From: Cellulomonas fimi
GTDB taxonomy: Bacteria > Actinomycetota > Actinomycetes > Actinomycetales > Cellulomonadaceae
Assembly (NCBI RefSeq): GCF_028583725.1
Contig: NZ_CP110680.1
Span: 2,170,001-2,234,000, forward strand
Direction of reading: 5' to 3'
DNA length: 64,000 nucleotides
Numbering within the stretch: position 1 is the first letter of the stretch; each line of letters starts with the position of its first letter. A program made the position numbers and the translations under genes. The notes below the pieces were generated by a model. The model saw nothing but the letters and a program-made list of their open reading frames with translations, was not told the origin of the DNA and searched no databases. Below are positions 1-64,000 of the stretch, piece by piece.

Positions 1-1
1 C

Positions 2-427
2 GCCGCGAAGGACGCCGACGCCGTCGTCATGGCCGCCGCGGTCGCGGACTACCGGCCCGCGACGCCGGCCGACGCCAAGATCAAGAAGCGCCGCGACGGG
101 TCGGCCCCCGCGGTGCACCTCGTCGAGAACCCCGACGTGCTCGTCGAGCTCGCCGCCGACCGGCTGCGCGACGGCCAGGTCGTCGTCGGTTTCGCCGCCG
201 AGACGGGCGACGCCGACGGGTCGGTCCTCGAGCACGGCCGCGCCAAGGCGCTGCGCAAGAAGGCCGACCTGCTCGTCGTGAACGCGGTCGGGGACGGCCG
301 CGGGTTCGGGACGGACGTCAACGACGTGGTCGTGCTCGACGCCCGCGGCGAGGTCGTCTCCGCCGCCGCCGGCAGCAAGGACGACGTCGCGCACGCCGTG
401 TGGGACGCGGTGCTCGCCCGCTGGTGA
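2..427 (+). CDS. coaBC: Phosphopantothenoylcysteine decarboxylase/phosphopantothenate-cysteine ligase, C-terminal part (cut by window edge)
   Basis: Only the last 141 residues are present; the gene runs off the left edge. The visible part is the CoaB (ligase) half, which joins cysteine to 4'-phosphopantothenate in coenzyme A synthesis. It contains AAAVADYRP and the late KKADLLVVNAV segment, both typical of CoaB, and ends normally at a TGA. metK follows 44 nt downstream on the same strand, an order common in actinobacteria (coaBC-metK-priA). The N-terminal CoaC flavoprotein half is expected upstream of the window but cannot be seen. Confidence 0.9.
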   Translation, partial: AAKDADAVVMAAAVADYRPATPADAKIKKRRDGSAPAVHLVENPDVLVELAADRLRDGQVVVGFAAETGDADGSVLEHGRAKALRKKADLLVVNAVGDGRGFGTDVNDVVVLDARGEVVSAAAGSKDDVAHAVWDAVLARW

Positions 428-458
428 ACGGCCGGTGAGAGGGTCGTTTCCGTCCCGT

Positions 459-464
459 TAGGCT
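459..464 (+). promoter_or_regulatory. -10 element (TAGGCT) of metK, leaderless start
   Basis: TAGGCT lies 7 nt upstream of the metK ATG and there is no Shine-Dalgarno sequence between them. That spacing puts the transcription start at or next to the start codon. No clear -35 box is seen. Confidence 0.6.
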
Positions 465-471
465 GTGCGCC

Positions 472-1674
472 ATGACTGAGGCTTCCGCGCGCCTGTTCAC
501 GTCCGAGTCGGTGACGGAAGGCCACCCCGACAAGGTGTGCGACCAGATCTCCGACGCGATCCTCGACGCGATCCTCGACCAGGACCCGGCCGCGCGCGTC
601 GCCGTCGAGACGATGGTGACGACGGGCCTCGTGCACGTCGCCGGCGAGGTGACGACGAGCGCGTACGTCGAGATCCCGCAGGTCGTCCGCGAGGTCGTGC
701 AGGGCATCGGGTACACGTCGTCGCACATCGGCTTCGACGGTGAGTCCTGCGGCGTCTCGGTCTCGATCGGCCAGCAGTCGCCCGACATCGCGCAGGGCGT
801 CGACAAGTCCCTCGAGGTCCGTCAGGACTCCGCCGACATCGACCCGCTCGACCTGCAGGGCGCGGGCGACCAGGGCCTCATGTTCGGCTACGCGTCCGAC
901 GACACCCCGACGCTGCTGCCGCTGCCCATCTGGGTCGCGCACCGGCTCGCGGAGCGGCTCGCCGAGGTGCGGCGCCAGGACCTGGTGCCCGGTCTGCGGC
1001 CCGACGGCAAGACGCAGGTCACGATCGGCTACGAGGGCGACCGGGCGGTGTCGCTCGACACCGTGGTGCTCTCGACCCAGCACGACCCGGACGTCAATCT
1101 CGACACCTACCTGCGCCCCGCGATCGCCGAGCACGTCGTCGCGCCTGTCCTCGCGCAGCTCGAGCTCGACACGAGCGACCACCGCCTGCTCGTGAACCCG
1201 ACCGGCACGTTCGTCGTCGGCGGGCCCAAGGGTGACGCGGGCCTCACGGGCCGCAAGATCATCGTCGACACCTACGGCGGTTACGCGCGGCACGGCGGCG
1301 GCGCGTTCTCCGGCAAGGACCCGTCGAAGGTCGACCGGTCGGCCGCGTACGCGATGCGCTGGGTCGCGAAGAACGTCGTCGCGGCGGGCCTGGCGAAGCG
1401 CTGCGAGGTGCAGGTCGCGTACGCGATCGGCAAGTCGCACCCCGTCGGCCTGTACGTCGAGACGTTCGGCACGGGTGTCGTGCCCGTCGAGCGGCTGACC
1501 GCGGCGATCCGCGAGGTGTTCGATCTGCGCCCGGCCGCGATCATCCGCGACCTCGACCTGCTGCGCCCGATCTACCGCAAGACCGCCGCGTACGGCCACT
1601 TCGGTCGCGAGCTCCCCGAGTTCACCTGGGAGCGCACCGACCGCGCGGCCGACCTGCTGGCCGCCGTCGGCTGA
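472..1674 (+). CDS. metK: S-adenosylmethionine synthetase
   Basis: The 400-residue protein makes S-adenosylmethionine from methionine and ATP in the cytoplasm. Family signatures are complete: [16 protein letters not shown] near the N-terminus (with the catalytic His), [11 protein letters not shown] near residue 129, and the glycine-rich [19 protein letters not shown] near residue 276. Length is as usual for bacterial MetK (about 385-405). The ATG was chosen because it sits 7 nt after a TAGGCT -10 box and reads directly into the conserved N-terminus. It lies between coaBC and priA, with priA starting 10 nt after its stop, so the two probably share a transcript. Confidence 0.97.
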
Positions 1675-1684
1675 GCCGGCCCGC

Positions 1685-3826
1685 GTGCCGCGAGCCGGAG
1701 CCGCCCCGGGTGACGGGGCCGTGGACGTGACGGCGGGCGAGCAGCTCGTCCTCGACGGGGTGCCCGGACCGCGCCGTCGCGCTCGCCCACGTCTGGGCGC
1801 CGCCGACCTCGAGCCCGCCGAGCGGCTGCCCGTCGCGCGGGTGGCCGTCGACCTGTCGCCGCCGCACCTGGACCGCACGTTCGAGTACCTGGTGCCCGCC
1901 CGGTTCGACGCGCAGACGGTCCCCGGCGTGCGGGTCAAGGTCCGGTTCGGCGGGCAGGACGTCGACGGGTACGTGCTGGACCGCGCGGAGACGGCCGAGC
2001 ACACGGGCCGGCTCGTCCCGCTGCGCCGGGTCGTCTCGGCGGAGCCCGTGCTGACGCCCGCCGTGCTGGCGCTCGCGCGCGCGGTCGCGGACCGGTGGGC
2101 CGGGACGCTGTCCGACGTGCTGCGCCTCGCCGTGCCGACGCGGCACGCGCGCGTCGAGGCGGAGACGTTCGCCGTGCCCGACGGCACCCCGACGGCCCCG
2201 GCCGCGGGCGCCGACGCGTCCGCCTGGTCGGCCTACCGGGGCGGACCGGCGTTCGTGCAGCACGTCCTTGCCGGCGGTGCCCCGCGCGCGGTGTGGACGG
2301 CGCTGCCGGGTGCGCCGGGGGAGCGGTGGGAGGACGCGGTCGCGCAGGCCGTCGCCGCGTGCGTGCTCGGCGGCCGCGGCGCCCTGGTCGTGGTGCCCGA
2401 CGCGCGCGACGTCGTGCGGGTCCTCGCCGCGCTCGAGAGCGCGGGGGTGCCCGCCTGGTCGCCCGAGCGGACCGGCGGTGCGGTGCGGCTCACCGCGGAC
2501 GACGGGCCCGCGCCGCGGTACCGGTCGTTCCTGGCCGCGCTGCGCGGCGCCGCCGACGTGGTCGTCGGGACACGCGCGTCGGCGTTCGCACCCGTGCGCG
2601 ACCTCGGCCTCGCGGTCTGCTGGGACGACGGCGACCCGCTGCACGCCGAGCCGCGCGCGCCCTACCCGCACGTGCGCGAGGTGCTCGCGCTGCGCTCCGA
2701 CCTCGCCGGGTGCGCGCTGCTCGTCGGCGGGCACGGCCGGACCGTCGAGGCGCAGGCGCTCGTCGCGTCCGGGTGGGCGCGCGAGGTCGCGGCCGACCGT
2801 GCGACGACGCGCGCCCGCACCCCCCGGGTCCAGGCGCTGACGTCCGTCGAGCTCGCCCGGGAGGGGCCCGCCGCCGCCGCGCGCCTGCCGTCCCCGGCGT
2901 GGCGGACCATCCGCGACCGGCTCGCCGCGGGACCGGTGCTCGTCCAGGTGCCGCGCGCGGGCTACGTGCCGGTCCTCGCATGCGGGCGGTGCCGCGCGGA
3001 CGCGCGCTGCGGCACGTGCCACGGCCCGCTCGGGATCACCGGGCAGGACGGCGTGCCGACGTGCCGGTGGTGCGGGCGGCTCGCGACCGCGTGGCGCTGC
3101 GACACGTGCGGGGCGACCGCGCTGCGCTCGGTGCGCGTCGGGTCGGAGCGCACCGCCGAGGAGCTCGGCCGCGCGTTCCCGGGCGTCGCCGTGCGGGTCT
3201 CGGGCGCGCGCGCGTCGGGCGGCGTGCTCGACCGTGTGCCCGACGCGCCCGCCGTCGTCGTCGCGACGCCCGGCGCCGAGCCCGTCGCGCCCGCGGGCTA
3301 CGCGGCCGCGGTCCTGCTCGACGCCGCCGTCGGCACCTCGGGGGCCGGTCTCGGGAGCGCCGTGTCGGCCCTGCGGCGCTGGCTCACCGCCGCCGCGCTC
3401 GTGCGGCCGGCGGGCGACGGGGGGACCGTGCTGCTCGTCGGTGACGCGCCGGAGCGGCCCACGCAGGCCCTCGTCCGGTGGGACCCCGCCGGACTCGCCG
3501 AGCGGGAGTCCGCCGAGCGCGCCGAGCTCGGGCTGCCGCCCGCGGTCCGCGTCGCCGCCGTCACCGGACCACGCGACGCGGTCGAGGCCCTCGTCGGCCG
3601 GATCGAGCTCGACGACGTCGACGTGCTCGGTCCCGTCCCCGTGCCGGCGACCCCCGGCAAGGGGCCGTCGACGGCGCTCGAGCCCGACGTGCGCGCGCTC
3701 GTCCGGGTGCCCCGCACGCGCGGCGCGGCGCTCGCCCGCGCGGTCGCGGCGTCCCTCGCGACCCGCAGCGCGCGGCGCGAGGGTGGCACGCTGCGCGTCC
3801 AGCTCGACCCGGCGGACCTGCAGTGA
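1685..3826 (+). CDS. priA: Primosomal protein N' (PriA), actinobacterial ATPase-defective type
   Basis: A 713-residue protein with the PriA layout: an N-terminal DNA-binding region (HLDRTFEYLVP, VRVKVRFGG), a helicase-like core, and eight zinc-ligand cysteines in CGRC, CGTC, CRWC and CDTC pairs at about residues 435-478. PriA reloads the replisome at collapsed forks. The Walker A position reads ALPGAPGERWED instead of a GxGKT loop, and the DEAH position is WDDGD, so ATP-driven unwinding is unlikely; this loss is common in actinobacterial PriA. The GTG start may be a little early, since the first 45 residues are not conserved in character. The stop overlaps the start of the next gene by 3 nt. 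Confidence 0.92.
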   Translation: MPRAGAAPGDGAVDVTAGEQLVLDGVPGPRRRARPRLGAADLEPAERLPVARVAVDLSPPHLDRTFEYLVPARFDAQTVPGVRVKVRFGGQDVDGYVLDRAETAEHTGRLVPLRRVVSAEPVLTPAVLALARAVADRWAGTLSDVLRLAVPTRHARVEAETFAVPDGTPTAPAAGADASAWSAYRGGPAFVQHVLAGGAPRAVWTALPGAPGERWEDAVAQAVAACVLGGRGALVVVPDARDVVRVLAALESAGVPAWSPERTGGAVRLTADDGPAPRYRSFLAALRGAADVVVGTRASAFAPVRDLGLAVCWDDGDPLHAEPRAPYPHVREVLALRSDLAGCALLVGGHGRTVEAQALVASGWAREVAADRATTRARTPRVQALTSVELAREGPAAAARLPSPAWRTIRDRLAAGPVLVQVPRAGYVPVLACGRCRADARCGTCHGPLGITGQDGVPTCRWCGRLATAWRCDTCGATALRSVRVGSERTAEELGRAFPGVAVRVSGARASGGVLDRVPDAPAVVVATPGAEPVAPAGYAAAVLLDAAVGTSGAGLGSAVSALRRWLTAAALVRPAGDGGTVLLVGDAPERPTQALVRWDPAGLAERESAERAELGLPPAVRVAAVTGPRDAVEALVGRIELDDVDVLGPVPVPATPGKGPSTALEPDVRALVRVPRTRGAALARAVAASLATRSARREGGTLRVQLDPADLQ

Positions 3827-4461
3827 GCGTCGTCGTGCTCGACCTCGGCAACGTCCTCGTGCGCTGGGACCCGTACCGCGCGTACGCGGGCCGGATGTCG
3901 CGCGCCGACGTCGACCGGTTCTTCGCCGACGTCGACTTCGCGACGCTCAACCACCGGCAGGACGCCGGTCGCCCGTGGGCCGACGCCCGCGCCGAGGTGC
4001 TCGCGACGCACCCGCAGCACGTCGACGCCCTCGACCTGTACGTCCGGCACTTCGCCGACACGCTCCCGGGCCCTGTGCCGGGCAGCGCCGAGGTCGTCGA
4101 CGACCTCGCCGCCGCGGGCGTGCGGCTCCTCGGGCTGACGAACTGGTCCGCGGAGACGTTCCACCACGCCGCGCCCGCCGCACCCGCGATCGGACGGCTC
4201 GAGGCCGTGCTCGTGTCGGGTGAGGTCGGGCTCGCGAAGCCCGACCCCGCGATCTTCCGGCTGCTCGCCGCACAGTTCGACGTCGACCCCGCCGACGCCG
4301 TCTTCGTCGACGACTCGCCCGCGAACGTCGCCGCCGCGCGCGAGGTCGGGTTCCACGGGATCGTCTTCACCGACGCGGCCGCGCTGCGCCGCGACCTCAC
4401 CGCCCGCGGGCTCCTCGGCCGCGGCCCCCTCGACGCGGGGACCGCCGCCGACGCCACCTAG
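3823..4461 (+). CDS. HAD-superfamily hydrolase (YihX-like)
   Basis: A 212-residue haloacid dehalogenase-type phosphatase. All four HAD motifs are visible: DLGNVL at the N-terminus (nucleophilic Asp, the variant seen in YihX/HAD-IA proteins), LTNWS (motif II Thr), AKPDPAIF (motif III Lys) and [10 protein letters not shown] (motif IV acidic pair). Family members dephosphorylate small phosphorylated metabolites, such as alpha-D-glucose-1-phosphate for E. coli YihX; the substrate here cannot be read from sequence. The GTG start overlaps the priA stop, indicating translational coupling. Its TAG stop doubles as part of the fmt -10 box. Confidence 0.85.
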
Positions 4462-4464
4462 GAT
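4459..4464 (+). promoter_or_regulatory. -10 element (TAGGAT) of fmt, overlapping the upstream stop codon
   Basis: TAGGAT begins with the TAG stop codon of the HAD gene and ends 7 nt before the fmt ATG, with no Shine-Dalgarno sequence. It would give a leaderless fmt mRNA. Confidence 0.55.
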
Positions 4465-4471
4465 CGTCGGC

Positions 4472-5416
4472 ATGCGACTGCTCTTCGCCGGAACCCCCGC
4501 GGCCGCGGTGCCGTCGCTCGAGGCGCTCCTCGCCTCCCGGCACGAGGTCGTCGCCGTCCTCACCCGCCCCGACGCCCGCTCGGGCCGCGGTCGTACGCTG
4601 CACCCCAGCCCCGTCAAGGAGCGCGCGCTCGACGCCGGCGTCGAGGTCCTCACCCCCCAGCGGCCCCGCGACGAGGAGTTCGTCGCCCGCCTGAAGGAGC
4701 TCGCCGTCGACGCCGCACCCGTCGTCGCGTACGGCGCGATCCTGCCCGCGAGCGTCCTCGACGTCCCCACCCACGGGTGGGTCAACCTGCACTTCTCCGT
4801 CCTGCCCGCGTGGCGCGGTGCCGCACCCGTGCAGCACGCCCTCATCGCCGGCGACGAGGTGACCGGCGCGACCACGTTCCGCATCGAGCAGGGCCTCGAC
4901 ACCGGCCCCGTGTTCGGCACGCTCACCGAGACCGTGCGTCCCCGCGACACCGCGGGCGACCTGCTCGAGCGGCTCTCCCACGCGGGCGCCGGCCTGCTCG
5001 TCAGCACCCTCGACGCCATCGAGGACGGCATCCTCAGCCCCGTCCCGCAGCCCGCCGACGGCGTCAGCCACGCCCCGAAGATCGAGGTCGACGACGCCCG
5101 CGTCCGCTGGACCCACCCCGTGCACGCCGTCGACCGCCGCATCCGCGGCTGCACCCCCGCACCCGGCGCCTGGACGACGCTGCCCGACGGCGCCCGCCTC
5201 GGCCTCGGACCCGTCACCCCCGCACCCGACGTGCACGACCTGCGGCCCGGCGAGCTGCGCGTGACCAAGCGCGACGTGCTCGTCGGCACAGGCGGGGGCG
5301 CCGTCCGCCTCGGGCTCGTCACCCCGCCCGGCAAGCGCCCCATGCCGGCCGCCGACTGGGCGCGCGGCGCGCGACCCGCCGACGGCACCGTCCTCGGAGC
5401 GGAGGCCGCCGCATGA
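4472..5416 (+). CDS. fmt: Methionyl-tRNA formyltransferase
   Basis: A 314-residue enzyme that formylates initiator Met-tRNA using 10-formyltetrahydrofolate. The catalytic core is intact: [13 protein letters not shown] (the Asn and His of the NLHxSLLP-type motif) near residue 107, and [15 protein letters not shown] carrying the catalytic Asp near residue 145. It has the usual C-terminal tRNA-binding domain and length. The ATG follows a TAGGAT -10 box at leaderless spacing, and rsmB starts inside its stop (ATGA overlap), so fmt and rsmB are translationally coupled. Confidence 0.96.
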
Positions 5417-7023
5417 GCCCGGCCGACCGCCCCGACCGCGACCGGCCCGCCCGAGACGGCGACCGGCCCGCCCGAGACGGCGACCGGCCCGCCCGAGACG
5501 GCGACCGCAGCCGCGGCGCACGTCAGCGCCCCGACGCCGCGGAAGGCCGCGACGCCCAGGGCCGCCAGCGCGGCGCCGCCCGCCGCGAGGGCCGCTCGAC
5601 GCGCACCACGTCCGCGCCGTCCCAGCGCCGCCGCAGCACCGACCCCGCCCGCCGCGTCGCGTACGACGTGCTGCGCACCGTCGCCGAGGGCGACGCCTAC
5701 GCCAACCTCGTCCTGCCGCCCCTCCTGCGCGAGCGCCGGATCACCGGCCGCGACGCCGCCTTCGCGACCGAGCTCGCATACGGCACCCTGCGGCTGCGCG
5801 GCCGCTACGACGCCGTCCTCGAGCTCGCCGCCGCCCGCACCACCGACACGATCGACCCGCCCGTGCTCGACGTCCTGCGGCTCGGCGCGCACCAGCTCCT
5901 CGGCATGCGCGTCCCCCCGCACGCCGCCGTCTCCGAGACCGTCGGCCTAGCACGCGACGCCCTCGGCGCCGGCCCCGCGCAGTTCGTCAACGCCGTCCTG
6001 CGCCACGTGTCCCGCGAGCCCGCAGACGCGTGGGAGCAGCGCATCGCCGACGCCGCGGGCGAGGACCCCGTCGCCCGCCTCGCCGTCGTCGGCAGCCACC
6101 CCCTGTGGGTCGCCCGCGCCCTGCGCGAGGCGCTCGCGGGCGACGGCCGGCCCGTCGACGAGCTCGGCACGCTCCTCGACGCGGACAACACCGCACCCCT
6201 CGTGACCCTCGTCGCACGGCCCGGCCTCGCCGACGTCGACGAGCTCGGCGCACCCGCCGACGGTCCCGCACCACTGTCCCCGACGGCCGTCGTCCTGGCG
6301 GGCGGCGACCCCGCGTCCGTGCCCGCCGTGCGGGAGGGACGCGCCGGCGTGCAGGACGACGGCAGCCAGCTCGTCGCGCTCGCGCTCGCGGCCGCACCGC
6401 TGGAGGGCCGCGACGAGCGGTGGCTCGACCTGTGCGCCGGGCCCGGCGGCAAGGCGGCGCTCCTCGCCGCCGAGGCCGCGCGGCGCGGGGCGCGGCTCGT
6501 CGCGAACGAGGTGCAGCCGCACCGCGCACGGCTCGTGCGGCAGTCGCTGCGCGCGGTCCCCCCGGAGGCCGTCGAGGTGGTCCGCACCGGCGACGGCCGC
6601 GTCCTCGGCGACGACGACCCCGCCGCGTTCGACCGCGTGATGGTCGACGCGCCGTGCACCGGTCTCGGGGCCCTGCGTCGTCGCCCCGAGGCGCGGTGGC
6701 GGCGCACCCCCGCCGACCTCGCGGCGCTCACCGGACTGCAGCGCGACCTCCTGGGGTCGGCGCTGCGCGCCGTGCGTGTGGGCGGCGTCGTCGCCTACGT
6801 GACCTGCTCGCCCCACCTCGCGGAGACCCGCCTCGTGGTCAAGGACGCGCTGCGGGCGGCCGCGAAGGCCGGCATCGACGTCGAGCGACTCGACACCGCC
6901 GCCGTCGTGCGGGACGTCGCACGGCGCGACGTCGACCTCACCGACCGGTCGCACGTGCAGCTGTGGCCCCACGTGCACGGCACGGACGCGATGCACCTGA
7001 CGCTCCTGCGACGCACGTCCTGA
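5413..7023 (+). CDS. rsmB: 16S rRNA (cytosine-967-C5)-methyltransferase
   Basis: A 536-residue RsmB/Sun protein that methylates C967 of 16S rRNA. An NusB-like RNA-binding domain starts near residue 77 (RRVAYDVLR), followed by a SAM-dependent Rossmann domain: [15 protein letters not shown] (motif I), [18 protein letters not shown] (motif IV Cys) and VTCSPH (motif VI catalytic Cys). The first 75 residues are a disordered Arg/Asp/Gly-rich extension containing a three-fold seven-residue repeat (DRPARDG), longer than in E. coli RsmB (429 residues). The start is fixed by the ATGA overlap with fmt. Confidence 0.93.
5440..5502 (+). repeat. Three tandem 21-bp repeats in the 5' end of rsmB
   Basis: The unit gaccggcccgcccgagacgg(c) occurs three times back to back without a mismatch and stays in frame, giving DRPARDG x3 in the disordered RsmB N-terminus. 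Perfect identity suggests recent expansion and possible length variation between strains. Confidence 0.9.
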
Positions 7024-7070
7024 CCCCACGGCACCCGCGGACCGCCCCGGCGGGCGGCGCCCCGGCTGGC

Positions 7071-7076
7071 TACGCT
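7071..7076 (+). promoter_or_regulatory. -10 element (TACGCT) of rpe, leaderless start
   Basis: TACGCT ends 6 nt before the rpe GTG and there is no Shine-Dalgarno sequence, so rpe is probably transcribed from its start codon. Confidence 0.5.
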
Positions 7077-7082
7077 GACCGC

Positions 7083-7739
7083 GTGCCCGCCCTCATCAAC
7101 CCGAGCATCCTGTCCGCCGACTTCGCCAACCTCGAGCGCGACCTCGCGGCCATCGCCACGGCGGACTACGCGCACGTCGACGTCATGGACAACCACTTCG
7201 TCCCGAACCTCACGCTCGGGCTCCCCGTGGTGCGGCGCATCGCCGAGGTCTCGCCCGTCCCGCTCGACGTCCACCTCATGATCGAGGACGCCGACCGGTG
7301 GGCCCCCCAGTACGCCGAGGCGGGCGCGGCCTCCGTGACGTTCCACGCCGAGGCCGCCCAGGCCCCCGTCCGGCTCGCCCGCGAGCTGCGGTCCGGCGGC
7401 GTGCGCGCCGCCGTCGCCCTGCGGCCCGCGAGCCCCGTCGAGCCGTTCCTCGACCTGCTCGCCGAGGTCGACATGGTCCTCGTCATGACCGTCGAGCCCG
7501 GCTTCGGCGGCCAGTCCTTCATCGAGGGCACCCTGCCCAAGATCCGCCGCACCCGCGCCGCGATCGACGCCGCCGGGCTCGACACCTGGGTGCAGGTCGA
7601 CGGGGGAGTGGCACGCGACACGATCGAGCGCATCGCCCAGGCCGGCGCGAACGTCTTCGTCGCCGGCTCGGCCGTCTACGGCGCGGACGACGTCGCGGCC
7701 GAGATCGCCGCCCTGCGCTCCCTCGCCGACGGCGCCTGA
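7083..7739 (+). CDS. rpe: Ribulose-phosphate 3-epimerase
   Basis: A 218-residue TIM-barrel enzyme interconverting D-ribulose-5-phosphate and D-xylulose-5-phosphate in the pentose phosphate pathway. Signatures: [24 protein letters not shown] (metal-binding His and catalytic Asp), [21 protein letters not shown] (phosphate grip) and QVDGGV (second catalytic Asp). Length is normal. The GTG start sits just downstream of a TACGCT box. It also makes the ribulose-5-phosphate pool used by the riboflavin genes that follow. Confidence 0.96.
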
Positions 7740-7765
7740 GCCGCCGCGCAGCACATCGCCGCCCC

Positions 7766-7793
7766 GACCGGCACCGCGGACGGACGGCCGGTC
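7766..7793 (+). terminator. Possible weak terminator hairpin after rpe
   Basis: gaccggc and gccggtc form a 7-bp stem about 27 nt after the rpe stop. There is no U tract, as is usual in actinobacteria. Support is modest. Confidence 0.35.
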
Positions 7794-7878
7794 CGGCACC
7801 TGAGACAGGCAGGACGCGCCTCGGTCGGGAATTCCCCGTGTGGCATGATCGTTGGCGCAGTGCAGAACACGAACACGT

Positions 7879-8004
7879 GCTCCGGGGTCGGTGTAATTCC
7901 GAGCCGGCGGTGACAGTCCGCGACCCGCACGGTCCTCAGGGACCGGGCGGTTGACCTGGTGGAACTCCAGGACCGACGGTGAAAGTCCGGATGGGAGGAA
8001 GTAC
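7879..8004 (+). promoter_or_regulatory. FMN riboswitch (RFN element) controlling the riboflavin operon
   Basis: The leader carries the conserved blocks of the FMN aptamer in order: ctccggggtcggtgtaattc, gccggcggtgacagtccgcg, then near the 3' side ggaactccaggaccgacggt and gaaagtccggatgggaggaa. FMN binding represses the downstream rib genes in known examples. A CATGAT box at about 7844-7849 could be the -10. About 85 nt separate the aptamer from the ribD ATG; that stretch ends in a ribosome site (cggaggtga), so control could act on translation or transcription. Confidence 0.95.
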
Positions 8005-8090
8005 GTGGCGGGGCGACGCTCGGCGTCGTCCCGTGGCAGGACTCACCCTCCTGCGCGACCCCGGGGCTCGACGGCGCCCGGAGGTGAACC

Positions 8091-9227
8091 ATGACGAGCA
8101 CGGCGACCGGTGCGCCCACCCCGCCCGCCGTCCCCGGAGCGGCCCCCACGAGCGCGGCCCCCGAGGACACCGTCACCCCCGCCGAGACCGCCGCCCTGCG
8201 GCAGGCGCTCCTCGTCGCCCGCCGCGGCCCCCGGCACGGGCCCAACCCCCGCGTCGGCTGCGTCCTGCTCGGCGCCGGCGGCGCCGTCGTCGGCGAGGGC
8301 TGGCACGCCGGCGCCGGCACCCCCCACGCCGAGGTCGCGGCACTCGCCGACGCCGCCCGCCGCGGGCTCGACACCACCGGCGCCACCGCCGTCGTCACCC
8401 TCGAGCCCTGCAACCACACCGGTCGCACCGGACCCTGCACCGAGGCGCTCCTCGCCGCCGGCGTCCGGCGCGTCGTCGTCGCCGTCCCCGACCCCAACCC
8501 CGTCGCCGCCGGAGGCGCCGACCGCCTCCGTCAGGCCGGTGTCGACGTCGTCACCGGCGTCCTGCAGGACGAGGGCCGCACCCTCCTCGGCACCTGGCTG
8601 CGGTCCGTCGAGCGCGGGCGCCCCTTCGTCACCCTCAAGCTCGCCACCACGCTCGACGGGCGCGTCGCCGCCGCCGACGGCACCAGCCGCTGGATCACGT
8701 CCGACGTCGCCCGCCACCACGCCCACGACCTGCGCGCCGAGGTCGACGCCATCGCCGTCGGCACCGGCACCGTCCGCACCGACGACCCCGCCCTCACCGC
8801 ACGCAACGCCGCCGGCGAGCTCCACACCGACCAGCCCCTGCGCGTCGTCGTCGGTCACCGCGACATCCCCGCCGGTGCACGCCTGCACGGCCCCGGCGGC
8901 GAGCTCCTCCACGTCCGCACCCACGACCCCGCCGAGGTCCTGCGCGTCCTCGGCGAGCGCGAGGTCCGCCACCTCCTCGTCGAGGGCGGCCCGATCCTCG
9001 CCGCCGCGTTCCTCCGCGCCGGGCTCGTCGACGAGGTCCACGCCTACGTCGCCCCCGTCCTGCTCGGCGCCGGACCCGCCGCGATCGCCGACCTCGGCGT
9101 CACCACCCTCGGCGACGCCGTCCGCCTCACCACCCGCAGCGTGCTGCCGCTCGGCCCCGACGTCCTCGTCGTCGCCACCCCCGAGCCCCCGCCCACCCCG
9201 ACCCCCCAGCCCACCCAGGAGGCCTGA
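8091..9227 (+). CDS. ribD: Bifunctional diaminohydroxyphosphoribosylaminopyrimidine deaminase/5-amino-6-(5-phosphoribosylamino)uracil reductase
   Basis: A 378-residue enzyme for steps two and three of riboflavin synthesis. The N-terminal deaminase domain has HAEVAAL and PCNHTGRTGPC (zinc ligands and catalytic Glu). The C-terminal reductase domain begins at TLKLATTLDGR and has WITSDVARHHAHDLRA, VGTGTVRTDDP and LLVEGGP (NADPH and substrate binding). The first 30 residues and last 12 residues are low-complexity Pro/Ala/Thr. It is the first gene after the FMN riboswitch and has an appropriately spaced gaggtga ribosome site. Confidence 0.96.
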   Translation: MTSTATGAPTPPAVPGAAPTSAAPEDTVTPAETAALRQALLVARRGPRHGPNPRVGCVLLGAGGAVVGEGWHAGAGTPHAEVAALADAARRGLDTTGATAVVTLEPCNHTGRTGPCTEALLAAGVRRVVVAVPDPNPVAAGGADRLRQAGVDVVTGVLQDEGRTLLGTWLRSVERGRPFVTLKLATTLDGRVAAADGTSRWITSDVARHHAHDLRAEVDAIAVGTGTVRTDDPALTARNAAGELHTDQPLRVVVGHRDIPAGARLHGPGGELLHVRTHDPAEVLRVLGEREVRHLLVEGGPILAAAFLRAGLVDEVHAYVAPVLLGAGPAAIADLGVTTLGDAVRLTTRSVLPLGPDVLVVATPEPPPTPTPQPTQEA

Positions 9228-9228
9228 G

Positions 9229-9852
9229 ATGTTCACCGGCATCGTCGAGGAGCTCGGCACCGTCGAAGCCGTCGAGCCCGGCACCGACACCGACGGCGTC
9301 GTCACCGACGCCCGCCTGCGCGTCCGCGGCCCGCTCGTCACCTCCGACGCGCGCCCCGGCGACTCCATCGCCGTCAGCGGCGTCTGCCTCACCGTCACCG
9401 ACCTCCCCGGCGACGGGACCTTCACCGCCGACGTCATGCCCGAGACCCTGCGCCGCACCGCCCTCGGCGACCTCACCACCGGCACCACCGTGAACCTCGA
9501 GCGCGCGCTCGCGGTCGGTGGCCGCTACGGCGGCCACGTGGTGCAGGGGCACGTCGACGGCGTCGGCACCGTGCTGTCCAGGACGCCGGGTCCGCGCTGG
9601 GACGACGTCGAGATCGGGCTCGACCCCGCGCTCGCGCGGTACGTCGCCGAGAAGGGCTCGATCACGGTCTCCGGCGTCTCGCTCACGGTGACGCACGTCG
9701 GCGACGACTCGTTCGGCGTCTCGCTCATCCCCACCACGCTCGCGGTCACGACGCTCGGCGCCCTCGCACCCGGTGCACGCGTCAACCTCGAGGTCGACGT
9801 GCTCGCGAAGTACACCGAGCGCCTGCTCGCCACCGCGGGGGCCGCCCGGTGA
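9229..9852 (+). CDS. ribE: Riboflavin synthase alpha chain
   Basis: A 207-residue protein with two lumazine-binding repeats that dismutates two molecules of 6,7-dimethyl-8-ribityllumazine to riboflavin. It starts with the diagnostic MFTGIVEELG, and the second repeat carries VVQGHVDGVG. The ATG follows the ribD stop by one base and the stop overlaps the ribBA GTG, so the operon is tightly coupled. Homologues are also called ribC in some genomes. Confidence 0.95.
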   Translation: MFTGIVEELGTVEAVEPGTDTDGVVTDARLRVRGPLVTSDARPGDSIAVSGVCLTVTDLPGDGTFTADVMPETLRRTALGDLTTGTTVNLERALAVGGRYGGHVVQGHVDGVGTVLSRTPGPRWDDVEIGLDPALARYVAEKGSITVSGVSLTVTHVGDDSFGVSLIPTTLAVTTLGALAPGARVNLEVDVLAKYTERLLATAGAAR

Positions 9853-11204
9853 GCGACGTGCGGCTCGGCACCGTCGAGGACGCGCTCGACGCGCTGCGCG
9901 CCGGCCGGCCCGTGCTCGTCGCCGACTCCCCGGACCGGGAGAACGAGGCCGACGTCATCCTCGCCGCGCAGTCCGCGACCCCCGAGTGGGTCGCGTGGAC
10001 CATCCGGCACTCGTCCGGGTACCTGTGCGCGCCCATGCCCGCCGCCCGCGCCGACGCCCTGGACCTGCCGCTCATGGTCCCGCACAGCCAGGACCCGCGC
10101 CGCACCGCGTACACGGTCACGGTCGACGCCGCCACCGGCGTGACGACCGGCATCTCGGCCGCCGACCGCGCCCGCACGCTGCGCGTCCTCGCCGACCCCG
10201 CGTCGGGGCACGAGGACCTCATCCGCCCCGGCCACGTCCTGCCCCTGCGTGCGGTGCCGGGCGGCGTGCTGCACCGTGCCGGTCACACCGAGGCCGCCGT
10301 CGACCTCTGCCGCCTCGCCGGTCTGGAGCCCGTCGGCGCGATCGCCGAGCTCGTGAACGACGACGGCTCGATGACCCGCCTCCCGGACGCGTCCGCGCTC
10401 GCCGAGGCCGAGGGGCTCGTCCTGCTGACGATCGGGGACATCGTCGCGTGGCGCACCGCGCACGACGACGTCGAGCCCCCCGTCACGGACGTCCGACCCC
10501 TGCGCGACCGGGTGCACGCGACCCACACGGCCTACCTGCCCACCCGGCACGGCGACTTCCGCATCCACGGGTACCGCGACCTGCGCACCGGCGACGAGCA
10601 CGTCGCGCTGGTGCCGACGAGCGGGCTGGCCGCGACCCCCGTCGTGCGGGTGCACTCCGAGTGCCTCACGGGTGACGCGTTCGGCTCGGCGCGGTGCGAC
10701 TGCGGTCCGCAGCTCGACGCCGCGCTCGAGCTCGCCGCGGAGCAGGGCGGCGCCGTCGTCTACCTGCGCGGGCACGAGGGCCGGGGGATCGGCCTGCTCG
10801 CGAAGGTCGCCGCGTACGCGCTCCAGGACGAGGGCCGGGACACCGTCGAGGCGAACCTCGACCTCGGCTGGCCCGCCGACCGGCGCGAGTACGGCGCCGC
10901 GGCTGCGATCCTCGCGGACCTCGGGGTACGCCGGGTGAGTCTGCTGACGAACAACCCCGCGAAGGTCGCCGGCCTGCGCGCGCACGGCATCGAGGTCGCG
11001 GAGGTCCGCGGTCTGGAGGTCGGCCGCACACCGCAGAACGAGGCGTACCTGCGCACCAAGGCCACGTCGATGGGGCACCTGCTGCACCTGCCCACCGGCG
11101 CCCAGCGCGACCCGATCACCGTCCGGCCCGTGCTCGCGGCCCCCGCGACGCCGGGCGCCGACACCACCGACCACGCGTTCGAGAACCTGGAGGACCTGGC
11201 ATGA
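9849..11204 (+). CDS. ribBA: Bifunctional 3,4-dihydroxy-2-butanone-4-phosphate synthase/GTP cyclohydrolase II
   Basis: A 451-residue fusion feeding both branches of riboflavin synthesis. The N-terminal half (about 1-205) is the DHBP synthase, with [22 protein letters not shown] and [12 protein letters not shown]. The C-terminal half is GTP cyclohydrolase II, with [16 protein letters not shown] (three zinc cysteines), [13 protein letters not shown] and the phosphate-binding YLRTKA segment. Both active sites look complete. The GTG overlaps ribE by 4 nt and the stop overlaps the ribH ATG. Confidence 0.96.
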
Positions 11205-11665
11205 GCGGTGCGGGAGCACCCACCCTGACCGTCGACGGGACCGGCCTGCACGTCACGGTCGTCGCCGCGAGCTGGCACACGACCATCATGGACGGGTTGC
11301 TCGCCGGCGCCCGCCGCGCGCTCGAACGGGCCAACGTGACCGACGTCCGCGTGGTGCGCGTGCCGGGCACGTTCGAGCTGCCGGTCGCCGCCGCGGTCGC
11401 CGCGCGGACCTCCGACGCGGTCGTCGCGCTCGGCGTCGTGATCCGGGGCGGGACGCCGCACTTCGAGTACGTCTGCCAGGGCGCGACGCTCGGCCTGACC
11501 GACGTCGCCGTCCGCACCGGCGTGCCCGTCGGCTTCGGTGTCCTCACGTGCGACGACGAGCAGCAGGCCCTCGACCGCGCCGGCCTGGAGGGCTCGCACG
11601 AGGACAAGGGTGCCGAGGCCGCGGAGGCCGCCGTCGCGACGGTCGTCGCGCTGCGGGGCCTGTGA
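11201..11665 (+). CDS. ribH: 6,7-dimethyl-8-ribityllumazine synthase
   Basis: A 154-residue lumazine synthase, which condenses DHBP with the ribitylaminouracil intermediate and forms multimeric shells in the family. Recognisable blocks are [38 protein letters not shown] and [16 protein letters not shown] followed by the catalytic-region HEDKGAEAA. Length is normal. It overlaps ribBA (ATGA) and is followed 1 nt after its stop by the transporter gene. Confidence 0.96.
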
Positions 11666-11666
11666 C

Positions 11667-12368
11667 GTGGGACCGCTCGGCTGGCTGTTCGACGCCACGC
11701 TGACGATCGCCGGCCACGACATCCTGTGGCGGGAGATCGTGGGCAACCTGTTCGGCCTCGCGTCCGCCGTCGGCGGGCTGCGTCGCCGCGTGTGGGCGTG
11801 GCCCGTCGGCATCGTCGGCAACGTCCTGCTGTTCACGGTCTTCCTCGGCGGCGTGTTCCACACGCCTCAGCAGACCGACCTGTACGGGCAGGCCGGCCGA
11901 CAGGTGTTCTTCGTCGTCGTGTCCGTCTACGGGTGGGTGCGGTGGCGGCAGTCGCAGCGCGTCGCGCTGGAGCACGGCGCACCCGCCGACACGCCCGCGG
12001 TCGTCCCGCGCTGGGCCGGACCGCGGGGGTGGGTGCTCATCGGGAGCGTCGCCGTCGTGGGGACCGTCGGGTTCGCCGCCCTGTTCTCCGCGCTCGGCTC
12101 GTGGGGTCCGTGGGCGGACGCCTGGATCTTCGTCGGGTCGCTGCTCGCGACGTACGGCATGGCGCGCGGCTGGATCGAGTTCTGGCTCATCTGGATCGCG
12201 GTCGACGTGGTCGGGGTGCCGCTGCTGGTCTCGGCCGGCTACTACCCGTCGGCCGTGCTCTACGTCGTGTACGCGGGGGTCGTGGTCTACGGCTTCACGG
12301 TGTGGCTGCGCGCCCGGGGCGAGGAGCAGGTGGTCGAGGCGGGGGAGCGGCGCGAGGTCACCGCCTGA
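11667..12368 (+). CDS. PnuC-family membrane transporter, probably riboflavin uptake (RibM/PnuX type)
   Basis: A 233-residue membrane protein with about seven hydrophobic segments. It has the PnuC-like features WREIVGNLFGLASAV, VWAWPVGIVGN, LYGQAGRQVFFVVVSVYGWVRW and IEFWLIWIAVDVVGV. PnuC proteins carry nicotinamide riboside or related vitamins. RibM/PnuX relatives in actinobacteria carry riboflavin and are FMN-riboswitch controlled. Position as the last gene of the riboflavin operon, 1 nt after ribH, favours riboflavin as substrate; that is inferred from context. The GTG reads straight into the conserved region. Confidence 0.8.
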   Translation: MGPLGWLFDATLTIAGHDILWREIVGNLFGLASAVGGLRRRVWAWPVGIVGNVLLFTVFLGGVFHTPQQTDLYGQAGRQVFFVVVSVYGWVRWRQSQRVALEHGAPADTPAVVPRWAGPRGWVLIGSVAVVGTVGFAALFSALGSWGPWADAWIFVGSLLATYGMARGWIEFWLIWIAVDVVGVPLLVSAGYYPSAVLYVVYAGVVVYGFTVWLRARGEEQVVEAGERREVTA

Positions 12369-12716
12369 TTTCGACCCGTGTGCGCGGGCCGCGGCCCTCC
12401 GCATGTCGGTCGGCCGGGGGAGCGGTCGCACGTCCCGCGTCCGCCACACTCCCTCGCCGTACCCCCTGCACTCGCCGTGGGCGGGGTAGGGCGGCGTAAG
12501 GGGGCAGGGCGGCACAGCGCGGCACAGCTCGGCACAGACGGCCAGCACGGCCTCCGGCGCGTCCGGATTGCGTGATAACAGGCCAATGCGTCCACGACGC
12601 CCGAGATGCCCGCACTCCCTCGCGCCTCCGATGTCTCACCACGGTCGTCGCGATGCCCGGACGAGGGGAGGACGCCTGACAGGCGGACGGGGGACGGGTC
12701 ACCCCGGACGCGCGTC
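12369..12716 (+). other. Non-coding gap between riboflavin operon and hisE
   Basis: About 350 nt without a supportable gene. It holds a self-complementary gggccgcggccc just after the transporter stop (12386-12397), a possible part of a terminator, and a short 10-bp tandem repeat. No RNA family was recognised. Confidence 0.5.
12511..12540 (+). repeat. Three 10-bp tandem units (ggcacagNNc-like)
   Basis: ggcacagcgc, ggcacagctc and ggcacagacg follow each other exactly. The array is short and its function is unknown. Confidence 0.6.
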
Positions 12717-12722
12717 TAGGCT
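12717..12722 (+). promoter_or_regulatory. -10 element (TAGGCT) of hisE
   Basis: TAGGCT ends 8 nt before the GTG chosen for hisE, with no Shine-Dalgarno sequence. This argues against a TTG at 12722, which would lie inside the -10 box. Confidence 0.5.
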
Positions 12723-12730
12723 TGTCCGAC

Positions 12731-12994
12731 GTGAAGACCTTCGACGCCCTGTTCGCCGAGCTCGCCGAGAAGGCGGCCACGCGCCCCGCCGGCTCCCGCA
12801 CGATCACCGAGCTCGACGCCGGCGTCCACGCCATCGGCAAGAAGATCGTCGAGGAGGCCGCCGAGGTCTGGATGGCCGCCGAGCACGAGAGCGACGAGCG
12901 CACCGCCGAGGAGATCTCCCAGCTGCTCTACCACCTGCAGGTGCTCATGCTGGCCCGCGGGCTCACGCTCGACGACGTGTACACGCACCTCTGA
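12731..12994 (+). CDS. hisE: Phosphoribosyl-ATP pyrophosphatase
   Basis: An 87-residue MazG-fold enzyme that hydrolyses phosphoribosyl-ATP to phosphoribosyl-AMP, the second step of histidine synthesis. The motif [15 protein letters not shown] supplies the acidic magnesium ligands, and [14 protein letters not shown] is the typical second helix. Length matches stand-alone actinobacterial HisE. GTG is preferred over a TTG 9 nt upstream because of the -10 box. hisG follows 42 nt later, the usual actinobacterial pairing. Confidence 0.94.
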
Positions 12995-13036
12995 GCCTCC
13001 CGCCCCGCCCGCGCCGACACCCCCGATAGGACCCCC

Positions 13037-13885
13037 GTGCTGAGGATCGCCGTCCCCAACAAGGGCTCGCTCTCCGAGCCCGCCACCGAGATGCTCCGGG
13101 AGGCCGGGTACCGCCAGCGCCGCGACTCCCGCGAGCTGGTGCTGCCCGACCCGGACAACGGCGTCGAGTTCTTCTTCCTGCGTCCCCGCGACATCGCGGT
13201 GTACGTCGGGGCGGGGACGGTCGACGTCGGCGTCACCGGCCGCGACCTGCTGCTCGACTCCGAGTCCGCCGCGGTCGAGCACCTCGCGCTGGGCTTCGGC
13301 CGGTCGACGTTCCGCTGGGCCGCGCCCGTCGGCGAGATGAGCGACGTGTCGCACGTCGAGGGCCGCCGCGTCGCCACCTCGTACCCCGGACTGGTGGCCG
13401 CGTACCTCGCGGAGCGCGGCGTCAGCGCCGCCGGGATCGTGCGCCTGGACGGCGCGGTGGAGACCGCGACCCGCCTCGGGGTCGCCGACGTCATCGCCGA
13501 CGTCGTCGAGACCGGCACGACCCTCAAGGCCGCCGGGCTCGAGATCTTCGGCGAGCCGATCCTGCGCTCCGAGGCCGTCCTCGTGCGCCGCTCGGGCACC
13601 GACGAGCCCGCGGGGCTCGACGTCCTCACGCGTCGCCTGCAGGGCGTGCTCACGGCCCGCGAGTACGTGCTCATCGACTACGACGTGCCGCTCTCGCTCG
13701 TCGAGCAGGCCGTCGCCATCACGCCCGGCCTCGAGTCGCCCACCGTCTCGCCGCTGCACAACCGCGAGTGGGCCGCGGTCCGCGCGATGGTGCAGCGGTC
13801 GCAGACGAACCGCGTCATGGACGCCCTCTACGACCTCGGTGCGCGCGCGATCCTCGTCACGTCGATCCACGCGTGCCGCCTGTGA
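13037..13885 (+). CDS. hisG: ATP phosphoribosyltransferase, long form
   Basis: A 282-residue enzyme catalysing the committed step of histidine synthesis (ATP plus PRPP). It begins [15 protein letters not shown], carries [10 protein letters not shown], and has the PRPP loop [15 protein letters not shown] near residue 158. The last 80 residues form the ACT-like regulatory domain of the long HisG form, so histidine feedback without HisZ is expected. GTG start. Its TGA overlaps the GTG of the next gene. Confidence 0.96.
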
Positions 13886-14325
13886 CGGTCGCGGTGGCTG
13901 CCCCGACGGTGTTCCGGCCGCGGCTCGCGCGGCTGGTGACGCTCGCGCTGGCCGTGGCGGTGCTGGTGCTGACGGCCGCGATCATCGTGGCGCTCCCCAA
14001 CGCCGGGCCGCTCGACCGGGCCGGCTTCGCGGTCGTCGGCATGCTCATCGCGTGGTTCTGCTGGCGGCAGGCGACCGTGAGCGCCCGCGCTGACGACGAC
14101 GGCCTGACGGTGCGCAACCTCATGCTCACGCGCCGGCTCGAGTGGTCCGAGATCGTCTCCGTGCGGTTCGGCCACGGGCGGCCGTGGGTGCAGCTCGACC
14201 TCGCGGACGGTGACACGCTCGCCGTCATGGGCATCCAGCGGGCCGACGGCGAGCTCGCGGAGGCGGAGGCGCGGCGCCTCGCGACGCTCGTCGCGGAGCA
14301 CACCCGCACGCACCGCGACGACTGA
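13882..14325 (+). CDS. Small membrane protein with PH-like domain
   Basis: A 147-residue protein with two membrane segments ([21 protein letters not shown] and [20 protein letters not shown]) followed by a cytoplasmic bacterial PH-like domain: [37 protein letters not shown]. Such proteins often follow hisG in actinobacteria; their function is unknown. The GTG overlapping the hisG stop was chosen, and a GTG 9 nt upstream (13873) is equally in frame. Confidence 0.75.
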
Positions 14326-14334
14326 GCCCCGCAG

Positions 14335-14359
14335 GTGCGCGCGGGAGCACGGCGCGCAC
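14335..14359 (+). terminator. Bidirectional terminator hairpin between convergent genes
   Basis: gtgcgcgc and gcgcgcac form an 8-bp GC-rich stem with a 9-nt loop in the 83-nt gap between the PH-domain gene and the DUF3866 gene. Confidence 0.5.
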
Positions 14360-14408
14360 GAAGACGCCGCCACGGTCCCGACTCGGCCCGGCGTTCAGCC
14401 GGTTCGCG

Positions 14409-15557
14409 TCAGTCCGTGGGACCGAGCAGGTCCACCGCGTGCACCCCGGCGACGGCCGCCGCGAGGAAGGCTGCCGGGTCGTCGTCCAGCCCCCGGCCCA
14501 TCGTCGACAGCCGGACGGGCGTGCCCGTGAGCGCGCTCAGGAGGTCGGGCCCGGCGTCGACGTCGACGAGACGGTGGCGCCCGTGCGGCGCGGTGAGCGC
14601 GGCGACCTGGTGGCGCACGCGCCGCCCGAGCGCGTCGAGCCCACCCTCGGGATCGGGGTCGAACACGGGCACCGGCACGTCGGCGGGCGCGAGCGCGACG
14701 CGCCCGTACGCGGTGAGCGAGTGGTGCGAGACGCCGAGGTGGCGTTCGCGCGGGTCGGCGCCGCTGACGCGCAGCGACGCGACGGGTCGGCCCCGGAGCG
14801 TGGCGGCGGCGTTCACGGCCTCGCCCGCCGCGACGCCGGAGAAGCCCCACCGGGTGCCGGTGCCGAGGTTGCCGGGTCCCTGCGCGACGACGACGAGGTC
14901 GGCGCCGACGACGTGCCGGGCGGCGAGGAGGCCGGTGTGGACGGTGACGGCCTCGTGGTCGCCGCCGAAGGCCTGCCCCGTCGTGACGCAGGCGTCGATC
15001 CAGCCGGCGTCGCGGAGGCCGGCGACGGTGCGGGAGAACCAGGCGGGGAGCGCGCCCCCGTCGGTCATGACGTAGGCGACCGTGGGCGCGACGCGGCCGG
15101 CCCGGGCGGCGGCGTACCGGGCGCCGGCGACGATCGCGGGGAGCGCCGAGTGCAGGTCGGCGACGACGACGGGGAGGCCGTCGAGGTCGTCCGCGTCGCG
15201 GAGCGTCTCGTGGTGCGGTGACTCCTGGTCGTCGACGCCGAGAACCATCGCCTGGAGTGGGGTGTAGCGGGCCTTGACGAGGTGCCCGGGGCCGGGTGGC
15301 GGGTCGGCGGGCAGGTCGCCGCCCGGGGCCGCGACCAGCGCGTACCCGCCCGTGCCGAGCCCGCGGGCCAGCGCGGAGACGTTGAGCAGGACCCGGTCGC
15401 CGACGGCGGGGGAGCCGACGAGGTCGGGGTAGGCGAGCGCCCGGACGGTGTCCGGCAGCGTGCCGGTGCCCGGGTCGTCGAGGGCCACCGTGAGCTCGTG
15501 CGCGCCCGGCCAGGCCGTCCCGCTCGCGACGACGACACCCGAACGCCACGTGATCAC
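14409..15557 (-). CDS. DUF3866 family protein
   Basis: A 382-residue actinobacterial protein of unknown function, recognised as DUF3866 from its overall character: MITWRSGVVV start, HLVKARYTPLQAMVLGVDDQ, DLHSALPAIVAGARYA, YVMTDGGALPAWFS, VVAQGPGNLGTGTRWGFSGV and RVSGADPRERHLGVSHHS. There is no signal peptide or membrane segment. The conserved glycine-rich and histidine-containing blocks suggest an enzyme, but none can be named. It is divergent from pafB with only 36 nt between starts. Confidence 0.75.
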   Translation of the reverse strand: MITWRSGVVVASGTAWPGAHELTVALDDPGTGTLPDTVRALAYPDLVGSPAVGDRVLLNVSALARGLGTGGYALVAAPGGDLPADPPPGPGHLVKARYTPLQAMVLGVDDQESPHHETLRDADDLDGLPVVVADLHSALPAIVAGARYAAARAGRVAPTVAYVMTDGGALPAWFSRTVAGLRDAGWIDACVTTGQAFGGDHEAVTVHTGLLAARHVVGADLVVVAQGPGNLGTGTRWGFSGVAAGEAVNAAATLRGRPVASLRVSGADPRERHLGVSHHSLTAYGRVALAPADVPVPVFDPDPEGGLDALGRRVRHQVAALTAPHGRHRLVDVDAGPDLLSALTGTPVRLSTMGRGLDDDPAAFLAAAVAGVHAVDLLGPTD

Positions 15558-15579
15558 CGCCCCACCGTACCGGTGCGGC

Positions 15580-15585
15580 TACCGT
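15580..15585 (+). promoter_or_regulatory. -10 element (TACCGT) of pafB
   Basis: TACCGT ends 8 nt before the pafB ATG without a Shine-Dalgarno sequence. It lies in the 36-nt space shared with the divergent DUF3866 gene. Confidence 0.5.
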
Positions 15586-15593
15586 GGTCCCCG

Positions 15594-16631
15594 ATGCCCC
15601 CCGCGATCCCGCCCGCAGAGCGCCTGCTCAACCTCGTCATCGCCCTCGTGAACACGTCCGGCCGCATGACCAAGGAGCAGGTGCGCGCGAGCGTCGCCGG
15701 TTACCAGGACGCGCCGTCCGACGACGCGTTCGAGCGGATGTTCGAGCGCGACAAGGACACGTTGCGCGAGCTCGGGATCCCGGTGCTCACGGTCACGGAC
15801 GCCGGCCACGGCGACGACATCGGGTACCGGATCGACGCCGAGCAGTACGCGCTGGCGCCGCTCGACCTGACCGCGGGGGAGCTGGGCGTGCTGGCGATGG
15901 CGGCGCAGCTGTGGCAGGACCAGTCGCTGCGGGCGGACACGTCGCGCGCGCTGACGAAGCTGCGTGCCGTGGGCGCCGCCCCGCAGTCGACGGACCTCGT
16001 CGCGGGCCTCGCTCCGCGCGTGCGGTCGGGCGGCGGGGCGATCGGCCCGCTGCTGGACGCCGTGCAGGCGCGTCAGGTGGTGCGGTTCGTCTACCGCGCG
16101 GCGAACACGGGAGAGGTCCGCGAGCGCACGGTCGAGCCGTGGAAGCTGCTGGCGCGTCGTGGGGGTTGGCTGCTGGTGGGGCGTGACCGCGAGCGCGACG
16201 CGCCCCGGTCGTTCCGGTTGAGCCGCGTGGAGGGTGCCGTGCGTGTCGTCGGTGCGCCGGGCGCGTTCGAGCCGCCGTCGGCGGAGGAGCTGTCCGCGGC
16301 GTTGCACCCGTGGGAGGAGCGGCCGGAGCGGGTCGCGACGCTCGCGGTGCTGCCGGAGCGGGCGGGCGCGGCGCGGGCGCGGGCGGTGCCGGCTCCCGAG
16401 GGCGCGCCGGACGTGCGGGCGGACCCGCGCACGGCTGCGGTGCTGGCGCACCGGGACGTGGTGCACGTGCCGTTCCGGTCGGACTGGGAGCTCGCGGAGG
16501 AGCTCGTGGGGTACGGCGACGCGGTGGTGGTGCTGGACCCGCCGAGCGTGCGGCACGCGGTGCTGCGCCTGCTGCGGACGGCTGCGACGCTCGACGCGTC
16601 GACGACCGCGGGGGGTGGGGTGCATGGCTGA
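15594..16631 (+). CDS. pafB: WYL-domain transcriptional activator PafB
   Basis: A 345-residue protein: N-terminal winged helix (PPAERLLNLVIALVNTSGRMTKEQ), then a WYL ligand-sensing domain (VVRFVYRAANTGEVRERTVEPWKLLARRGGWLLVGRDRERDAPRSFRLSRV split over residues 160-210) and a C-terminal WCX extension. In mycobacteria PafB pairs with PafC to activate the LexA-independent DNA-damage response. The gene order pafB-pafC-tatA-tatC-helY supports the assignment. pafC overlaps its 3' end by 8 nt, so the two are coupled. Confidence 0.9.
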   Translation: MPPAIPPAERLLNLVIALVNTSGRMTKEQVRASVAGYQDAPSDDAFERMFERDKDTLRELGIPVLTVTDAGHGDDIGYRIDAEQYALAPLDLTAGELGVLAMAAQLWQDQSLRADTSRALTKLRAVGAAPQSTDLVAGLAPRVRSGGGAIGPLLDAVQARQVVRFVYRAANTGEVRERTVEPWKLLARRGGWLLVGRDRERDAPRSFRLSRVEGAVRVVGAPGAFEPPSAEELSAALHPWEERPERVATLAVLPERAGAARARAVPAPEGAPDVRADPRTAAVLAHRDVVHVPFRSDWELAEELVGYGDAVVVLDPPSVRHAVLRLLRTAATLDASTTAGGGVHG

Positions 16632-17598
16632 GCGCGCGAGCGACCGGCTGCTGCGCATGCTCGGGATGATCACGTACCTGGACCGGCACGCGGGTGTCCC
16701 GGTGGAGGAGATCGCGGAGCAGTTCGGGGTGACGGCGGACCAGGTGCTGTCGGACATCGACACGCTGTGGGTCACGGGTACGCCGGGGTACTTCCCGCAC
16801 GACCTGATCGACTTCGACGCGGCGTCGTACGAGCAGGGTGTGGTGCGGCTGACGGAGTCGCGGGGGATGACGCGCCCGTTGCGGCTGGGTGCGCGGGAGG
16901 CGGTGGCGCTGCTGGCGGCGCTGCGGGCGCTGGACTCGTCGTTGCGGCCGGCGCTCGACCCGGAGCAGGCCGCGGTGCTGTCGTCCGCGCTGGACAAGCT
17001 GACGACGGCGGCGGGTGACGCGGCGGCGGCGCTCGACGTGCGGCTGGGGCTCGACGCGGCCCCGGAGGTCGCGACGGCGGTCGCGACGGCGCTGCGCGGC
17101 GGTCGTCGTCTGCACCTGCGCTACGTGGACGCGTCGGACGTGACGACGGAGCGGGACGTGGACCCGCTGCGGCTGGTCACGGACGACGAGCGGTCGTACC
17201 TGCTCGCGTGGTGCCGACTGGTCGACGGGGAGCGGTTGTTCCGGGTGGACCGGATCCTGGCGGCGGCGGTGCTCGACCTGCCGGTGGCGGACCACACGGT
17301 GGCGCCGGACGCGGGCGAGTTCCAGCCGGGCCCGGACGGTGAGCTGGTGACGCTGCACCTGCGCAGCCCGGCGCGCTGGGTCGCGGAGAGCACGCCGGTG
17401 GAGGCGGTGCGGAACCTCGACGACGGCTCGTTCGAGGTCGACCTGCGGGTCCTGCGGCCCGCGTGGCTGCGTCATCTGGTGCTCCAGGTGGCTGACGACG
17501 TGCTCGGCGTGCGCCCGGTGCGGGTCGCGACGGAGGTCGCGGCGGCGGCGCGCGCGGCTCTGGCTGCGTACGGTCCGCTCGCGGACGAGGAAGGCTGA
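16624..17598 (+). CDS. pafC: WYL-domain transcriptional activator PafC
   Basis: A 324-residue partner of PafB with the same plan: winged helix (DRLLRMLGMITYLDRHAGVPVEEIAEQFGVT, which adds an extra helix-turn-helix-like segment), WYL domain (RRLHLRYVDASDVTTERDVDPLRLV, YLLAWCRLVDGERLFRVDRI) and a C-terminal WCX domain. The two proteins form a heterodimer in mycobacteria. The ATG lies inside the end of pafB. No proteasome or pafA genes are found upstream, unlike in Mycobacterium. Confidence 0.9.
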   Translation: MAERASDRLLRMLGMITYLDRHAGVPVEEIAEQFGVTADQVLSDIDTLWVTGTPGYFPHDLIDFDAASYEQGVVRLTESRGMTRPLRLGAREAVALLAALRALDSSLRPALDPEQAAVLSSALDKLTTAAGDAAAALDVRLGLDAAPEVATAVATALRGGRRLHLRYVDASDVTTERDVDPLRLVTDDERSYLLAWCRLVDGERLFRVDRILAAAVLDLPVADHTVAPDAGEFQPGPDGELVTLHLRSPARWVAESTPVEAVRNLDDGSFEVDLRVLRPAWLRHLVLQVADDVLGVRPVRVATEVAAAARAALAAYGPLADEEG

Positions 17599-17602
17599 CG
17601 CC

Positions 17603-17932
17603 GTGCTGTGGTTCTCGGTGTGGGCGGTGCTGGTGGTGGGCACGCTCGTCGGCGCGTTCTTCCTGGGGCGCCGGTTGTGGCGGTCGGGGCTGGAGCTCGG
17701 TCGCGCGCTGGCGGCGGCTGCGGAGACGTGGGGGCAGCTTGCGGACCGGCTGGCCGAGCTGCAGGCGCTGGCGGCGGAGAACCGGGTCGACACGGGGCCG
17801 ACCGTGCTGGCGCCTCGCGGCCCGTTGCGGGAGCGTCGGGCGGCGCTGCGTGAGGAGCGGGTCGCGCGTCGGGCGGCCCGTGCGGAGCGGCACTGGCGGA
17901 CCCGGCAGTCGTGGCGTGCGTACTGGGGCTGA
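17603..17932 (+). CDS. Small single-pass membrane protein, unknown function
   Basis: A 109-residue protein with one N-terminal membrane segment (LWFSVWAVLVVGTLVGAFFLG) and a long basic, probably helical cytoplasmic tail rich in Arg, Ala and Glu (RERRAALREERVARRAARAERHWRTRQSWRAYW). It begins with GTG 4 nt after the pafC stop and precedes tatA, so it is likely in the same operon. No family was recognised. Confidence 0.65.
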   Translation: MLWFSVWAVLVVGTLVGAFFLGRRLWRSGLELGRALAAAAETWGQLADRLAELQALAAENRVDTGPTVLAPRGPLRERRAALREERVARRAARAERHWRTRQSWRAYWG

Positions 17933-17960
17933 GGGAGCATCCGGACAGGTCCGGCGGGGT

Positions 17961-17966
17961 TAGGAT
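17961..17966 (+). promoter_or_regulatory. -10 element (TAGGAT) of tatA
   Basis: TAGGAT lies 33 nt before the tatA GTG, and a Shine-Dalgarno sequence (acggaggt) follows. This is a normal leadered start, unlike most other promoters in the window. Confidence 0.5.
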
Positions 17967-17999
17967 GCGCGGGACTCGCACCGCGACGGAGGTAGCCCC

Positions 18000-18200
18000 G
18001 TGATCCGAAACCTGAGCGCCTGGCACATCATCGTGCTGGTGCTGGTCGTCCTGCTGCTGTTCGGGGCGAACCGCCTCCCGGGGCTCGCCAAGAGCGTCGG
18101 CCAGTCGATGAAGATCTTCAAGTCCGAGGTGAAGGACCTGCGGGACGACGACAAGCGTCCTGACGAGCCGACCGAGGGCACCACGCCTCCGAAGGTCTGA
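18000..18200 (+). CDS. tatA: Twin-arginine translocase subunit TatA
   Basis: A 66-residue membrane protein with the TatA pattern: short N-terminus, one hydrophobic helix (IIVLVLVVLLLFGANRLP) ending in the FG hinge, then an amphipathic helix (LAKSVGQSMKIFKSEVKD) and an acidic tail. TatA oligomers form the pore for folded Tat substrates. tatC follows 4 nt later. GTG start with an acggaggt ribosome site. Confidence 0.93.
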   Translation: MIRNLSAWHIIVLVLVVLLLFGANRLPGLAKSVGQSMKIFKSEVKDLRDDDKRPDEPTEGTTPPKV

Positions 18201-18204
18201 CCGC

Positions 18205-19032
18205 GTGAGCAGCTCCCGCCGCGGGCGCGACCCCGGCGGCCGGATGCCGCTGCGGGCCCACCTCCTCGAGCTGAGGAAGCGCCTCGTCCTCGCGTCCATC
18301 GGTGTCGTCCTCGGCGCCGTGCTCGCCTGGATCTTCTACGACCCCGTCTTCGAGGCCATCCAGCAGCCGCTGGAGGCCGCCGGCTCGACGCGTGACGGGC
18401 TCGTCTCCCTGAACTTCGCGGGTGTCGCCGCGCCCTTCGACATGCGCGTGAAGATCACGGTGTTCCTCGGCGTGATCCTGTCCAGCCCGTGGTGGCTCTA
18501 CCAGTTGTGGGCGTTCATCACCCCGGGCCTGACGCGCCGTGAGCGCGGGTACGCGTTCGGGTTCCTCGGCGCGGCCGTGCCGCTGTTCCTGGGCGGCGCC
18601 CTGCTGGCCTGGTACGTGCTGCCGCACGCGGTGCAGCTGCTCATCGAGTTCACGCCGTCGGGTGCGACGAACCTGGTGGACGCGCAGACGTACCTCGGGT
18701 TCGTCATGCGCGTGATGCTCGTGTTCGGGCTGGCGTTCCTGCTGCCCGTGGTCATGGTCGCGCTGAACTTCGCGGGCCTGGGTACGGCGGCGACGTGGCG
18801 CAAGGGCTGGCGGTGGGCGGTGATGATCGCGTTCACGTTCAGCGCGATCATGACGCCGACGCCGGACGCGATCACGATGATCGCGGTCGCGATCCCGATC
18901 TGCCTGCTGTACGCGGGTGCGCTGGTCATCTGCACGGTGCACGACCGGCGTGTCGACCGTCGGCGTCTCGCGGCCGGGCTGCCGAGGCTCGACGGCACGT
19001 TCCCCGACGACGCCGAGGCCGCCGCCACGTGA
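18205..19032 (+). CDS. tatC: Twin-arginine translocase subunit TatC
   Basis: A 275-residue polytopic membrane protein with six helices and the TatC signatures MPLRAHLLELRKRLV (signal-recognition N-terminus), FITPGLTRRERGYAFGF and the periplasmic-side ITPTPDAITM-type motif (IMTPTPDAITMIAVAIP). It recognises the twin-arginine signal. The GTG follows tatA by 4 nt, and its TGA overlaps the start of the lipid kinase gene. Confidence 0.95.
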   Translation: MSSSRRGRDPGGRMPLRAHLLELRKRLVLASIGVVLGAVLAWIFYDPVFEAIQQPLEAAGSTRDGLVSLNFAGVAAPFDMRVKITVFLGVILSSPWWLYQLWAFITPGLTRRERGYAFGFLGAAVPLFLGGALLAWYVLPHAVQLLIEFTPSGATNLVDAQTYLGFVMRVMLVFGLAFLLPVVMVALNFAGLGTAATWRKGWRWAVMIAFTFSAIMTPTPDAITMIAVAIPICLLYAGALVICTVHDRRVDRRRLAAGLPRLDGTFPDDAEAAAT

Positions 19033-19943
19033 GGCACGTCGGCGTCGTCGTGAACCCCACGGCCGGCCGGGGTCGCGGCGTCGAGGCCGGCCGACGCGTG
19101 CACGAGCTCCTCGTGGCCCGCGGCATGAAGGTCGAGGACCTGTCGGCCCCGACGCTCGCGCAGGCGACGGACCGGGCCCGGGCGGCGGCCGTGCAGGGGC
19201 TCGACGCGCTGGTCGTGGTCGGCGGCGACGGCATGGTCCATCTGGGGGCGAACGTCGTGGCGGGCACGGCGCTGCCGCTCGGCATCGTCGCGGCCGGCAC
19301 GGGCAACGACATCGCCCGCACCCTCGGTCTCCCGCGCGGGGACGTCGAGGCGGCGGTGGGTGTGGTCGAGCGGGCGCTGGACACCGGTCCGCGCCGCGTC
19401 GACGCGGTCCGGGTCGGCACCCCCGAGCACTCCGCGCACGAGTGGTACGTGGGCGTGCTGTCGTGCGGCATCGACGCCGCGGTGAACGCGCGCGCCAACA
19501 CCATGACGTGGCCGCGCGGCTCTGCCCGGTACGTCCGTGCGCTCGCCGCCGAGCTCGCGTCGTTCCGGCCCTACGGGTACCGGGTGACGCTCGACGACCG
19601 CACGTGGGAGTCGGCCGGCACGCTCGTCGCGATCGCGAACGTCCCGTGGTTCGGCGGCGGGCTGAAGATCGCCCCCGACGCGCGCGTCGACGACGGCCTG
19701 CTCGACGTCGTGGTCGCCGGGCCGTTGTCCCGCGCCGCGGTGACGCGCATCTTCCCCGGCATCTACCAGGGCCGGCACGTCGACCACCCGGCGGTCACCG
19801 TGGTGCGCAGCCGGTCGGTCGTCGTCGAGCCGCTGGTCGACGTCGGGGCGACCCCTCCGCCCGCGTTCGCGGACGGCGAGCGCGTCGGGCCGCTGCCGCT
19901 GCGCGTGCAGGTCGACCCGGGCGCGCTGTCCGTCCTCGCCTGA
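19029..19943 (+). CDS. Diacylglycerol/sphingosine kinase-type lipid kinase
   Basis: A 304-residue DagK/YegS-type kinase. It has VVNPTAGRGRG at the start, the catalytic VVGGDGMVHLGAN (the usual GGDGT is GGDGM here), GIVAAGTGNDIARTLGLP near residue 83, and GGLKIAPDARVDDGLLDVVV in the C-terminal beta domain. Members phosphorylate diacylglycerol or related lipids. The lipid substrate cannot be fixed. GTG start overlaps the tatC stop. The family sits between tatC and helY in several actinobacteria. Confidence 0.88.
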   Translation: MRHVGVVVNPTAGRGRGVEAGRRVHELLVARGMKVEDLSAPTLAQATDRARAAAVQGLDALVVVGGDGMVHLGANVVAGTALPLGIVAAGTGNDIARTLGLPRGDVEAAVGVVERALDTGPRRVDAVRVGTPEHSAHEWYVGVLSCGIDAAVNARANTMTWPRGSARYVRALAAELASFRPYGYRVTLDDRTWESAGTLVAIANVPWFGGGLKIAPDARVDDGLLDVVVAGPLSRAAVTRIFPGIYQGRHVDHPAVTVVRSRSVVVEPLVDVGATPPPAFADGERVGPLPLRVQVDPGALSVLA

Positions 19944-20004
19944 CCGGGCCGTGGCACGGGCGGCGCGCCCACGGTCCGGGACGTGCGTCGTGACCGCGCG
20001 TGCC

Positions 20005-20010
20005 TAGGGT
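20005..20010 (+). promoter_or_regulatory. -10 element (TAGGGT) of helY
   Basis: TAGGGT ends 6 nt before a GTG at 20017 and 9 nt before another at 20020. There is no Shine-Dalgarno sequence, so a leaderless mRNA is expected. The GTG at 20011, directly at the box, is unlikely to be used. Confidence 0.5.
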
Positions 20011-20016
20011 GTGCGT

Positions 20017-22896
20017 GTGGTGTCACGCAGGCGTCGTCCGTCCTCCGGTCCCGGCCCGTCGACGGTGTCGGCCGAGCCGTCGCCCGCCGAGCGGTACGCG
20101 GCGGCCCGGCGTCGCGCGGAGACGGAGCGCGGTGAGCTCGCGCAGTTCCGCGAGCTGCTGAGCTTCCCCCTCGACGACTTCCAGGCCGAGGCGTGCGCGG
20201 CCCTGGAGCGCGGCAGCGGCGTCCTCGTCGCGGCGCCGACGGGCGCGGGCAAGACGGTCGTGGGGGAGTTCGCCGTCCACCTCGCCCTCGCGGCCGGCCG
20301 GAAGGCGTTCTACACGACGCCGATCAAGGCGCTGTCGAACCAGAAGTACGGCGACCTCGTGCGGCGGTACGGGCCCGAGCGTGTCGGCCTGCTCACGGGC
20401 GACACGACCATCAACGGGGAGGCGCCCGTCGTCGTCATGACGACCGAGGTGCTGCGCAACATGCTGTACGCCGGGTCGCAGACCCTCGCAGGGCTGGGCT
20501 TCGTCGTGATGGACGAGGTGCACTACCTCGCCGACCGGTTCCGCGGGCCGGTCTGGGAGGAGGTCATCATCCACCTGCCCGACGACGTGCAGCTCGTCTC
20601 GCTGTCGGCGACGGTCTCGAACGCGGAGGAGTTCGGCGACTGGCTCGCGACCGTCCGCGGCGACACGACGGTGGTCGTGAGCGAGCACCGTCCCGTGCCG
20701 CTCGGGCAGCACGTCCTCGTGCGCGGCGACCTGCTCGACCTCTACGCGGGCCACGTCGACCCGACGGACCCCGGCGTCGACCCGCCGATCAACCCGGACC
20801 TCGTCCAGCTGCTGCGGCGCGGCGAGCGCTCCGAGGGTCCGGGCCGCCGCGGGCCGGGCGACCGCGGCTACCGGGGGCGCGGCGGGCACCGCCCGGGCGG
20901 CGGGTCCGTGCTCGGCCGCCCGACGCCCCGGTTCGCGGTCGTCGACGCGCTCGACAAGGACGACCTGCTGCCCGCGATCGTGTTCATCTTCTCGCGCGCC
21001 GGGTGCGAGGCGGCGGTGCAGCAGTGCCTCGCCGCGGGGGTGCGCCTCACCGGGCCCGCGGAGCAGGCGACGATCCGGCAGATCGTCGAGGAGCGTTGCG
21101 CCGCCGTGCCGCCCGAGGACCTCGACGTCCTCGGGTACTGGGACCTCCTCGACGCGCTCAGCCGCGGTGTCGCCGCACACCACGCGGGCATGCTGCCGCT
21201 GTTCAAGGAGACCGTCGAGGACCTGTTCTCGCGCGGGCTGGTGAAGGTCGTGTTCGCGACCGAGACGCTCGCGCTCGGCATCAACATGCCCGCCCGCTCC
21301 GTGGTGCTCGAGAAGCTCGTCAAGTGGGACGGGTCCAGCCACGTCGACGTGACCCCCGGCGAGTACACGCAGCTCACGGGCCGCGCGGGACGCCGCGGGA
21401 TCGACACCGAGGGGCACGCCGTCGTCGTCGCGCACTCCGGCCTCGACCCGGTGCAGCTCGCCGGGCTCGCGTCGAAGCGCCTGTACCCCCTGCGGTCGAG
21501 CTTCCGGCCCACGTACAACATGGCCGTCAACCTCGTCGCCCAGGTCGGCCGCGACCGCGCCCGCGAGGTGCTCGAGACGTCGTTCGCGCAGTTCCAGGCG
21601 GACCGCGGCGTCGTCGGGCTCGCCCGGCAGGCGCAGTCCCACGCCGAGGCGCTCGACGGATACGCCGAGGCGATGCGCTGCCACCTCGGCGACTTCGCGG
21701 AGTACGCGCGCATCCGCCGCGACATCACCCGCCTGGAACGCGACCAGTCGCGTGCCGCCGCCGCCGCGCGCCGCGCCGACGTCGCGCGCTCGCTCGAGGG
21801 GCTGCGCGTCGGCGACGTGCTCGAGATCCCCGTGGGGCGGCGCTCCGGCCACGCCGTCGTCATCGACCCGGGCGGCGCCGGCGGGTTCGACGGCCCGCGC
21901 CCGACCGTCCTCACGACCGACCGGCAGGTGCGGCGCCTCACCGTCGCCGACGTCGGCACCGGCGCCCGCACCGTCGGCCACCTCCGGGTCCCCAAGGGCT
22001 TCAGCGCCCGTGTGCCCGCCGCCCGACGCGAGCTCGCCGCCGCGCTGCGGTCGTCGCTGTCGTCCGGCGCGGTCGGTGACGGCGACCCCCGGGGCGACCA
22101 CCGCCCCGGTGCGCGACGCGGACGACCGCCCCGGCACACCGCCGCGCAGGACGACGCGCAGATCGCCGAGCTGCGCCGCCGGCTGCGGGCCCACCCCTGC
22201 CACGCGTGCCCCGACCGCGACGAGCACGCCCGCTGGGCCGAGCGCTGGGACCGGCTGCGCGGCGAGCACGACGCGCTGGTCCGCCGCATCGAGGGCCGCA
22301 CCGGCTCGATCGCGGCGGTGTTCGACCGCATCTGCGACGTGCTCGTCCGGCTCGGGTACCTCGACCGCGCCGACGGCACCCTGCACGTCACGGACGACGG
22401 CCGCTGGCTGCGCCGCCTCTACGCCGAGAACGACCTGCTGCTCGCCGAGTGCCTGCGGCGCGGCACGTTCGACGAGCTCGACCCGCCCGGCCTCGCCGCC
22501 GCCGTCTCCACGCTCGTCTTCCGTTCGCGCCGCGAGGACCAGGGCGAGCCCCGCGTGCCCGGCGGGCCCGCCAGCCGGCTCGGCGTCGCCCTCGACGGCA
22601 CGCTGCGCGCCTGGTCCGAGCTCGAGGACCTCGAGGCGGAGCACCGCCTGGAGACGACCGTGCCGCTCGACCTCGGCCTCGTCGAGGCCGTGCACCGGTG
22701 GGCCGCGGGACGCAGCCTCGACGCCGTGCTGCGCGGCGGCGAGCTGTCCGCAGGCGACTTCGTGCGGTGGTGCAAGCAGGTCATCGACGTGCTCGACCAG
22801 GTCGCACAGGCGGCCCCGCACGAGCGCACCCGGACCACCGCGCGCCGCGCCGTCGACGCCGTCCGGCGAGGTGTCGTGGCGTACTCGTCGGTCTGA
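20017..22896 (+). CDS. helY: Superfamily 2 RNA helicase, HelY/Ski2-Mtr4 type
   Basis: A protein of about 959 residues. Helicase motifs are in order: Walker A APTGAGKTVVGE near residue 81, TTPIKALSNQKY (Ia), MDEVHYLAD (DEVH box) near 165, SLSATVSN (III), VVFATETLALGINMPAR (V) and QLTGRAGRRGIDTEG (VI). A winged helix and arch-like region follow, and the C-terminus (EDLEAEHRLETTVPLDLGLVEAVHRWAAG) is a DSHCT domain. Mycobacterial HelY is the named relative and lies in the same place after tatC. Likely role: RNA processing or decay. The exact GTG among three is chosen from promoter spacing. Confidence 0.92.
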   Translation: MVSRRRRPSSGPGPSTVSAEPSPAERYAAARRRAETERGELAQFRELLSFPLDDFQAEACAALERGSGVLVAAPTGAGKTVVGEFAVHLALAAGRKAFYTTPIKALSNQKYGDLVRRYGPERVGLLTGDTTINGEAPVVVMTTEVLRNMLYAGSQTLAGLGFVVMDEVHYLADRFRGPVWEEVIIHLPDDVQLVSLSATVSNAEEFGDWLATVRGDTTVVVSEHRPVPLGQHVLVRGDLLDLYAGHVDPTDPGVDPPINPDLVQLLRRGERSEGPGRRGPGDRGYRGRGGHRPGGGSVLGRPTPRFAVVDALDKDDLLPAIVFIFSRAGCEAAVQQCLAAGVRLTGPAEQATIRQIVEERCAAVPPEDLDVLGYWDLLDALSRGVAAHHAGMLPLFKETVEDLFSRGLVKVVFATETLALGINMPARSVVLEKLVKWDGSSHVDVTPGEYTQLTGRAGRRGIDTEGHAVVVAHSGLDPVQLAGLASKRLYPLRSSFRPTYNMAVNLVAQVGRDRAREVLETSFAQFQADRGVVGLARQAQSHAEALDGYAEAMRCHLGDFAEYARIRRDITRLERDQSRAAAAARRADVARSLEGLRVGDVLEIPVGRRSGHAVVIDPGGAGGFDGPRPTVLTTDRQVRRLTVADVGTGARTVGHLRVPKGFSARVPAARRELAAALRSSLSSGAVGDGDPRGDHRPGARRGRPPRHTAAQDDAQIAELRRRLRAHPCHACPDRDEHARWAERWDRLRGEHDALVRRIEGRTGSIAAVFDRICDVLVRLGYLDRADGTLHVTDDGRWLRRLYAENDLLLAECLRRGTFDELDPPGLAAAVSTLVFRSRREDQGEPRVPGGPASRLGVALDGTLRAWSELEDLEAEHRLETTVPLDLGLVEAVHRWAAGRSLDAVLRGGELSAGDFVRWCKQVIDVLDQVAQAAPHERTRTTARRAVDAVRRGVVAYSSV

Positions 22897-22978
22897 CCGG
22901 GGACGTGTGACCCGCCTGACGGTCCCGCCCGTGCCGATCCGTCCCGATTTCGCCCGGGTGCAACCCGCTGACCTGCCC

Positions 22979-22984
22979 TATCGT
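22979..22984 (+). promoter_or_regulatory. -10 element (TATCGT) of the amidohydrolase gene
   Basis: TATCGT ends 8 nt before the GTG start, with no ribosome site, indicating leaderless transcription. Confidence 0.5.
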
Positions 22985-22992
22985 GAGCCGAT

Positions 22993-24630
22993 GTGAGCGC
23001 GACCCTCTACCGCAACGGCGTCATCCACTCCCCGGCCGACCCGTTCGCGCAGGCGCTGCTCGTCGACGACGGCGTCGTGGCCTGGCTCGGCGACGACGAC
23101 ACGGCCGACGGGCTGGCGGCCCGCGCCGACGAGGTCGTCGACCTGGACGGCGCGCTCGTCGCCCCCGGCTTCGTCGACGCGCACGTGCACGTCCTCGAGA
23201 CCGGTCTCGCCCTCGAGAGCGTCCCGCTGTCCGCCGACGCCGGCGTCCGGTCCCTCGCCGACGCGCTCGACGCCGTCGCCCGAGCGGCCCGCGAGCGCCC
23301 TGCGGGCGACGCCGACACCCCGCTGCTCGGGTTCGGGTGGGACGAGCTCGAGTGGCCCGAGGGGCGACCGCCGACGCGCGCCGAGCTCGACGCCGCCGCC
23401 GGGGGAGCACCCGTGTACCTCGCCCGCGTCGACGTGCACTCCGCGGTCGTGTCGACCGCCCTCGCCCGCGCGGCGGGTCTGGAGGGCCTGGCCGGGTGGT
23501 CCGACGACGGCCGCGTGGAGCGCGACGCGCACCACGCCGCCCGCGAGGCCGCCCGCCGCCTCTCGCCCGAGCGCCGTTCCGCGGTGTACCGGCGGGCGCT
23601 CGCGCACGCGGCCGCGCAGGGTGTCGTGTCGGTGCACGAGCTGAGCGCGCCGTTCATCGACACCCGTGAGGGCCTGGTCGAGCTGCTCACGACGACGGCG
23701 GACGCCGCGAGCGCGTTGCCGTTCGTCGTCGGCTACCGCGGTGAGCTGTGCGTGACCGTGGACGACGCGCGCGAGATCCTGGCGGCGGTCCCCGGCCTCA
23801 CGGGCATCGGCGGCGACCTCAACGTCGACGGGTCGCTCGGCTCGCACACCGCGGCCCTGCGCACGCCCTACGCGGACGCCGAGGGCGCTGGCGCGCTGTA
23901 CCTGTCCGCGGAGCAGATCGCGAACCACGTCACCGCGGTGACGCGTGCCGGCGTGCAGGGCGGGTTCCACGTGATCGGTGACCGCGCGATGGACGAGGTC
24001 GCCCTGGGCCTGCGGGCGGCCGCCGACGTCGAGGGTGTCGAGGCGATCGGCGGGGCGGGGCACCGCCTGGAGCATGCCGAGATGGTCGACGCCCCGACCC
24101 TCGCGTCGCTGATCCTGCTCGGTGTGCGGCTGAGCGTGCAGCCCGCGTTCGACGCCGCCTGGGGCGGGGAGAAGGGGATGTACGCCACGCGGCTGGGCGC
24201 CGGTCGGGCGGCGGCGCTGAACCCGCTGGCGGACCTCGCCGGGGCGGGCATCCCGCTCGCGTTCGGCTCGGACGCGCCCGTGACGCCCGTCGACCCGTGG
24301 GCGGGCGTGCGGGCTGCCGTCCAGCACACGGCGCCCGAGCAGCGCATCTCGGCGCGGGCCGCGTTCCGTGCGTCGACACGCGGCGGGTGGCGTCTCGCGG
24401 GGCTGGACCACACCGGTGCGGGCGAGCTGCGCGTCGGCGCCCCCGCGCACCTGGCGGTGTGGCGGGCCGAGCACCTGGTCGTGCAGGCGCCCGACGGACG
24501 GCTCGCGTCGTGGAGCACCGACGCCCGGGCGGGCACGCCGCTGCTGCCGTACCTCGGGCCCGACGAGGAGTCGCCGCGGTGCCTGCGGACGGTCCGCGAC
24601 GGCGTCGTCCTGTTCGACGCGCTCGGCTGA
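22993..24630 (+). CDS. Amidohydrolase family protein (Amidohydro_3/YtcJ-like)
   Basis: A 545-residue cytoplasmic metal hydrolase. It has the N-terminal beta-sandwich (LYRNGVIHSPADPFAQALLVDDG), the metal-binding GFVDAHVHVLETG near residue 60, GGDLNVDGSLGSHTAALRTPY near 275, HVIGDRAMDEV near 325, HRLEHAEMVD near 357 and FGSDAPVTPVDPW near 420. All are typical of YtcJ-like amidohydrolases. The substrate is unknown; relatives act on N-substituted amides and formyl compounds. No signal peptide. It stands alone, with 110 nt before it and 500 nt of non-coding DNA after it. Confidence 0.85.
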   Translation: MSATLYRNGVIHSPADPFAQALLVDDGVVAWLGDDDTADGLAARADEVVDLDGALVAPGFVDAHVHVLETGLALESVPLSADAGVRSLADALDAVARAARERPAGDADTPLLGFGWDELEWPEGRPPTRAELDAAAGGAPVYLARVDVHSAVVSTALARAAGLEGLAGWSDDGRVERDAHHAAREAARRLSPERRSAVYRRALAHAAAQGVVSVHELSAPFIDTREGLVELLTTTADAASALPFVVGYRGELCVTVDDAREILAAVPGLTGIGGDLNVDGSLGSHTAALRTPYADAEGAGALYLSAEQIANHVTAVTRAGVQGGFHVIGDRAMDEVALGLRAAADVEGVEAIGGAGHRLEHAEMVDAPTLASLILLGVRLSVQPAFDAAWGGEKGMYATRLGAGRAAALNPLADLAGAGIPLAFGSDAPVTPVDPWAGVRAAVQHTAPEQRISARAAFRASTRGGWRLAGLDHTGAGELRVGAPAHLAVWRAEHLVVQAPDGRLASWSTDARAGTPLLPYLGPDEESPRCLRTVRDGVVLFDALG

Positions 24631-24850
24631 CGGCGGCTCGGGCAGTCCGCCCCGCGTCGACGCCGGGAGCCGGGCCGACGGCCGGTGCCCCGGGCGGGTG
24701 AATCTTGCCGGGCGCGCGCGGAGGCCCGGACATGGACGCGTGTCCGATTCCTGCGACACGCCAGACGACACGCCGGGACACGCCCACCCGGTCACCCGAG
24801 GCGGGCGCTGATGACCTGCGAGAAGGCCCTCCACCTGCGGCGACGGCGCC

Positions 24851-24878
24851 TTGACACCTCCGCTGATCTCGGTAGGTT
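24851..24878 (+). promoter_or_regulatory. Strong vegetative-type promoter (TTGACA-16-TAGGTT)
   Basis: A perfect -35 TTGACA is separated by 16 nt from a TAGGTT -10. It is the closest match to the sigma-70 consensus found in the window. Transcription would start near 24885, well upstream of the separate lnt promoter. Confidence 0.65.
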
Positions 24879-24884
24879 CCTGAG

Positions 24885-25104
24885 GGTATTCGTGACCGGG
24901 GGGGACCGGTCGGGCGACACCGTCGAGAGGCCGACGCAGCGGTCGGCGGCAGGCGGACCCCGACGAGGCCCGGTGAACGGATCCCAGGGCTCCGACCGGG
25001 CCCGCGTGTTCAACAGACAACGGTCGGCGCCGCGCGCGCCCTCCGGTACGAAGGACACGCGGGCCGGTCGGTAGGGGAGCGGGACCACACCTCCCGACGG
25101 CCTT
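24885..25104 (+). ncRNA. Candidate non-coding RNA (about 220 nt) between amidohydrolase and lnt
   Basis: The stretch from the predicted start of the strong promoter to a hairpin near 25062-25102 holds no convincing reading frame. The 3' hairpin pairs ggccg with cggcc, then tcgg with ccga after one bulge, then agg with cct, and could be a terminator. Internal hairpins are also possible (ccgac/gtcgg near 24931-24946, cccgg/ccggg near 24969-25000). No known RNA family (tmRNA, RNase P, SRP, 6C) was recognised. An alternative is a long untranslated leader for lnt, but lnt has its own -10 box 28 nt further on. Confidence 0.4.
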
Positions 25105-25119
25105 CACACGCCGCTGTCG

Positions 25120-25125
25120 TACCCT
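25120..25125 (+). promoter_or_regulatory. -10 element (TACCCT) of lnt
   Basis: TACCCT ends 6 nt before the lnt GTG with no Shine-Dalgarno sequence, consistent with a leaderless mRNA. Confidence 0.45.
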
Positions 25126-25131
25126 TGCGCG

Positions 25132-26697
25132 GTGCCTGTCCGTGAACCCTCCCGCTGGTGGGCCGTCGGTCTCGCCCTGATCAGCGGCCTGGTCACGCGC
25201 GCGGCGTTCCCCGCACCCGGCTGGTGGCCGGCCGCGTTCCTCGGGATGGCGCTCCTGTACCTCGCGATGCGCCGCGACAGCGCCCGCTGGAACGCGCTCG
25301 TCGGGTTCGTGTGGGGCATCGCGTTCTTCGGCCCGCTGATCACGTGGGCGAACGACGCGGTCGGCCTCGTGCCGTGGCTCGCGCTCACCGTCCTCGAGGC
25401 GTCGTACGTGGCGCTGTTCGGCGCTGCCTGGGCCTGGGCGCGGCGCGGCGAGGCGGTGTGGCGCAACGGTGGGCTCCAGGTCGTCGTGTTCGCGGTGCTG
25501 TGGGTCGCGGCCGAGGACCTCCGGTCGACGTGGCCGTTCGGTGGCTTCCCGTGGGGGCGCCTCGCGTTCTCGCAGGCCGACTCGCCGCTCGTCGCGTTCG
25601 CGTCCTGGGCGGGCACGCCGCTCGTCTCCGGGCTCGTCGTCGTCGTGGGCGTGCTCATCGGACGCGCGGTCGTCACCGTCGCCCGCGGGGCCGTGCTGCG
25701 CGCGGCCGGCGCCGTCGCCCTGGCCGCGGCCGTCGCCGTCGGCGGGGTCCTCGTCCCGCTCGCGACGGCCGAGCAGGCGGGCGTCCTGCGGGTCGGCGCG
25801 GTCCAGGGCAACGTCCCCGGGACCGGGCTCGACGCGTTCGGTCAACGCTCCGCGGTGCTCGGCAACCACGTCACCGGCACGCTCGCGCTCCTCGACCACG
25901 TGCAGCCCGGGGAGCTCGACGTCGTGCTGTGGCCCGAGAACGGCACCGACATCGACCCGCAGGTCGACGAGCGCGCCGCGGACCTCATCGACTCCGCCGC
26001 GAGCGCGGTGGACGCCCCGATGCTCGTCGGGACCGTCGAGTACCCGCCCGAGGGCGGTCGGTACAACACCGCCGTGCTGTGGGTGCCCGGTGAGGGCGTC
26101 GTCTCGACCTACACCAAGCAGCACCCGGCGCCGTTCGCCGAGTACATCCCCATGCGGTCGTTCGTGCGGCACTTCTCGTCGGCCGTCGACACCGTGACCC
26201 GCGACATGCTGCCCGGCGACCGCCCGGGGTACGTCCCGCTCGAATCCGACCGTCTCGGCCGAACTGTGGGCATAGGGGACGTCATCTGCTTCGAGGTCGC
26301 CTACGATTCGCTGGTCCGGGACGCGGTGCGCGCCGGGGGAGAGGTGCTCGTCGTCCAGACGAACAACGCCTCCTTCGGCCGGAGCGACGAGTCGACCCAG
26401 CAGCTCGCGATGTCGCGGCTGCGGGCCGTCGAGCACGGCCGCGCGACGGTGCAGATCTCGACCGTCGGCGTGAGCGCGGTGATCGGTCCCGACGGGACCG
26501 TCAGCCAGCAGACCGGCCTGTTCACCGCCGAGCAGATGGTCGCGGACCTGCCCCTGCGCACCACCTGGACACCGGCGACGGCGCTGGGCCCCTGGCCCGG
26601 GCTCGTCGTCGACGCCCTCGCGGTGTGCATGGTGGTCGCCGGAGCCTTCGGCGCTCGTCGCGTGCCCCGTCCGGACCGAACAGAGAGCGCGGCATGA
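25132..26697 (+). CDS. lnt: Apolipoprotein N-acyltransferase
   Basis: A 521-residue membrane enzyme that adds the third acyl chain to lipoproteins. Several N-terminal membrane helices occupy residues 1-215. A nitrilase-fold extracytoplasmic domain follows, with the catalytic triad visible: Glu in LWPENGTD near residue 267, Lys in YTKQHPAPFAEYIP near 328 and Cys in GDVICFEVAYD near 386. A last helix lies at the C-terminus. In mycobacteria Lnt is fused to Ppm1 or encoded next to it; here the two genes overlap by 4 nt, so they are coupled. Confidence 0.93.
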   Translation: MPVREPSRWWAVGLALISGLVTRAAFPAPGWWPAAFLGMALLYLAMRRDSARWNALVGFVWGIAFFGPLITWANDAVGLVPWLALTVLEASYVALFGAAWAWARRGEAVWRNGGLQVVVFAVLWVAAEDLRSTWPFGGFPWGRLAFSQADSPLVAFASWAGTPLVSGLVVVVGVLIGRAVVTVARGAVLRAAGAVALAAAVAVGGVLVPLATAEQAGVLRVGAVQGNVPGTGLDAFGQRSAVLGNHVTGTLALLDHVQPGELDVVLWPENGTDIDPQVDERAADLIDSAASAVDAPMLVGTVEYPPEGGRYNTAVLWVPGEGVVSTYTKQHPAPFAEYIPMRSFVRHFSSAVDTVTRDMLPGDRPGYVPLESDRLGRTVGIGDVICFEVAYDSLVRDAVRAGGEVLVVQTNNASFGRSDESTQQLAMSRLRAVEHGRATVQISTVGVSAVIGPDGTVSQQTGLFTAEQMVADLPLRTTWTPATALGPWPGLVVDALAVCMVVAGAFGARRVPRPDRTESAA

Positions 26698-27482
26698 ACC
26701 CCAGCGCGACACGTGTGCTCGTCGTGATCCCGACGTACGACGAGCGTGAGAACATCCCCGTCGCCCTCGAACGGCTGCGGGAGCACGTCCCGACGGCCGA
26801 CGTGCTCGTCGTCGACGACGGGTCCCCCGACGGCACGGGGGAGCTCGCGGAGAAGATCGCCGCCGACGAGGCCGCCTCCACCGCCGCGACGCGGACCATC
26901 GCCGTGCTGCACCGCTCGGGCAAGCTCGGCCTCGGCACCGCCTACGTCGCGGGCTTCGGGTGGGCGCTCGCGCGGGACTACGACCTCGTCGTCGAGATGG
27001 ACGCCGACGGCTCGCACCGCGCACAGGACCTTCCGCTGCTGCTCGCGGCGACCGCGGACGCCGACCTCGTGCTCGGGAGCCGGTGGGTGCCCGGCGGGAG
27101 CGTCGTGAACTGGCCCGCTCACCGCAAGGTGCTGTCGCTGGGTGGCAACACCTACACCCGACTGGTCCTGGGCATCCCGCTGCGCGACGCGACCGGCGGC
27201 TTCCGGGCGTACCGCGCCGACCTGCTGCGGTCGCTGCCGCTCACCGAGGTCGCGTCGCAGGGCTACTGCTTCCAGGTCGACATGGCGTGGCGGGCGGTCC
27301 GCGCGGGCGCCCGGGTCGTCGAGGTGCCGATCACGTTCGTCGAGCGCGAGGTCGGGCGGTCGAAGATGAGCCGCGCGATCGTCGCCGAGGCCCTGCTCAA
27401 CGTCACCCGGTGGGGGATACGCGAACGCTCCCGCCGGTTGGCGGGAGCGTTCGGCAGGGCGCGGAGCGCAGGGGTTCGCTGA
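26694..27482 (+). CDS. ppm1: Polyprenol monophosphomannose synthase
   Basis: A 262-residue GT2 glycosyltransferase transferring mannose from GDP-mannose to polyprenyl phosphate, for lipomannan/lipoglycan and protein mannosylation. Motifs: VVIPTYDERENI, LVVDDGSPDGTGE, the DxD-type EMDADGSH near residue 99, and DATGGFRAYR with the following acceptor loop (SQGYCFQVDMAWRA). It has no membrane segments. The ATG overlaps the lnt stop (ATGA). A perfect 14-bp inverted repeat lies inside its last 20 codons. Confidence 0.94.
   Translation: MNPSATRVLVVIPTYDERENIPVALERLREHVPTADVLVVDDGSPDGTGELAEKIAADEAASTAATRTIAVLHRSGKLGLGTAYVAGFGWALARDYDLVVEMDADGSHRAQDLPLLLAATADADLVLGSRWVPGGSVVNWPAHRKVLSLGGNTYTRLVLGIPLRDATGGFRAYRADLLRSLPLTEVASQGYCFQVDMAWRAVRAGARVVEVPITFVEREVGRSKMSRAIVAEALLNVTRWGIRERSRRLAGAFGRARSAGVR
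27422..27453 (+). terminator. Perfect 14-bp inverted repeat inside the 3' end of ppm1
   Basis: cgaacgctcccgcc and ggcgggagcgttcg are exact complements around a GGTT loop, ending 29 nt before the ppm1 stop. rbpA converges from the other side with only 25 nt between stops, so this hairpin may serve as an overlapping terminator for both genes. It stays in frame as part of the Arg/Gly-rich Ppm1 tail. Confidence 0.5.
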
Positions 27483-27507
27483 GGCGGGGGCGTGCCTCGG
27501 CGGGGCG

Positions 27508-27852
27508 TCAGGCGCTGCGGCGCAGCTTCCCGGCGCGCAGGAGACCCAGGCGCTCGTCGAGCAGCTCCTCGAGCTCGCCGATCGTGCGGCGCTCGAGCAG
27601 CATGTCCCAGTGGGTGCGGGCGGGCTTGCCCGCCTTCGCCTCGGGCTTGGACGCGTCCCGCAGCAGCGCCTCGGCGCCGCAACGGCACTCCCACACCACC
27701 GGCACGTCGGCCTCGACCGAGAACGGCAGGATGATGGTGTGCCCGTTGGGGCAGTCGTAGTGCGCCTGGAGGCGGGGGGCGAAGTCGACGCCCTCGTCCG
27801 TCTCCATGCTGTGGGACCCGATGCGCATGCCGCGCAGGGACCGGTTTGCCAT
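27508..27852 (-). CDS. rbpA: RNA polymerase-binding protein RbpA
   Basis: A 114-residue actinobacterial transcription factor that binds RNA polymerase and the principal sigma factor, stabilising the open complex. It starts MANRSLRGMRIGSHSMETDEGV, as RbpA does, has the central beta domain with CPNGH and ECRCG cysteines, then the basic linker and the sigma-interacting helix (THWDMLLERRTIGELEELLDERL). It is convergent with ppm1, as in Mycobacterium. A cggaggt ribosome site precedes the ATG, and a sigma-R type promoter lies about 60 nt upstream. Confidence 0.96.
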   Translation of the reverse strand: MANRSLRGMRIGSHSMETDEGVDFAPRLQAHYDCPNGHTIILPFSVEADVPVVWECRCGAEALLRDASKPEAKAGKPARTHWDMLLERRTIGELEELLDERLGLLRAGKLRRSA

Positions 27853-27906
27853 CAGGGGACCTCCGTGCCGGGTTCCGGCCGTCGAGTGAGAACTTCCACC
27901 GTTGTC

Positions 27907-27932
27907 AACGGCGGTCGACCTCTCAGTGTTCC
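27907..27932 (-). promoter_or_regulatory. Sigma-R (SigR/SigH) type promoter of rbpA
   Basis: On the minus strand GGAAC is followed by exactly 18 nt and GTT, which fits the GGAAT-N18/19-GTT consensus of the thiol-oxidative stress sigma factor SigR. Streptomyces rbpA is a known SigR target, which supports the reading. A TTGACA starting within the GTT element could also be the -35 of a second promoter. Confidence 0.65.
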
Positions 27933-28031
27933 AGGTGGGCGTGAAGGTCTGGTGAACGGCCGCCGCCGACCGGGGAGAGGGTCCGCGTGAGCGGCCCGGT
28001 TCTCGTGAGTGGCCGCTGCCTGACCGGGACG

Positions 28032-28037
28032 TAGAGT
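28032..28037 (+). promoter_or_regulatory. -10 element (TAGAGT) of the aldo/keto reductase gene
   Basis: TAGAGT ends 7 nt before the GTG at 28045 with no ribosome site, favouring that start over the upstream in-frame codon at 28036. Confidence 0.5.
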
Positions 28038-28044
28038 GCTGCGG

Positions 28045-29016
28045 GTGACGACGACCCCTGTGCCGCCCATGTCCTTCCGCCGGCTCGGGACCAGCGGGCT
28101 GACCGTGTCGGTCGCCGGCCTCGGCTGCAACACCTTCGGAGCGACGCTACCGCCGGACGGGGTGGGGCCGCTCGTCGACGCCGCGCTCGACGCCGGGATC
28201 ACCTTCTTCGACACCGCCGACGTGTACGGCGGCAGCCCCGGTCAGAGCGAGGAGCTGCTCGGCGCGGCGCTGCGCGGACGGCGGGACGACGTCGTCGTCG
28301 CGACGAAGTTCGGCATGGACCTCGGCGGGCTCAACGGCACCGACTGGGGCGCGCGTGGGTCGCGCCGGTACGTGCGGCGTGCCGTGGAGGGGTCGCTGCG
28401 GCGGCTCGGCACCGACCGGATCGACCTGTACCAGCTGCACGCGCCCGACCCGGTGACTCCGATCGCCGAGACGCTCGCCGCGCTCGACGAGCTCGTTGCC
28501 GAGGGCAAGGTGCTGTTCGTCGGGTCGTCGAACTTCGCCGCATGGCAGGTCCTCGACGCGGACTGGACCGCTCGCACGGCGCACCGCACGCCGTTCGTGT
28601 CGGCGCAGAACCGGTACAACCTCCTCGACCGCTCCGCCGAGGCCGAGCTCGTCCCCGCCCTGGAGCGCACCGGCGTGGGGCTGATCCCGTACGTCCCGCT
28701 CGCGTCCGGGCTGCTCACCGGCAAGTACCGGCGCGGCGCGCAGGCGCCCGAGGGCAGCCGCCTGACGCGCATGCCGCAGCGGCTCGCGGCCGCCGACTTC
28801 GACCGCATCGAAGCCCTCGCCGACCTGGCCACGGAGTGGGGGATCGACCTGCCGACGCTGGCGCTCGGCGGCCTCGCCGCCCAGCCGGCCGTGACGAGCG
28901 TGATCGCCGGCGCGCGCACGGCCGAGCAGCTCCGCGCGAACGTCGCGAGCATCCTGTGGGAGCCCACCCTGGAGCAGCTCGCCGCGATCGACGAGGTCGC
29001 ACCCGGCCCCGTCTGA
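28045..29016 (+). CDS. Aldo/keto reductase
   Basis: A 323-residue NADPH-dependent oxidoreductase of the AKR superfamily. The catalytic tetrad is visible: Asp and Tyr in FFDTADVYGGSPGQSEELLG near residue 56, Lys in VVATKFGM near 90 and His in LYQLHAPDP near 134. The phosphate-binding C-terminal region (AVTSVIAGARTAEQLRAN) is also typical. The physiological substrate is unknown. It is transcribed away from rbpA and followed by a small hairpin and a repeat array. Confidence 0.9.
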   Translation: MTTTPVPPMSFRRLGTSGLTVSVAGLGCNTFGATLPPDGVGPLVDAALDAGITFFDTADVYGGSPGQSEELLGAALRGRRDDVVVATKFGMDLGGLNGTDWGARGSRRYVRRAVEGSLRRLGTDRIDLYQLHAPDPVTPIAETLAALDELVAEGKVLFVGSSNFAAWQVLDADWTARTAHRTPFVSAQNRYNLLDRSAEAELVPALERTGVGLIPYVPLASGLLTGKYRRGAQAPEGSRLTRMPQRLAAADFDRIEALADLATEWGIDLPTLALGGLAAQPAVTSVIAGARTAEQLRANVASILWEPTLEQLAAIDEVAPGPV

Positions 29017-29034
29017 CGCGCCCTCGCGCCGGGT

Positions 29035-29051
29035 GCTGCGCGCTGCGCAGC
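29035..29051 (+). terminator. Hairpin after the aldo/keto reductase gene
   Basis: gctgcgc and gcgcagc pair around a GCT loop 18 nt after the stop codon. There is no U tract. Confidence 0.45.
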
Positions 29052-29171
29052 GTTCGCGTGGCTGCACTCACGCCAGCACGACTCCCGCGAGCACGACTCG
29101 GGTCGGCAGGCCGCGCGGCGGCCGAGACCTCCGGCGTCGGGCCCCGAGGCGTCCAGCCCCGCGACGGGGCC

Positions 29172-29334
29172 CGCATCGGCAGGGTCCGCATCGGCACGGT
29201 CCGCATCGGCACGGTCCGCGTCGGCAGTACGCGTATCGGCAGGGTCGGATCGGCGCGTCCGCGTCGGCACGGTCCGCGTCGGCAAGGTCTGCGTCGGCAG
29301 GGTCTGCCTGGGCAGTACGCGTGTCGGCGGGTCG
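29172..29334. repeat. Array of about eleven 15-bp repeats (cgcatcggcacggtc type)
   Basis: Units follow one another with few changes: cgcatcggcagggtc, cgcatcggcacggtc (twice), cgcgtcggcagtacg, cgtatcggcagggtc, one 13-nt unit, cgcgtcggcacggtc, cgcgtcggcaaggtc, tgcgtcggcagggtc, then two more divergent units. Because 15 is a multiple of three, every frame reads as a five-residue repeat (for example RIGTV forward, ADADR/ADADP in reverse). No start, stop or ribosome site makes it a credible gene. It lies between two converging genes. It might be a remnant of a pentapeptide-repeat gene or a non-coding tandem repeat. Confidence 0.85.
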
Positions 29335-29354
29335 AGGTTCGCGCCGGTGACGCG

Positions 29355-30047
29355 TCACCACTCGATGATGCGCGCGCGGCTCGCGCCGATCGCGGCGACG
29401 GCGCGGACACGGACGCCGTGCTCGTCGGCCGCGTCGCGCAGCACGGGCGCCCACGAGGTCTCGAACGTCCCACGGTCTCCGCCCGCCGCGCGGACGAGCC
29501 CGATCAGCACGGCGCCGCCGGGGCCGTCGCGGTCGAGCACCGACGCCAGCACGTGCATCACGTGGGCGGCGACGCCCGGCGACGCGGTGAGGGGGACGTC
29601 GGCGAGGGGGAGCACGACGGGCAGGCACCGGTCGGCCGCGTCGAGCAGCACGAACCACAGCGCGGGTGGCCCCGCACGCTCCGGCCCGACGAGCCCCAGC
29701 AGGAGGTCGAGGAGGTCATCGTGGGCGCGCAGCGGTCCTGTCGGCACGCGTGGGAGACCCGCGTCGCCCGGGAGGGGCGGGTCGAGCAACCACGGCACGT
29801 CCGACCAGTCGTCCAGCGACGGCACGTCCGGCCGGTCGTCGGCACCGCCGCCGTCCACGTCACCGCCGCCCGCTCCGGTACCCGCGCGGTCGCGCTGCCG
29901 TCGGCTGTGGCGGCCGCCGCCGTCGTGGCCTTGCAGGTGAGAGGGGCCGCCCGTCGGCGTGCTGGAGGAGGAGCGCGGCGGAGCAGGCGGTGGCGGGCCG
30001 GCGTCGCGGTCGTCGTCCCAGATCAGCTCGTGCGGGTCGTCGGTCAT
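29355..30047 (-). CDS. Hypothetical protein
   Basis: A 230-residue protein of unknown function. The first 90 residues are low-complexity (MTDDPHELIWDDDRD, then Pro/Ser/Gly-rich). The C-terminal 140 residues look folded: DLLDLLLGLVGPERAGPPALWFVLLDAADRCLPVVLPLADVPL, HVLASVLDRDGPGGAVLIGLVRAAGG and RDAADEHGVRVRAVAAIGASRARIIEW, resembling the ends of actinobacterial proteins of unknown function that conclude with an ARxxxW-like motif. Start ATG; no signal or membrane segment. Confidence 0.65.
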   Translation of the reverse strand: MTDDPHELIWDDDRDAGPPPPAPPRSSSSTPTGGPSHLQGHDGGGRHSRRQRDRAGTGAGGGDVDGGGADDRPDVPSLDDWSDVPWLLDPPLPGDAGLPRVPTGPLRAHDDLLDLLLGLVGPERAGPPALWFVLLDAADRCLPVVLPLADVPLTASPGVAAHVMHVLASVLDRDGPGGAVLIGLVRAAGGDRGTFETSWAPVLRDAADEHGVRVRAVAAIGASRARIIEW

Positions 30048-30140
30048 GCCCGTCAGCGTCGTGGGCGCGGTCCCTTCACCGACGGTCGGACGGGCGGACC
30101 GGGGGAGAGGAGCGTCCGATCCCGGGCTGTGGACGGCTCG

Positions 30141-30614
30141 TCAGGCGAGGAACGCCCGCAAGGCCTCGACGACGAGGGCGTGGTCGTCGGCCTGCGGCAG
30201 CCCCGACACCGTCACGACCCCGACGACGCCGACCCCGTGCACCCGCACGGGGAACGCGCCGCCGTGCGCGGCGTACTGCTGCAGCGGCAGGTCGTGCTGC
30301 TCCGCGAACGTCGTGCCACGCTCCTTCGCCCGCAGGCCGACCAGGAACGACGACGCGCCGAACCGCTCGACGACCCGCACCTTCCGCTCGACCCACGAGT
30401 CGTTGTCCGGCGTCGTGCCCTCGCGGGCCGCGTGGAAGAGCTGCTGACCGCCGCGGCGGATGTCGATCGTCACCGCGAGGTCCCGCTCCTCGGCCAGCTC
30501 GACGATCAGGCAGCCCAGCCGCCACGCCTCGTCGTTCGTGAACGACGGCAGCACGAGCTCACGCTCCTGCTGCTCCACCTCGGCGATCGTGGTCCGGACG
30601 TCATCGGTACTCAT
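30141..30614 (-). CDS. UPF0303 / heme-degrading-domain (DUF336-like) protein
   Basis: A 157-residue protein of the UPF0303 family within the GlcG/HbpS (DUF336) fold. Typical segments are AWRLGCLIVELAEERDLAVTIDIRRGGQQLFHAA, NDSWVERKVRVVERFGASSF, YAAHGGAFPVRV and VGVVTVSGLPQADDHALVVEAL. Its biochemical role is unsettled. The ATG at 30614 was chosen because upstream in-frame residues are not family-like. It lies 57 nt downstream of the recombinase gene on the same strand. Confidence 0.8.
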   Translation of the reverse strand: MSTDDVRTTIAEVEQQERELVLPSFTNDEAWRLGCLIVELAEERDLAVTIDIRRGGQQLFHAAREGTTPDNDSWVERKVRVVERFGASSFLVGLRAKERGTTFAEQHDLPLQQYAAHGGAFPVRVHGVGVVGVVTVSGLPQADDHALVVEALRAFLA

Positions 30615-30671
30615 GCGGCCATCGTCGCGCACGTCGCCGCCGCTCACGCGGCGGCACGCGCACCGCCCGTG

Positions 30672-31694
30672 TCACCGGACCGGGTCGACCGAGCCCGACC
30701 CGACCGACCCGACCTCGCGCAGCACCCGGCGCGACGGCGACACCAGCACCGCGTCCCGGACGTCCGCGGCCGTCGCCTTCACGTAGATGCCGGTCGTCTT
30801 GAGGTCCTCGTGGCCGAGCAGCGCCTGCACGGCCGGCGCCGGGACGCCCGAGCGGATGAGGCCCTTGGCGAACGTGTGCCGGAACCCGTGCGCCGCCTCG
30901 CCCTCCTGCTTCGCGACGCCCGAGCGGCGGATCCAGCCGTCCACGAGGTGGTTGAGCGCACCGCGCTGCAAGGGGCGCCCCGACGACAGGCGCAGCAGGG
31001 GAGCACCGTGCTCGGGCGGGCCGAACTTCTCGTCCCGCTCCGCCACGTACTCCTGCACGACGCGCAGCGCCTCCGGCGGCACCGGCACGTTCCGCTGACG
31101 GTTGCCCTTGCCGATGACCGTCAGCACGGCCTCGCCGTCCTCCTCGACGCGCAACGACCGGTCGGTCAGCCCGCACAGCTCCGACGCGCGCACGCCGGTC
31201 GTCGACAGGAGCGCGAACGCCGCGCGGTCGCGCGCCGGCCAGCGGCGGCTGTCGCCGGGGGAGACGTCCCACGCGACCTTCGCGAGCCGCAGCAGCTCCG
31301 CGTCGTCCCAGCCCGCCGGCAGCCGGACCGGGCGCTCCGGCGCCTCGATGCGCAGCGTCGGGTCGACCGCGAGGTGTCCCTCCATCTGCAGCCACCGGAC
31401 GAACAGGCGCAACGTGCCGACGCGGCGCTGCACCGTCGACGCGGCCTCGCGCCCACGGATCGCGCGGTACGCGTTCTTGACGTTGAGCTCGGTCAGGTCG
31501 TCGGACGTGAGCAGCGCCAGGGGATCCTCGCCCTCGTCGCCCGTGAGCCGGCCGACGTCCTGTGCGATCTGACGTGCCCACGTGGCGACGTCCTGCCGGT
31601 AGCCCGCACGTGAGCCGTCGGTCAGCCCGCGACGCGTGAGCGTGGCGCGGTCGGTGAGGAACGGCTCGACGACGGCGGAGAGGGGGACGGCCAT
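30672..31694 (-). CDS. Tyrosine recombinase / site-specific integrase
   Basis: A 340-residue integrase of the phage-integrase (XerC/D-like) family. The N-terminal SAM-like core-binding domain occupies about residues 1-130, and the catalytic domain follows. Catalytic residues visible: Arg in LLSTTGVRASELCGL, Lys in GKGNRQRNVPVP, HxxR in HGFRHTFAKGL, the His of LLGHEDLKTT and the nucleophilic Tyr in GIYVKA. It is complete and probably active. No phage, excisionase or tRNA target was found nearby. About 1 kb of non-coding DNA with repeated 12-bp motifs lies directly upstream of its start. Confidence 0.88.
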   Translation of the reverse strand: MAVPLSAVVEPFLTDRATLTRRGLTDGSRAGYRQDVATWARQIAQDVGRLTGDEGEDPLALLTSDDLTELNVKNAYRAIRGREAASTVQRRVGTLRLFVRWLQMEGHLAVDPTLRIEAPERPVRLPAGWDDAELLRLAKVAWDVSPGDSRRWPARDRAAFALLSTTGVRASELCGLTDRSLRVEEDGEAVLTVIGKGNRQRNVPVPPEALRVVQEYVAERDEKFGPPEHGAPLLRLSSGRPLQRGALNHLVDGWIRRSGVAKQEGEAAHGFRHTFAKGLIRSGVPAPAVQALLGHEDLKTTGIYVKATAADVRDAVLVSPSRRVLREVGSVGSGSVDPVR

Positions 31695-31744
31695 GCCCGC
31701 ACCGTAAGGAGCGCGTCGGCGATCTGTCGGGGGACGCGCCGGAG

Positions 31745-31756
31745 TTCTGCCAAAGT
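31745..31756 (+). repeat. TTCTGCCAAAGT motif, copy 1
   Basis: Part of a 14-nt sequence (agttctgccaaagt) identical to copy 2 and located 51 nt upstream of the recombinase start codon, in the position of a promoter or recombinase-binding site. Confidence 0.7.
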
Positions 31757-32073
31757 CCGCGGCCGGAGGTCCACGGCCCGCGTCGCAGCAGGAGGGGTTC
31801 CGGGCGTTGTCGGACGTCGAGGCGACGCCGTCACGCCCAAGGGGGCGCGATGACGACCTCGCCGCCGCGGAGCCAGCGCAGCCCGGCGTCGCGCAGGACG
31901 GCGTCGCGCAGGACGGAGCAACCCGGGTCGCGCAGCGCGGTGACGTTCGGAGTCGCACCGGAACGGACGGGGATGACGAGCAAGGCGTCGACGACGACGG
32001 GGCACTGGCGGTCTTGCGAAGGACGGGGAGACGCGACGGCCGTCCGAGAGGCTGACCAGCACCTCTCCTTAGT

Positions 32074-32085
32074 TCTGCCAAAGTT
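32074..32085 (+). repeat. TTCTGCCAAAGT motif, copy 2
   Basis: Same strand and same 14 nt as copy 1, 329 bp away. The DNA between the two copies is non-coding apart from the possible gene remnant on the minus strand. Confidence 0.7.
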
Positions 32086-32243
32086 CCGGCTATGGTCGAA
32101 ACCTCGTCGGATGGGGCTCGGTCGTCCCGGACGCGTGCCTCCGAGCATCCGGTCCGCCAGTCCGGCACCTCGTGAGGTTCCCGCTGCGCATTGGAGAGAC
32201 GTCCCGCGTGCTCGTGATCGCGTGGGAACGCGTCGCCGAGCCC

Positions 32244-32371
32244 GCTGAGTTCGCCCAGCGTCGTCCTGCGTGCGTCACGCGCTCACGCGCACCGTCGGGC
32301 TCGCGCCGCTGACTTCGCTCAGCGCCGTCGTCGCTGAGTTCGCTCAGCGCCGTCCTGCGTGCCTCACGCGC
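32244..32371. repeat. Imperfect 39-bp direct repeats (gctgagttcgctcagcg family)
   Basis: gctgagttcgcccagcgtcg, continuing through cctgcgtgcgtcacgcgc, recurs 89 bp later as gctgagttcgctcagcgccg and cctgcgtgcctcacgcgc. A partial third copy (gctgacttcgctcagcgccg) lies between them at 32308. Each unit contains a small inverted repeat (gctgag/ctcagc). Function is unknown. Confidence 0.65.
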
Positions 32372-32671
32372 GCCGCGAGCTCGCCGAATGCCGTCCGGCG
32401 CGCGCCGTGCGCTCACGGTGCGCGCCGCTCGGTGGCGCATGCGTCTGTGTGCGTCGGCCGGCACGTCGACGACCCATCGTGCTGACGGTGTGCACCACGC
32501 GGCGTGCGCGCACGAGCGGTCGTACCGTCGACGCCCGCCAGCGCCCGTTGCCGACTCGGCGCGGCCTTCCCGGCGCCGAGCCCGCAGAGACGCCCTGACC
32601 ACCATCGAGCCGCCGACGAGGCGTCGAACAGCCGTTCGATCCCCTGGGTCCGGTCAGCCTGCGCGTCGGAC

Positions 32672-32683
32672 ACTATGGCAGAA
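32672..32683 (-). repeat. TTCTGCCATAGT motif, copy 3 (inverted)
   Basis: Eleven of twelve bases match copies 1 and 2, in opposite orientation. Copies 1 and 3 thus form inverted ends of a 939-bp segment. Confidence 0.6.
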
Positions 32684-32776
32684 AACGCTCGAGGATGGTG
32701 TGCCCACCGAGCCATGCCTCCGAGCCATCCCCGACCCCGCGGGACTCCCGTCGGGTCGGCCGTGAGCGTACGACGG

Positions 32777-33277
32777 TCAGCGCAGCGGGGCGTCGTCGAG
32801 CTCGCGCACCCAGCGCTCCTCGACGCGCGACGGGTCCCGCGGGAGCGGCTGCCGCTCCCCCGTCCGGGCGAACCCGGCGCGGACGTACAGGTCCCCCGCC
32901 GCGTTGTTCCCGTCGACGATCCACAGCGACAGCGTGTGAGCGCCGTCCGCGGCAGCCGTCGCCCGCACGGCGTCGAGCAGCGCCCACCCGACCCCCTGCC
33001 GGCGGACCTCCGGCGCGACCCACAGCGCGACCACGTGCCGGTCGTCGACCGGCGAGCCGGGCTCCTGGATCATCGACACGAGTCCGCGGCCGACCTTCTC
33101 GTCGTCGACCGCGACCCACGTGGGACCGGTCCGGACGCGTATGCGCCAGTGCGACTCGCGGAAGGACTCCTCACGCGCCAGCGACGAGCCGAACACCTCG
33201 GGACTCTCCCGCAGCGCCCGCAGACGCACGTCCCGCACGAGGGCCCAGTCGTCTTCGGTGGCGCGGTGGATCAGCAC
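32777..33277 (-). CDS. GNAT-family N-acetyltransferase
   Basis: A 166-residue acetyltransferase of the GNAT fold. The start LIHRATEDDWALVRDVRLRAL is typical. The acetyl-CoA loop is VALWVAPEVRRQGVGWALLDAV near residue 95, with RRQGVG as the pyrophosphate-binding motif, and the C-terminal NNAAGDLYVRAGFARTGERQ is motif B. The substrate is unknown. A GTG 18 nt upstream (33295) is an alternative start. Confidence 0.85.
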   Translation of the reverse strand: MLIHRATEDDWALVRDVRLRALRESPEVFGSSLAREESFRESHWRIRVRTGPTWVAVDDEKVGRGLVSMIQEPGSPVDDRHVVALWVAPEVRRQGVGWALLDAVRATAAADGAHTLSLWIVDGNNAAGDLYVRAGFARTGERQPLPRDPSRVEERWVRELDDAPLR

Positions 33278-33379
33278 GCGACCAGCATGCCTCACGGCGG
33301 CGCGTCTGCACGCCAGGGCCTCCCGTGCGGCGTTCGCGCCGCGGTCCCGTCGGAACAGTCCTCGCCGGTGCGCGGGCGC

Positions 33380-33520
33380 TCAGGGAGCCGGCAGCGTGCC
33401 GCCGTGCCCCTCCGGGTCCGGGACGGACCGCGCGACGTCGGCGATCTCCTCCTCAGGCCGCGGCGGGACGGTCTCGTCGAACTCGAGCTCGGGCACCTCG
33501 TGCCCCGTGGGTTGCGTCAC
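33380..33520 (-). CDS. Small acidic protein (46 residues), unknown function
   Basis: A short frame with good support: a ggaggc ribosome site 3 nt before a GTG, consistent G/C third positions, and an acidic hydrophilic product (TQPTGHEVPELEFDETVPPR, then PEEEIADVARSV and a Gly/Pro tail). It has no cysteine, membrane segment or signal. It sits between the GNAT and MBL genes on the same strand. No family was recognised. Confidence 0.55.
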   Translation of the reverse strand: MTQPTGHEVPELEFDETVPPRPEEEIADVARSVPDPEGHGGTLPAP

Positions 33521-33602
33521 GCTGCCTCCTTCGTGGTCCCGGCTCGGCCGGGTCGAGGTGGACGCCCACCGTACGGCGGGCGGTGGTGCGTCGGGAAGGG
33601 CG

Positions 33603-34247
33603 TCAGACGTAGGTCATCTCGCCGTTCGCGAGGTCGAGCGGCTCTCCGGCACCCCCGAGCCGACCGAGCAGCGTGCGCGCCAGTCCGCGACCGACCTCGC
33701 TGAGCGGCGCGTCATGGATCACGGCGACGCGCGCGGGCTGCACGGCCCGGACCCAGTCGACGACCTCGGCGAGCTTGAGCCACGGTGCGCCGAGCGGTGC
33801 GAGCAGCAGCGACACGGTGCGGCCCTCGGGGTCGACGAACGCGTCCCCGGGGTGCAGGACGCCGTCGACGAGATAGGCGACGTTCGCGATCCTCGGCACG
33901 TCGGGGTGGATCACCGCGTGCCACTCCCCCAGCACGTCGACCTCGAACGCGCCGACGGTCACGGTGTCGCCGGCGCGCACCGCGTGCAGCCGTTCGGCGG
34001 GCGCCCCGGCGGCGGCCAGCGCGTCGAGCGCCGGCTGCGGGCCCCAGACGTCGACGCCCTCCCGCACGGCCGTCGCCACCCGGTCCGCCGCGAGGTGATC
34101 GACGTGCTCGTGGGTCACCAGGACCGCGGGACTGCCGTCGAGTGCCGCGTCGAGGTCGGAGAACGCGCCCGGGTCGATCACGAGTGCCGTGCCGTCGCGC
34201 TCCAGTCGCACGCAGGAGTGTCCCCATCGGGTCAGTCGGGTGGTCAT
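33603..34247 (-). CDS. MBL-fold metal-dependent hydrolase
   Basis: A 214-residue metallo-beta-lactamase-fold protein of the UlaG/YtnP-like group. It starts TTRLTRWGHSCVRLERDG, has the metal motif VTHEHVDHL near residue 47, and later metal ligands in HAVIHPDVPRIANVAYLVDGVLHPGDAFV and VAVIHDAPLSEVG. The reaction is unknown; relatives hydrolyse lactones or phosphodiesters. The ATG at 34247 matches family starts better than one 21 nt upstream. Confidence 0.85.
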   Translation of the reverse strand: MTTRLTRWGHSCVRLERDGTALVIDPGAFSDLDAALDGSPAVLVTHEHVDHLAADRVATAVREGVDVWGPQPALDALAAAGAPAERLHAVRAGDTVTVGAFEVDVLGEWHAVIHPDVPRIANVAYLVDGVLHPGDAFVDPEGRTVSLLLAPLGAPWLKLAEVVDWVRAVQPARVAVIHDAPLSEVGRGLARTLLGRLGGAGEPLDLANGEMTYV

Positions 34248-34429
34248 GAGCCCAGTCTGCCCATGCACGACCGTCGCCGCAGGTCAGCCCACCGTCGGCC
34301 CGACGGTGACCCGAGAGGCACCCGATGTGCCGGCGCCGACGAGCCGTCGCGGACGACCGGCGCGACACGGGACGCCAGATCACCCGGAGCCGAGGCGGCG
34401 CCGGTTTCGTCGGAGCCGTTCGGTGCCCG

Positions 34430-34435
34430 TACCGT
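34430..34435 (+). promoter_or_regulatory. -10 element (TACCGT) of the ParA-like gene
   Basis: TACCGT ends 7 nt before the GTG at 34443 and there is no ribosome site. It excludes the very long upstream in-frame extension. Confidence 0.5.
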
Positions 34436-34442
34436 GGTCGCC

Positions 34443-35210
34443 GTGCTGGTGCTCGGGGTGTGCAGTCTCAAGGGTGGCGTGGGCAAGACGTCGGTGACGC
34501 TCGGCCTCGCGTCGGCGGCGCTCGAACGCGGCGTGCGCACGCTCGTCATCGACCTCGACCCGCAGGGCGACGCCACGATGGCGCTCGGCGCGCGCGCGGC
34601 CGGTACCGGCGACGTCGCCGGTGTGCTGAGCGAGCCCGGCGCGGAGTCGGTCGCGGCGGCGACGGTCCTGAGCACGTGGGCCGACGACGGTCTCGACGTC
34701 CTGGCCGGGTCCGAGCGGTCGGCGGTGCACGACCGCCTCGACGAGAGCGACGTCGACCGGCTGCGGTTCGCCCTGTCGTGGGTGTCCGGGTACGACCTCG
34801 TCCTGATCGACTGCCCGCCCTCGCTCGGCGCCCTCACGCGGACGGGCCTCACGGCGTGCGACCGAGCGATCGTCGTGACCGAGCCGGGGCTGTTCGCGGT
34901 CATGGCGGTGGGCCGGGCGATGCGCACGATCGACGAGCTGCGGCGCGGCCCCGCCGCGCAGCTGCAGCCCCTCGGGATCGCCGTGAACCGTGTCCGCGCC
35001 CGCTCGGTCGAGCAGGCGTTCCGCCTGGAGGAGCTCCGGACCCTCTACGGGCCGCTCGTGCTCTCGCCGTTCGTCCCGGAGCGCGCGGCGCTCCAGCAGG
35101 CCCAGGGGGCGGCACAGCCTGTGCACGCCTGGCCGGGGGCGGCGGCCGCCGAGCTCGCGACGACGTTCGAGCAGCTGTTGGACCGCGCGATGCGCGCACC
35201 GCGCCGCTGA
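34443..35210 (+). CDS. ParA/MinD-family ATPase (orphan)
   Basis: A 255-residue P-loop ATPase. It opens with VLGVCSLKGGVGKTSVTLGLA (deviant Walker A with the signature Lys), followed by LVIDLDPQGDATMALG (A'), and DLVLIDCPPSLGALTRTGL (Walker B) near residue 120. No ParB-like gene or parS-type palindrome is nearby, so it is probably not the chromosomal segregation ParA; it may position another cellular cargo. The start is set by the -10 spacing. It converges with the merR gene across a strong terminator. Confidence 0.85.
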   Translation: MLVLGVCSLKGGVGKTSVTLGLASAALERGVRTLVIDLDPQGDATMALGARAAGTGDVAGVLSEPGAESVAAATVLSTWADDGLDVLAGSERSAVHDRLDESDVDRLRFALSWVSGYDLVLIDCPPSLGALTRTGLTACDRAIVVTEPGLFAVMAVGRAMRTIDELRRGPAAQLQPLGIAVNRVRARSVEQAFRLEELRTLYGPLVLSPFVPERAALQQAQGAAQPVHAWPGAAAAELATTFEQLLDRAMRAPRR

Positions 35211-35269
35211 GCTCTGCATCGCCGAGCCCTGCGGCGGCGGGCGCCGGGCGTCGGCCGCGAGGAACGACG

Positions 35270-35297
35270 ACGCCCCCTCCCGTCCGGGAGGGGGCGT
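35270..35297 (+). terminator. Strong bidirectional terminator
   Basis: acgccccctcccg and cgggagggggcgt pair perfectly (13 bp) with a 2-nt centre, midway between the convergent ParA-like and MerR genes. Confidence 0.8.
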
Positions 35298-35310
35298 ACG
35301 AGAGCGGTCG

Positions 35311-35904
35311 TCAGCCCGCGGAGCGGGCCTGGCGGCGCAGCGCGAGCTCGTCCTGGGGCGCCGGCACGTCGGCGTCGGGTGCCTCGTCCTCGGCGCGCTC
35401 CGTCGGCAGCTCGGCGAGCGTCCCCTCGACCTCGCGCCAGACACGACCCACGGCGATGCCGAACACACCCTGACCGCCCTGGACCAGGTCGATGACCTCG
35501 TCGGCCGACGTGCACTCGTACACCGAGGCGCCGTCCGACATGAGCGTGATCTGCGCGAGGTCGTCGACGCCGCGCTCACGCAGGTGGCCGACCGCGGTCC
35601 GGATCTGCTGCAGCGAGACACCGGTGTCGAGCAGACGCTTGACGACCTTGAGCACGAGGATGTCGCGGAAGCTGTAGAGCCGCTGCGTGCCGGAACCGGT
35701 CGCGGGGCGGATCGACGGCTCGACCAGACCGGTGCGGGCCCAGTAGTCGAGCTGCCGGTACGTGATGCCGGCCGCGCGGCAGGCCGTGGGCCCGCGGTAG
35801 CCGGAGTACGTGTCGAGGTCGGGGAGGTCGTCGTCGAACAGCAGGCCCTGCGCGCGCTGCGGCACCGCGGTGGGGTGCTGCTCGGCGCTCTCGTTGCTGC
35901 TCAC
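35311..35904 (-). CDS. MerR-family transcriptional regulator (Rv1830-like)
   Basis: A 197-residue regulator. The winged helix starts at GYRGPTACRAAGITYRQLDYWARTGLVEPS near residue 37, with RLYSFRDILVLKVVKRLLDTGVSLQQIR as the second part, then a C-terminal effector or dimer domain (MSDGASVYECTSADEVIDLVQGGQGVFGIAVG). Position after ftsR and the bifunctional nuclease matches Mycobacterium Rv1830. A TTGCAT-N17-TAGCGT promoter can be read about 35953-35981 on the minus strand, and a 23-bp palindrome lies further upstream. GTG start at 35904. Confidence 0.88.
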   Translation of the reverse strand: MSSNESAEQHPTAVPQRAQGLLFDDDLPDLDTYSGYRGPTACRAAGITYRQLDYWARTGLVEPSIRPATGSGTQRLYSFRDILVLKVVKRLLDTGVSLQQIRTAVGHLRERGVDDLAQITLMSDGASVYECTSADEVIDLVQGGQGVFGIAVGRVWREVEGTLAELPTERAEDEAPDADVPAPQDELALRRQARSAG

Positions 35905-36023
35905 GGGTCCTCCACTTTCGCCCGCCCGACGGCGCGCTGGTCCTCGACTTCCTGCAACGCTAGGCCCGCCGCCACCCCGATGCAACGACGCCCCGCCCTG
36001 GCGTGTCGCGCCCGGCGAGTCTC

Positions 36024-36046
36024 ACCTTCGACCTGAGGTCGAAGGT
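36024..36046. promoter_or_regulatory. 23-bp perfect palindrome between nuclease and merR genes
   Basis: accttcgacct, one central G, then aggtcgaaggt: every base pairs. It lies 28 nt beyond the nuclease stop and about 42 nt upstream of the predicted -35 of merR. The one-base centre fits a protein-binding operator better than a terminator loop, but both are possible. Confidence 0.55.
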
Positions 36047-36073
36047 TCACCCGTTCGCGCACCTCACGGACGT

Positions 36074-36568
36074 TCAGCGGCCCGCCTCGCCCGGCTCGTC
36101 GCCCGTCGAGAAGTCGTCGGGCGTCACCACGTCGAGGAAGCGGCGGAACCGCTCCAGGTCCTGCTCGGTGCTCGTCGTGCGGACCTCGACGCCCGCCACC
36201 GCGACCACCTCCGCGGCGCACATCACGGGGCAGCCGAACCGCAGCGCGAGCGCGATCGCGTCCGAGGCGCGGGAGTCCACCCGCGGACCGGTCGCGAGCA
36301 CGAGCTCGGCGTGGAAGACGCCCTCGTCGAGCCGTGTGATCTCCACGTGCGCGAGGCTCGACCCCGTCGCGACGATCACGTCGCGCAGCAGGTCGTGCGT
36401 CATGGGTCGTGGCGGGACGATGCCCGCCTGCGCAGACGCGATCGCGCTGGCCTCCGTCGGGCCGATGAGGATCGGCACCAGGAGCTCGGACTCCGGGTCG
36501 AGCAGGAGCACGACGATCTCGTCGTCGGCCAGGTGCTGACGCACGCCGACGACCTCCACCCGCACCAT
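36074..36568 (-). CDS. Bifunctional nuclease domain (DUF151) protein
   Basis: A 164-residue protein of the bifunctional nuclease (DUF151) family. Segments: VRVEVVGVRQHLADDEIVVLLLD, LVPILIGPTEASAIASAQAG, MTHDLLRDVIVATGSSLAHVEI, and SRASDAIALALRFGCPVMCAAEV. It is the homologue of Mycobacterium Rv1829 by position. The ATG at 36568 has a gggagga site upstream; a GTG 18 nt earlier is less likely. Its cellular role is not firmly known. Confidence 0.88.
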   Translation of the reverse strand: MVRVEVVGVRQHLADDEIVVLLLDPESELLVPILIGPTEASAIASAQAGIVPPRPMTHDLLRDVIVATGSSLAHVEITRLDEGVFHAELVLATGPRVDSRASDAIALALRFGCPVMCAAEVVAVAGVEVRTTSTEQDLERFRRFLDVVTPDDFSTGDEPGEAGR

Positions 36569-36641
36569 GCCGCCGTCCTCCCCCACGCGTCCAACGTACG
36601 ACGTCGGCGGCCAATCGGCGCGTCTCCGTGGAGACGTGCTC

Positions 36642-37409
36642 TCAGGGGGTCAGGTCGGCGACGGCGGCCCGGACGAGCGCCGTGTGCATCTGCGTGCAGA
36701 GCTCGCCGACCTCGGCGGCGACCGTGCCGGCGCGTGCCGCGGCAGACGCGCCACGACGGCCGCGCCAGGGCGCCACCACCTGCTCGACGAGGTCGGCCTG
36801 CCGGTCCGCCGCGGTGCGGAACTGGCGCAGGTGACGCGCGTCGATCCCGTGCTCCGCGAGGGCCGCGGCCGCCACGACGACGTCCCGTGCCCACGGGTCG
36901 AACGACGACCGGCCACGCGGGCGCAGCACGCCGGAGGCGACGAGCTCCTCGACGAACGCGACCTCGACGTGCGCCTCGGCGGCCAGCGCCTCGACCGTCC
37001 AGCGGACCTCGCCCGACTGGACGACGCCGTCGCGGGTGGCGAGCCGCGCACGAGGCGCCTGCTCCTCCTCCTCGCCCGCGTCGAGCGCGGCGAGCCGCTC
37101 GCCGATGACCTTGAGCGGCATGTACTTGTCCCGCTGCTGGCGCAGGACGAACCGCAGCCGCTCGATGTCCGCGGGCGAGTACTGGCGGTACCCGGCGGGC
37201 GTCCGCACGGGCTCCACGAGCCCCTGCTCCTCCAGGAAGCGCAGCTTGGACGTCGTCACGGCCGGGAACTCGATCCGCAGCGCGGCGAGCACGTCGGAGA
37301 TGCGCATCGAGGCGCGCCGGGAGATGCCCCGCGGCCACGGCTCGACCGCTGACGGCCGACCGACGGCCGCGTCGTCCTGCTCCGCGCGCTGCGCCTGTGC
37401 GCCGCTCAT
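36642..37409 (-). CDS. ftsR: MerR-family regulator FtsR
   Basis: A 255-residue regulator. The winged helix begins MRISDVLAALRIEFPAV near residue 35 (KLRFLEEQGLVEPVRTPAGYRQYSPADIERL), and the C-terminal part ends with HGIDARHLRQFRTAADRQADLVEQ and MHTALVRAAVADL, closely resembling Mycobacterium Rv1828 and Corynebacterium FtsR. FtsR activates ftsZ in Corynebacterium. It follows garA by 40 nt in the same operon, has a ggggagggg ribosome site, and has a 34-residue N-terminal extension. Confidence 0.9.
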   Translation of the reverse strand: MSGAQAQRAEQDDAAVGRPSAVEPWPRGISRRASMRISDVLAALRIEFPAVTTSKLRFLEEQGLVEPVRTPAGYRQYSPADIERLRFVLRQQRDKYMPLKVIGERLAALDAGEEEEQAPRARLATRDGVVQSGEVRWTVEALAAEAHVEVAFVEELVASGVLRPRGRSSFDPWARDVVVAAAALAEHGIDARHLRQFRTAADRQADLVEQVVAPWRGRRGASAAARAGTVAAEVGELCTQMHTALVRAAVADLTP

Positions 37410-37449
37410 GCGCCCCTCCCCCGCGGGCCCGTGATGACCAGGACGGTGC

Positions 37450-37935
37450 TCACCCGCGAGCGACCTCGCGGTGCGGGCTCGGGTGGAACGTCATGCGGTA
37501 CTTGCCGATCTGGACCTCGTCGCCCGCACGCAGCACCGCCTGGTCGATGCGCGACCGGTTCACGTAGGTGCCGTTGAGCGAGCCGATGTCCCGCACGACG
37601 AACTGCTGCCCGTCGCGCACGAACTCCGCGTGCTTGCGGGACACCGTCACGTCGTCGAGGAAGATGTCCGCCTCCGTCGAGCGACCCGCGACCGTGCGGT
37701 CGGCGTCGAGGAGGAACCGCGCACCCGCGCTCGGCCCGCGCTGCATCACCAGGAGGGCCGACGTGGGCGGGAGCGCGTTCACCGCGACGACCTCGTCGGG
37801 CGTCAGCCCGACGGGCGCGGCGGCCTCGATCTCGACGGGCTCGAGCGCGCCGAACGACATCGTCGTGTCCGGTCCGTACGCGGGCCGACCCGTCTGCGGT
37901 CCAGGGACCCCAGGGGCCTGCTCGTCGCCGCTCAT
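37450..37935 (-). CDS. garA: FHA-domain regulator GarA/OdhI
   Basis: A 161-residue protein with a C-terminal FHA domain (VAGRSTEADIFLDDVTVSRKHAEF, IGSLNGTYVNRSRI). The N-terminal tail carries a Thr-Thr pair at residues 24-25 (GPDTTMSFG), matching the Ser/Thr-kinase site of GarA/OdhI. Unphosphorylated GarA inhibits 2-oxoglutarate dehydrogenase and controls glutamate dehydrogenase in related bacteria. The ATG has a ggaggcgga site. A TAGGGT -10 box lies about 63 nt upstream, so this gene probably heads the garA-ftsR-nuclease transcript. Confidence 0.93.
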   Translation of the reverse strand: MSGDEQAPGVPGPQTGRPAYGPDTTMSFGALEPVEIEAAAPVGLTPDEVVAVNALPPTSALLVMQRGPSAGARFLLDADRTVAGRSTEADIFLDDVTVSRKHAEFVRDGQQFVVRDIGSLNGTYVNRSRIDQAVLRAGDEVQIGKYRMTFHPSPHREVARG

Positions 37936-37997
37936 TCCGCCTCCCGCGCGCCCTGCTCGTCCGATCACCCGGCACCGTCCTCGGTGGGGTCACGCAC

Positions 37998-38003
37998 ACC
38001 CTA
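37998..38003 (-). promoter_or_regulatory. -10 element (TAGGGT) of garA operon
   Basis: TAGGGT on the minus strand would place the transcription start near 37991, giving a leader of about 55 nt that ends in a ribosome site. Confidence 0.45.
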
Positions 38004-38050
38004 TGCGGACCCGGCGCGTCGTCGCAGCACGGATCGCCTGGACGCGCGGG

Positions 38051-39709
38051 TCAGCCGCCCGCAGGCGGTACCGGTGTCGCGTGCACGGGGTCGGGGACGA
38101 CACGGATCGCGTCGACCTCGACGAGGTCCTGCGGCTCGACCGACGCGTTGCCGCCGTTGTTGCGCACCTCGGCGAACGCGCCGCCGGGCATCTGCAGCGC
38201 GGTCGCGATCGTGTCCGGGTCGCCGATCGCCTTCCACACGTACGGCGCGGTCAGCGTCGTGCCGTCGAGCTGGATCGCCCCCGCGACGCCCGTGAACGCG
38301 CTGCTGGCCGTGATCCGCAGGTCGTTGAGCTGCATCGCCTCCGCGCCGGCGTTCCGCAGCTCCTCGAGCATGTTGAGCATCGTCACGGGCTTGACCTGTG
38401 CGCCGCCGTCGCTGACGGTCACCACGACGCCGCGCCCCTCGGCAGGCAGCCGGCCCGCCAGGATGCCCTGTGTCTCGGCGCTGCGGCGCAGCGCGTCGAG
38501 CGCCGCCTGCCGGGTGTCGGAGCCCGAGAGGAGCTCGTCGCGCTCGGCGACCAGGTCCGCGCGCTCGCGCTCCAGAGCGTCGCCGCGTGTGGTCGCCTCG
38601 TCGAGGATCCGCACCAGGTCGGCCTGCCGCATGCCCGACAGGCTCAGGTCGCTCGTCTGCCGGATCTGCACGGCCAGGGCGAACCCCAGCAGCGCGCAGA
38701 GCACGCCGGCGAGCACCTGCGCGCGGTTGACGCGCGGGCGCAGCGCGCGCCCGAGGACGCTCCAGCCGCTCTCCGACGCGGCAGCGGTCGTCGCGGCAGC
38801 AGTCGTCGCGACGGCCGGCGTCGCGACGGCCGGCGTCGCGACGGCCGGCGCAGGCTCGACGGGCGTGTCCGCCGGCGGGGTGGCTGCCACGTCGTCGACG
38901 TGCGCGTCCGGCTCGACGTCGTCGGTGTCCTCGCCCGGTGCGGGGGCGCTGCCCCCGGCCGGAGCCCACGTGCTCTCGGGGGCGACGGTGTCGTCGTGGT
39001 CCGGGAGGTCGGCGGGGACCGCGTCGCCGGTGCGGGTCGTGGCGTCGGTGCGGGTCGTCGCATCGGGGGGCAGACCGAGCGCCGCGACGTGGTCGGCGTC
39101 CTCGCCGAGCACGGTCGAGAGCGGGGCGTCGAGCGGTCGGACGACGGCGTCGTCCTCGGGCCGGCCGTGCGCGGGTTCCGCTGCGGGGTCGTCGTCCGGC
39201 GTGTCCGACCACACGGGCGCACGCTCGTCCAGTCCGCTCGTCCACGCGGGCTCGGCGACGGGGTCGTCGGCAGGCGCGAACGCGGCGTCGTCGGCCCCCT
39301 CGAACGCGACGTCGTCGCTGTCGTCCGGCGGCGCGGTCGGGGTGATGTGGCCGGCGTCCACCGTCACGGGAAGGGCGGCGTCCACCTGCCCGGAGCCGGC
39401 GACGAGGAGGTCGTCCGCACGCTCGTCCGGTTGCTCGACGGCCCCGGGACCGAGGATCTCGGGTGCGTTCTCGACGGGTTCGCGGACGGCGCGGTCGTGC
39501 GCCTCGTCGACCGGCTCCTCGAGGTCGGCCGGGTCGACGGGCGTGTCGTCGACCGGGGCGGTCGACCCCGGGTCCGTCGTGGGCTCGGGCTCCACCGGGT
39601 CCTCCGACGCGAGGTCGGTCGCCGTGACGGCCTCGTCGCCGCCCGTGCGCGGTGCGTCGTCCGGGGCAGCGAGCGGGTCGGTGGGGCGGTCGGGGCGCTG
39701 GTCGCTCAT
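38051..39709 (-). CDS. DUF881 membrane protein with long acidic N-terminal region
   Basis: A 552-residue protein. About 300 N-terminal residues are disordered and very acidic (Asp, Glu, Pro, Thr, Ala), ending in an Ala/Thr/Val/Pro repeat (VATPAVATPAVATTAAATTA). One membrane helix follows (VLAGVLCALLGFALAVQIRQ), then a coiled coil and a DUF881 domain (EGRGVVVTVSDGGAQVKPVTMLNMLEELRNAGAEAMQLNDLRI, split around residues 420-480). DUF881 proteins adjoin the small basic protein gene in many Gram-positives; their role is unclear. The gene overlaps sbp (ATGA). The N-terminal region is much longer than usual (family total about 250-320). Confidence 0.85.
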   Translation of the reverse strand: MSDQRPDRPTDPLAAPDDAPRTGGDEAVTATDLASEDPVEPEPTTDPGSTAPVDDTPVDPADLEEPVDEAHDRAVREPVENAPEILGPGAVEQPDERADDLLVAGSGQVDAALPVTVDAGHITPTAPPDDSDDVAFEGADDAAFAPADDPVAEPAWTSGLDERAPVWSDTPDDDPAAEPAHGRPEDDAVVRPLDAPLSTVLGEDADHVAALGLPPDATTRTDATTRTGDAVPADLPDHDDTVAPESTWAPAGGSAPAPGEDTDDVEPDAHVDDVAATPPADTPVEPAPAVATPAVATPAVATTAAATTAAASESGWSVLGRALRPRVNRAQVLAGVLCALLGFALAVQIRQTSDLSLSGMRQADLVRILDEATTRGDALERERADLVAERDELLSGSDTRQAALDALRRSAETQGILAGRLPAEGRGVVVTVSDGGAQVKPVTMLNMLEELRNAGAEAMQLNDLRITASSAFTGVAGAIQLDGTTLTAPYVWKAIGDPDTIATALQMPGGAFAEVRNNGGNASVEPQDLVEVDAIRVVPDPVHATPVPPAGG

Positions 39710-40038
39710 GCCTTGAAGAGGTGCCGGCGGATGGAGGCGGCGTTGGAGAAGATCCGGATGCCGAGGACGACGACGACGGCGGTCGACAGCTGCGAGCCGA
39801 CACCGAGCTGGTCGCCGAGGAAGACGATGAGCGCCGCGACGACGACGTTCGACAGGAAGGACGTCAGGAACACGCGGTCGTCGAAGATCCCGTCGAGCAT
39901 CGCCCGGAGCCCGCCGAAGAGCGCGTCGAGGGCCGCGACGACGGCGATCGGGAGGTAGGGCTGCAGCTCCGGCGGGACGGTCGGCTGGAGGACGAGGCCG
40001 ACGACGACCCCGACGACGAGCCCGATCACTGCGATCAC
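39706..40038 (-). CDS. sbp: Small basic protein, DUF1290 (Sbp)
   Basis: A 110-residue membrane protein with three hydrophobic helices (IAVIGLVVGVVVGLVLQ, LPIAVVAALDALFGGLRAML, VFLTSFLSNVVVAALIVFLGDQLG) and a basic C-terminus (RRHLFKA). It is the DUF1290/Sbp protein found beside DUF881 genes. The GTG start has a ggggaggga ribosome site and overlaps the upstream DUF881 stop (GTGA); its own stop overlaps the next start. Confidence 0.9.
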   Translation of the reverse strand: MIAVIGLVVGVVVGLVLQPTVPPELQPYLPIAVVAALDALFGGLRAMLDGIFDDRVFLTSFLSNVVVAALIVFLGDQLGVGSQLSTAVVVVLGIRIFSNAASIRRHLFKA

Positions 40039-41027
40039 GTACGTTCCCTCCCCGGATGACGTGCCGACCCTGCCACACCGGAAGCCCCGTCCGCACCCTG
40101 CGGTTGCGCGCCCTCGTCCAGCGTGCTCGGCGCCTGGTCGGTGGTCGTCGTCGGGCTCGGGGGCGTGAGACGCGCCTCCTCGGGCACGGTCGCGTCGTGC
40201 AGCTTGACCTGGCCGGTGCCGGGCAGCTCGAGCGCGGTCTGCGAGGACAGGTCGACGCCGATGTCCCAGGTGCTGCGCAGCGTCGCGAGCAGCTGACCCG
40301 CGGAGCTGCGCGCGAGCTCGGGCTGCATCGCGACGGGGTCGCCGACGGCCTCCACCACGTACGGGCTGACCAGCGGGACGAGGTCGACGCGCACGACGGG
40401 ACCCGAGCTGCGGATCGCGGAGGTCGCGGTGAGCCGTTCGCCGTTGATCGCGATCGCCTCGGCGCCCGACGCCCACAGCCCGTTGACGACCACCTGCAGG
40501 TCGAAGTCCTGGACGCGGGACGAGGGGTCGACCTCCTCGCCGGCCTCGGTGTCGACCGTGGCGTCCGTGAGGACGATCCGCAGTCCCGGGCCGGTGACCG
40601 GCACGACGCCGGACGCGACCTGGCTCGCCTCGAGCTCGGCGGCCAGCGCCGGGTCGACGTCGTCGAGCGCGGCCTCCTGGAGCCGCCGCACCTCCTCGCT
40701 GAGGGACGCGAGCTCGCTCTCGAGCGCCGCCGCCTCGGCGTCGTGCTGCTCGATCTGGTTCTGGAGCAGCGTGCGGGCGGCGACGACGGACGGCGGCGGG
40801 GTGCGCAGCGAGACGGCGGCGGTGACGGTGCCGAGCCCGAGCAGGACGCCGAGCACGAGGAGCAGCGCGGCGCCGCGCCGGGTGCGCGGCGGGCGGGTCC
40901 CCGTGCGCCGGCCTTCCGCCGCGGCGGCGTAGCCCGGGTCGAGCGGCCGCCGGTACACCTCGTTGAGGAGCGTCATCGACGCGTCGGGCGCGGGGCGCTG
41001 CGGGGCGTCGCCGTGGCGCGCGGTCAT
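40035..41027 (-). CDS. DUF881 membrane protein
   Basis: A 330-residue DUF881 protein: short cytoplasmic N-terminus, one membrane helix (GAALLLVLGVLLGLGTVTAAV) near residue 60, a coiled coil (LLQNQIEQHDAEAAALESELASLSEEVRRLQEAAL, about 85-120) and the DUF881 domain (VTGPGLRIVLTDATV, FDLQVVVNGLWASGAEAIAINGERL). The C-terminal 40 residues are low-complexity. It is coupled to pgsA upstream (ATGA overlap) and to sbp downstream. It corresponds to Mycobacterium Rv1823. Confidence 0.88.
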   Translation of the reverse strand: MTARHGDAPQRPAPDASMTLLNEVYRRPLDPGYAAAAEGRRTGTRPPRTRRGAALLLVLGVLLGLGTVTAAVSLRTPPPSVVAARTLLQNQIEQHDAEAAALESELASLSEEVRRLQEAALDDVDPALAAELEASQVASGVVPVTGPGLRIVLTDATVDTEAGEEVDPSSRVQDFDLQVVVNGLWASGAEAIAINGERLTATSAIRSSGPVVRVDLVPLVSPYVVEAVGDPVAMQPELARSSAGQLLATLRSTWDIGVDLSSQTALELPGTGQVKLHDATVPEEARLTPPSPTTTTDQAPSTLDEGAQPQGADGASGVAGSARHPGRERT

Positions 41028-41608
41028 GCCGTCGCCGTCCCGTCGTGCAGCAGCTCGCGCGCCTGGACGAGGTACAGCGCGCCGGCGAACCAGTACAGGC
41101 CGACACCCCACAGCGCGCAGGCCCAGCCGAGCACGGACGCCACCGGGCCGAGGGGCGCGGCCCACTGCCCGAGCAGCAGGAGCGGGAACGCGTAGAGCAG
41201 GGCGAACGTGCCGGCCTTGCCCGCCATGTGCACGGGCAGCGGGCCCCACCCGGCCCGCGCGAGCCGGACGAGGACGCCCGCGAGCAGCACGTCGCGCGCC
41301 ACGAGGACGGCGAGCAGCCACCACGGCACGGCGCCGCGCCAGACGAGCCCGACGAGCGTCACGAGGATGAAGAGGCGGTCCGCGGCGGGATCGAGCAGCT
41401 GGCCGAGCCGCGACACCTGGTGCAGGCGCCGTGCGAGCACGCCGTCGAGCCAGTCGGACGCCCCCGACACCGCGAGCACCACGACGGCCCAGCCGTCGTG
41501 GCCGGTCGCGATGAGCCAGCCGAACACCGGCACCAGCAGGAGGCGGATCAGGCTCACGAGGTTGGGCACCGTCAGCACGCGGGGTGTGACGAGCTCGTTC
41601 TGGCTCAC
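41024..41608 (-). CDS. pgsA: CDP-alcohol phosphatidyltransferase (PgsA-like)
   Basis: A 194-residue membrane enzyme with about five helices and the CDP-alcohol phosphotransferase signature SDWLDGVLARRLHQVSRLGQLLDPAADR (DG..AR..G...D...D pattern) near residues 50-77. It begins VLTVPNLVSLIRLLLVPVFGWL. It likely makes phosphatidylglycerophosphate or cardiolipin, and corresponds by position to Mycobacterium pgsA2 (Rv1822). The product cannot be distinguished from sequence alone. GTG start with a gggggagg ribosome site; a TAGGAT -10 lies about 41644-41649. Confidence 0.88.
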   Translation of the reverse strand: MSQNELVTPRVLTVPNLVSLIRLLLVPVFGWLIATGHDGWAVVVLAVSGASDWLDGVLARRLHQVSRLGQLLDPAADRLFILVTLVGLVWRGAVPWWLLAVLVARDVLLAGVLVRLARAGWGPLPVHMAGKAGTFALLYAFPLLLLGQWAAPLGPVASVLGWACALWGVGLYWFAGALYLVQARELLHDGTATA

Positions 41609-41789
41609 TGCCTCCCCCGTCGCTCTCGGTGCTTGCGGCGACGATCCTACGGCGCTCCTCCCGTGCGACCTGCTCCCCCGTCCGCGCCCGCGCGTCGGTC
41701 GCGTCCCCCGCGCGGCGGTTCGTCCGTTCCGCCGCGCCCGCCGAGTCTCTCGCGCGCGCGGCACGGGCCTGTCGTGCGAGGCTGCGAGC

Positions 41790-42206
41790 GTGACGCACCG
41801 CAACGACCCCGACGTGATCCGCCGCCTGCTGACGACGCCCGGCCGGTGGGCCGTCGTGGGGCTGTCGACCAACACGGCGCGCGCGGCGTACGGCGTCGCC
41901 GAGTTCGTGCAGGACCGGGGGCACGAGATCGTCCCGGTCCACCCGAGCGCCCCCACGGTGCACGGCGCGACGGGCTACGCGACGCTCGCCGAGGTGCCGG
42001 GTGACGTCGACGTCGTCGACGTGTTCGTCAACAGCGCGCTGGCGGGCGCGGTCGTCGACGAGGCGATCGCGGTCGGCGCGCGCGCCGTCTGGCTGCAGCT
42101 CGGCGTCGTGGACGAGGACGCGGCCGAGCGTGCGGCGGCCGCGGGCCTGGACGTCGTGATGGACACCTGCCCGATCATCGAGGCGCGCCGGCTCGGCCTG
42201 GGCTGA
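41790..42206 (+). CDS. CoA-binding domain protein
   Basis: A 138-residue Rossmann-fold protein of the YccU/CoA-binding family. It has RRLLTTPGRWAVVGLSTNTARAAYGVAEFVQDRGHEIVPVHP at the nucleotide-binding N-terminus, DVVDVFVNSALAGAVVDEAIAVGARAVWLQLGV in the middle and the C-terminal DTCPIIEARRLGL. Family members bind CoA; no activity is established. GTG start. It is divergent from pgsA. Confidence 0.88.
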   Translation: MTHRNDPDVIRRLLTTPGRWAVVGLSTNTARAAYGVAEFVQDRGHEIVPVHPSAPTVHGATGYATLAEVPGDVDVVDVFVNSALAGAVVDEAIAVGARAVWLQLGVVDEDAAERAAAAGLDVVMDTCPIIEARRLGLG

Positions 42207-42281
42207 CGCCGGCACGACGTCGCCGACCACGTGTGCCCGAACTCACCTGCTGCTGCGGGTCCGTCGGCGGCCGTCCGCCCG

Positions 42282-42466
42282 TAGACTGGACGGCGACTAC
42301 CGGAGTTCGTCGCGCGTCCCCCGTCGAGCCTGCACACGTGTGCGGGCTCGTGTCGTGAAGTCTGGGCACCGTCCTGGTGCCGTCGGGTGTGCGGGGCAGC
42401 AGCGACCCGCCGTCCGCCGTCCTGGCGCACGGTTCAGGGCTCCCCCGCTTCACCGAACGGTTCCCC
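42282..42466 (+). promoter_or_regulatory. Promoter and structured long leader of the DEAD-box helicase gene
   Basis: TAGACT at 42282-42287 can serve as a -10, placing the start near 42294 and giving a leader of about 170 nt. The leader contains self-complementary segments: gcacacgtgtgc near 42333 and ggcacc..ggtgcc near 42363-42381. No good Shine-Dalgarno sequence precedes the ATG. Long structured leaders are common on cold-induced RNA helicase mRNAs. Confidence 0.45.
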
Positions 42467-44242
42467 ATGAGCACCCTCGTGCCCCCTGCCCCCACGACCG
42501 ACGACGTCGAGACGCCCAGCCCTCGCTTCGACGACCTCGGACTGCCCGTCGCGCTCGAGCGCGCGGTCGCCGACCTCGGCTTCGTCACCCCCTCCGCCAT
42601 CCAGGCCCAGGCCATCCCCGCGCTGCTCGCAGGCCGTGACATCGTCGGCGTCGCGCAGACCGGCACCGGCAAGACCGCCGCGTTCGGCCTCCCGCTGCTC
42701 GCGTCGGTCGACGCCGCGACCGCCGGCGTGCAGGCCGTCGTCCTCACGCCGACCCGCGAGCTCGCGATGCAGGTCGCCGACGCGATCTCGTCGTTCGCGC
42801 AGCACGTGCCCGGGCTCGGCGTCGTCGCCGTCTACGGCGGCGCGCCGTTCCTCCCGCAGCAGCGTGCGCTCGCACGCGGTGCGCAGGTCGTCGTCGGCAC
42901 GCCCGGCCGCGTCCTCGACCACCTCGACCGGCGCACGCTCGTCATGGACCAGGTGCGCTACCTGGTGCTCGACGAGGCCGACGAGATGCTCCGGATGGGC
43001 TTCGCCGAGGACGTCGACCGCGTCCTCGCGTCCACGCCCGACCGCCGTCAGGTCGCGCTCTTCTCGGCGACGATGCCCGCGCCGATCCGGCGCGTCGCCG
43101 AGCAGCACCTGCACGAGCCCGTCGAGATCACCGTCGCGCGGCAGTCGTCGACCGTCACGACGGTCCGGCAGACCTACGCCGTCGTGCCGCACCGCCACAA
43201 GATCGGCGCGCTCGGCCGGGTCCTGTCCGTCACGGACGCCGACGCCACCATCGTGTTCGTCCGGACGCGCGGTGCCGCGGAGGAGGTCGGCAGCGCGCTC
43301 GTCGAGCGCGGCATCTCCGCGGCGCACATCTCCGGCGACGTCGCCCAGTCGGACCGCGAGAAGATCGTCGACCGCCTGCGTACCGGCGCGCTCGACGTGC
43401 TCGTCGCGACCGACGTCGCCGCGCGCGGCCTCGACGTCGAGCGCATCGGGCTCGTCGTGAACTTCGACGTGCCCCGCGAGGCCGAGACCTACGTGCACCG
43501 CATCGGTCGGACCGGCCGCGCCGGTCGGCAGGGCGAGGCGCTCGCGTTCGTCACCCCGTCCGAGCAGTCGCGCCTGCGCACGATCGAGCGCACCACCCGC
43601 GTGCCGCTCGAGCAGGTCACGATCCCGTCGCCCGCCGAGGTCAGCGCGCACCGCGTGACGCGGTTGCTCGAGCGCGCTCCTGAGCGTGCCGCGCTCGGGC
43701 GCCTCGACGTCTACCGCGACGCGATCGCCGCGCACCTCGCCGCGCGGCCCGACACCGACACGGTCGAGCTCCTGGCGGCCGTCGCCGCGCTCGCCGTGGG
43801 CGACGAGGGCCCGACGTCGCGCACGGGCGACGACCTGGACGACGCGCTCGAGCGCGCACACCTCGCGCCCGGGCGGCACGAGCGCACCGCGGGCCACGAC
43901 GACCGGCCGCCGCGCGAGCGTCGCCGCAGCGACACCCACATCGCCGGTGGTCCCCCGCGCTGGCGCGTGGCGGTCGGCCACCGCGACGGCCTGCAGCCGG
44001 GCGCCCTGGTCGGTGCGCTCACGGGCGAGGGCGGCCTGAACGGCAAGGACGTCGGCAAGATCGACATCTTCGGCAGCTTCGCGCTCGTCGACATCCCCGG
44101 CGGGCTCACGGCAGACGTGGTGGACCGGCTCGCCCGAGCGCGCGTCGCGGGTCGCCCGCTGCGCATCCGCCTCGACACGGGTCCCCGCCCGGGTCACGGC
44201 GCCTCGCGGCCGTCGCACGGCCCGCACCGCGGCCGCTCCTGA
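42467..44242 (+). CDS. deaD: DEAD-box RNA helicase with C-terminal DbpA-type RNA-binding domain
   Basis: A 591-residue helicase. Motifs in order: Q motif (FDDLGLPVALERAVADLGFVTPSAIQ), Walker A QTGTGKT, PTRELA, TPGRVLDHL, DEAD in LVLDEADEML, SAT, VLVATDVAARGLDVE and HRIGRTGRAGRQGEAL. The C-terminal 80 residues (WRVAVGHRDGLQPGALVGALTGEGGLNGKDVGKIDIFGSFALVDI) form the RRM-like DbpA RNA-binding domain. This is the DeaD/CsdA group, active in ribosome assembly and RNA decay, often at low temperature. The ATG reads MSTLVPPAP. Confidence 0.92.
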   Translation: MSTLVPPAPTTDDVETPSPRFDDLGLPVALERAVADLGFVTPSAIQAQAIPALLAGRDIVGVAQTGTGKTAAFGLPLLASVDAATAGVQAVVLTPTRELAMQVADAISSFAQHVPGLGVVAVYGGAPFLPQQRALARGAQVVVGTPGRVLDHLDRRTLVMDQVRYLVLDEADEMLRMGFAEDVDRVLASTPDRRQVALFSATMPAPIRRVAEQHLHEPVEITVARQSSTVTTVRQTYAVVPHRHKIGALGRVLSVTDADATIVFVRTRGAAEEVGSALVERGISAAHISGDVAQSDREKIVDRLRTGALDVLVATDVAARGLDVERIGLVVNFDVPREAETYVHRIGRTGRAGRQGEALAFVTPSEQSRLRTIERTTRVPLEQVTIPSPAEVSAHRVTRLLERAPERAALGRLDVYRDAIAAHLAARPDTDTVELLAAVAALAVGDEGPTSRTGDDLDDALERAHLAPGRHERTAGHDDRPPRERRRSDTHIAGGPPRWRVAVGHRDGLQPGALVGALTGEGGLNGKDVGKIDIFGSFALVDIPGGLTADVVDRLARARVAGRPLRIRLDTGPRPGHGASRPSHGPHRGRS

Positions 44243-44284
44243 CCCGCCGTCCGCTCGCCGTCCACCGGCGCGCGGACCCCTCAC

Positions 44285-44317
44285 GACGCCCCGTGGCCCA
44301 CGCAGCCGCGGGGCGTC
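44285..44317 (+). terminator. Bidirectional terminator between deaD and the sensor gene
   Basis: gacgccccgtgg pairs with ccgcggggcgtc (12 bp with one G-U pair) around a 9-nt loop, between two convergent genes. Confidence 0.75.
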
Positions 44318-44345
44318 GGCGTACCCGGAGCCGGGCCGGGGTGCG

Positions 44346-47045
44346 TCAGCGCAGGACGGTGCCGGGGCGCGCCTCGTTCCGCCACGTCGTGGTGGAGCCA
44401 CCGCGCAGGAGCGCGATGTCGACCTCGCGCAGCACCTCCGACACGTCGCGGAACCCGCGGATGCTGCCCAGCGCGCCGACGCGGATGCGGGAGCCGAGCT
44501 CGTGCCGCAGCTGGTCGAGCAGCTGGCCGACGCGGCCCGGGACCCCGCCGGGGCCGACGTCGTCGAGCAGCACCGCGAAGTCGTCCTCGGCGATGCGTGC
44601 GGGGGTGTCGCCCTCGCGGAGCGGGCGCCGGAGCCGACGCACGAGCTCGCGGTGCAGGTCGAGGTGCACGTCGCCGTCCTCGTGACGTCCCTGCGTGGGG
44701 ATCGCGTGGTCGTCCGCGACCCGCACGAGCACGACCGCGCAGTCGTACGACGGCGACCGGCGGGTGCGCAGCACCGCCGACGCGAGCCGGTCGAGGAACA
44801 GCAGCCGGTTGACCAGGCCCGTCTCGGGGTCGTGCAGCGCGTCGCGCTGGAGGGCGATCTCGGCCTCCTTGCGCTCGGTCACGTCGACGAGCGCGCCGAC
44901 CAACCGCGCCGGGCAGCCGGCGTCGTCGAGCACGGTGACCGCGCGGCACAGCATCCAGCGGTAGTCGCCCGAGGACGTGCGGACGCGGTGCTCGAGCTCC
45001 AGCGGCGTGCCCGCGCCGGCGAGCTGCGAGGCGATGGCCGCCGACAGGTCGTCGCGGTCGGCCGGGTGGACGCGCTCGAGCCACTCGGCGGGCGAGTCGC
45101 CGATCACGTCGTCGTCGTACCCGAGGGTCTGCTTCCACCGCGGCGAGTAGTAGACCGTCCCCGCGGAGACGTCCCAGTCCCAGGTGCCGTCGTGCGCCGC
45201 CATCGACGCGAGCGCGTAGCGCTCCTCGCTGGCCCGCACGGTGTCGGCGAGGGAGCGTTCCCGCGCGGCGGCCTGCTCGAGCGCGCGACGCTGCTCGCGC
45301 AGCGACGTCAGCAGGCGTTCCTGGTCGAGCGCGACCGCGAGCAGGGCGGCCCAGTGGTTGAACCGGTCCCGGGCGCTCGTCGCGCGGGTCTCCGCGGTGC
45401 CGTCGATCGCGAGCAGGCCCCAGTCGGAGCCCCCGAAGGTCACGGGCACGACGAACGTGAGCTCGTTGCTGCCGACCGTCCCGGCCCGGGTGAGCGCGGC
45501 GGGCGGGAACTGGCTCGCGGTCGTGCGCATGCCGACGAGCCGCGAGAGCGTGCCCGACGTGTCGTGCACGCCGACGATCTCCATCTCCCGGTCGCCCGGG
45601 CCCCGGTCGGCGCCGAGCCACAGTCCGAGGCACGCGTGGCCACGGACCCCGCGCGGCAGCCAGCCCAGCGCGCGCGGGCTCGCACCGTCGCCGCGCAGGA
45701 GGTCCATGTCGACCTCGTACTGGTCGACGATCGTGCGCTCGAGCTGGCCGCTGCGCGCCAGCATCGCGCGCGTGCAGCCCTTGGTCAGCGCGAGCAGGAC
45801 CTCGGTGACCACGCGCCGCACCGCCGACGCGTGCTCGGGACGCGCCAACGCCTCGAGCGTCGCGTTCTCGATCCCCCGCAGGCACGTCACGAGCTGCTCG
45901 AGCGCCTCGGGGTGCGGCTGCATGGCGGCCGTGAGGTCCGCGAGGCGTGCCAGCGTCGCGGGGGCCGGTACGGCGCCGCGCTCCGCGGCCGCCTCGAGCG
46001 GCTCGACGACGGCGTGCCACCACGTGTCGCGGGGCGCGCTTCCGGCGCGCCGGCCGGCGCCTGCACCGACCGGCCCGACGAACGCCGTCTCGGCCAGCGC
46101 GCGCAGCACCTGGTGCCCACCCGCGACGCCCGCGGGCTGGTCCGTCGTCGAGGCGGGACCGACCTCCGTGCACCCGCACGACTCGCGCAGCACGAGCGTC
46201 GACGGCGTGCGGTACTCGCCGCCGACGATCTCCTCGCCGCGCATCCGGGCGAGCAGGAGCGACACGGCCGTTTCCCCGACGCGGTCGTAGTGCGCGTCGA
46301 CCGTCGAGAGCCGGGGCGTCACCCGGGCGCCCGAGTCCGCGTGGTCGAAGCCGATGACCGCCTGGTCCCGCGGCAGCACCAGCCCGGCGGCCCGCAGCGC
46401 GCGCTGGAAGCCGATCGCGTTCCGGTCGGTCGCCGCGACGACCGCGGTGGTCTGCCGGCCGAGTGCCAGCATCCGCGCAGCCGCGTCCGCACCGCCCTGC
46501 TCGTGGTTGTCCGTCGCGTCGTACCACCACGACTCGGCGGGCTCGATGCCGTGGTCGGCGAGCGTCGCGCGGTAGGCGGCGAAGCGCTCCCGCATGTCGC
46601 GCTGCGTGAGGCAGCCGACGAACCCGATGCGCGTGTGGCCGTGGCCGACGAGGTGGTCGACGGCCGCGCGGATGCCCGCGGTGTTGTCCGGGACGACGAC
46701 CGGGTCGTCCGCCGACGTCGGCTCCTCGGAGACGAGGACGAGCGGCACACCCCACTGCTGGACCGCGGCGAGCCGGTCCGCGCGCAGCGCCTTGCCGACG
46801 ACCACGAGGCCGTCGACGGCGCCGAGCCCGACGGGCGCGTCCAGGATCGACTCGTCGGGGTAGCGCTCCCGGTCGAGGCCCGCCGGGTAGGTCTGGACGG
46901 CGACGACGCGGTGACCCGCCGCACGGGCCGCGCGCGCCACGCCGGCGATGAGCGCGCCGAAGTAGAAACCCCCGACGACCGGCGACAACACACCGATGGT
47001 GCGCCGCGCCGTCGGCGACACCGGACCGCGCCGGACAGTCCCCAT
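44346..47045 (-). CDS. Cytoplasmic sensor: LacI-type sugar-binding domain, PAS, degenerate GGDEF
   Basis: An 899-residue protein without signal peptide or membrane helix. Residues about 15-285 are a LacI/periplasmic-binding-like domain (RTIGVLSPVVGGFYFGALIAGVARAARAAGHRVVAVQ, TRIGFVGC, QAVIGFDHADSGARVTPRLSTV) lacking the usual DNA-binding helix-turn-helix. Residues 330-590 form an unidentified, possibly GAF-like sensor region. A PAS domain follows near 603-725 (DGTWDWDVSAGTVYYSPRWKQTLGY). The C-terminus aligns with GGDEF domains (ALHDPETGLVNRLLFLDRLA), but the signature reads AEDDF near residue 818, so cyclase activity is improbable. It is divergent from the LacI repressor gene, 67 nt apart, beside the cellulase genes. 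Confidence 0.85.
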   Translation of the reverse strand: MGTVRRGPVSPTARRTIGVLSPVVGGFYFGALIAGVARAARAAGHRVVAVQTYPAGLDRERYPDESILDAPVGLGAVDGLVVVGKALRADRLAAVQQWGVPLVLVSEEPTSADDPVVVPDNTAGIRAAVDHLVGHGHTRIGFVGCLTQRDMRERFAAYRATLADHGIEPAESWWYDATDNHEQGGADAAARMLALGRQTTAVVAATDRNAIGFQRALRAAGLVLPRDQAVIGFDHADSGARVTPRLSTVDAHYDRVGETAVSLLLARMRGEEIVGGEYRTPSTLVLRESCGCTEVGPASTTDQPAGVAGGHQVLRALAETAFVGPVGAGAGRRAGSAPRDTWWHAVVEPLEAAAERGAVPAPATLARLADLTAAMQPHPEALEQLVTCLRGIENATLEALARPEHASAVRRVVTEVLLALTKGCTRAMLARSGQLERTIVDQYEVDMDLLRGDGASPRALGWLPRGVRGHACLGLWLGADRGPGDREMEIVGVHDTSGTLSRLVGMRTTASQFPPAALTRAGTVGSNELTFVVPVTFGGSDWGLLAIDGTAETRATSARDRFNHWAALLAVALDQERLLTSLREQRRALEQAAARERSLADTVRASEERYALASMAAHDGTWDWDVSAGTVYYSPRWKQTLGYDDDVIGDSPAEWLERVHPADRDDLSAAIASQLAGAGTPLELEHRVRTSSGDYRWMLCRAVTVLDDAGCPARLVGALVDVTERKEAEIALQRDALHDPETGLVNRLLFLDRLASAVLRTRRSPSYDCAVVLVRVADDHAIPTQGRHEDGDVHLDLHRELVRRLRRPLREGDTPARIAEDDFAVLLDDVGPGGVPGRVGQLLDQLRHELGSRIRVGALGSIRGFRDVSEVLREVDIALLRGGSTTTWRNEARPGTVLR

Positions 47046-47112
47046 GGTTGCTCCTCGCCTACGTCGTCGGAGTCGAGATGGTGCAATTGTGCCGCATCGG
47101 GCGACACACTAG

Positions 47113-48219
47113 GTGATCGTGGTCACACCTGCATATGACTCGTCCACCGATGGAAGCACTCCGACGCCCTCCGCACCGGGACCGCTTCCACCTTCGTCCC
47201 CGCCTCCGAGGCGCCCGACGATCACCGACGTCGCCCGCGCGGCCGGCGTCTCGATCGCGGTCGTCTCGTACGCCCTCAACGGTCGCCCCGGCGTCTCGGC
47301 CGCCACCCGGGAACGCGTGCTGCGCGTCGCCGACGAGTTCAACTGGCGGCCGAGCGCGGCTGCGCGCTCGATGCGCACCGGTCCCCGCGCGGTCGGGCTC
47401 GTGGTCGACCGCGCCGGTGCGGGTCCCGCCGCCCAGGCGACCGGCGTGCTCGAGTTCGTCACGGCGATCCAGGAGGTCCTCGCGACGCGCAACCTCGCGC
47501 TCGTGCTCCAGATCGTCGACGGGCCCGAGGCCGCGGTCGCGCTGTACGGCGAGTGGTGGGCGGAACGCCGGTTCGACGTGATGGTCGTCACCGACGTGCT
47601 CGTCGAGGACCCGCGGATCGACGCGCTGCGCCGGCTGCGCGCTCCCGCGGTCGTGGTCGGGGGCTCGCCCGAGGACCACGACCTCGCGAGCGTGCGGGTC
47701 GACGAGGCCGACGCGTACGCGCGCGTCGCCCGCTACCTGCTCGAGCTCGGGCACCGGAACGTCGCGGCGGTGACCGCGCCCGCAGGGCTTGCGCGCACGC
47801 GGTCGCGGGTGGGCGCGCTGGGTCGGGTGCTCGACCCGGCGGGTGGGCACCTGCAGCACGAGGCGACGTCCGGCACCGCCGAGGAGGCGGCGGTCGCGAC
47901 GCGGCGGCTGCTGACCGCGGCCCGACCGCCGACCGCGATCGTCTTCGACTCGGACCAGATGGCGATCGCGGCGCTCGACGTGGCACGCCGCACCGGGCTC
48001 GCGGTCCCGTGGGACCTGTCGGTCGTCGCGGGCTCCGACTCGGCGCTGTGCCGGCTCGCCACACCGTCGGTCACGACGCTGCCGTCGGCGGAGCGCGACC
48101 TGGGGCTCGCGACCGGCGAGGCAGTGCTCGCGGTGCTCGACGGCGACGCCCGTGCGCGCCGGGAGCTGCAGGTCGGCGGTCTCGCGGTGCGGGGCAGCAC
48201 GGGCCCGCGGAGCCGCTGA
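47113..48219 (+). CDS. LacI-family transcriptional regulator
   Basis: A 368-residue repressor. After a 35-residue Pro/Ser-rich extension comes the DNA-binding helix-turn-helix and hinge (TITDVARAAGVSIAVVSYALNGRPGVSAATRERVLRVADEFNWRPSAAARSM over about 36-88), then a sugar-binding core (AVGLVVDRAGAGPAA, RYLLELGHRNVAAVTAP, AIVFDSDQMAIAALDVARRTGLAVPWDLSVVAGSDS). It stands 200 nt upstream of cbhA and is divergent from the sensor gene, so it is a strong candidate regulator of the cellulases. Relatives such as CelR respond to cellobiose; the ligand here is not shown. GTG at 47113; a GTG at 47119 is possible. Confidence 0.9.
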   Translation: MIVVTPAYDSSTDGSTPTPSAPGPLPPSSPPPRRPTITDVARAAGVSIAVVSYALNGRPGVSAATRERVLRVADEFNWRPSAAARSMRTGPRAVGLVVDRAGAGPAAQATGVLEFVTAIQEVLATRNLALVLQIVDGPEAAVALYGEWWAERRFDVMVVTDVLVEDPRIDALRRLRAPAVVVGGSPEDHDLASVRVDEADAYARVARYLLELGHRNVAAVTAPAGLARTRSRVGALGRVLDPAGGHLQHEATSGTAEEAAVATRRLLTAARPPTAIVFDSDQMAIAALDVARRTGLAVPWDLSVVAGSDSALCRLATPSVTTLPSAERDLGLATGEAVLAVLDGDARARRELQVGGLAVRGSTGPRSR

Positions 48220-48277
48220 CCAGCCCGTTTGCCGGCGACAACCGGCGTCCGGCCGGTAACGAATGGGTAACGCGAGT

Positions 48278-48297
48278 TGCTTAAACGATTTGCCCCA
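48278..48297 (+). promoter_or_regulatory. LacI-type operator upstream of cbhA (TAAACGATT core)
   Basis: The element tgcttaaacgatttgccccat contains AAACGATT, which fits the AAnCGnTT core of LacI-family and cre operators. Fourteen bases (TAAACGATTYGCCC) are shared with the element before the GH74 gene. It lies about 120 nt before the cbhA start, and a gtaacg repeat (48256 and 48267) lies just upstream of it. Confidence 0.6.
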
Positions 48298-48418
48298 TGC
48301 CGTCCCGATCACCCTGCGTGCTGAGGTAGCCGCCAGTCGCCGTGGACTCCCCCCGGGCGACTCGCGCCCGAGCGGGACGGACCGCTTCGGGTGTGCCGAT
48401 CGACACCCGGAGGACCAC

Positions 48419-51022
48419 GTGTCCACACACGGCAAGCGAGCGACGGTGAGGCGGCGGCTACGTGCCGCAGCGACCGTCGCCACGGCGACGGCACTCGCCG
48501 CCGTCCCCCTCACGACCCTGGCGACGAGCGCGAGCGCGGCGCCGACCCACGTCGACAACCCCTACTCGGGCGCGGTGCAGTACGTGAACCCCACGTGGTC
48601 CGCCTCGGTCACCGCCGCTGCCGGCCGGCAGAGCGCCGACCCGACGCTCGCCGCGAAGATGCGGACGGTCGCTGGACAGCCCACCGCCGTCTGGATGGAC
48701 CGGATCTCCGCGATCACCGGCAACGCCGACGGCAACGGCCTGAAGTTCCACCTGGACAACGCCGTCGCGCAGCAGCAGGCCGCGGGCAAGCCGCTCGTCT
48801 TCAACCTCGTCATCTACGACCTGCCCGGCCGCGACTGCTTCGCGCTCGCGTCCAACGGCGAGCTCCCGGCCACCGACGCCGGCCTCGCGCGGTACAAGAC
48901 CGAGTACATCGACCCGATCGCGGACCTGCTCGACAACCCGGAGTACGAGAACATCCGGATCGCCGCGACGATCGAGCCCGACTCGCTGCCGAACCTGGTG
49001 ACGAACATCTCGGAGCCCGCCTGCCAGCAGGCCGCGCCGTACTACCGCCAGGGCGTCAAGTACGCGCTCGACAAGCTGCACGCGATCCCGAACGTCTACA
49101 ACTACATCGACATCGGCCACTCCGGCTGGCTCGGCTGGGACAGCAACGCGGGCCCGTCCGCGACGCTGTTCGCCGAGGTCGCCAAGACGACGACCGCAGG
49201 CTTCGCGTCGATCGACGGCTTCGTCTCCGACGTCGCGAACACGACGCCGCTCGAGGAGCCGCTGCTCACCGACTCGTCGCTCACGATCAACAACAACCCG
49301 ATCCGGTCGTCGAAGTTCTACGAGTGGAACTTCGACTTCGACGAGATCGACTACACCGCGCACATGCACCGGCTCCTGGTCGCGGCGGGCTTCCCGTCGA
49401 CGATCGGCATGCTCATCGACACGTCGCGCAACGGCTGGGGCGGCCCGAACCGTCCGACGACCCTCACCGCGGCCACCGACGTCAACGCGTACGTCGACGC
49501 CAACCGGGTCGACCGTCGTGCGCACCGCGGCGCGTGGTGCAACCCGCTGGGCGCGGGCATCGGCCGCTTCCCGGAGGCGTCGCCCTCGGGCTACGCCTCG
49601 TCGCACCTCGACGCGTTCGTCTGGATCAAGCCCCCGGGTGAGTCCGACGGTGCGTCGACCGAGATCCCGAACGACCAGGGCAAGCGGTTCGACCGCATGT
49701 GCGACCCGACGTTCGTCTCGCCGAAGCTGAACAACCAGCTCACCGGCGCCACCCCGAACGCGCCGCTCGCCGGCCAGTGGTTCGAGGAGCAGTTCGTCAC
49801 GCTCGTCAAGAACGCGTACCCGGTCATCGGCCAGACGGACCCGGGCAACGACACCCAGGCGCCGACGGCCCCGACGGGCCTGACCGCCGGCACGACGACG
49901 TCGACCTCGGTCCCGCTGTCGTGGACCGCGTCGACCGACAACGTCGCCGTCACGGGCTACGACGTGTACCGCGGCACGACGCTCGTGGGCACGTCCACCA
50001 CCACGAGCTACACGGTCACGGGCCTCACGCCCGCCACGGCGTACTCGTTCACGGTCCGCGCCAAGGACGCGGCGGGCAACGTCTCGTCGGCGTCGGCCGC
50101 GGTCGCCGCGACCACGCAGTCCGGCACCGTCACCGACACGCAGGCGCCCTCGGTGCCGTCGGGTCTGACCGCCGGCACGACGACCACCACGTCGGTCCCG
50201 CTGTCGTGGACCGCCTCGACCGACAACGTCGGCGTCGCGGGCTACGAGATCCTGCGCGGCTCGACCGTCGTCGGCACGTCCACCACGACGAGCTACACGG
50301 TCACCGGCCTCACCGCCGGCACCACGTACTCGTTCTCGGTGCGCGCCAAGGACGCCGCGGGCAACACGTCCGCCGCCTCCACCGCGGTCTCCGCGACGAC
50401 GAAGACGGACACCGTGGTCGACACGCAGGCGCCCACCGCGCCGACGGGTCTGGCCGCGGGCGCCGCTACCAGCACGACGATCCCGCTGACGTGGGCCGCG
50501 TCGACCGACAACGTCGGCGTCACGGGCTACGACGTGTACAGCGGCACGACGCTCCTCGGCACGACCGCCACGACGAGCTACACGGCGTCCGGCCTCACCG
50601 CCGGCACCACGTACTCGTTCACGGTCAAGGCGAAGGACGCCGCGGGCAACGTCTCGACGTCGTCGGCGGCCCTGTCGGCCTCGACGCTGCCGAGCAACCC
50701 GACCGGCGGCTGCACCGTGAAGTACACGGCCAGCTCGTGGAACAACGGCTTCACCGCCTCCGTCCGCGTGACGAACGACAGCTCCAGCGCCCTCAACGGC
50801 TGGACGCTCGGGTTCTCGTTCGCGAACGGCCAGAAGGTGACGCAGGGCTGGAGCGCCGACTGGTCCCAGTCGGGCTCGGCCGTGACGGCCAAGAACGCGG
50901 CGTGGAACACCACGCTCGCCGCGAAGTCCTCGGTCGACATCGGCTTCAACGGCTCGCACAGCGGCACGAACAACGCGCCGACGGCCTTCACGCTGAACGG
51001 CGTGACCTGCACCGTCGCGTGA
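48419..51022 (+). CDS. cbhA: Secreted exo-1,4-beta-cellobiohydrolase, GH6-fnIII x3-CBM2 (CbhA/Cel6B)
   Basis: An 867-residue secreted cellulase, nearly the same length and arrangement as C. fimi CbhA (872). Residues 1-41 are a long signal peptide (basic RRRLRAAATV region, ASAA cleavage). GH6 spans about 42-475, with VIYDLPGRDCFALAS carrying the general-acid Asp, ATIEPDSLPN, DTSRNGWGG and WIKPPGESDG with the second catalytic-site Asp. Three fibronectin III domains start near 478, 574 and 667, each at a DTQAP(T/S) hinge. A CBM2 (CTVKYTASSWNNGFTASVRV) begins near 762 and binds crystalline cellulose. GTG start with a ggagga site; LacI-type operator upstream. Confidence 0.96.
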   Translation: MSTHGKRATVRRRLRAAATVATATALAAVPLTTLATSASAAPTHVDNPYSGAVQYVNPTWSASVTAAAGRQSADPTLAAKMRTVAGQPTAVWMDRISAITGNADGNGLKFHLDNAVAQQQAAGKPLVFNLVIYDLPGRDCFALASNGELPATDAGLARYKTEYIDPIADLLDNPEYENIRIAATIEPDSLPNLVTNISEPACQQAAPYYRQGVKYALDKLHAIPNVYNYIDIGHSGWLGWDSNAGPSATLFAEVAKTTTAGFASIDGFVSDVANTTPLEEPLLTDSSLTINNNPIRSSKFYEWNFDFDEIDYTAHMHRLLVAAGFPSTIGMLIDTSRNGWGGPNRPTTLTAATDVNAYVDANRVDRRAHRGAWCNPLGAGIGRFPEASPSGYASSHLDAFVWIKPPGESDGASTEIPNDQGKRFDRMCDPTFVSPKLNNQLTGATPNAPLAGQWFEEQFVTLVKNAYPVIGQTDPGNDTQAPTAPTGLTAGTTTSTSVPLSWTASTDNVAVTGYDVYRGTTLVGTSTTTSYTVTGLTPATAYSFTVRAKDAAGNVSSASAAVAATTQSGTVTDTQAPSVPSGLTAGTTTTTSVPLSWTASTDNVGVAGYEILRGSTVVGTSTTTSYTVTGLTAGTTYSFSVRAKDAAGNTSAASTAVSATTKTDTVVDTQAPTAPTGLAAGAATSTTIPLTWAASTDNVGVTGYDVYSGTTLLGTTATTSYTASGLTAGTTYSFTVKAKDAAGNVSTSSAALSASTLPSNPTGGCTVKYTASSWNNGFTASVRVTNDSSSALNGWTLGFSFANGQKVTQGWSADWSQSGSAVTAKNAAWNTTLAAKSSVDIGFNGSHSGTNNAPTAFTLNGVTCTVA

Positions 51023-51050
51023 CCTGACGTGCTCGCACTGACCGCATGAC

Positions 51051-51090
51051 GGGCGGGGGTCCTCCGGAAAGTCCCGGAGGACCCCCGCCC
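51051..51090 (+). terminator. Strong terminator between cbhA and cenD
   Basis: gggcgggggtcctccgg and ccggaggacccccgccc pair perfectly (17 bp) around a 6-nt loop, 28 nt after the cbhA stop. It implies separate or attenuated transcription of cenD. Confidence 0.9.
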
Positions 51091-51170
51091 CGCGTGCCCA
51101 CCCGGCTGCACCACCGGGGACGCCCGACCGGGCCCACCGGCCGGGACGGCAACGACCCGAGGAGAACCAC

Positions 51171-53399
51171 GTGCACTCCCCCCTCCGTACCCGCGTGCGC
51201 GCGGCGGTCACGGGCCTGCTGGCCGCGACCGCGCTGACCGCGCCGCTCGCCCTGGTGGCCGCACCCGCGCAGGCCGCGGCCGGCGACGACTGGCTCCACG
51301 TCCAGGGCAACACGATCGTCGACGCGTCCGGGAAGGAGGTCGTGCTCTCCGGCGTGAACTGGTTCGGCTTCAACGCGAGCGAGCGCGTCTTCCACGGGCT
51401 GTGGTCGGGCAACATCACCGAGATCACGAAGCAGATGGCCGACCGCGGCATCAACACGGTCCGCGTGCCGATCTCGACGCAGCTGCTGCTCGAGTGGAAG
51501 GCCGGCACGTTCCTCAAGCCGAACGTCAACACCTACGCGAACCCCGAGCTCGAGGGCAAGAACAGCCTGCAGATCTTCGAGTACTTCCTCACGCTGTGCC
51601 AGAAGTACGGGATCAAGGTGTTCCTCGACGTGCACTCGGCCGAGGCCGACAACTCCGGGCACGTCTACAACATGTGGTGGAAGGGCTCGATCACGACGGA
51701 GGACGTCTACGCCGGGTGGGAGTGGGCGGCGACGCGCTGGAAGAACGACGACACCATCATCGGCGCCGACATCAAGAACGAGCCGCACGGCACCCAGGGC
51801 TCGACCGAGCGCGCGAAGTGGGACGGCACGACCGACAAGGACAACTTCAAGCACTTCGCCGAGACGGCGTCGAAGAAGATCCTCGCGATCAACCCGAACT
51901 GGCTCGTGTTCGTCGAGGGTGTCGAGATCTACCCCAAGGAGGGCGTCTCGTGGACGTCCACCGGGCTCACCGACTACTACGGCACGTGGTGGGGCGGGAA
52001 CCTGCGGGGCGTGCGTGACTTCCCGATCGACCTCGGTGCGCACCAGGACCAGCTCGTGTACTCGCCGCACGACTACGGGCCGCTCGTGTTCGACCAGAAG
52101 TGGTTCCAGAAGGACTTCGACAAGGCGTCGCTGACGGCCGACGTGTGGGGCCCGAACTGGCTGTTCATCCACGACGAGGACATCGCGCCGCTGCTGATCG
52201 GCGAGTGGGGCGGCCGGCTCGGCCAGGACCCGCGGCAGGACAAGTGGATGGCCGCGCTGCGTGACCTCATCGCCGAGCGGAAGCTCAGCCAGACGTTCTG
52301 GGTGCTCAACCCGAACTCGGGTGACACGGGTGGCCTGCTGCTCGACGACTGGAAGACGTGGGACGAGGTCAAGTACTCGACCATGCTCAAGCCGACGCTG
52401 TTCCAGCACGGCGGCAAGTTCGTGGGCCTGGACCACGAGGTGCCGCTCGGCGGCGTGGGGTCGACCACCGGGATCTCGATCTCGCAGGTGGGCGGCGGCA
52501 CGTCCGACACGACGGCGCCCAGCGTCCCGAGCGGCGTGCGGGCGGGTACGCCGACGGCGTCGTCGGTCCCGCTGTCGTGGACGGCGTCGACGGACACCGG
52601 CGGCTCCGGGCTGGCCGGCTACGAGGTGTACCGCGGCTCGACGCTCGTCGGGACGACGACCTCGACGTCGTACACGGTCACCGGGCTGACCGCCGACACC
52701 GCGTACTCGTTCTCGGTGCGCGCCAAGGACGGCGCCGGCAACGTGTCGGCGGCGTCGACCGCGGTCTCGGTGCGCACGGGGGCCGGGACGGGTGACACGA
52801 CCGCGCCGAGCGTGCCGGTGGGCCTCGCGGCAGGCACGGTCACGACGACGTCGATCCCGCTGACGTGGACCGCGTCGACGGACACCGGCGGCTCGGGCGT
52901 CGCGGGCTACGACGTCTACCGCGGGACGACGCTCGTCGGGTCGACGACGACCCCGTCGTACACCGTGTCGGGTCTGACCGCGGGCACGTCCTACTCGTTC
53001 ACCGTCCGGGCGAAGGACGGCGCCGGCAACGTCTCGGCCGCGTCGTCCGCGCTCACGGCGTCGACCGCTCCGGACGTCGCGACGGGCTCGTGCTCGGTCG
53101 CCTACACCCCGAACGGCTGGAGCACGGGCTTCACCGCCGCGGTCAAGGTGACGAACACCGGCACGACCGCGCTCAACGGCTGGACGCTCGCGTTCGACCT
53201 GCCCGCGGGGCAGGCCCTCACGCAGGGCTGGAGCGCCACGTGGGCGCAGAGCGGCGCGAAGGTCACGGCGACCAACGCGGCGTGGAACGGCGTCCTCGCG
53301 CCCGGCGCGAGCGTCGAGATCGGGTTCAGCGGCACGCACACCGGCTCGTACGCCGCACCGACCGCGTTCACGGTCAACGGGGCGAGCTGCACCCGCTGA
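51171..53399 (+). CDS. cenD: Secreted endo-1,4-beta-glucanase, GH5-fnIII x2-CBM2 (CenD/Cel5A)
   Basis: A 742-residue secreted endoglucanase matching C. fimi CenD (747) in module order. Signal peptide about 1-36 (RTRVRAAVTGLLAATALTAP, AQA cleavage). GH5 spans about 37-440: VNWFGFNASE, acid/base Glu in IKNEPHGTQ near residue 203 and nucleophile Glu in LLIGEWGGRLG near 345. Fibronectin III domains begin near 445 and 541 (DTTAPSVP), and CBM2 at about 638 (CSVAYTPNGWSTGFTAAVKV). GTG start with an aggaga site. No LacI-type operator was found in its 148-nt upstream gap, which contains the cbhA terminator. Confidence 0.95.
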   Translation: MHSPLRTRVRAAVTGLLAATALTAPLALVAAPAQAAAGDDWLHVQGNTIVDASGKEVVLSGVNWFGFNASERVFHGLWSGNITEITKQMADRGINTVRVPISTQLLLEWKAGTFLKPNVNTYANPELEGKNSLQIFEYFLTLCQKYGIKVFLDVHSAEADNSGHVYNMWWKGSITTEDVYAGWEWAATRWKNDDTIIGADIKNEPHGTQGSTERAKWDGTTDKDNFKHFAETASKKILAINPNWLVFVEGVEIYPKEGVSWTSTGLTDYYGTWWGGNLRGVRDFPIDLGAHQDQLVYSPHDYGPLVFDQKWFQKDFDKASLTADVWGPNWLFIHDEDIAPLLIGEWGGRLGQDPRQDKWMAALRDLIAERKLSQTFWVLNPNSGDTGGLLLDDWKTWDEVKYSTMLKPTLFQHGGKFVGLDHEVPLGGVGSTTGISISQVGGGTSDTTAPSVPSGVRAGTPTASSVPLSWTASTDTGGSGLAGYEVYRGSTLVGTTTSTSYTVTGLTADTAYSFSVRAKDGAGNVSAASTAVSVRTGAGTGDTTAPSVPVGLAAGTVTTTSIPLTWTASTDTGGSGVAGYDVYRGTTLVGSTTTPSYTVSGLTAGTSYSFTVRAKDGAGNVSAASSALTASTAPDVATGSCSVAYTPNGWSTGFTAAVKVTNTGTTALNGWTLAFDLPAGQALTQGWSATWAQSGAKVTATNAAWNGVLAPGASVEIGFSGTHTGSYAAPTAFTVNGASCTR

Positions 53400-53445
53400 C
53401 CTCTCCGGTGGGTGCGTCGGACGTGGAGGCCGGCGCACCCACCCC

Positions 53446-53486
53446 CGGCGCCGGTGGGACGGGCAGACCCCGTGCCACCGGCGCCG
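53446..53486 (+). terminator. Bidirectional terminator after cenD
   Basis: cggcgccggtgg and ccaccggcgccg pair perfectly (12 bp), with an inner acggg/cccgt pairing extending the stem. It lies between cenD and the convergent aldolase-like gene. Confidence 0.8.
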
Positions 53487-53491
53487 TCGTG

Positions 53492-54550
53492 TCAGACCTG
53501 CGCGTCGAGCAGCCGGCGCAGCTCGGCGAGGAACGCGTCGACGTCGGCCTCGGTCGTGTCGAACGCGCACATGAGCCGCACCTCACCGCTGTCCGGGTGC
53601 CAGTCGTAGAACTTCCACGTGCGCCGCAGCTCCGCGGACACCGCGTGCGGGAGCGTCACGAACACGCCGTTGGCCTGCGTCGGCAGCATCACGTGCACGC
53701 GGTCGCCGAGCGCGTCGAGCCCGGCGCGCAGGCGGGCCGCCATCGCGTTCGCGTGCTGCGCGGACCGCAGCCACAGGTCGCCCTCGAACATCGCGACGAG
53801 CTGCGCCGACACGAACCGCATCTTCGAGGCGAGCTGCATGTTCATCTTGCGCAGGTACGGCAGCCCGTCCGCGGCGGCCTCGTCGAGGACGACGACGGCC
53901 TCCCCGAACAGCAGGCCGTTCTTGGTGCCGCCGAGCGACACCACGTCGACGCCGACGTCGGTCGTGAACGCGCGCAGCGGCAGGCCGAGCGCCGCGGCCG
54001 CGTTCGCGATCCGCGCCCCGTCGACGTGCAGCCGCAGGCCGAGCCCGTGCGCCTGGTCGGCCAGCGCGCGGATCTCGTCGGGCGTGTAGAGCGTGCCGAG
54101 CTCGGTGCTCTGCGTGATCGACACGACGCCGGGCTGCGCGCGGTGCTCGTCGCCGAAGCCCCACGCCTGCCGCGCCACCAGGTCGGGCGTGAGCTTGCCG
54201 TCGGGCGTCGGGACGGTGAGGAGCTTGAGGCCGCCGACGCGCTCCGGCGCGCCGTTCTCGTCCGTCTGGATGTGCGCGGACTCGGCGCACACGACCGCAC
54301 CCCAGCGCGGGAGGAGCGCCTGCAGCGAGAGCACGTTCGCGCCGGTCCCGTTGAACACCGGGTACGTCGTCGCGCCGTCGCCGAAGTGCGCGGCCACGAC
54401 CTCCTGGAGCCGTGCCGTGTACGCGTCCGCGCCGTACGCGGTCTGGTGGCCGCCGTTCGCGTCGACGAGCGCGGCGAGGACCTCGGGGTGCGCGCCCGCG
54501 TAGTTGTCGGACGCGAAGTCGCGGTGGTCGGCGTCGTGGAGTCGTGTCAC
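53492..54550 (-). CDS. ltaE: Threonine aldolase-like PLP enzyme (beta-eliminating lyase family)
   Basis: A 352-residue fold-type I PLP enzyme. It shows FASDNYAGAHPEVLAAL, YGADAYTARLQEVVAAHFG, PVFNGTGANVLSL, ITQSTELGTLYTPDEI, LHVDGARIANAAAALG (PLP-binding Asp) and the Schiff-base Lys in DVVSLGGTKNGLLFGEAVV near residue 203. Low-specificity threonine aldolases cleave threonine to glycine and acetaldehyde; some relatives act on other beta-hydroxy amino acids. GTG start after a gggggag site; length is normal. Confidence 0.88.
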   Translation of the reverse strand: MTRLHDADHRDFASDNYAGAHPEVLAALVDANGGHQTAYGADAYTARLQEVVAAHFGDGATTYPVFNGTGANVLSLQALLPRWGAVVCAESAHIQTDENGAPERVGGLKLLTVPTPDGKLTPDLVARQAWGFGDEHRAQPGVVSITQSTELGTLYTPDEIRALADQAHGLGLRLHVDGARIANAAAALGLPLRAFTTDVGVDVVSLGGTKNGLLFGEAVVVLDEAAADGLPYLRKMNMQLASKMRFVSAQLVAMFEGDLWLRSAQHANAMAARLRAGLDALGDRVHVMLPTQANGVFVTLPHAVSAELRRTWKFYDWHPDSGEVRLMCAFDTTEADVDAFLAELRRLLDAQV

Positions 54551-54651
54551 TCCCCCAGTCTCCCCTGCGCCGACAGATGCCCTGGACACCTGCCCTGCGC
54601 TCCACCCGCGCCTGCGGCATGATCCGTGCGACACGACGAGAAGGAGGCATC

Positions 54652-55137
54652 GTGCCCCCGCAGGACCAGCTGCACGACGAGGATCGCAACGAGACGTTCA
54701 CGGAGCGGATGGACCGGAACTGGAACGAGCTCCTGCAGGAGCTGCGCGTGACCCAGACCGGCACGCAGATCCTCACGGGCTTCCTGTTCACGATCCCGTT
54801 CCAGCAGCGGTTCGGGGACCTCGACGCCTACCAGAAGGACCTGTACCTCGTCCTCGTCGTGCTCGCGGTGCTCGCGACGGCGCTCATCGTGGCGCCCGTG
54901 AGCCTGCACCGGGTGCTGTTCCGCAAGCGGCTCAAGCCCGAGCTCGTCGCGGCCGCGAACATCTTCGCGCGGCTCGGGCTCGTCGTCCTCGGCCTCGTGC
55001 TCGCCGGCGCAGCCATGCTGCTGTTCGACGTCGTGCTCGGGCGTCAGGCGGGGTGGGTCGTCGGTGGCGTCTCGCTCGCCGTGCTCGCCGCGGCGTGGTG
55101 GCTGGTGCCGCACCTCATCCGGCGCGCCGCGGACTGA
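54652..55137 (+). CDS. DUF6328-type membrane protein
   Basis: A 161-residue protein with four predicted membrane helices after a hydrophilic N-terminus (DRNETFTERMDRNWNELLQELRVTQTGTQILTGFLFTIPFQQRF, over about 10-55), the conserved start of the DUF6328 family common in actinobacteria. Function unknown. GTG start preceded by aaggagg. It is convergent with zur, with 16 nt between stops. Confidence 0.8.
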   Translation: MPPQDQLHDEDRNETFTERMDRNWNELLQELRVTQTGTQILTGFLFTIPFQQRFGDLDAYQKDLYLVLVVLAVLATALIVAPVSLHRVLFRKRLKPELVAAANIFARLGLVVLGLVLAGAAMLLFDVVLGRQAGWVVGGVSLAVLAAAWWLVPHLIRRAAD

Positions 55138-55153
55138 GTCCCGCGCGCGACGG

Positions 55154-55555
55154 TCACGTCGCGGCGGCCGCGCGGCACGTCGCGCACGTGCCGACGAGCT
55201 CGATGGTGTGGTCCACGTCCGCGAACCCGTGCGCGGCGGCGACCTGGGCCGCCCACGCCTCGGCCTGCGCGGCGTCGATCTCGACCGTGCGCCCGCACGA
55301 CCGGCACACGAGGTGGTGGTGGTGCGTGCGCTGCTCGCAGCGCCGGTACACCGACTCGCCGTCCTCGGTGCGCAGCACGTCGACCTCGCCCGTCTCCGTC
55401 AGGCTCTGCACCGCGCGGTAGACGGTCGCGAGCCCGACGGACGAGCCGCGCGAGCGCAGCAGCTCGTGCAGCTGCTGGGCGCTGCGGAACTCGTCCAGGC
55501 CCTCGAGCAGGTCGAGGATCTCGGCGCGCTGCCGCGTCTGCCGTACCACCGCCAT
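55154..55555 (-). CDS. zur: Fur-family zinc uptake regulator (Zur)
   Basis: A 133-residue Fur-family repressor: winged helix (RQTRQRAEILDLLEGLDEFRSAQQLHELL, SVGLATVYRAVQSL), metal-site histidines in RTHHHHLVCRSCGRTVEID, and two CxxC pairs (CRSC and CATC) for structural zinc. The pattern matches actinobacterial Zur/FurB rather than FurA. Zur represses zinc import genes when zinc is sufficient. No znu genes are in the window. The ATG at 55555 has an aaggag site; an ATG 18 nt upstream is possible. Confidence 0.88.
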   Translation of the reverse strand: MAVVRQTRQRAEILDLLEGLDEFRSAQQLHELLRSRGSSVGLATVYRAVQSLTETGEVDVLRTEDGESVYRRCEQRTHHHHLVCRSCGRTVEIDAAQAEAWAAQVAAAHGFADVDHTIELVGTCATCRAAAAT

Positions 55556-55609
55556 CACGTGCCGCTCCTTCATGAGACTCGTTCGCATGATAGTCGACGC
55601 GTACGCGAC

Positions 55610-55645
55610 AGGGCCGGGCCCGACCCGACGGTCGGACCCGGCCCT
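55610..55645 (-). terminator. Terminator of the HU gene
   Basis: Two 16-nt arms (agggccgggcccgacc and ggtcggacccggccct) pair with a single mismatch around a CGAC loop, 11 nt after the HU stop. Confidence 0.85.
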
Positions 55646-55655
55646 GAGTCGGGTG

Positions 55656-55937
55656 TCAGCCCTGGACGGCGCGCTTGAGGGCGCTGCCCGCCGTGAGCTT
55701 CACGCGGTAGCCCGCGGGGATCTCGAGCTTCTCGCCCGTCTGCGGGTTGATGCCCGTGCGGGCCGAGCGCTCGGCGCGCGCGACGGCGAGGAAGCCGGGG
55801 ATCGTCACGGACTCCCCAGCGGCGAGCTGCTCCACGAGGACCTCCTGGAAGGCCTTGAGGACCTTGTCGGCCTCGGCGTTGGCGGTGCCCGCCTTCGCGG
55901 CCACGGCCTGGACGAGCTCGGTGCGGTTGACGCTCAC
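55656..55937 (-). CDS. hup: HU-family DNA-binding protein
   Basis: A 93-residue nucleoid protein of the HU/IHF fold: NRTELVQAVAAKAGTANAEADKVLKAFQEVLVEQLAAGESVTIPGF as the dimer core over residues 3-48, then the DNA-binding arm (ERSARTGINPQTGEKLEIPAG) and a short C-terminus. It lacks the long basic tail of mycobacterial HupB, so it is the short type. GTG start after aaggag. It carries its own terminator. Confidence 0.95.
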   Translation of the reverse strand: MSVNRTELVQAVAAKAGTANAEADKVLKAFQEVLVEQLAAGESVTIPGFLAVARAERSARTGINPQTGEKLEIPAGYRVKLTAGSALKRAVQG

Positions 55938-56081
55938 GAGATGTGTGCTCCTTGTTGACTCGGTTCGTGCGGACCCTGGACGGGCCTGGACCCGTCGGGC
56001 GCGCGGCGACACCGCGTGACCGGGGGCTGCGCAGACCCTAACGCGTCCACCCGACCGTTCCCGCACGACCGAGCGGGCGTG

Positions 56082-57116
56082 TCAGCGGTGCGACCGCTCA
56101 CGCAGGCGCTCGACGGGCCACGTCGTGATCACGCGCTCCGGGTCGATCGCGTGCTGCGCCGCCCGCTCGCAACCGGCCGTCAGCCAGTCGAGCTGGCCCG
56201 GCGCGTGCGCGTCCGTGTCGATGCTGAACAGGCAGCCGACCTCGACCGCGACCGCCAGCAGGTCGTGCGGCGGGTCGAGCCGGTCCGGCCGGCAGTTGAT
56301 CTCGACCGCCACGCCGTGCGCCGCGCACTCCTCGAACACCCGGCGCGCGTCGAACTCGCTCTGCGGCCGCTGCCGGCCCGTCAGGCGGCGTCCCGTGCAG
56401 TGGCCGAGCACGTCCGTGCGCGGGTCGCGCACCGCCGCGACCATCCGCTCCGTCATGGCCCGCGAGTCCATCCGCAGCTTCGAGTGCACCGACGCGACCA
56501 CCACGTCGAGCTCGTCGAGCAGGTCCGGGTCCTGGTCCAGCGCGCCGTCGTCGAGGATGTCGCACTCGATGCCCGTCAGCACCGTGAACGGGGCGACCGC
56601 ACGGTTGAGCGCCGCGACCTGCTGCAGCTGCGCGCGCAGGCGCGGCGCCGACAGGCCGTTCGCGACCGTCAGCCGCGGCGAGTGGTCCGTGATCGCGAGG
56701 TACTCGTGCCCCAGGTCGAGCGCCGCCAGCACCATCTCCTGGATCGGCGTCTTCCCGTCGCTCGCCTCGCTGTGCGCGTGCAGGTCGCCGCGCAGCCGCG
56801 CCCGCAGCGCCGCGACCGCCGGGTCGGGCGGGTCCGCCGCGGCCGCCTCGGCCTCCAACCGGTCCAGGTACTCGACGGGCTTCCCCCGCACCACGAGCGA
56901 CACGACCTCCGCCGTGCGCGCCCCGACCGACGGCAGGTCCGTCAGCGCGCCCGCCTTCGCGAGCGCCACCACCCGGTCCGCGGGGGTCCGCTCCACCGAC
57001 GTCGCCGCCGCCCGGAACGCCTCGCTCCGGTACCCGCTCGCCTGCGCCCGCTCCAGCAGGAACGCGATCCGGCGCAGCGCCGCGACCGCGTCGTCCCGCA
57101 GTCCCGCAGCCGTCAC
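56082..57116 (-). CDS. PHP-domain protein, PolX C-terminal half-like, in a DNA-repair cluster
   Basis: A 344-residue protein. The N-terminus is a helix-hairpin-helix region (AVAALRRIAFLLERAQASGYRSEAFRAAA, ALTDLPSVGARTAEVV). The C-terminus is a PHP phosphoesterase with its metal motifs: GDLHAHSEASDG near residue 109, YLAITDHSPRL, LTGIECDIL, VVASVHSKL, LGHCTGRRLTGR, VEINCRPDRLDPP and SIDTDAHAP. This is bacterial PolX without the nucleotidyltransferase domain. PHP domains of PolX are 3'-5' nucleases. Its GTG overlaps the ku stop, suggesting a joint role in end-joining repair. Confidence 0.85.
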   Translation of the reverse strand: MTAAGLRDDAVAALRRIAFLLERAQASGYRSEAFRAAATSVERTPADRVVALAKAGALTDLPSVGARTAEVVSLVVRGKPVEYLDRLEAEAAAADPPDPAVAALRARLRGDLHAHSEASDGKTPIQEMVLAALDLGHEYLAITDHSPRLTVANGLSAPRLRAQLQQVAALNRAVAPFTVLTGIECDILDDGALDQDPDLLDELDVVVASVHSKLRMDSRAMTERMVAAVRDPRTDVLGHCTGRRLTGRQRPQSEFDARRVFEECAAHGVAVEINCRPDRLDPPHDLLAVAVEVGCLFSIDTDAHAPGQLDWLTAGCERAAQHAIDPERVITTWPVERLRERSHR

Positions 57117-58255
57117 GACGCCTTGCGGCGCGTCCGACGCGGCGTCGGCTCGTCGCCCTCGGCGTCCGACGACGCGCGCTTCGCCGCAGGCTTCGCCTTC
57201 GTGCCGCTCGACGTCTTCGCACCGCTCGCCTTCGAGCCGCCGGACGCCTTCGCGCTGCCGGACGCCTTCGCGCCGCCGGACGCCTTCGCGCTGCTCGACG
57301 CCGACGACTTCGTGCCCGAGGACCGCGACGAGCTCGACCGCGAGCCGCTCGACCGCGTGGCCCCGCCGCCCGACGCGTCGTCGTCACCCTCGTCGACGTC
57401 ATCCGTCCCCGTGCGCGCCCGCGACCGCGGCTTCTCCTGCGCCGCCGGCTCCTCGGCACCGCCACGCGTGCCGCGCGCCTTCTCCACGCTGCGCTGCAGC
57501 GCCGCCAGCAGGTCGACGACCTCGCCGCCGCCGCTCTCCCCCTCCTCGCCCGCCGGGGCGGGGACCGCACGCGTGTCGCCCGTCTGGATCTTCGTCTCGA
57601 TCAACGTCTCGAGCGCCGCCGAGTACCGGTCCTCGTACTGCGACGGGTCGAAGTCCGCCGCGAGCGAGTCCACCAGCGACGCCGCCATCGCCAGCTCCTG
57701 CGGCTTGACCGCCACGTCCGCGTCGAGGATCGGGAAGTCCGCCGCCCGCACCTCGTCGGGCCACAGCAGGATCTGCATGCAGATCACGTTGTCCCGCACC
57801 CGCAGCACCGCCATCGACTCGCGCTGCCGGATCGCGACCTTCACGACCGCCATCCGGTCCGCCTGCTCGAGCGCACCGCGCAGCAGCGCGTACGGCTTCG
57901 CCGCCGTCTTCTCCGGCTCCAGGTAGTACGTCTTGCCCAGCAGGATCGGGTCCACCTGCTCGGCCGGGACGAACTCCATGACCTCGATCTCGCGCTCCGT
58001 CGACAACGGCAACCGCGAGAAGTCCTCGTCCGTCAGCACCACGAGCTCGCCGTCGTCCGTCTCGAACCCCTTGGCGATCTCCCGGTACTCGACCTCCTCG
58101 CCGTCGATGCTGCACACCTTGCGGTAGCGGATCCGCCCGCCGTCGGCCTTGTGCACCTGGTGCAGCGTCACCTCGTGCTCACCCGTGGCCGCGTACAGCC
58201 GCACGGGCACGTTGACCAGCCCGAAGGCGACCGCACCCTTCCAGATCGCTCGCAT
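57113..58255 (-). CDS. ku: Non-homologous end-joining protein Ku
   Basis: A 380-residue Ku homodimer subunit that binds DNA ends and recruits LigD. It starts MRAIWKGAVAFGLVNVPVRLY and carries YRKVCSIDGEEVEYREIAKGFE, PLSTEREIEVMEFVPAEQVDPI, GKTYYLEPEKTAAKPYALL and the C-terminal part of the core (FDPSQYEDRYSAALETLI near 210). From about 270 on there is a long Lys/Ser/Ala/Gly-rich tail with a repeated KASG unit, ending RRTRRKAS; such basic tails bind DNA in other actinobacteria. It is divergent from the ligase gene and upstream of the PHP gene. Confidence 0.95.
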   Translation of the reverse strand: MRAIWKGAVAFGLVNVPVRLYAATGEHEVTLHQVHKADGGRIRYRKVCSIDGEEVEYREIAKGFETDDGELVVLTDEDFSRLPLSTEREIEVMEFVPAEQVDPILLGKTYYLEPEKTAAKPYALLRGALEQADRMAVVKVAIRQRESMAVLRVRDNVICMQILLWPDEVRAADFPILDADVAVKPQELAMAASLVDSLAADFDPSQYEDRYSAALETLIETKIQTGDTRAVPAPAGEEGESGGGEVVDLLAALQRSVEKARGTRGGAEEPAAQEKPRSRARTGTDDVDEGDDDASGGGATRSSGSRSSSSRSSGTKSSASSSAKASGGAKASGSAKASGGSKASGAKTSSGTKAKPAAKRASSDAEGDEPTPRRTRRKAS

Positions 58256-58336
58256 CGTCGACCACCTCCGTCGGTTCGGCGGCACCGCCTGCCGGGCACG
58301 CCCCGGCGAGCCCGCGACGGACGCGGACCACCTGGG

Positions 58337-58342
58337 CAGGAT
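58337..58342 (+). promoter_or_regulatory. -10-like element (CAGGAT) of the ligase gene
   Basis: CAGGAT ends 6 nt before the GTG at 58349 in the 93-nt divergent space shared with ku. It is a weaker match (C for T), with no ribosome site. Confidence 0.35.
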
Positions 58343-58348
58343 GGACCC

Positions 58349-59284
58349 GTGGAGCCCATGCTCGCCACCCCAGCAGCCCGGACGGGCGCACTGCCGCGCG
58401 GACCGCAGTGGGCCTTCGAGGTGAAGTGGGACGGCGTCCGGGCGCTCGCGGACACCAGGACCGGTGACCTGCGGATGTGGAGCCGCGGCGGCCGCGAGGT
58501 CACGCCCGCGTACCCCGAGCTCGCGGGTCTGGCCGCGCTGCCCGACACCGTGCTGGACGGCGAGGTGGTCCTGCTGGCCGACGGCCGGCCGTCGTTCGCG
58601 GCGCTCGCGGAGCGCATGCACGTGCGCGACGCCCGCCGCGCCGCCGCCCTCGCACGGTCCCGCCCCGTCACGTTCCTCGTGTTCGACGTGCTGCGCCTCG
58701 GTGGCACCGACGTCACGGCGCGCACGTACGACGAGCGCCGTGCGCTGCTCGACGGTCTGCCGCTGCCCGACCGGGTCCAGCTGTCGCCGGTCTACCCGGA
58801 CGGCGACGAGCTGTGGGCCGTCACCGCCGAGCACGGGCTCGAGGGCGTCGTCGCCAAGCGGCGGTCCTCGGTGTACCGCGCAGGCGTCCGCTCGGCCGAC
58901 TGGGTGAAGTCCGCGCACCAGCACCACCGCACGGCGCTCGTCGCGGGCTGGCGGGAGGAGACGTCGGGCAACGGGCGGCTGGGCGCGGTGCTGCTCGGCG
59001 CGCACGACGCGGACGGCCGGCTGCGCTACCTGGGCCGCGCGGGCAGCGGGCTGACGGGCGCGCTCGCGACGGCGCTCCAGCGCTCGGTCGCCGCGCAGCC
59101 GCTCGACGCGTGCCCCTTCGACGACGAGGTGCCACCGCTCGACGCGCGCGGCACGCGCTGGTGCGCGCCGGTCGTCGTGGTCGACGCGCGCTACCTCAAC
59201 CGCACCCCGACCGGGCGGCTGCGTCAGCCCGTCGTCCGGGGCGTGCGGACGGACACCGACCCCGACCCCTGGGAGCAGCAGTGA
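58349..59284 (+). CDS. ligD: ATP-dependent DNA ligase, LigD ligase-domain type
   Basis: A 311-residue stand-alone ligase. The adenylation Lys is in FEVKWDGVRAL near residue 29, followed by DTVLDGEVVLL (motif III), VFDVLRLGG, EGVVAKRRSSVYRAGVRSADWVKSA (motifs IV-V) and an OB-fold C-terminus (LRYLGRAGSGLT, CAPVVVVDARYLNRTPTGRLRQPV). In mycobacteria this domain is part of the single LigD protein; here it is separate from the polymerase and no 3'-phosphoesterase domain is present. GTG start; the stop overlaps the polymerase gene. Confidence 0.92.
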   Translation: MEPMLATPAARTGALPRGPQWAFEVKWDGVRALADTRTGDLRMWSRGGREVTPAYPELAGLAALPDTVLDGEVVLLADGRPSFAALAERMHVRDARRAAALARSRPVTFLVFDVLRLGGTDVTARTYDERRALLDGLPLPDRVQLSPVYPDGDELWAVTAEHGLEGVVAKRRSSVYRAGVRSADWVKSAHQHHRTALVAGWREETSGNGRLGAVLLGAHDADGRLRYLGRAGSGLTGALATALQRSVAAQPLDACPFDDEVPPLDARGTRWCAPVVVVDARYLNRTPTGRLRQPVVRGVRTDTDPDPWEQQ

Positions 59285-60162
59285 CGCCGGAGCGGCAGAT
59301 GGTCGAGGTGGACGGGCGGCAGGTCCGTGTCACGCACCTCGAGAAGGTCATGTACCCCGAGACGGGCACGACCAAGGCGGAGGTCATGCACTACCTCCTG
59401 CGCGTCGCGCCCGCCCTGCTGCCGCAGCTCCGCGAGCGGCCCGTGACGCGGATCCGCTGGCCCGACGGCGTCGGGGGCGAGAAGTTCTTCGAGAAGAACG
59501 TGCCGCGTGGTGCACCCGAGTGGCTCCGCCGGCAGACGCTGCCCGCGGCGCCGAACAACGACGACGACGAGGGCACGATGCTCGAGCTGCCGTTCGTCGA
59601 CGACCTCGCCGGGCTCGTGTGGTGCGCGAACCAGGGCGCGCTCGAGCTGCACACGCCGCAGTGGACGGTCGGACCGCGCGGGGGCGTCCGCCACCCGGAC
59701 CGGCTCGTGATCGACCTCGACCCCGGCGCGCCGGCGGGCCTGGACGAGTGTGCGCGCGTGGCGCACCTCGTCGCGGACCGGCTGCGCGAGGACGGGCTCG
59801 ACGAGACCGTCCCGGTGACGTCGGGCAGCAAGGGCATGCAGCTCTACGCGCGACTGCCCGGACGGCGGACCGCGCCCGTGGTCCGGCAGTACGCGCGGGA
59901 CCTCGCGTTCGCGGTCGCGAAGCAGCACCCGTCGCTCGTCGTCGCCGTCATGCGCAAGGACGTGCGCGGCGGCAAGGTGCTCATCGACTGGTCGCAGAAC
60001 CACCCGGCGAAGACGACGATCACGCCCTACTCGCTGCGCGGCCGCGACGTGCCGCGCGTGGCGGCGCCGCGGTGGTGGGACGAGATCGGACCGGGGCTGG
60101 CGCAGCTCGGTCCCGACGAGGTCGCGGACCGGCTCGAGCGCGACGGCGACCCGTTCGACTGA
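59281..60162 (+). CDS. LigD-type primase-polymerase (NHEJ polymerase domain)
   Basis: A 293-residue archaeo-eukaryotic primase-fold polymerase. It has VTHLEKVMYPETGTTKAEVMHYL, RPVTRIRWPDGVGGEKFFEKNVP, the DxD metal pair in LVIDLDPG near residue 145, VTSGSKGMQLY and the C-terminal DWSQNHPAKTTITPYSLRGRD. It corresponds to the polymerase part of LigD, filling gaps during Ku-dependent end joining. GTG overlaps the ligase stop by 4 nt, indicating coupled synthesis of two pieces that are fused elsewhere. Confidence 0.92.
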   Translation: MTPERQMVEVDGRQVRVTHLEKVMYPETGTTKAEVMHYLLRVAPALLPQLRERPVTRIRWPDGVGGEKFFEKNVPRGAPEWLRRQTLPAAPNNDDDEGTMLELPFVDDLAGLVWCANQGALELHTPQWTVGPRGGVRHPDRLVIDLDPGAPAGLDECARVAHLVADRLREDGLDETVPVTSGSKGMQLYARLPGRRTAPVVRQYARDLAFAVAKQHPSLVVAVMRKDVRGGKVLIDWSQNHPAKTTITPYSLRGRDVPRVAAPRWWDEIGPGLAQLGPDEVADRLERDGDPFD

Positions 60163-60261
60163 CCGCCCGCTCCGCTGGCGAGCGACCCTCGTGTGGGGCA
60201 GCGTGGACGCACGCCCGGGCAGGTCTCGCCCCGGTTCACGAGCTGAAGGAGGAGCCCCCTC

Positions 60262-60835
60262 ATGGCACGCACGCTGCCGAAGTACACCGTCCCGTCGCTC
60301 ACGCCGCAGGACGGCGCGAAGGTCGCCGAGATCCTCCAGCAGCGGCTCAACGCGCTCAACGACCTCGCGCTGACGCTCAAGCACATCCACTGGAACGTCG
60401 TCGGCCCGCACTTCATCGCGGTGCACGAGATGATCGACCCGCAGGTCGACGCGGTGCGCCTCATGGTCGACGCGATCGCCGAGCGCATCGCGACCCTCGG
60501 CGTCGCGCCGGTCGGCACGCCCGGTGCGCTGGTGAAGGCGCGCACGTGGGACGACTACGCCATCGGGCGGGACAGCGCGATCGCGCACCTCGGCGCGCTC
60601 GACGAGGTCTACGTCGGCGTCATCACGGACCACCGCCAGGCGGCGAAGGACACCGAGGAGCTCGACGACGTCACGAACGACCTGCTCATCGGCCACCTGC
60701 ACGAGCTCGAGCCTGTTCCACTGGTTCGTGCGCGCGCACCTCGAGTCGGCCGGCGGTGCCCTGAGCACGTCCTCGGCGGACGGCGAGAAGGCGTCCGCCG
60801 ACGCCGCCCGGGCGAAGGACAAGGCATCGGCGTGA
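60262..60835 (+). pseudogene. dps: Dps-family ferritin-like protein, one-base frameshift near the C-terminus
   Basis: The product would be a 190-residue Dps protecting DNA and storing iron. NALNDLALTLKHIHWNVVGPHFIAVHEMIDPQVD carries the ferroxidase His and acidic residues (35-70), and the core continues to IGHLHELE near residue 150. After 60711 an extra C shifts the frame. Dropping one C restores LFHWFVRAHLESAGG and an Ala/Lys-rich tail ending at TGA 60833-60835. The coding pattern beyond is intact, so this is a recent lesion, a sequencing error, or, less likely, programmed slippage. The ATG has a gaaggaggag site. Confidence 0.75.
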
Positions 60836-60840
60836 GCGCA

Positions 60841-60882
60841 GGCACGGAGCACCGGGCGGTCGGTCGCGCGGTGCTCCGTGCC
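60841..60882 (+). terminator. Terminator after dps
   Basis: ggcacggagcaccg and cggtgctccgtgcc pair perfectly (14 bp) around a 14-nt loop, 5 nt after the restored dps stop. It separates dps from the next gene although one frame runs through both. Confidence 0.85.
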
Positions 60883-60939
60883 GCACGACCGGGCAGCCGC
60901 ACGACGGGGTCCGCGCAGCCCCCGAGCCCGACCCGCCGC

Positions 60940-62001
60940 ATGCACGTCGCCGCGCGCCTCGAGGACTCGTTCGACCGGGCCGTGGCCGGGGTGCTGGCAC
61001 GCCGGGGCTGGACGGTCCGCATCGAGGCGTTCGCGGGGTACGGGGCGCCCGGGTGGGTGCGCGTCATGGCGCGGACGCTGCTCGCCCCGCCCCAGGTGCG
61101 GGCGTCGGACCTGCCGGGCGCGGGCGCCGAGGCGCACGTCGAGGCACGCCCCGCCGCCCCCGTGCGCGGGTGGCGGTCGTTCGCGACCGCCGAGGTCGCG
61201 GGTGCGCCGCTGCGCGTGCGCGTCGGGGACCGCGAGCACGAGGTCGTCACGGATCGCGGCGGCTACCTGGACGTCGTGCTCGACGCGGACCTGTCCCCCG
61301 GTTGGCACCACGTGACCCTCACGTCGCAGGACGGTGCGACCGCGCAGGCGCCCGTGATGGTCGTCGACCCCGCGGTCCGCGTGGGTCTAGTCAGCGACAT
61401 CGACGACACCGTGATGGTGACCCGCCTGCCACGTCCGCTGGTCGCGGCCTGGAACGTGCTCGTCCGGCACGAGAACGCCCGCGAGCCCGTGCCGGGCATG
61501 AACGCCCTCTACGCGGAGCTGCGGCAGCGCAATCCGGGGATGCCGGTCGTCTACCTGTCGACGGGGGCGTGGAACGCCGCGCCGGCGATCGCGCGGTTCC
61601 TGCGGCGGCACGGGTACCCGCCGGGACCCCTGCTGCTCACGGACTGGGGGCCCACGAACACCGGCTGGTTCCGCTCCGGCCGGGCGCACAAGGTCGCGCG
61701 GCTGCGGCGCCTGTTCCGCGAGCTGCCCGACGTCCGCTGGGTGCTCGTGGGCGACGACGGCCAGCGGGACCCGGAGATCTACGCCGGCGCGGCCGAGCAC
61801 CACCCCGACCACGTCGAGGCGATCCTGCTGCGGCAGCTGACGTTCAGCGAGCACGTGCTCGCCCACGGGCTCCCCGCGCCGACGCCGGAGCAGCGCACCG
61901 CGGAGCGGGCGGCGGAGAACGAGGGCATCCCGGTCCTGCAGGGCGCGGACGGGTATGCGCTGCGGCAGGCGGTGCACTCCGAGGCGCGGCTGGCGCGCTG
62001 A
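60940..62001 (+). CDS. App1-family (DUF2183) phosphatase
   Basis: A 353-residue protein of the App1/DUF2183 family, relatives of phosphatidate phosphatase with a HAD-like catalytic core. It shows HVAARLEDSFDRAVAGVLARRGW at the start, then a beta-sandwich N-terminal domain, LVSDIDDTVMVTRLP near residue 151 (DxDxT nucleophile), MPVVYLSTGAWNAAPAI, LLTDWGPTNTGWFRSG and WVLVGDDGQRDPEIY. The ATG is preferred because family proteins begin here and a terminator lies upstream; the frame continues unbroken back into dps only because of the dps frameshift. Confidence 0.82.
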   Translation: MHVAARLEDSFDRAVAGVLARRGWTVRIEAFAGYGAPGWVRVMARTLLAPPQVRASDLPGAGAEAHVEARPAAPVRGWRSFATAEVAGAPLRVRVGDREHEVVTDRGGYLDVVLDADLSPGWHHVTLTSQDGATAQAPVMVVDPAVRVGLVSDIDDTVMVTRLPRPLVAAWNVLVRHENAREPVPGMNALYAELRQRNPGMPVVYLSTGAWNAAPAIARFLRRHGYPPGPLLLTDWGPTNTGWFRSGRAHKVARLRRLFRELPDVRWVLVGDDGQRDPEIYAGAAEHHPDHVEAILLRQLTFSEHVLAHGLPAPTPEQRTAERAAENEGIPVLQGADGYALRQAVHSEARLAR

Positions 62002-62017
62002 CAGGAGCGGGACGCTC

Positions 62018-62061
62018 GACGGCCCGCGCTCCCGTCCGTCACGGCGGAGGCGCGGGCCGTC
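62018..62061 (+). terminator. Bidirectional terminator
   Basis: gacggcccgcgc and gcgcgggccgtc pair perfectly (12 bp) around a 20-nt loop, between the App1-like gene and the convergent small gene. Confidence 0.75.
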
Positions 62062-62067
62062 GGCGCG

Positions 62068-62274
62068 TCACAGGCGCTGGGGGTCGTCCCAGTCCTCGCT
62101 GCTCGCGATCGCCTCGTCGTCGGCCTCGAGCTCGACCGCGTGCAGCGACCGCGGTGCCCGGCTCGGGTCCCCGCCCGACCGTGCGTCGGCGGCGGCGAGC
62201 TCGGCCTCGGGCAGGGTGGGCTCGGCGAGGTGCTCGGCGGCGGGGTCGGACGTCAGGTCGCGGTCGCGGCTCAT
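62068..62274 (-). CDS. Small acidic hypothetical protein (68 residues)
   Basis: A hydrophilic, acidic protein (SRDRDLTSDPAAEHLAEPTL, then Ala/Asp-rich, ending SSEDWDDPQRL) with ATG start and consistent G/C third positions. No domain, cysteine or membrane segment. It is convergent with the App1-like gene and divergent from the GH74 gene. No family was recognised. Confidence 0.55.
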   Translation of the reverse strand: MSRDRDLTSDPAAEHLAEPTLPEAELAAADARSGGDPSRAPRSLHAVELEADDEAIASSEDWDDPQRL

Positions 62275-62380
62275 GGGAGGTTTCTACCGCCACGTCCGCC
62301 CGGGTGCACCCGCGGACCAGCCCGTGACCCGGTCAACGCCACCCGTCGGACAGCGGTCCAGGACGCGGCGGTGCGCCGTC

Positions 62381-62400
62381 AGGGCTAAACGATTCGCCCT
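62381..62400 (+). promoter_or_regulatory. LacI-type operator upstream of the GH74 gene
   Basis: agggctaaacgattcgccct is a near-perfect 20-bp palindrome (AGGGC-N-AA-N-CG-N-TT-N-GCCCT) centred on CG, the classical LacI-family layout. It shares TAAACGATT(C/T)GCCC with the element before cbhA. It lies just upstream of the predicted promoter. Confidence 0.7.
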
Positions 62401-62411
62401 CTCACCGGCAT

Positions 62412-62431
62412 TCGAAGCGCTTCGATACCGT
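62412..62431 (+). promoter_or_regulatory. Second palindromic operator and -10 of the GH74 gene
   Basis: tcgaagcgcttcga (62412-62425) is a perfect 14-bp palindrome with the AGCGCT centre seen in CelR-type operators of other actinobacteria. It directly abuts a TACCGT -10 box (62426-62431), so a bound repressor would block RNA polymerase. The transcript would have a leader of about 105 nt. Confidence 0.6.
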
Positions 62432-62543
62432 GCGGCCACCCGACGCCCCGGGGCCGCCTCGCGAGCCCCCGCGACGGGACGACCGGCCGGGCAACCCTCG
62501 CCCGGCGGGCACACACCACCGCCTTCACGAAGGAGTGCAGCGG

Positions 62544-64000
62544 ATGCGCGTCCCTGCTCAGACCTCTCCCGGCAGACCCGGCCGCCGGTCACGACGCCTC
62601 GCGGGCGCCGTCCTCGCGGCCGCGCTGGCCGCCGGCGCCGGCACGGCCGTCGCCCTCGGCTCCCCCGCCACCGCGGCAGCGCCCTCGTACACGTGGGGCA
62701 ACGTCGAGGTCGTCGGGGGCGGCTTCGTCCCCGGGATCATCTACAACCAGTCGGAGAAGGGCCTCGTCTACGCCCGCACCGACATCGGCGGCGCCTACCG
62801 CCTCGACCAGCGCACCCAGCGCTGGGTCCCGCTGCTCGACCACGTCGGCTGGGACGAGTGGAGCCACAGCGGCGTGCTCAGTCTCGCGACCGACCCGGTG
62901 GACCCCGACAAGGTCTACGCGGCCGTCGGCACGTACACGAACAGCTGGGACCCGCAGAACGGTGCGATCCTGCGCTCGAGCGACCGCGGCGAGACGTGGC
63001 AGAAGACCATGCTGCCGTTCAAGGTCGGCGGCAACATGCCCGGCCGAGGCATGGGCGAGCGTCTCCAGGTCGACCCCAACGACAACCGCGTCCTCTACCT
63101 GGGGACCGAGAGCGGCAACGGGCTGTGGCGCAGCACCGACTCCGGCGTCACGTGGTCCAAGGTCAGCTCGTTCACCAACCCCGGCAACTACGTGCAGGAC
63201 CCGACGTCGACCAACGACTACCTGACCAGCAACCAGGGCGTCGTGTGGGTCACGTTCGACCCGTCGAGCGGCACGAAGGGATCGCCGACGAAGACCATCT
63301 ACGTCGGGGTCGCCGACAAGGAGAACACCGTCTACCGGTCGACCGACGCGGGCGCGACGTGGCAGCGGATCCCCGGTCAGCCCACGGGCTACATCGCGCA
63401 CAAGGGCGTCTACGACGCGAAGGGCAAGCAGCTCTACATCGCGACCAGCGACACGGGCGGCCCGTACGACGGCGGGCACGGCGACGTGTGGCGCCTCGAC
63501 GCCACGACCGGCACGTGGACGAGCATCTCCCCCGTGCCGTCGTCGAGCAGCGACCAGTACTTCGGCTACTCGGGCCTCACGATCGACCGGCAGGACCCGG
63601 ACACGCTCATGGTCGTCACGCAGATCTCCTGGTGGCCGGACATCATCGTGTTCCGCAGCACGGACCGCGGCGCGACGTGGAGCCGCATCTGGGACTGGGC
63701 GGGCTACCCGAACCGCGACCTGCGCTACGACCTCGACTACTCGGGCGCGCCGTGGCTCACGTTCGGCAAGACGTCCGCGCCCGTCGGCGAGCCGCTCGTC
63801 AAGCTCGGCTGGATGACGGAGTCCTTCGAGATCGACCCGTTCGACTCCGACACGTTCCTCTACGGCACCGGCGCGACGGTGTACGGCGGCAGCAACCTCA
63901 CCGCGTGGGACACGGGCGGGAAGGTCAAGATCGGCGTCAAGGCACAGGGCATCGAGGAGACCGCCGTGCTCGACCTCGCCGCTCCCCCGGGAGCCGTGCA
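62544..64000 (+). CDS. Secreted GH74 xyloglucanase/endoglucanase (cut by window edge)
   Basis: The first 485 residues of a secreted beta-propeller glycosidase; the 3' end is outside the window. The signal peptide is long (basic RPGRRSRRLAGAVLAAALAAG, cleavage near ATAAA at about residue 47). GH74 features: YTWGNVEVVGGGFVPGIIYN, YARTDIGGAYRLD, repeated sialidase/BNR-like blades (RSSDRGETWQ, RSTDSGVTWS, RSTDAGATWQ, RSTDRGATWS) and ERLQVDPND with the likely catalytic Asp. It closes at GIEETAVLDL. A C-terminal CBM is expected but unseen. The ATG has an aaggag site; two LacI-type operators lie upstream. Confidence 0.93.
   Translation, partial: MRVPAQTSPGRPGRRSRRLAGAVLAAALAAGAGTAVALGSPATAAAPSYTWGNVEVVGGGFVPGIIYNQSEKGLVYARTDIGGAYRLDQRTQRWVPLLDHVGWDEWSHSGVLSLATDPVDPDKVYAAVGTYTNSWDPQNGAILRSSDRGETWQKTMLPFKVGGNMPGRGMGERLQVDPNDNRVLYLGTESGNGLWRSTDSGVTWSKVSSFTNPGNYVQDPTSTNDYLTSNQGVVWVTFDPSSGTKGSPTKTIYVGVADKENTVYRSTDAGATWQRIPGQPTGYIAHKGVYDAKGKQLYIATSDTGGPYDGGHGDVWRLDATTGTWTSISPVPSSSSDQYFGYSGLTIDRQDPDTLMVVTQISWWPDIIVFRSTDRGATWSRIWDWAGYPNRDLRYDLDYSGAPWLTFGKTSAPVGEPLVKLGWMTESFEIDPFDSDTFLYGTGATVYGGSNLTAWDTGGKVKIGVKAQGIEETAVLDLAAPPGAV

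What the first reader, a model, noticed from the sequence alone, without database searches (positions are those of the whole stretch)
48278..62431. Shared LacI-type operator suggests one regulon for cbhA and the distant GH74 gene
The promoters of cbhA (48278-48297) and the GH74 gene (62381-62400), 14 kb apart, share TAAACGATTYGCCC with the AAnCGnTT core of LacI-family operators. The GH74 copy is an almost complete 20-bp palindrome. No copy was found before cenD. The LacI gene next to cbhA is a natural candidate reader, but another LacI protein elsewhere could be responsible.
Basis: partly seen in the sequence, partly recalled or inferred. Interest (0 to 1): 0.75.

Follow-up and report, generated by a model that had tools for sequence, protein, structure and literature searches.

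The report
Cellulase-regulon operator, known in sister species
The short DNA word shared by two cellulose-breaking genes is very probably a repressor binding site that also stands before dozens of other plant-cell-wall-degrading genes of this soil bacterium; a near-identical site was already reported in a sister species, and the neighbouring regulator gene is the best but unproven candidate reader.

Summary
TAAACGATTYGCCC occurs exactly twice in the 4.49-Mb genome, before cbhA and GH74 (about 0.006 expected). The conserved unit is shorter, C(G/T)AAnCGnTT(C/A)G. A genome scan with CNAAWCGNTT gives 44 sites (58 hits; reversed control 1). None lies inside a called gene, and 29 of 44 stand before genes for glycoside hydrolases, polysaccharide lyases, LPMOs, esterases or CBM2 proteins. 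A second genome repeats this (19 of 31). So cbhA and GH74 belong to one large plant-polysaccharide regulon. The cbhA site fits the motif published for Cellulomonas flavigena (PMC3377646), so the motif is not new. The LacI gene beside cbhA is the best candidate reader: it precedes cbhA, with one operator between, in 30 of 30 loci read; 34 of 35 GH74-bearing genomes carry a relative; genomes without it have fewer sites, 1 of 52 loci read being at a glycoside hydrolase. Not proven: lifestyle confounds the test, the gene has no such site upstream, and other LacI genes carry similar operators. GH74 has a second operator, TCGAAGCGCTTCGA.

The parts
48281..48292 (+). cbhA operator core TTAAACGATTTG (central CG 48286-48287); minus-strand reading CAAATCGTTTAAGCA fits the published C. 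flavigena motif exactly
   Evidence: one AAnCGnTT between the LacI stop and the cbhA start in 22 of 22 named loci and 30 of 30 genome loci read
62385..62396 (+). GH74 operator 1, CTAAACGATTCG (central CG 62390-62391)
   Evidence: an AAnCGnTT site with A/T next to the CG on at least one side in this promoter in 29 of 35 GH74 orthologs
62412..62425 (.). GH74 operator 2, perfect palindrome TCGAAGCGCTTCGA, centre 28 bp downstream of operator 1
   Evidence: TCGAAGCGCTTC present in 23 of 35 orthologs; at least one of the two operators in 34 of 35
47113..48219 (+). LacI-family regulator directly upstream of cbhA; best candidate reader
   Evidence: Pfam LacI HTH and Peripla_BP_3; relatives in 45 of 81 genus genomes; HTH nearly invariant
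51171..53399 (+). cenD: GH5-fn3(2)-CBM2; no operator of its own, possibly read through from cbhA
62544..64000 (+).

Best explanation
The two sites are operators of one genus-wide regulon for plant-polysaccharide degradation in Cellulomonas. Its operator is about 12 bp, C(G/T)AAnCGnTT(C/A)G, centred on CG, and lies typically about 120-135 bp before start codons. A LacI-family dimer bound there most likely blocks transcription until a sugar ligand (inferred: a cello- or xylo-oligosaccharide) releases it, so that cellulases, xylanases, mannanase, pectinases, LPMOs and esterases are induced together. The most likely reader is the LacI encoded immediately upstream of cbhA. GH74 carries a second operator, TCGAAGCGCTTCGA, of the form found before another LacI gene (genome 3301874, beside a GH42 gene), so GH74 may answer to two repressors. 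Shown here: the sites, their conservation, their position and the genes behind them. Inferred: binding, repression, ligand, and which LacI.
For: Sites: 58 hits (44 distinct) for CNAAWCGNTT against 1 reversed; scrambled CNTTWCGNAA 2, its reversal 9. Position: 0 of 44 inside a called gene, 41 of 44 within 450 bp upstream of a start; the both-S relatives CKAASCGSTTNG (stricter flanks) are 11 of 15 inside genes (Fisher p 5e-9). Targets: 29 of 44 before carbohydrate-active or CBM genes (28; one is a GH9-CBM2 gene with a frameshift). Of 29 CBM2 proteins, 18 have a strict site and 5 more a looser AAnCGnTT upstream. Replicate genome G015: 19 of 31, none inside a called gene. Reader: LacI-operator-cbhA order in 30 of 30 loci read, out of 45 genomes with a relative; 34 of 35 GH74 genomes have a relative (six of them at 54-58% identity), the 35th a 94-residue piece at 97%; hits per genome 20-61 in 9 genomes with it versus 6-27 in 12 without (Mann-Whitney p 1.4e-4).
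Against: No binding or expression data. The candidate LacI has no AAnCGnTT within about 400 bp upstream in any of 21 named loci where that stretch is held. Co-occurrence is confounded by lifestyle (35 of the 36 genomes without a relative of this LacI also lack GH74) and by shared ancestry; only this LacI was tested genus-wide. Nine other own LacI genes also lack reciprocal best hits in both G011 and G073. 15 of 44 sites are not at carbohydrate genes; some (MFS exporters, another LacI) are kept in genomes lacking the candidate, so more than one LacI probably reads this class. Chance hits exist: LacI-free G051 has 16 hits in 3.3 Mb. Two of the 44 own sites (1901395, 1901843) lie in a stretch where no gene was called. 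G036 has the candidate LacI but only 20 hits and no operator before GH74. No sigma-70-like promoter was found in either region, so overlap of operator and promoter is unproven. The cbhA site is a poor palindrome.
Confidence: 0.6

Rival explanations
1. The regulon is real, but its reader is another LacI, for example the 'VSxSTVSYxLSGKRxIS' regulator at genome 3301874 (beside GH42) or the one at 1137709 (beside an MFS gene); the LacI beside cbhA regulates something else.
For: Both have the operator class before their own genes: TCGAAGCGCTTC and TCGAAGCGTTTAG before 3301874 (TCGAAGCGCTTCGA also in G011, a looser form in G073), two CGAATCGATT-type sites before 1137709, kept in G011 and G073. The second GH74 palindrome has the first form. 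Local LacI regulators are mostly autoregulated (PMC4052901, passages); the cbhA-side LacI shows no such site.
Against: G011 and G073 hold both of these LacI genes but no cbhA-side LacI; there and in eight further genomes without the cbhA-side LacI, of 52 loci read only 1 (a GH3 gene) is at a carbohydrate-active gene (mostly judged from N-termini, ten proteins by Pfam). How many such genes those genomes have was not counted.
Confidence: 0.3
2. Several LacI proteins share overlapping operators, so that the 44 sites are a mixture of small regulons rather than one (compatible with either candidate reading a part).
For: 29 LacI HTH matches in this genome, several with AAnCGnTT upstream and different flanks; 15 of 44 sites are not at carbohydrate genes; the symmetric CGAATCGATTCG set before MFS genes is kept in genomes without the cbhA-side LacI.
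Against: 29 sites at carbohydrate-active genes with a common C(G/T)AAnCGnTT core fit one reader for that subset.
Confidence: 0.4
3. The shared 14-mer is a chance or promoter-element similarity without a regulator.
For: TTYGCCC could be read as a weak -35; the cbhA site is a poor palindrome; at one mismatch the published motif is no commoner in the window than in shuffles (5 matches, mean 3.5).
Against: Conserved core in 30 of 30 cbhA promoters read and at least one operator in 34 of 35 GH74 promoters; genome enrichment; no sigma-70-like promoter there.
Confidence: 0.03

Closest known systems
Putative cellulase regulatory site of Cellulomonas flavigena, CNAA(T/A)CGNTTANNNA / CNAA(T/A)CGNTTCNNNG (PMC3377646, sections 8 and 9 read)
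   Same: Same core, same genus, same kind of targets (almost all cellulases and a GH10-GH62 gene); the cbhA minus-strand reading fits the first form exactly.
   Different: That text reports 15 sites in one genome and names no reader for this site. Here: 44 sites in another species, a wider target list, conservation across the genus, a candidate reader and a double operator at GH74.
CelR/CebR regulon of Thermobifida fusca and Streptomyces (consensus TGGGAGCGCTCCCA, letters recalled)
   Same: LacI-family control of cellulase genes through a palindrome with a central CG.
   Different: Different half-site (TGGGA versus C(G/T)AAN). In the window TGGGAGCGCTCCCA has no match with fewer than 2 mismatches, none at cbhA or GH74 promoters, and no clear excess over shuffles (10 matches, mean 6.2). 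The whole genome was not scanned for it.
Global LacI-family regulators such as CcpA (PMC4052901, passages seen)
   Same: Even palindrome with central CG, sites mostly 30-140 bp upstream, many targets, reader not necessarily autoregulated.
   Different: Targets here are mostly secreted polysaccharide degraders, not central metabolism.

Membership tests
LacI-family operator | Even palindrome with central CG pair | tested here: met
   GH74 operator 1: 16 of 20; operator 2: perfect 14-mer. cbhA only 8 of 20, so for cbhA alone it is weak. Rule from PMC4052901.
LacI-family operator | Located mostly 30-140 bp upstream of start codons | tested here: met
   Median 122 bp over 63 site-gene pairs, 135 bp over 29 carbohydrate-gene pairs copied by hand; several lie at 150-308.
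LacI-family operator | Bound by a LacI-family protein | not testable with these tools
   Needs gel shift or footprinting.
C. flavigena cellulase motif | CNAAWCGNTT(A..A or C..G) | tested here: met
   cbhA exact; both GH74 operators 1 mismatch to a combined pattern, a level that shuffles also reach.
C. flavigena cellulase motif | Upstream of most cellulases | tested here: met
   29 of 44 sites at carbohydrate-active genes; 23 of 29 CBM2 proteins with strict or loose site; not cenD.
CelR regulon | TGGGAGCGCTCCCA before the genes | tested here: not met
   (window only).
Single-reader regulon of the cbhA-side LacI | Reader and operators co-occur | tested here: inconclusive
   Strong association but confounded by lifestyle and ancestry.
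Single-reader regulon of the cbhA-side LacI | Autoregulation through the same operator | tested here: not met
   0 of 21 loci have AAnCGnTT in about 400 bp upstream of the LacI gene (a 22nd locus lacks that stretch).

The most novel reading that the evidence does not exclude
The LacI encoded next to cbhA is the master switch of the secreted plant-cell-wall-degrading system of Cellulomonas, gained or lost together with cellulolysis, not autoregulated, and integrated at GH74 with a second LacI through a 28-bp-spaced double operator; the LacI-like-sensor/PAS/GGDEF protein divergent from it would tie the same signal to c-di-GMP.
Probability: 0.35. Interest if true: 0.6.

Novelty: new member of a known kind. 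Interest (0 to 1): 0.42.

Why it matters
Cellulomonas fimi and its relatives are classical sources of cellulases and CBM2 tags (recalled), and PMC3377646 (sections 8, 9) named no reader for their cellulase motif. A target list for two genomes, conservation across the genus and one named candidate gene make that question testable with one gel shift and one deletion. The motif itself is not new.

Tried and rejected
The 14-mer as the operator: rejected, because the GCCC tail varies across orthologs and the exact 14-mer occurs at only 2 of the 44 own sites.

CelR-type operator: not clearly above chance in the window; genome not scanned.

AASCGSTT (both-S) palindromes as part of the regulon: 11 of 15 lie inside genes, so mostly background; exceptions are the second GH74 operator and sites at a GH3/lipoprotein pair, a CBM2 gene and 4223831.

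An alternative box for the LacI reader: an imperfect palindrome GTGATCGTGGTCAC at the LacI start and GGTAACG direct repeats in the cbhA promoter are conserved, but no link between them could be shown; left open.

Sigma-70 consensus scans of both promoters: nothing.

Literature: of searches the one paper I recognised as dealing with this motif is PMC3377646; most subscription journals are not held, so absence of a named reader in print is not established.

Weak points: the gene caller is home-made and start codons are approximate. One own LacI (L112) and one G011 LacI (L177) were wrongly extracted, so the orthology table lacks them. Neighbours counted as carbohydrate-active in the own genome and in G015 rest on Pfam (GH74 and cbhA orthologs), except the frameshifted GH9 (frames read, CBM2). 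Neighbours counted as not carbohydrate-active were partly judged from N-terminal sequence, and in genomes without the candidate LacI mostly so. The 52 loci read there are a part of all sites in those genomes, the both-strand ones preferred. The four genomes were chosen for small size; the sixteen by me; its listing was cut, so only per-genome counts are complete. Only 30 of 45 LacI loci were given. The hypergeometric figure for CBM2 assumes 3,900-4,100 genes and is not used.

On re-checking, searches were added to test by Pfam the seven hits that I had judged by eye; all seven held.
Full report
What was claimed and whether it is there. In the whole 4,486,221-base genome TAAACGATTYGCCC has 2 exact matches, none with one mismatch and 8 with two, against about 0.006 expected from base composition. 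In 81 genomes of the genus, own included, AAACGATTYGCCC gives 29 exact hits in 22 genomes and 0 for the reversed pattern. All 29 stand before carbohydrate-active or CBM genes: 18 cbhA and 4 GH74 orthologs and 7 others checked by Pfam.

What is conserved. Alignment of 18 cbhA and 4 GH74 promoters, then reading of 22 named cbhA promoters, 30 LacI-cbhA loci and 35 GH74 promoters, shows that the AAnCGnTT core is kept while the GCCC tail drifts. The LacI-cbhA order with exactly one AAnCGnTT between them holds in 30 of 30 loci read; 15 further genomes with a relative were not read there, except G018 (54-58% class), which has the same order with CTAATCGATTCG. Of 35 GH74 promoters, 29 keep a W-type site, 23 keep TCGAAGCGCTTC, 18 have both and 1 (G036) has neither. 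In the window the second GH74 palindrome is 28 bp from the first, centre to centre.

Genome scan. None of the 44 lies inside a called gene; 41 lie within 450 bp upstream of a start, while called genes cover about 89% of the window. Two of the remaining three (1901395, 1901843) lie where no gene was called; the third precedes the GH9 gene named next. Where genes diverge, the carbohydrate gene is one of two neighbours. The other 15 include two MFS genes, a LacI/MFS pair with two sites, a sugar-binding protein beside a MatE gene, and genes without clear role. Of 29 CBM2 proteins (30 domain matches), 18 have a strict site (the broken GH9 included), 5 a looser one and 6 none, cenD among them. In G015 the scan gives 42 hits at 31 sites, of which 19 are at carbohydrate-active genes and none inside a called gene.

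Published precedent. PMC3377646 (sections 8 and 9 read) found by MEME in C. [quoted passage not shown] The minus strand of the cbhA site, CAAATCGTTTAAGCA, fits the first form exactly. The motif is therefore known; the species, the wider target list, the conservation and the candidate reader are the additions.

Who reads it. The genome has 29 LacI-type HTH matches. The LacI beside cbhA has relatives in 45 of 81 genomes (six at 54-58% and one at 41% identity, the rest at 67% or more). GH74 is in 35 of 81; 34 of these carry the LacI relative, and the 35th (G034, 89% complete) has its last 94 residues at 97% identity at a contig end. Genomes with this LacI have 20-61 hits (9 genomes, two of them of the 54-58% class) and those without 6-27 (12 genomes), Mann-Whitney p 1.4e-4. 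In ten genomes without it that were read at part of their sites (G005, G009, G011, G012, G021, G037, G049, G057, G062, G073), of 52 loci 14 are inside genes and only 1 (GH3 in G011) is at a carbohydrate-active gene; others are MFS exporters, LacI genes, ABC proteins and unrelated genes. Two genomes with no LacI above cut-off (G051, G054) have 16 and 6 hits but no site matching on both strands. All this fits the cbhA-side LacI, but cellulolytic lifestyle would give the same picture, relatedness is not corrected for, carbohydrate genes were not counted in the genomes without it, and no other LacI was tested genus-wide. Against it, its own gene has no such site (0 of 21), and the LacI genes at 3301874 and 1137709 carry the operator class before themselves.

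Mechanism. The most likely working is classical: dimer bound at the promoter, repression without substrate, release by an oligosaccharide from cellulose or xylan. Position, symmetry and targets are shown; repression, ligand and reader are inferred. GH74 probably integrates two repressors.

Verdict. Very probably a genus-wide CAZyme regulon of LacI type, ordinary in kind, whose motif was in print for a sister species; useful because it hands a testable candidate to a question left open there.

Noticed in passing
44346-47045 (-): Protein with a LacI-like ligand domain but no HTH, then PAS and GGDEF, divergent from the cbhA-side LacI; its first 63-89 residues are 86-99% identical across the orthologous loci, more than the LacI itself. 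Suggests a link between sugar sensing and c-di-GMP at the cellulase locus.
   Followed up: partly
48255-48272: Direct repeat GGTAACG-N4-GGTAACG just upstream of the cbhA operator; the proximal GGTAA is kept in 18 of 18 aligned promoters. Unknown factor.
   Followed up: partly
48333-48348: CCAGTCGCCGTGGACT in the cbhA leader is strongly conserved in the 18-promoter alignment; possibly around the transcription start.
   Followed up: no
47113-47126: DNA at the LacI start, GTGATCGTGGTCAC, is nearly invariant in 18 aligned sequences, although the following N-terminal linker varies; possible leaderless start or another operator.
   Followed up: partly
51051-51090: GC-rich inverted repeat between cbhA and cenD without a T-run, seen by eye in the sequence printed and not folded; may attenuate read-through into cenD.
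   Followed up: no
genome G000:C1 about 23650-26900: GH9-CBM2 gene with an operator upstream has a broken reading frame near 26.3 kb; the relative in G015 is open over the stretch read. Sequencing error or real frameshift not decided.
   Followed up: partly
genome sites 1138004/1138036, 1706710, 3368466: CGAATCGATTCG-type operators before MFS transporters, one set beside a LacI gene, with counterparts in genomes without the cbhA-side LacI: probably a separate conserved small regulon.
   Followed up: partly
genome 4184652: One operator lies between a GGDEF gene and an LPMO10-CBM2 gene transcribed away from it.
   Followed up: no
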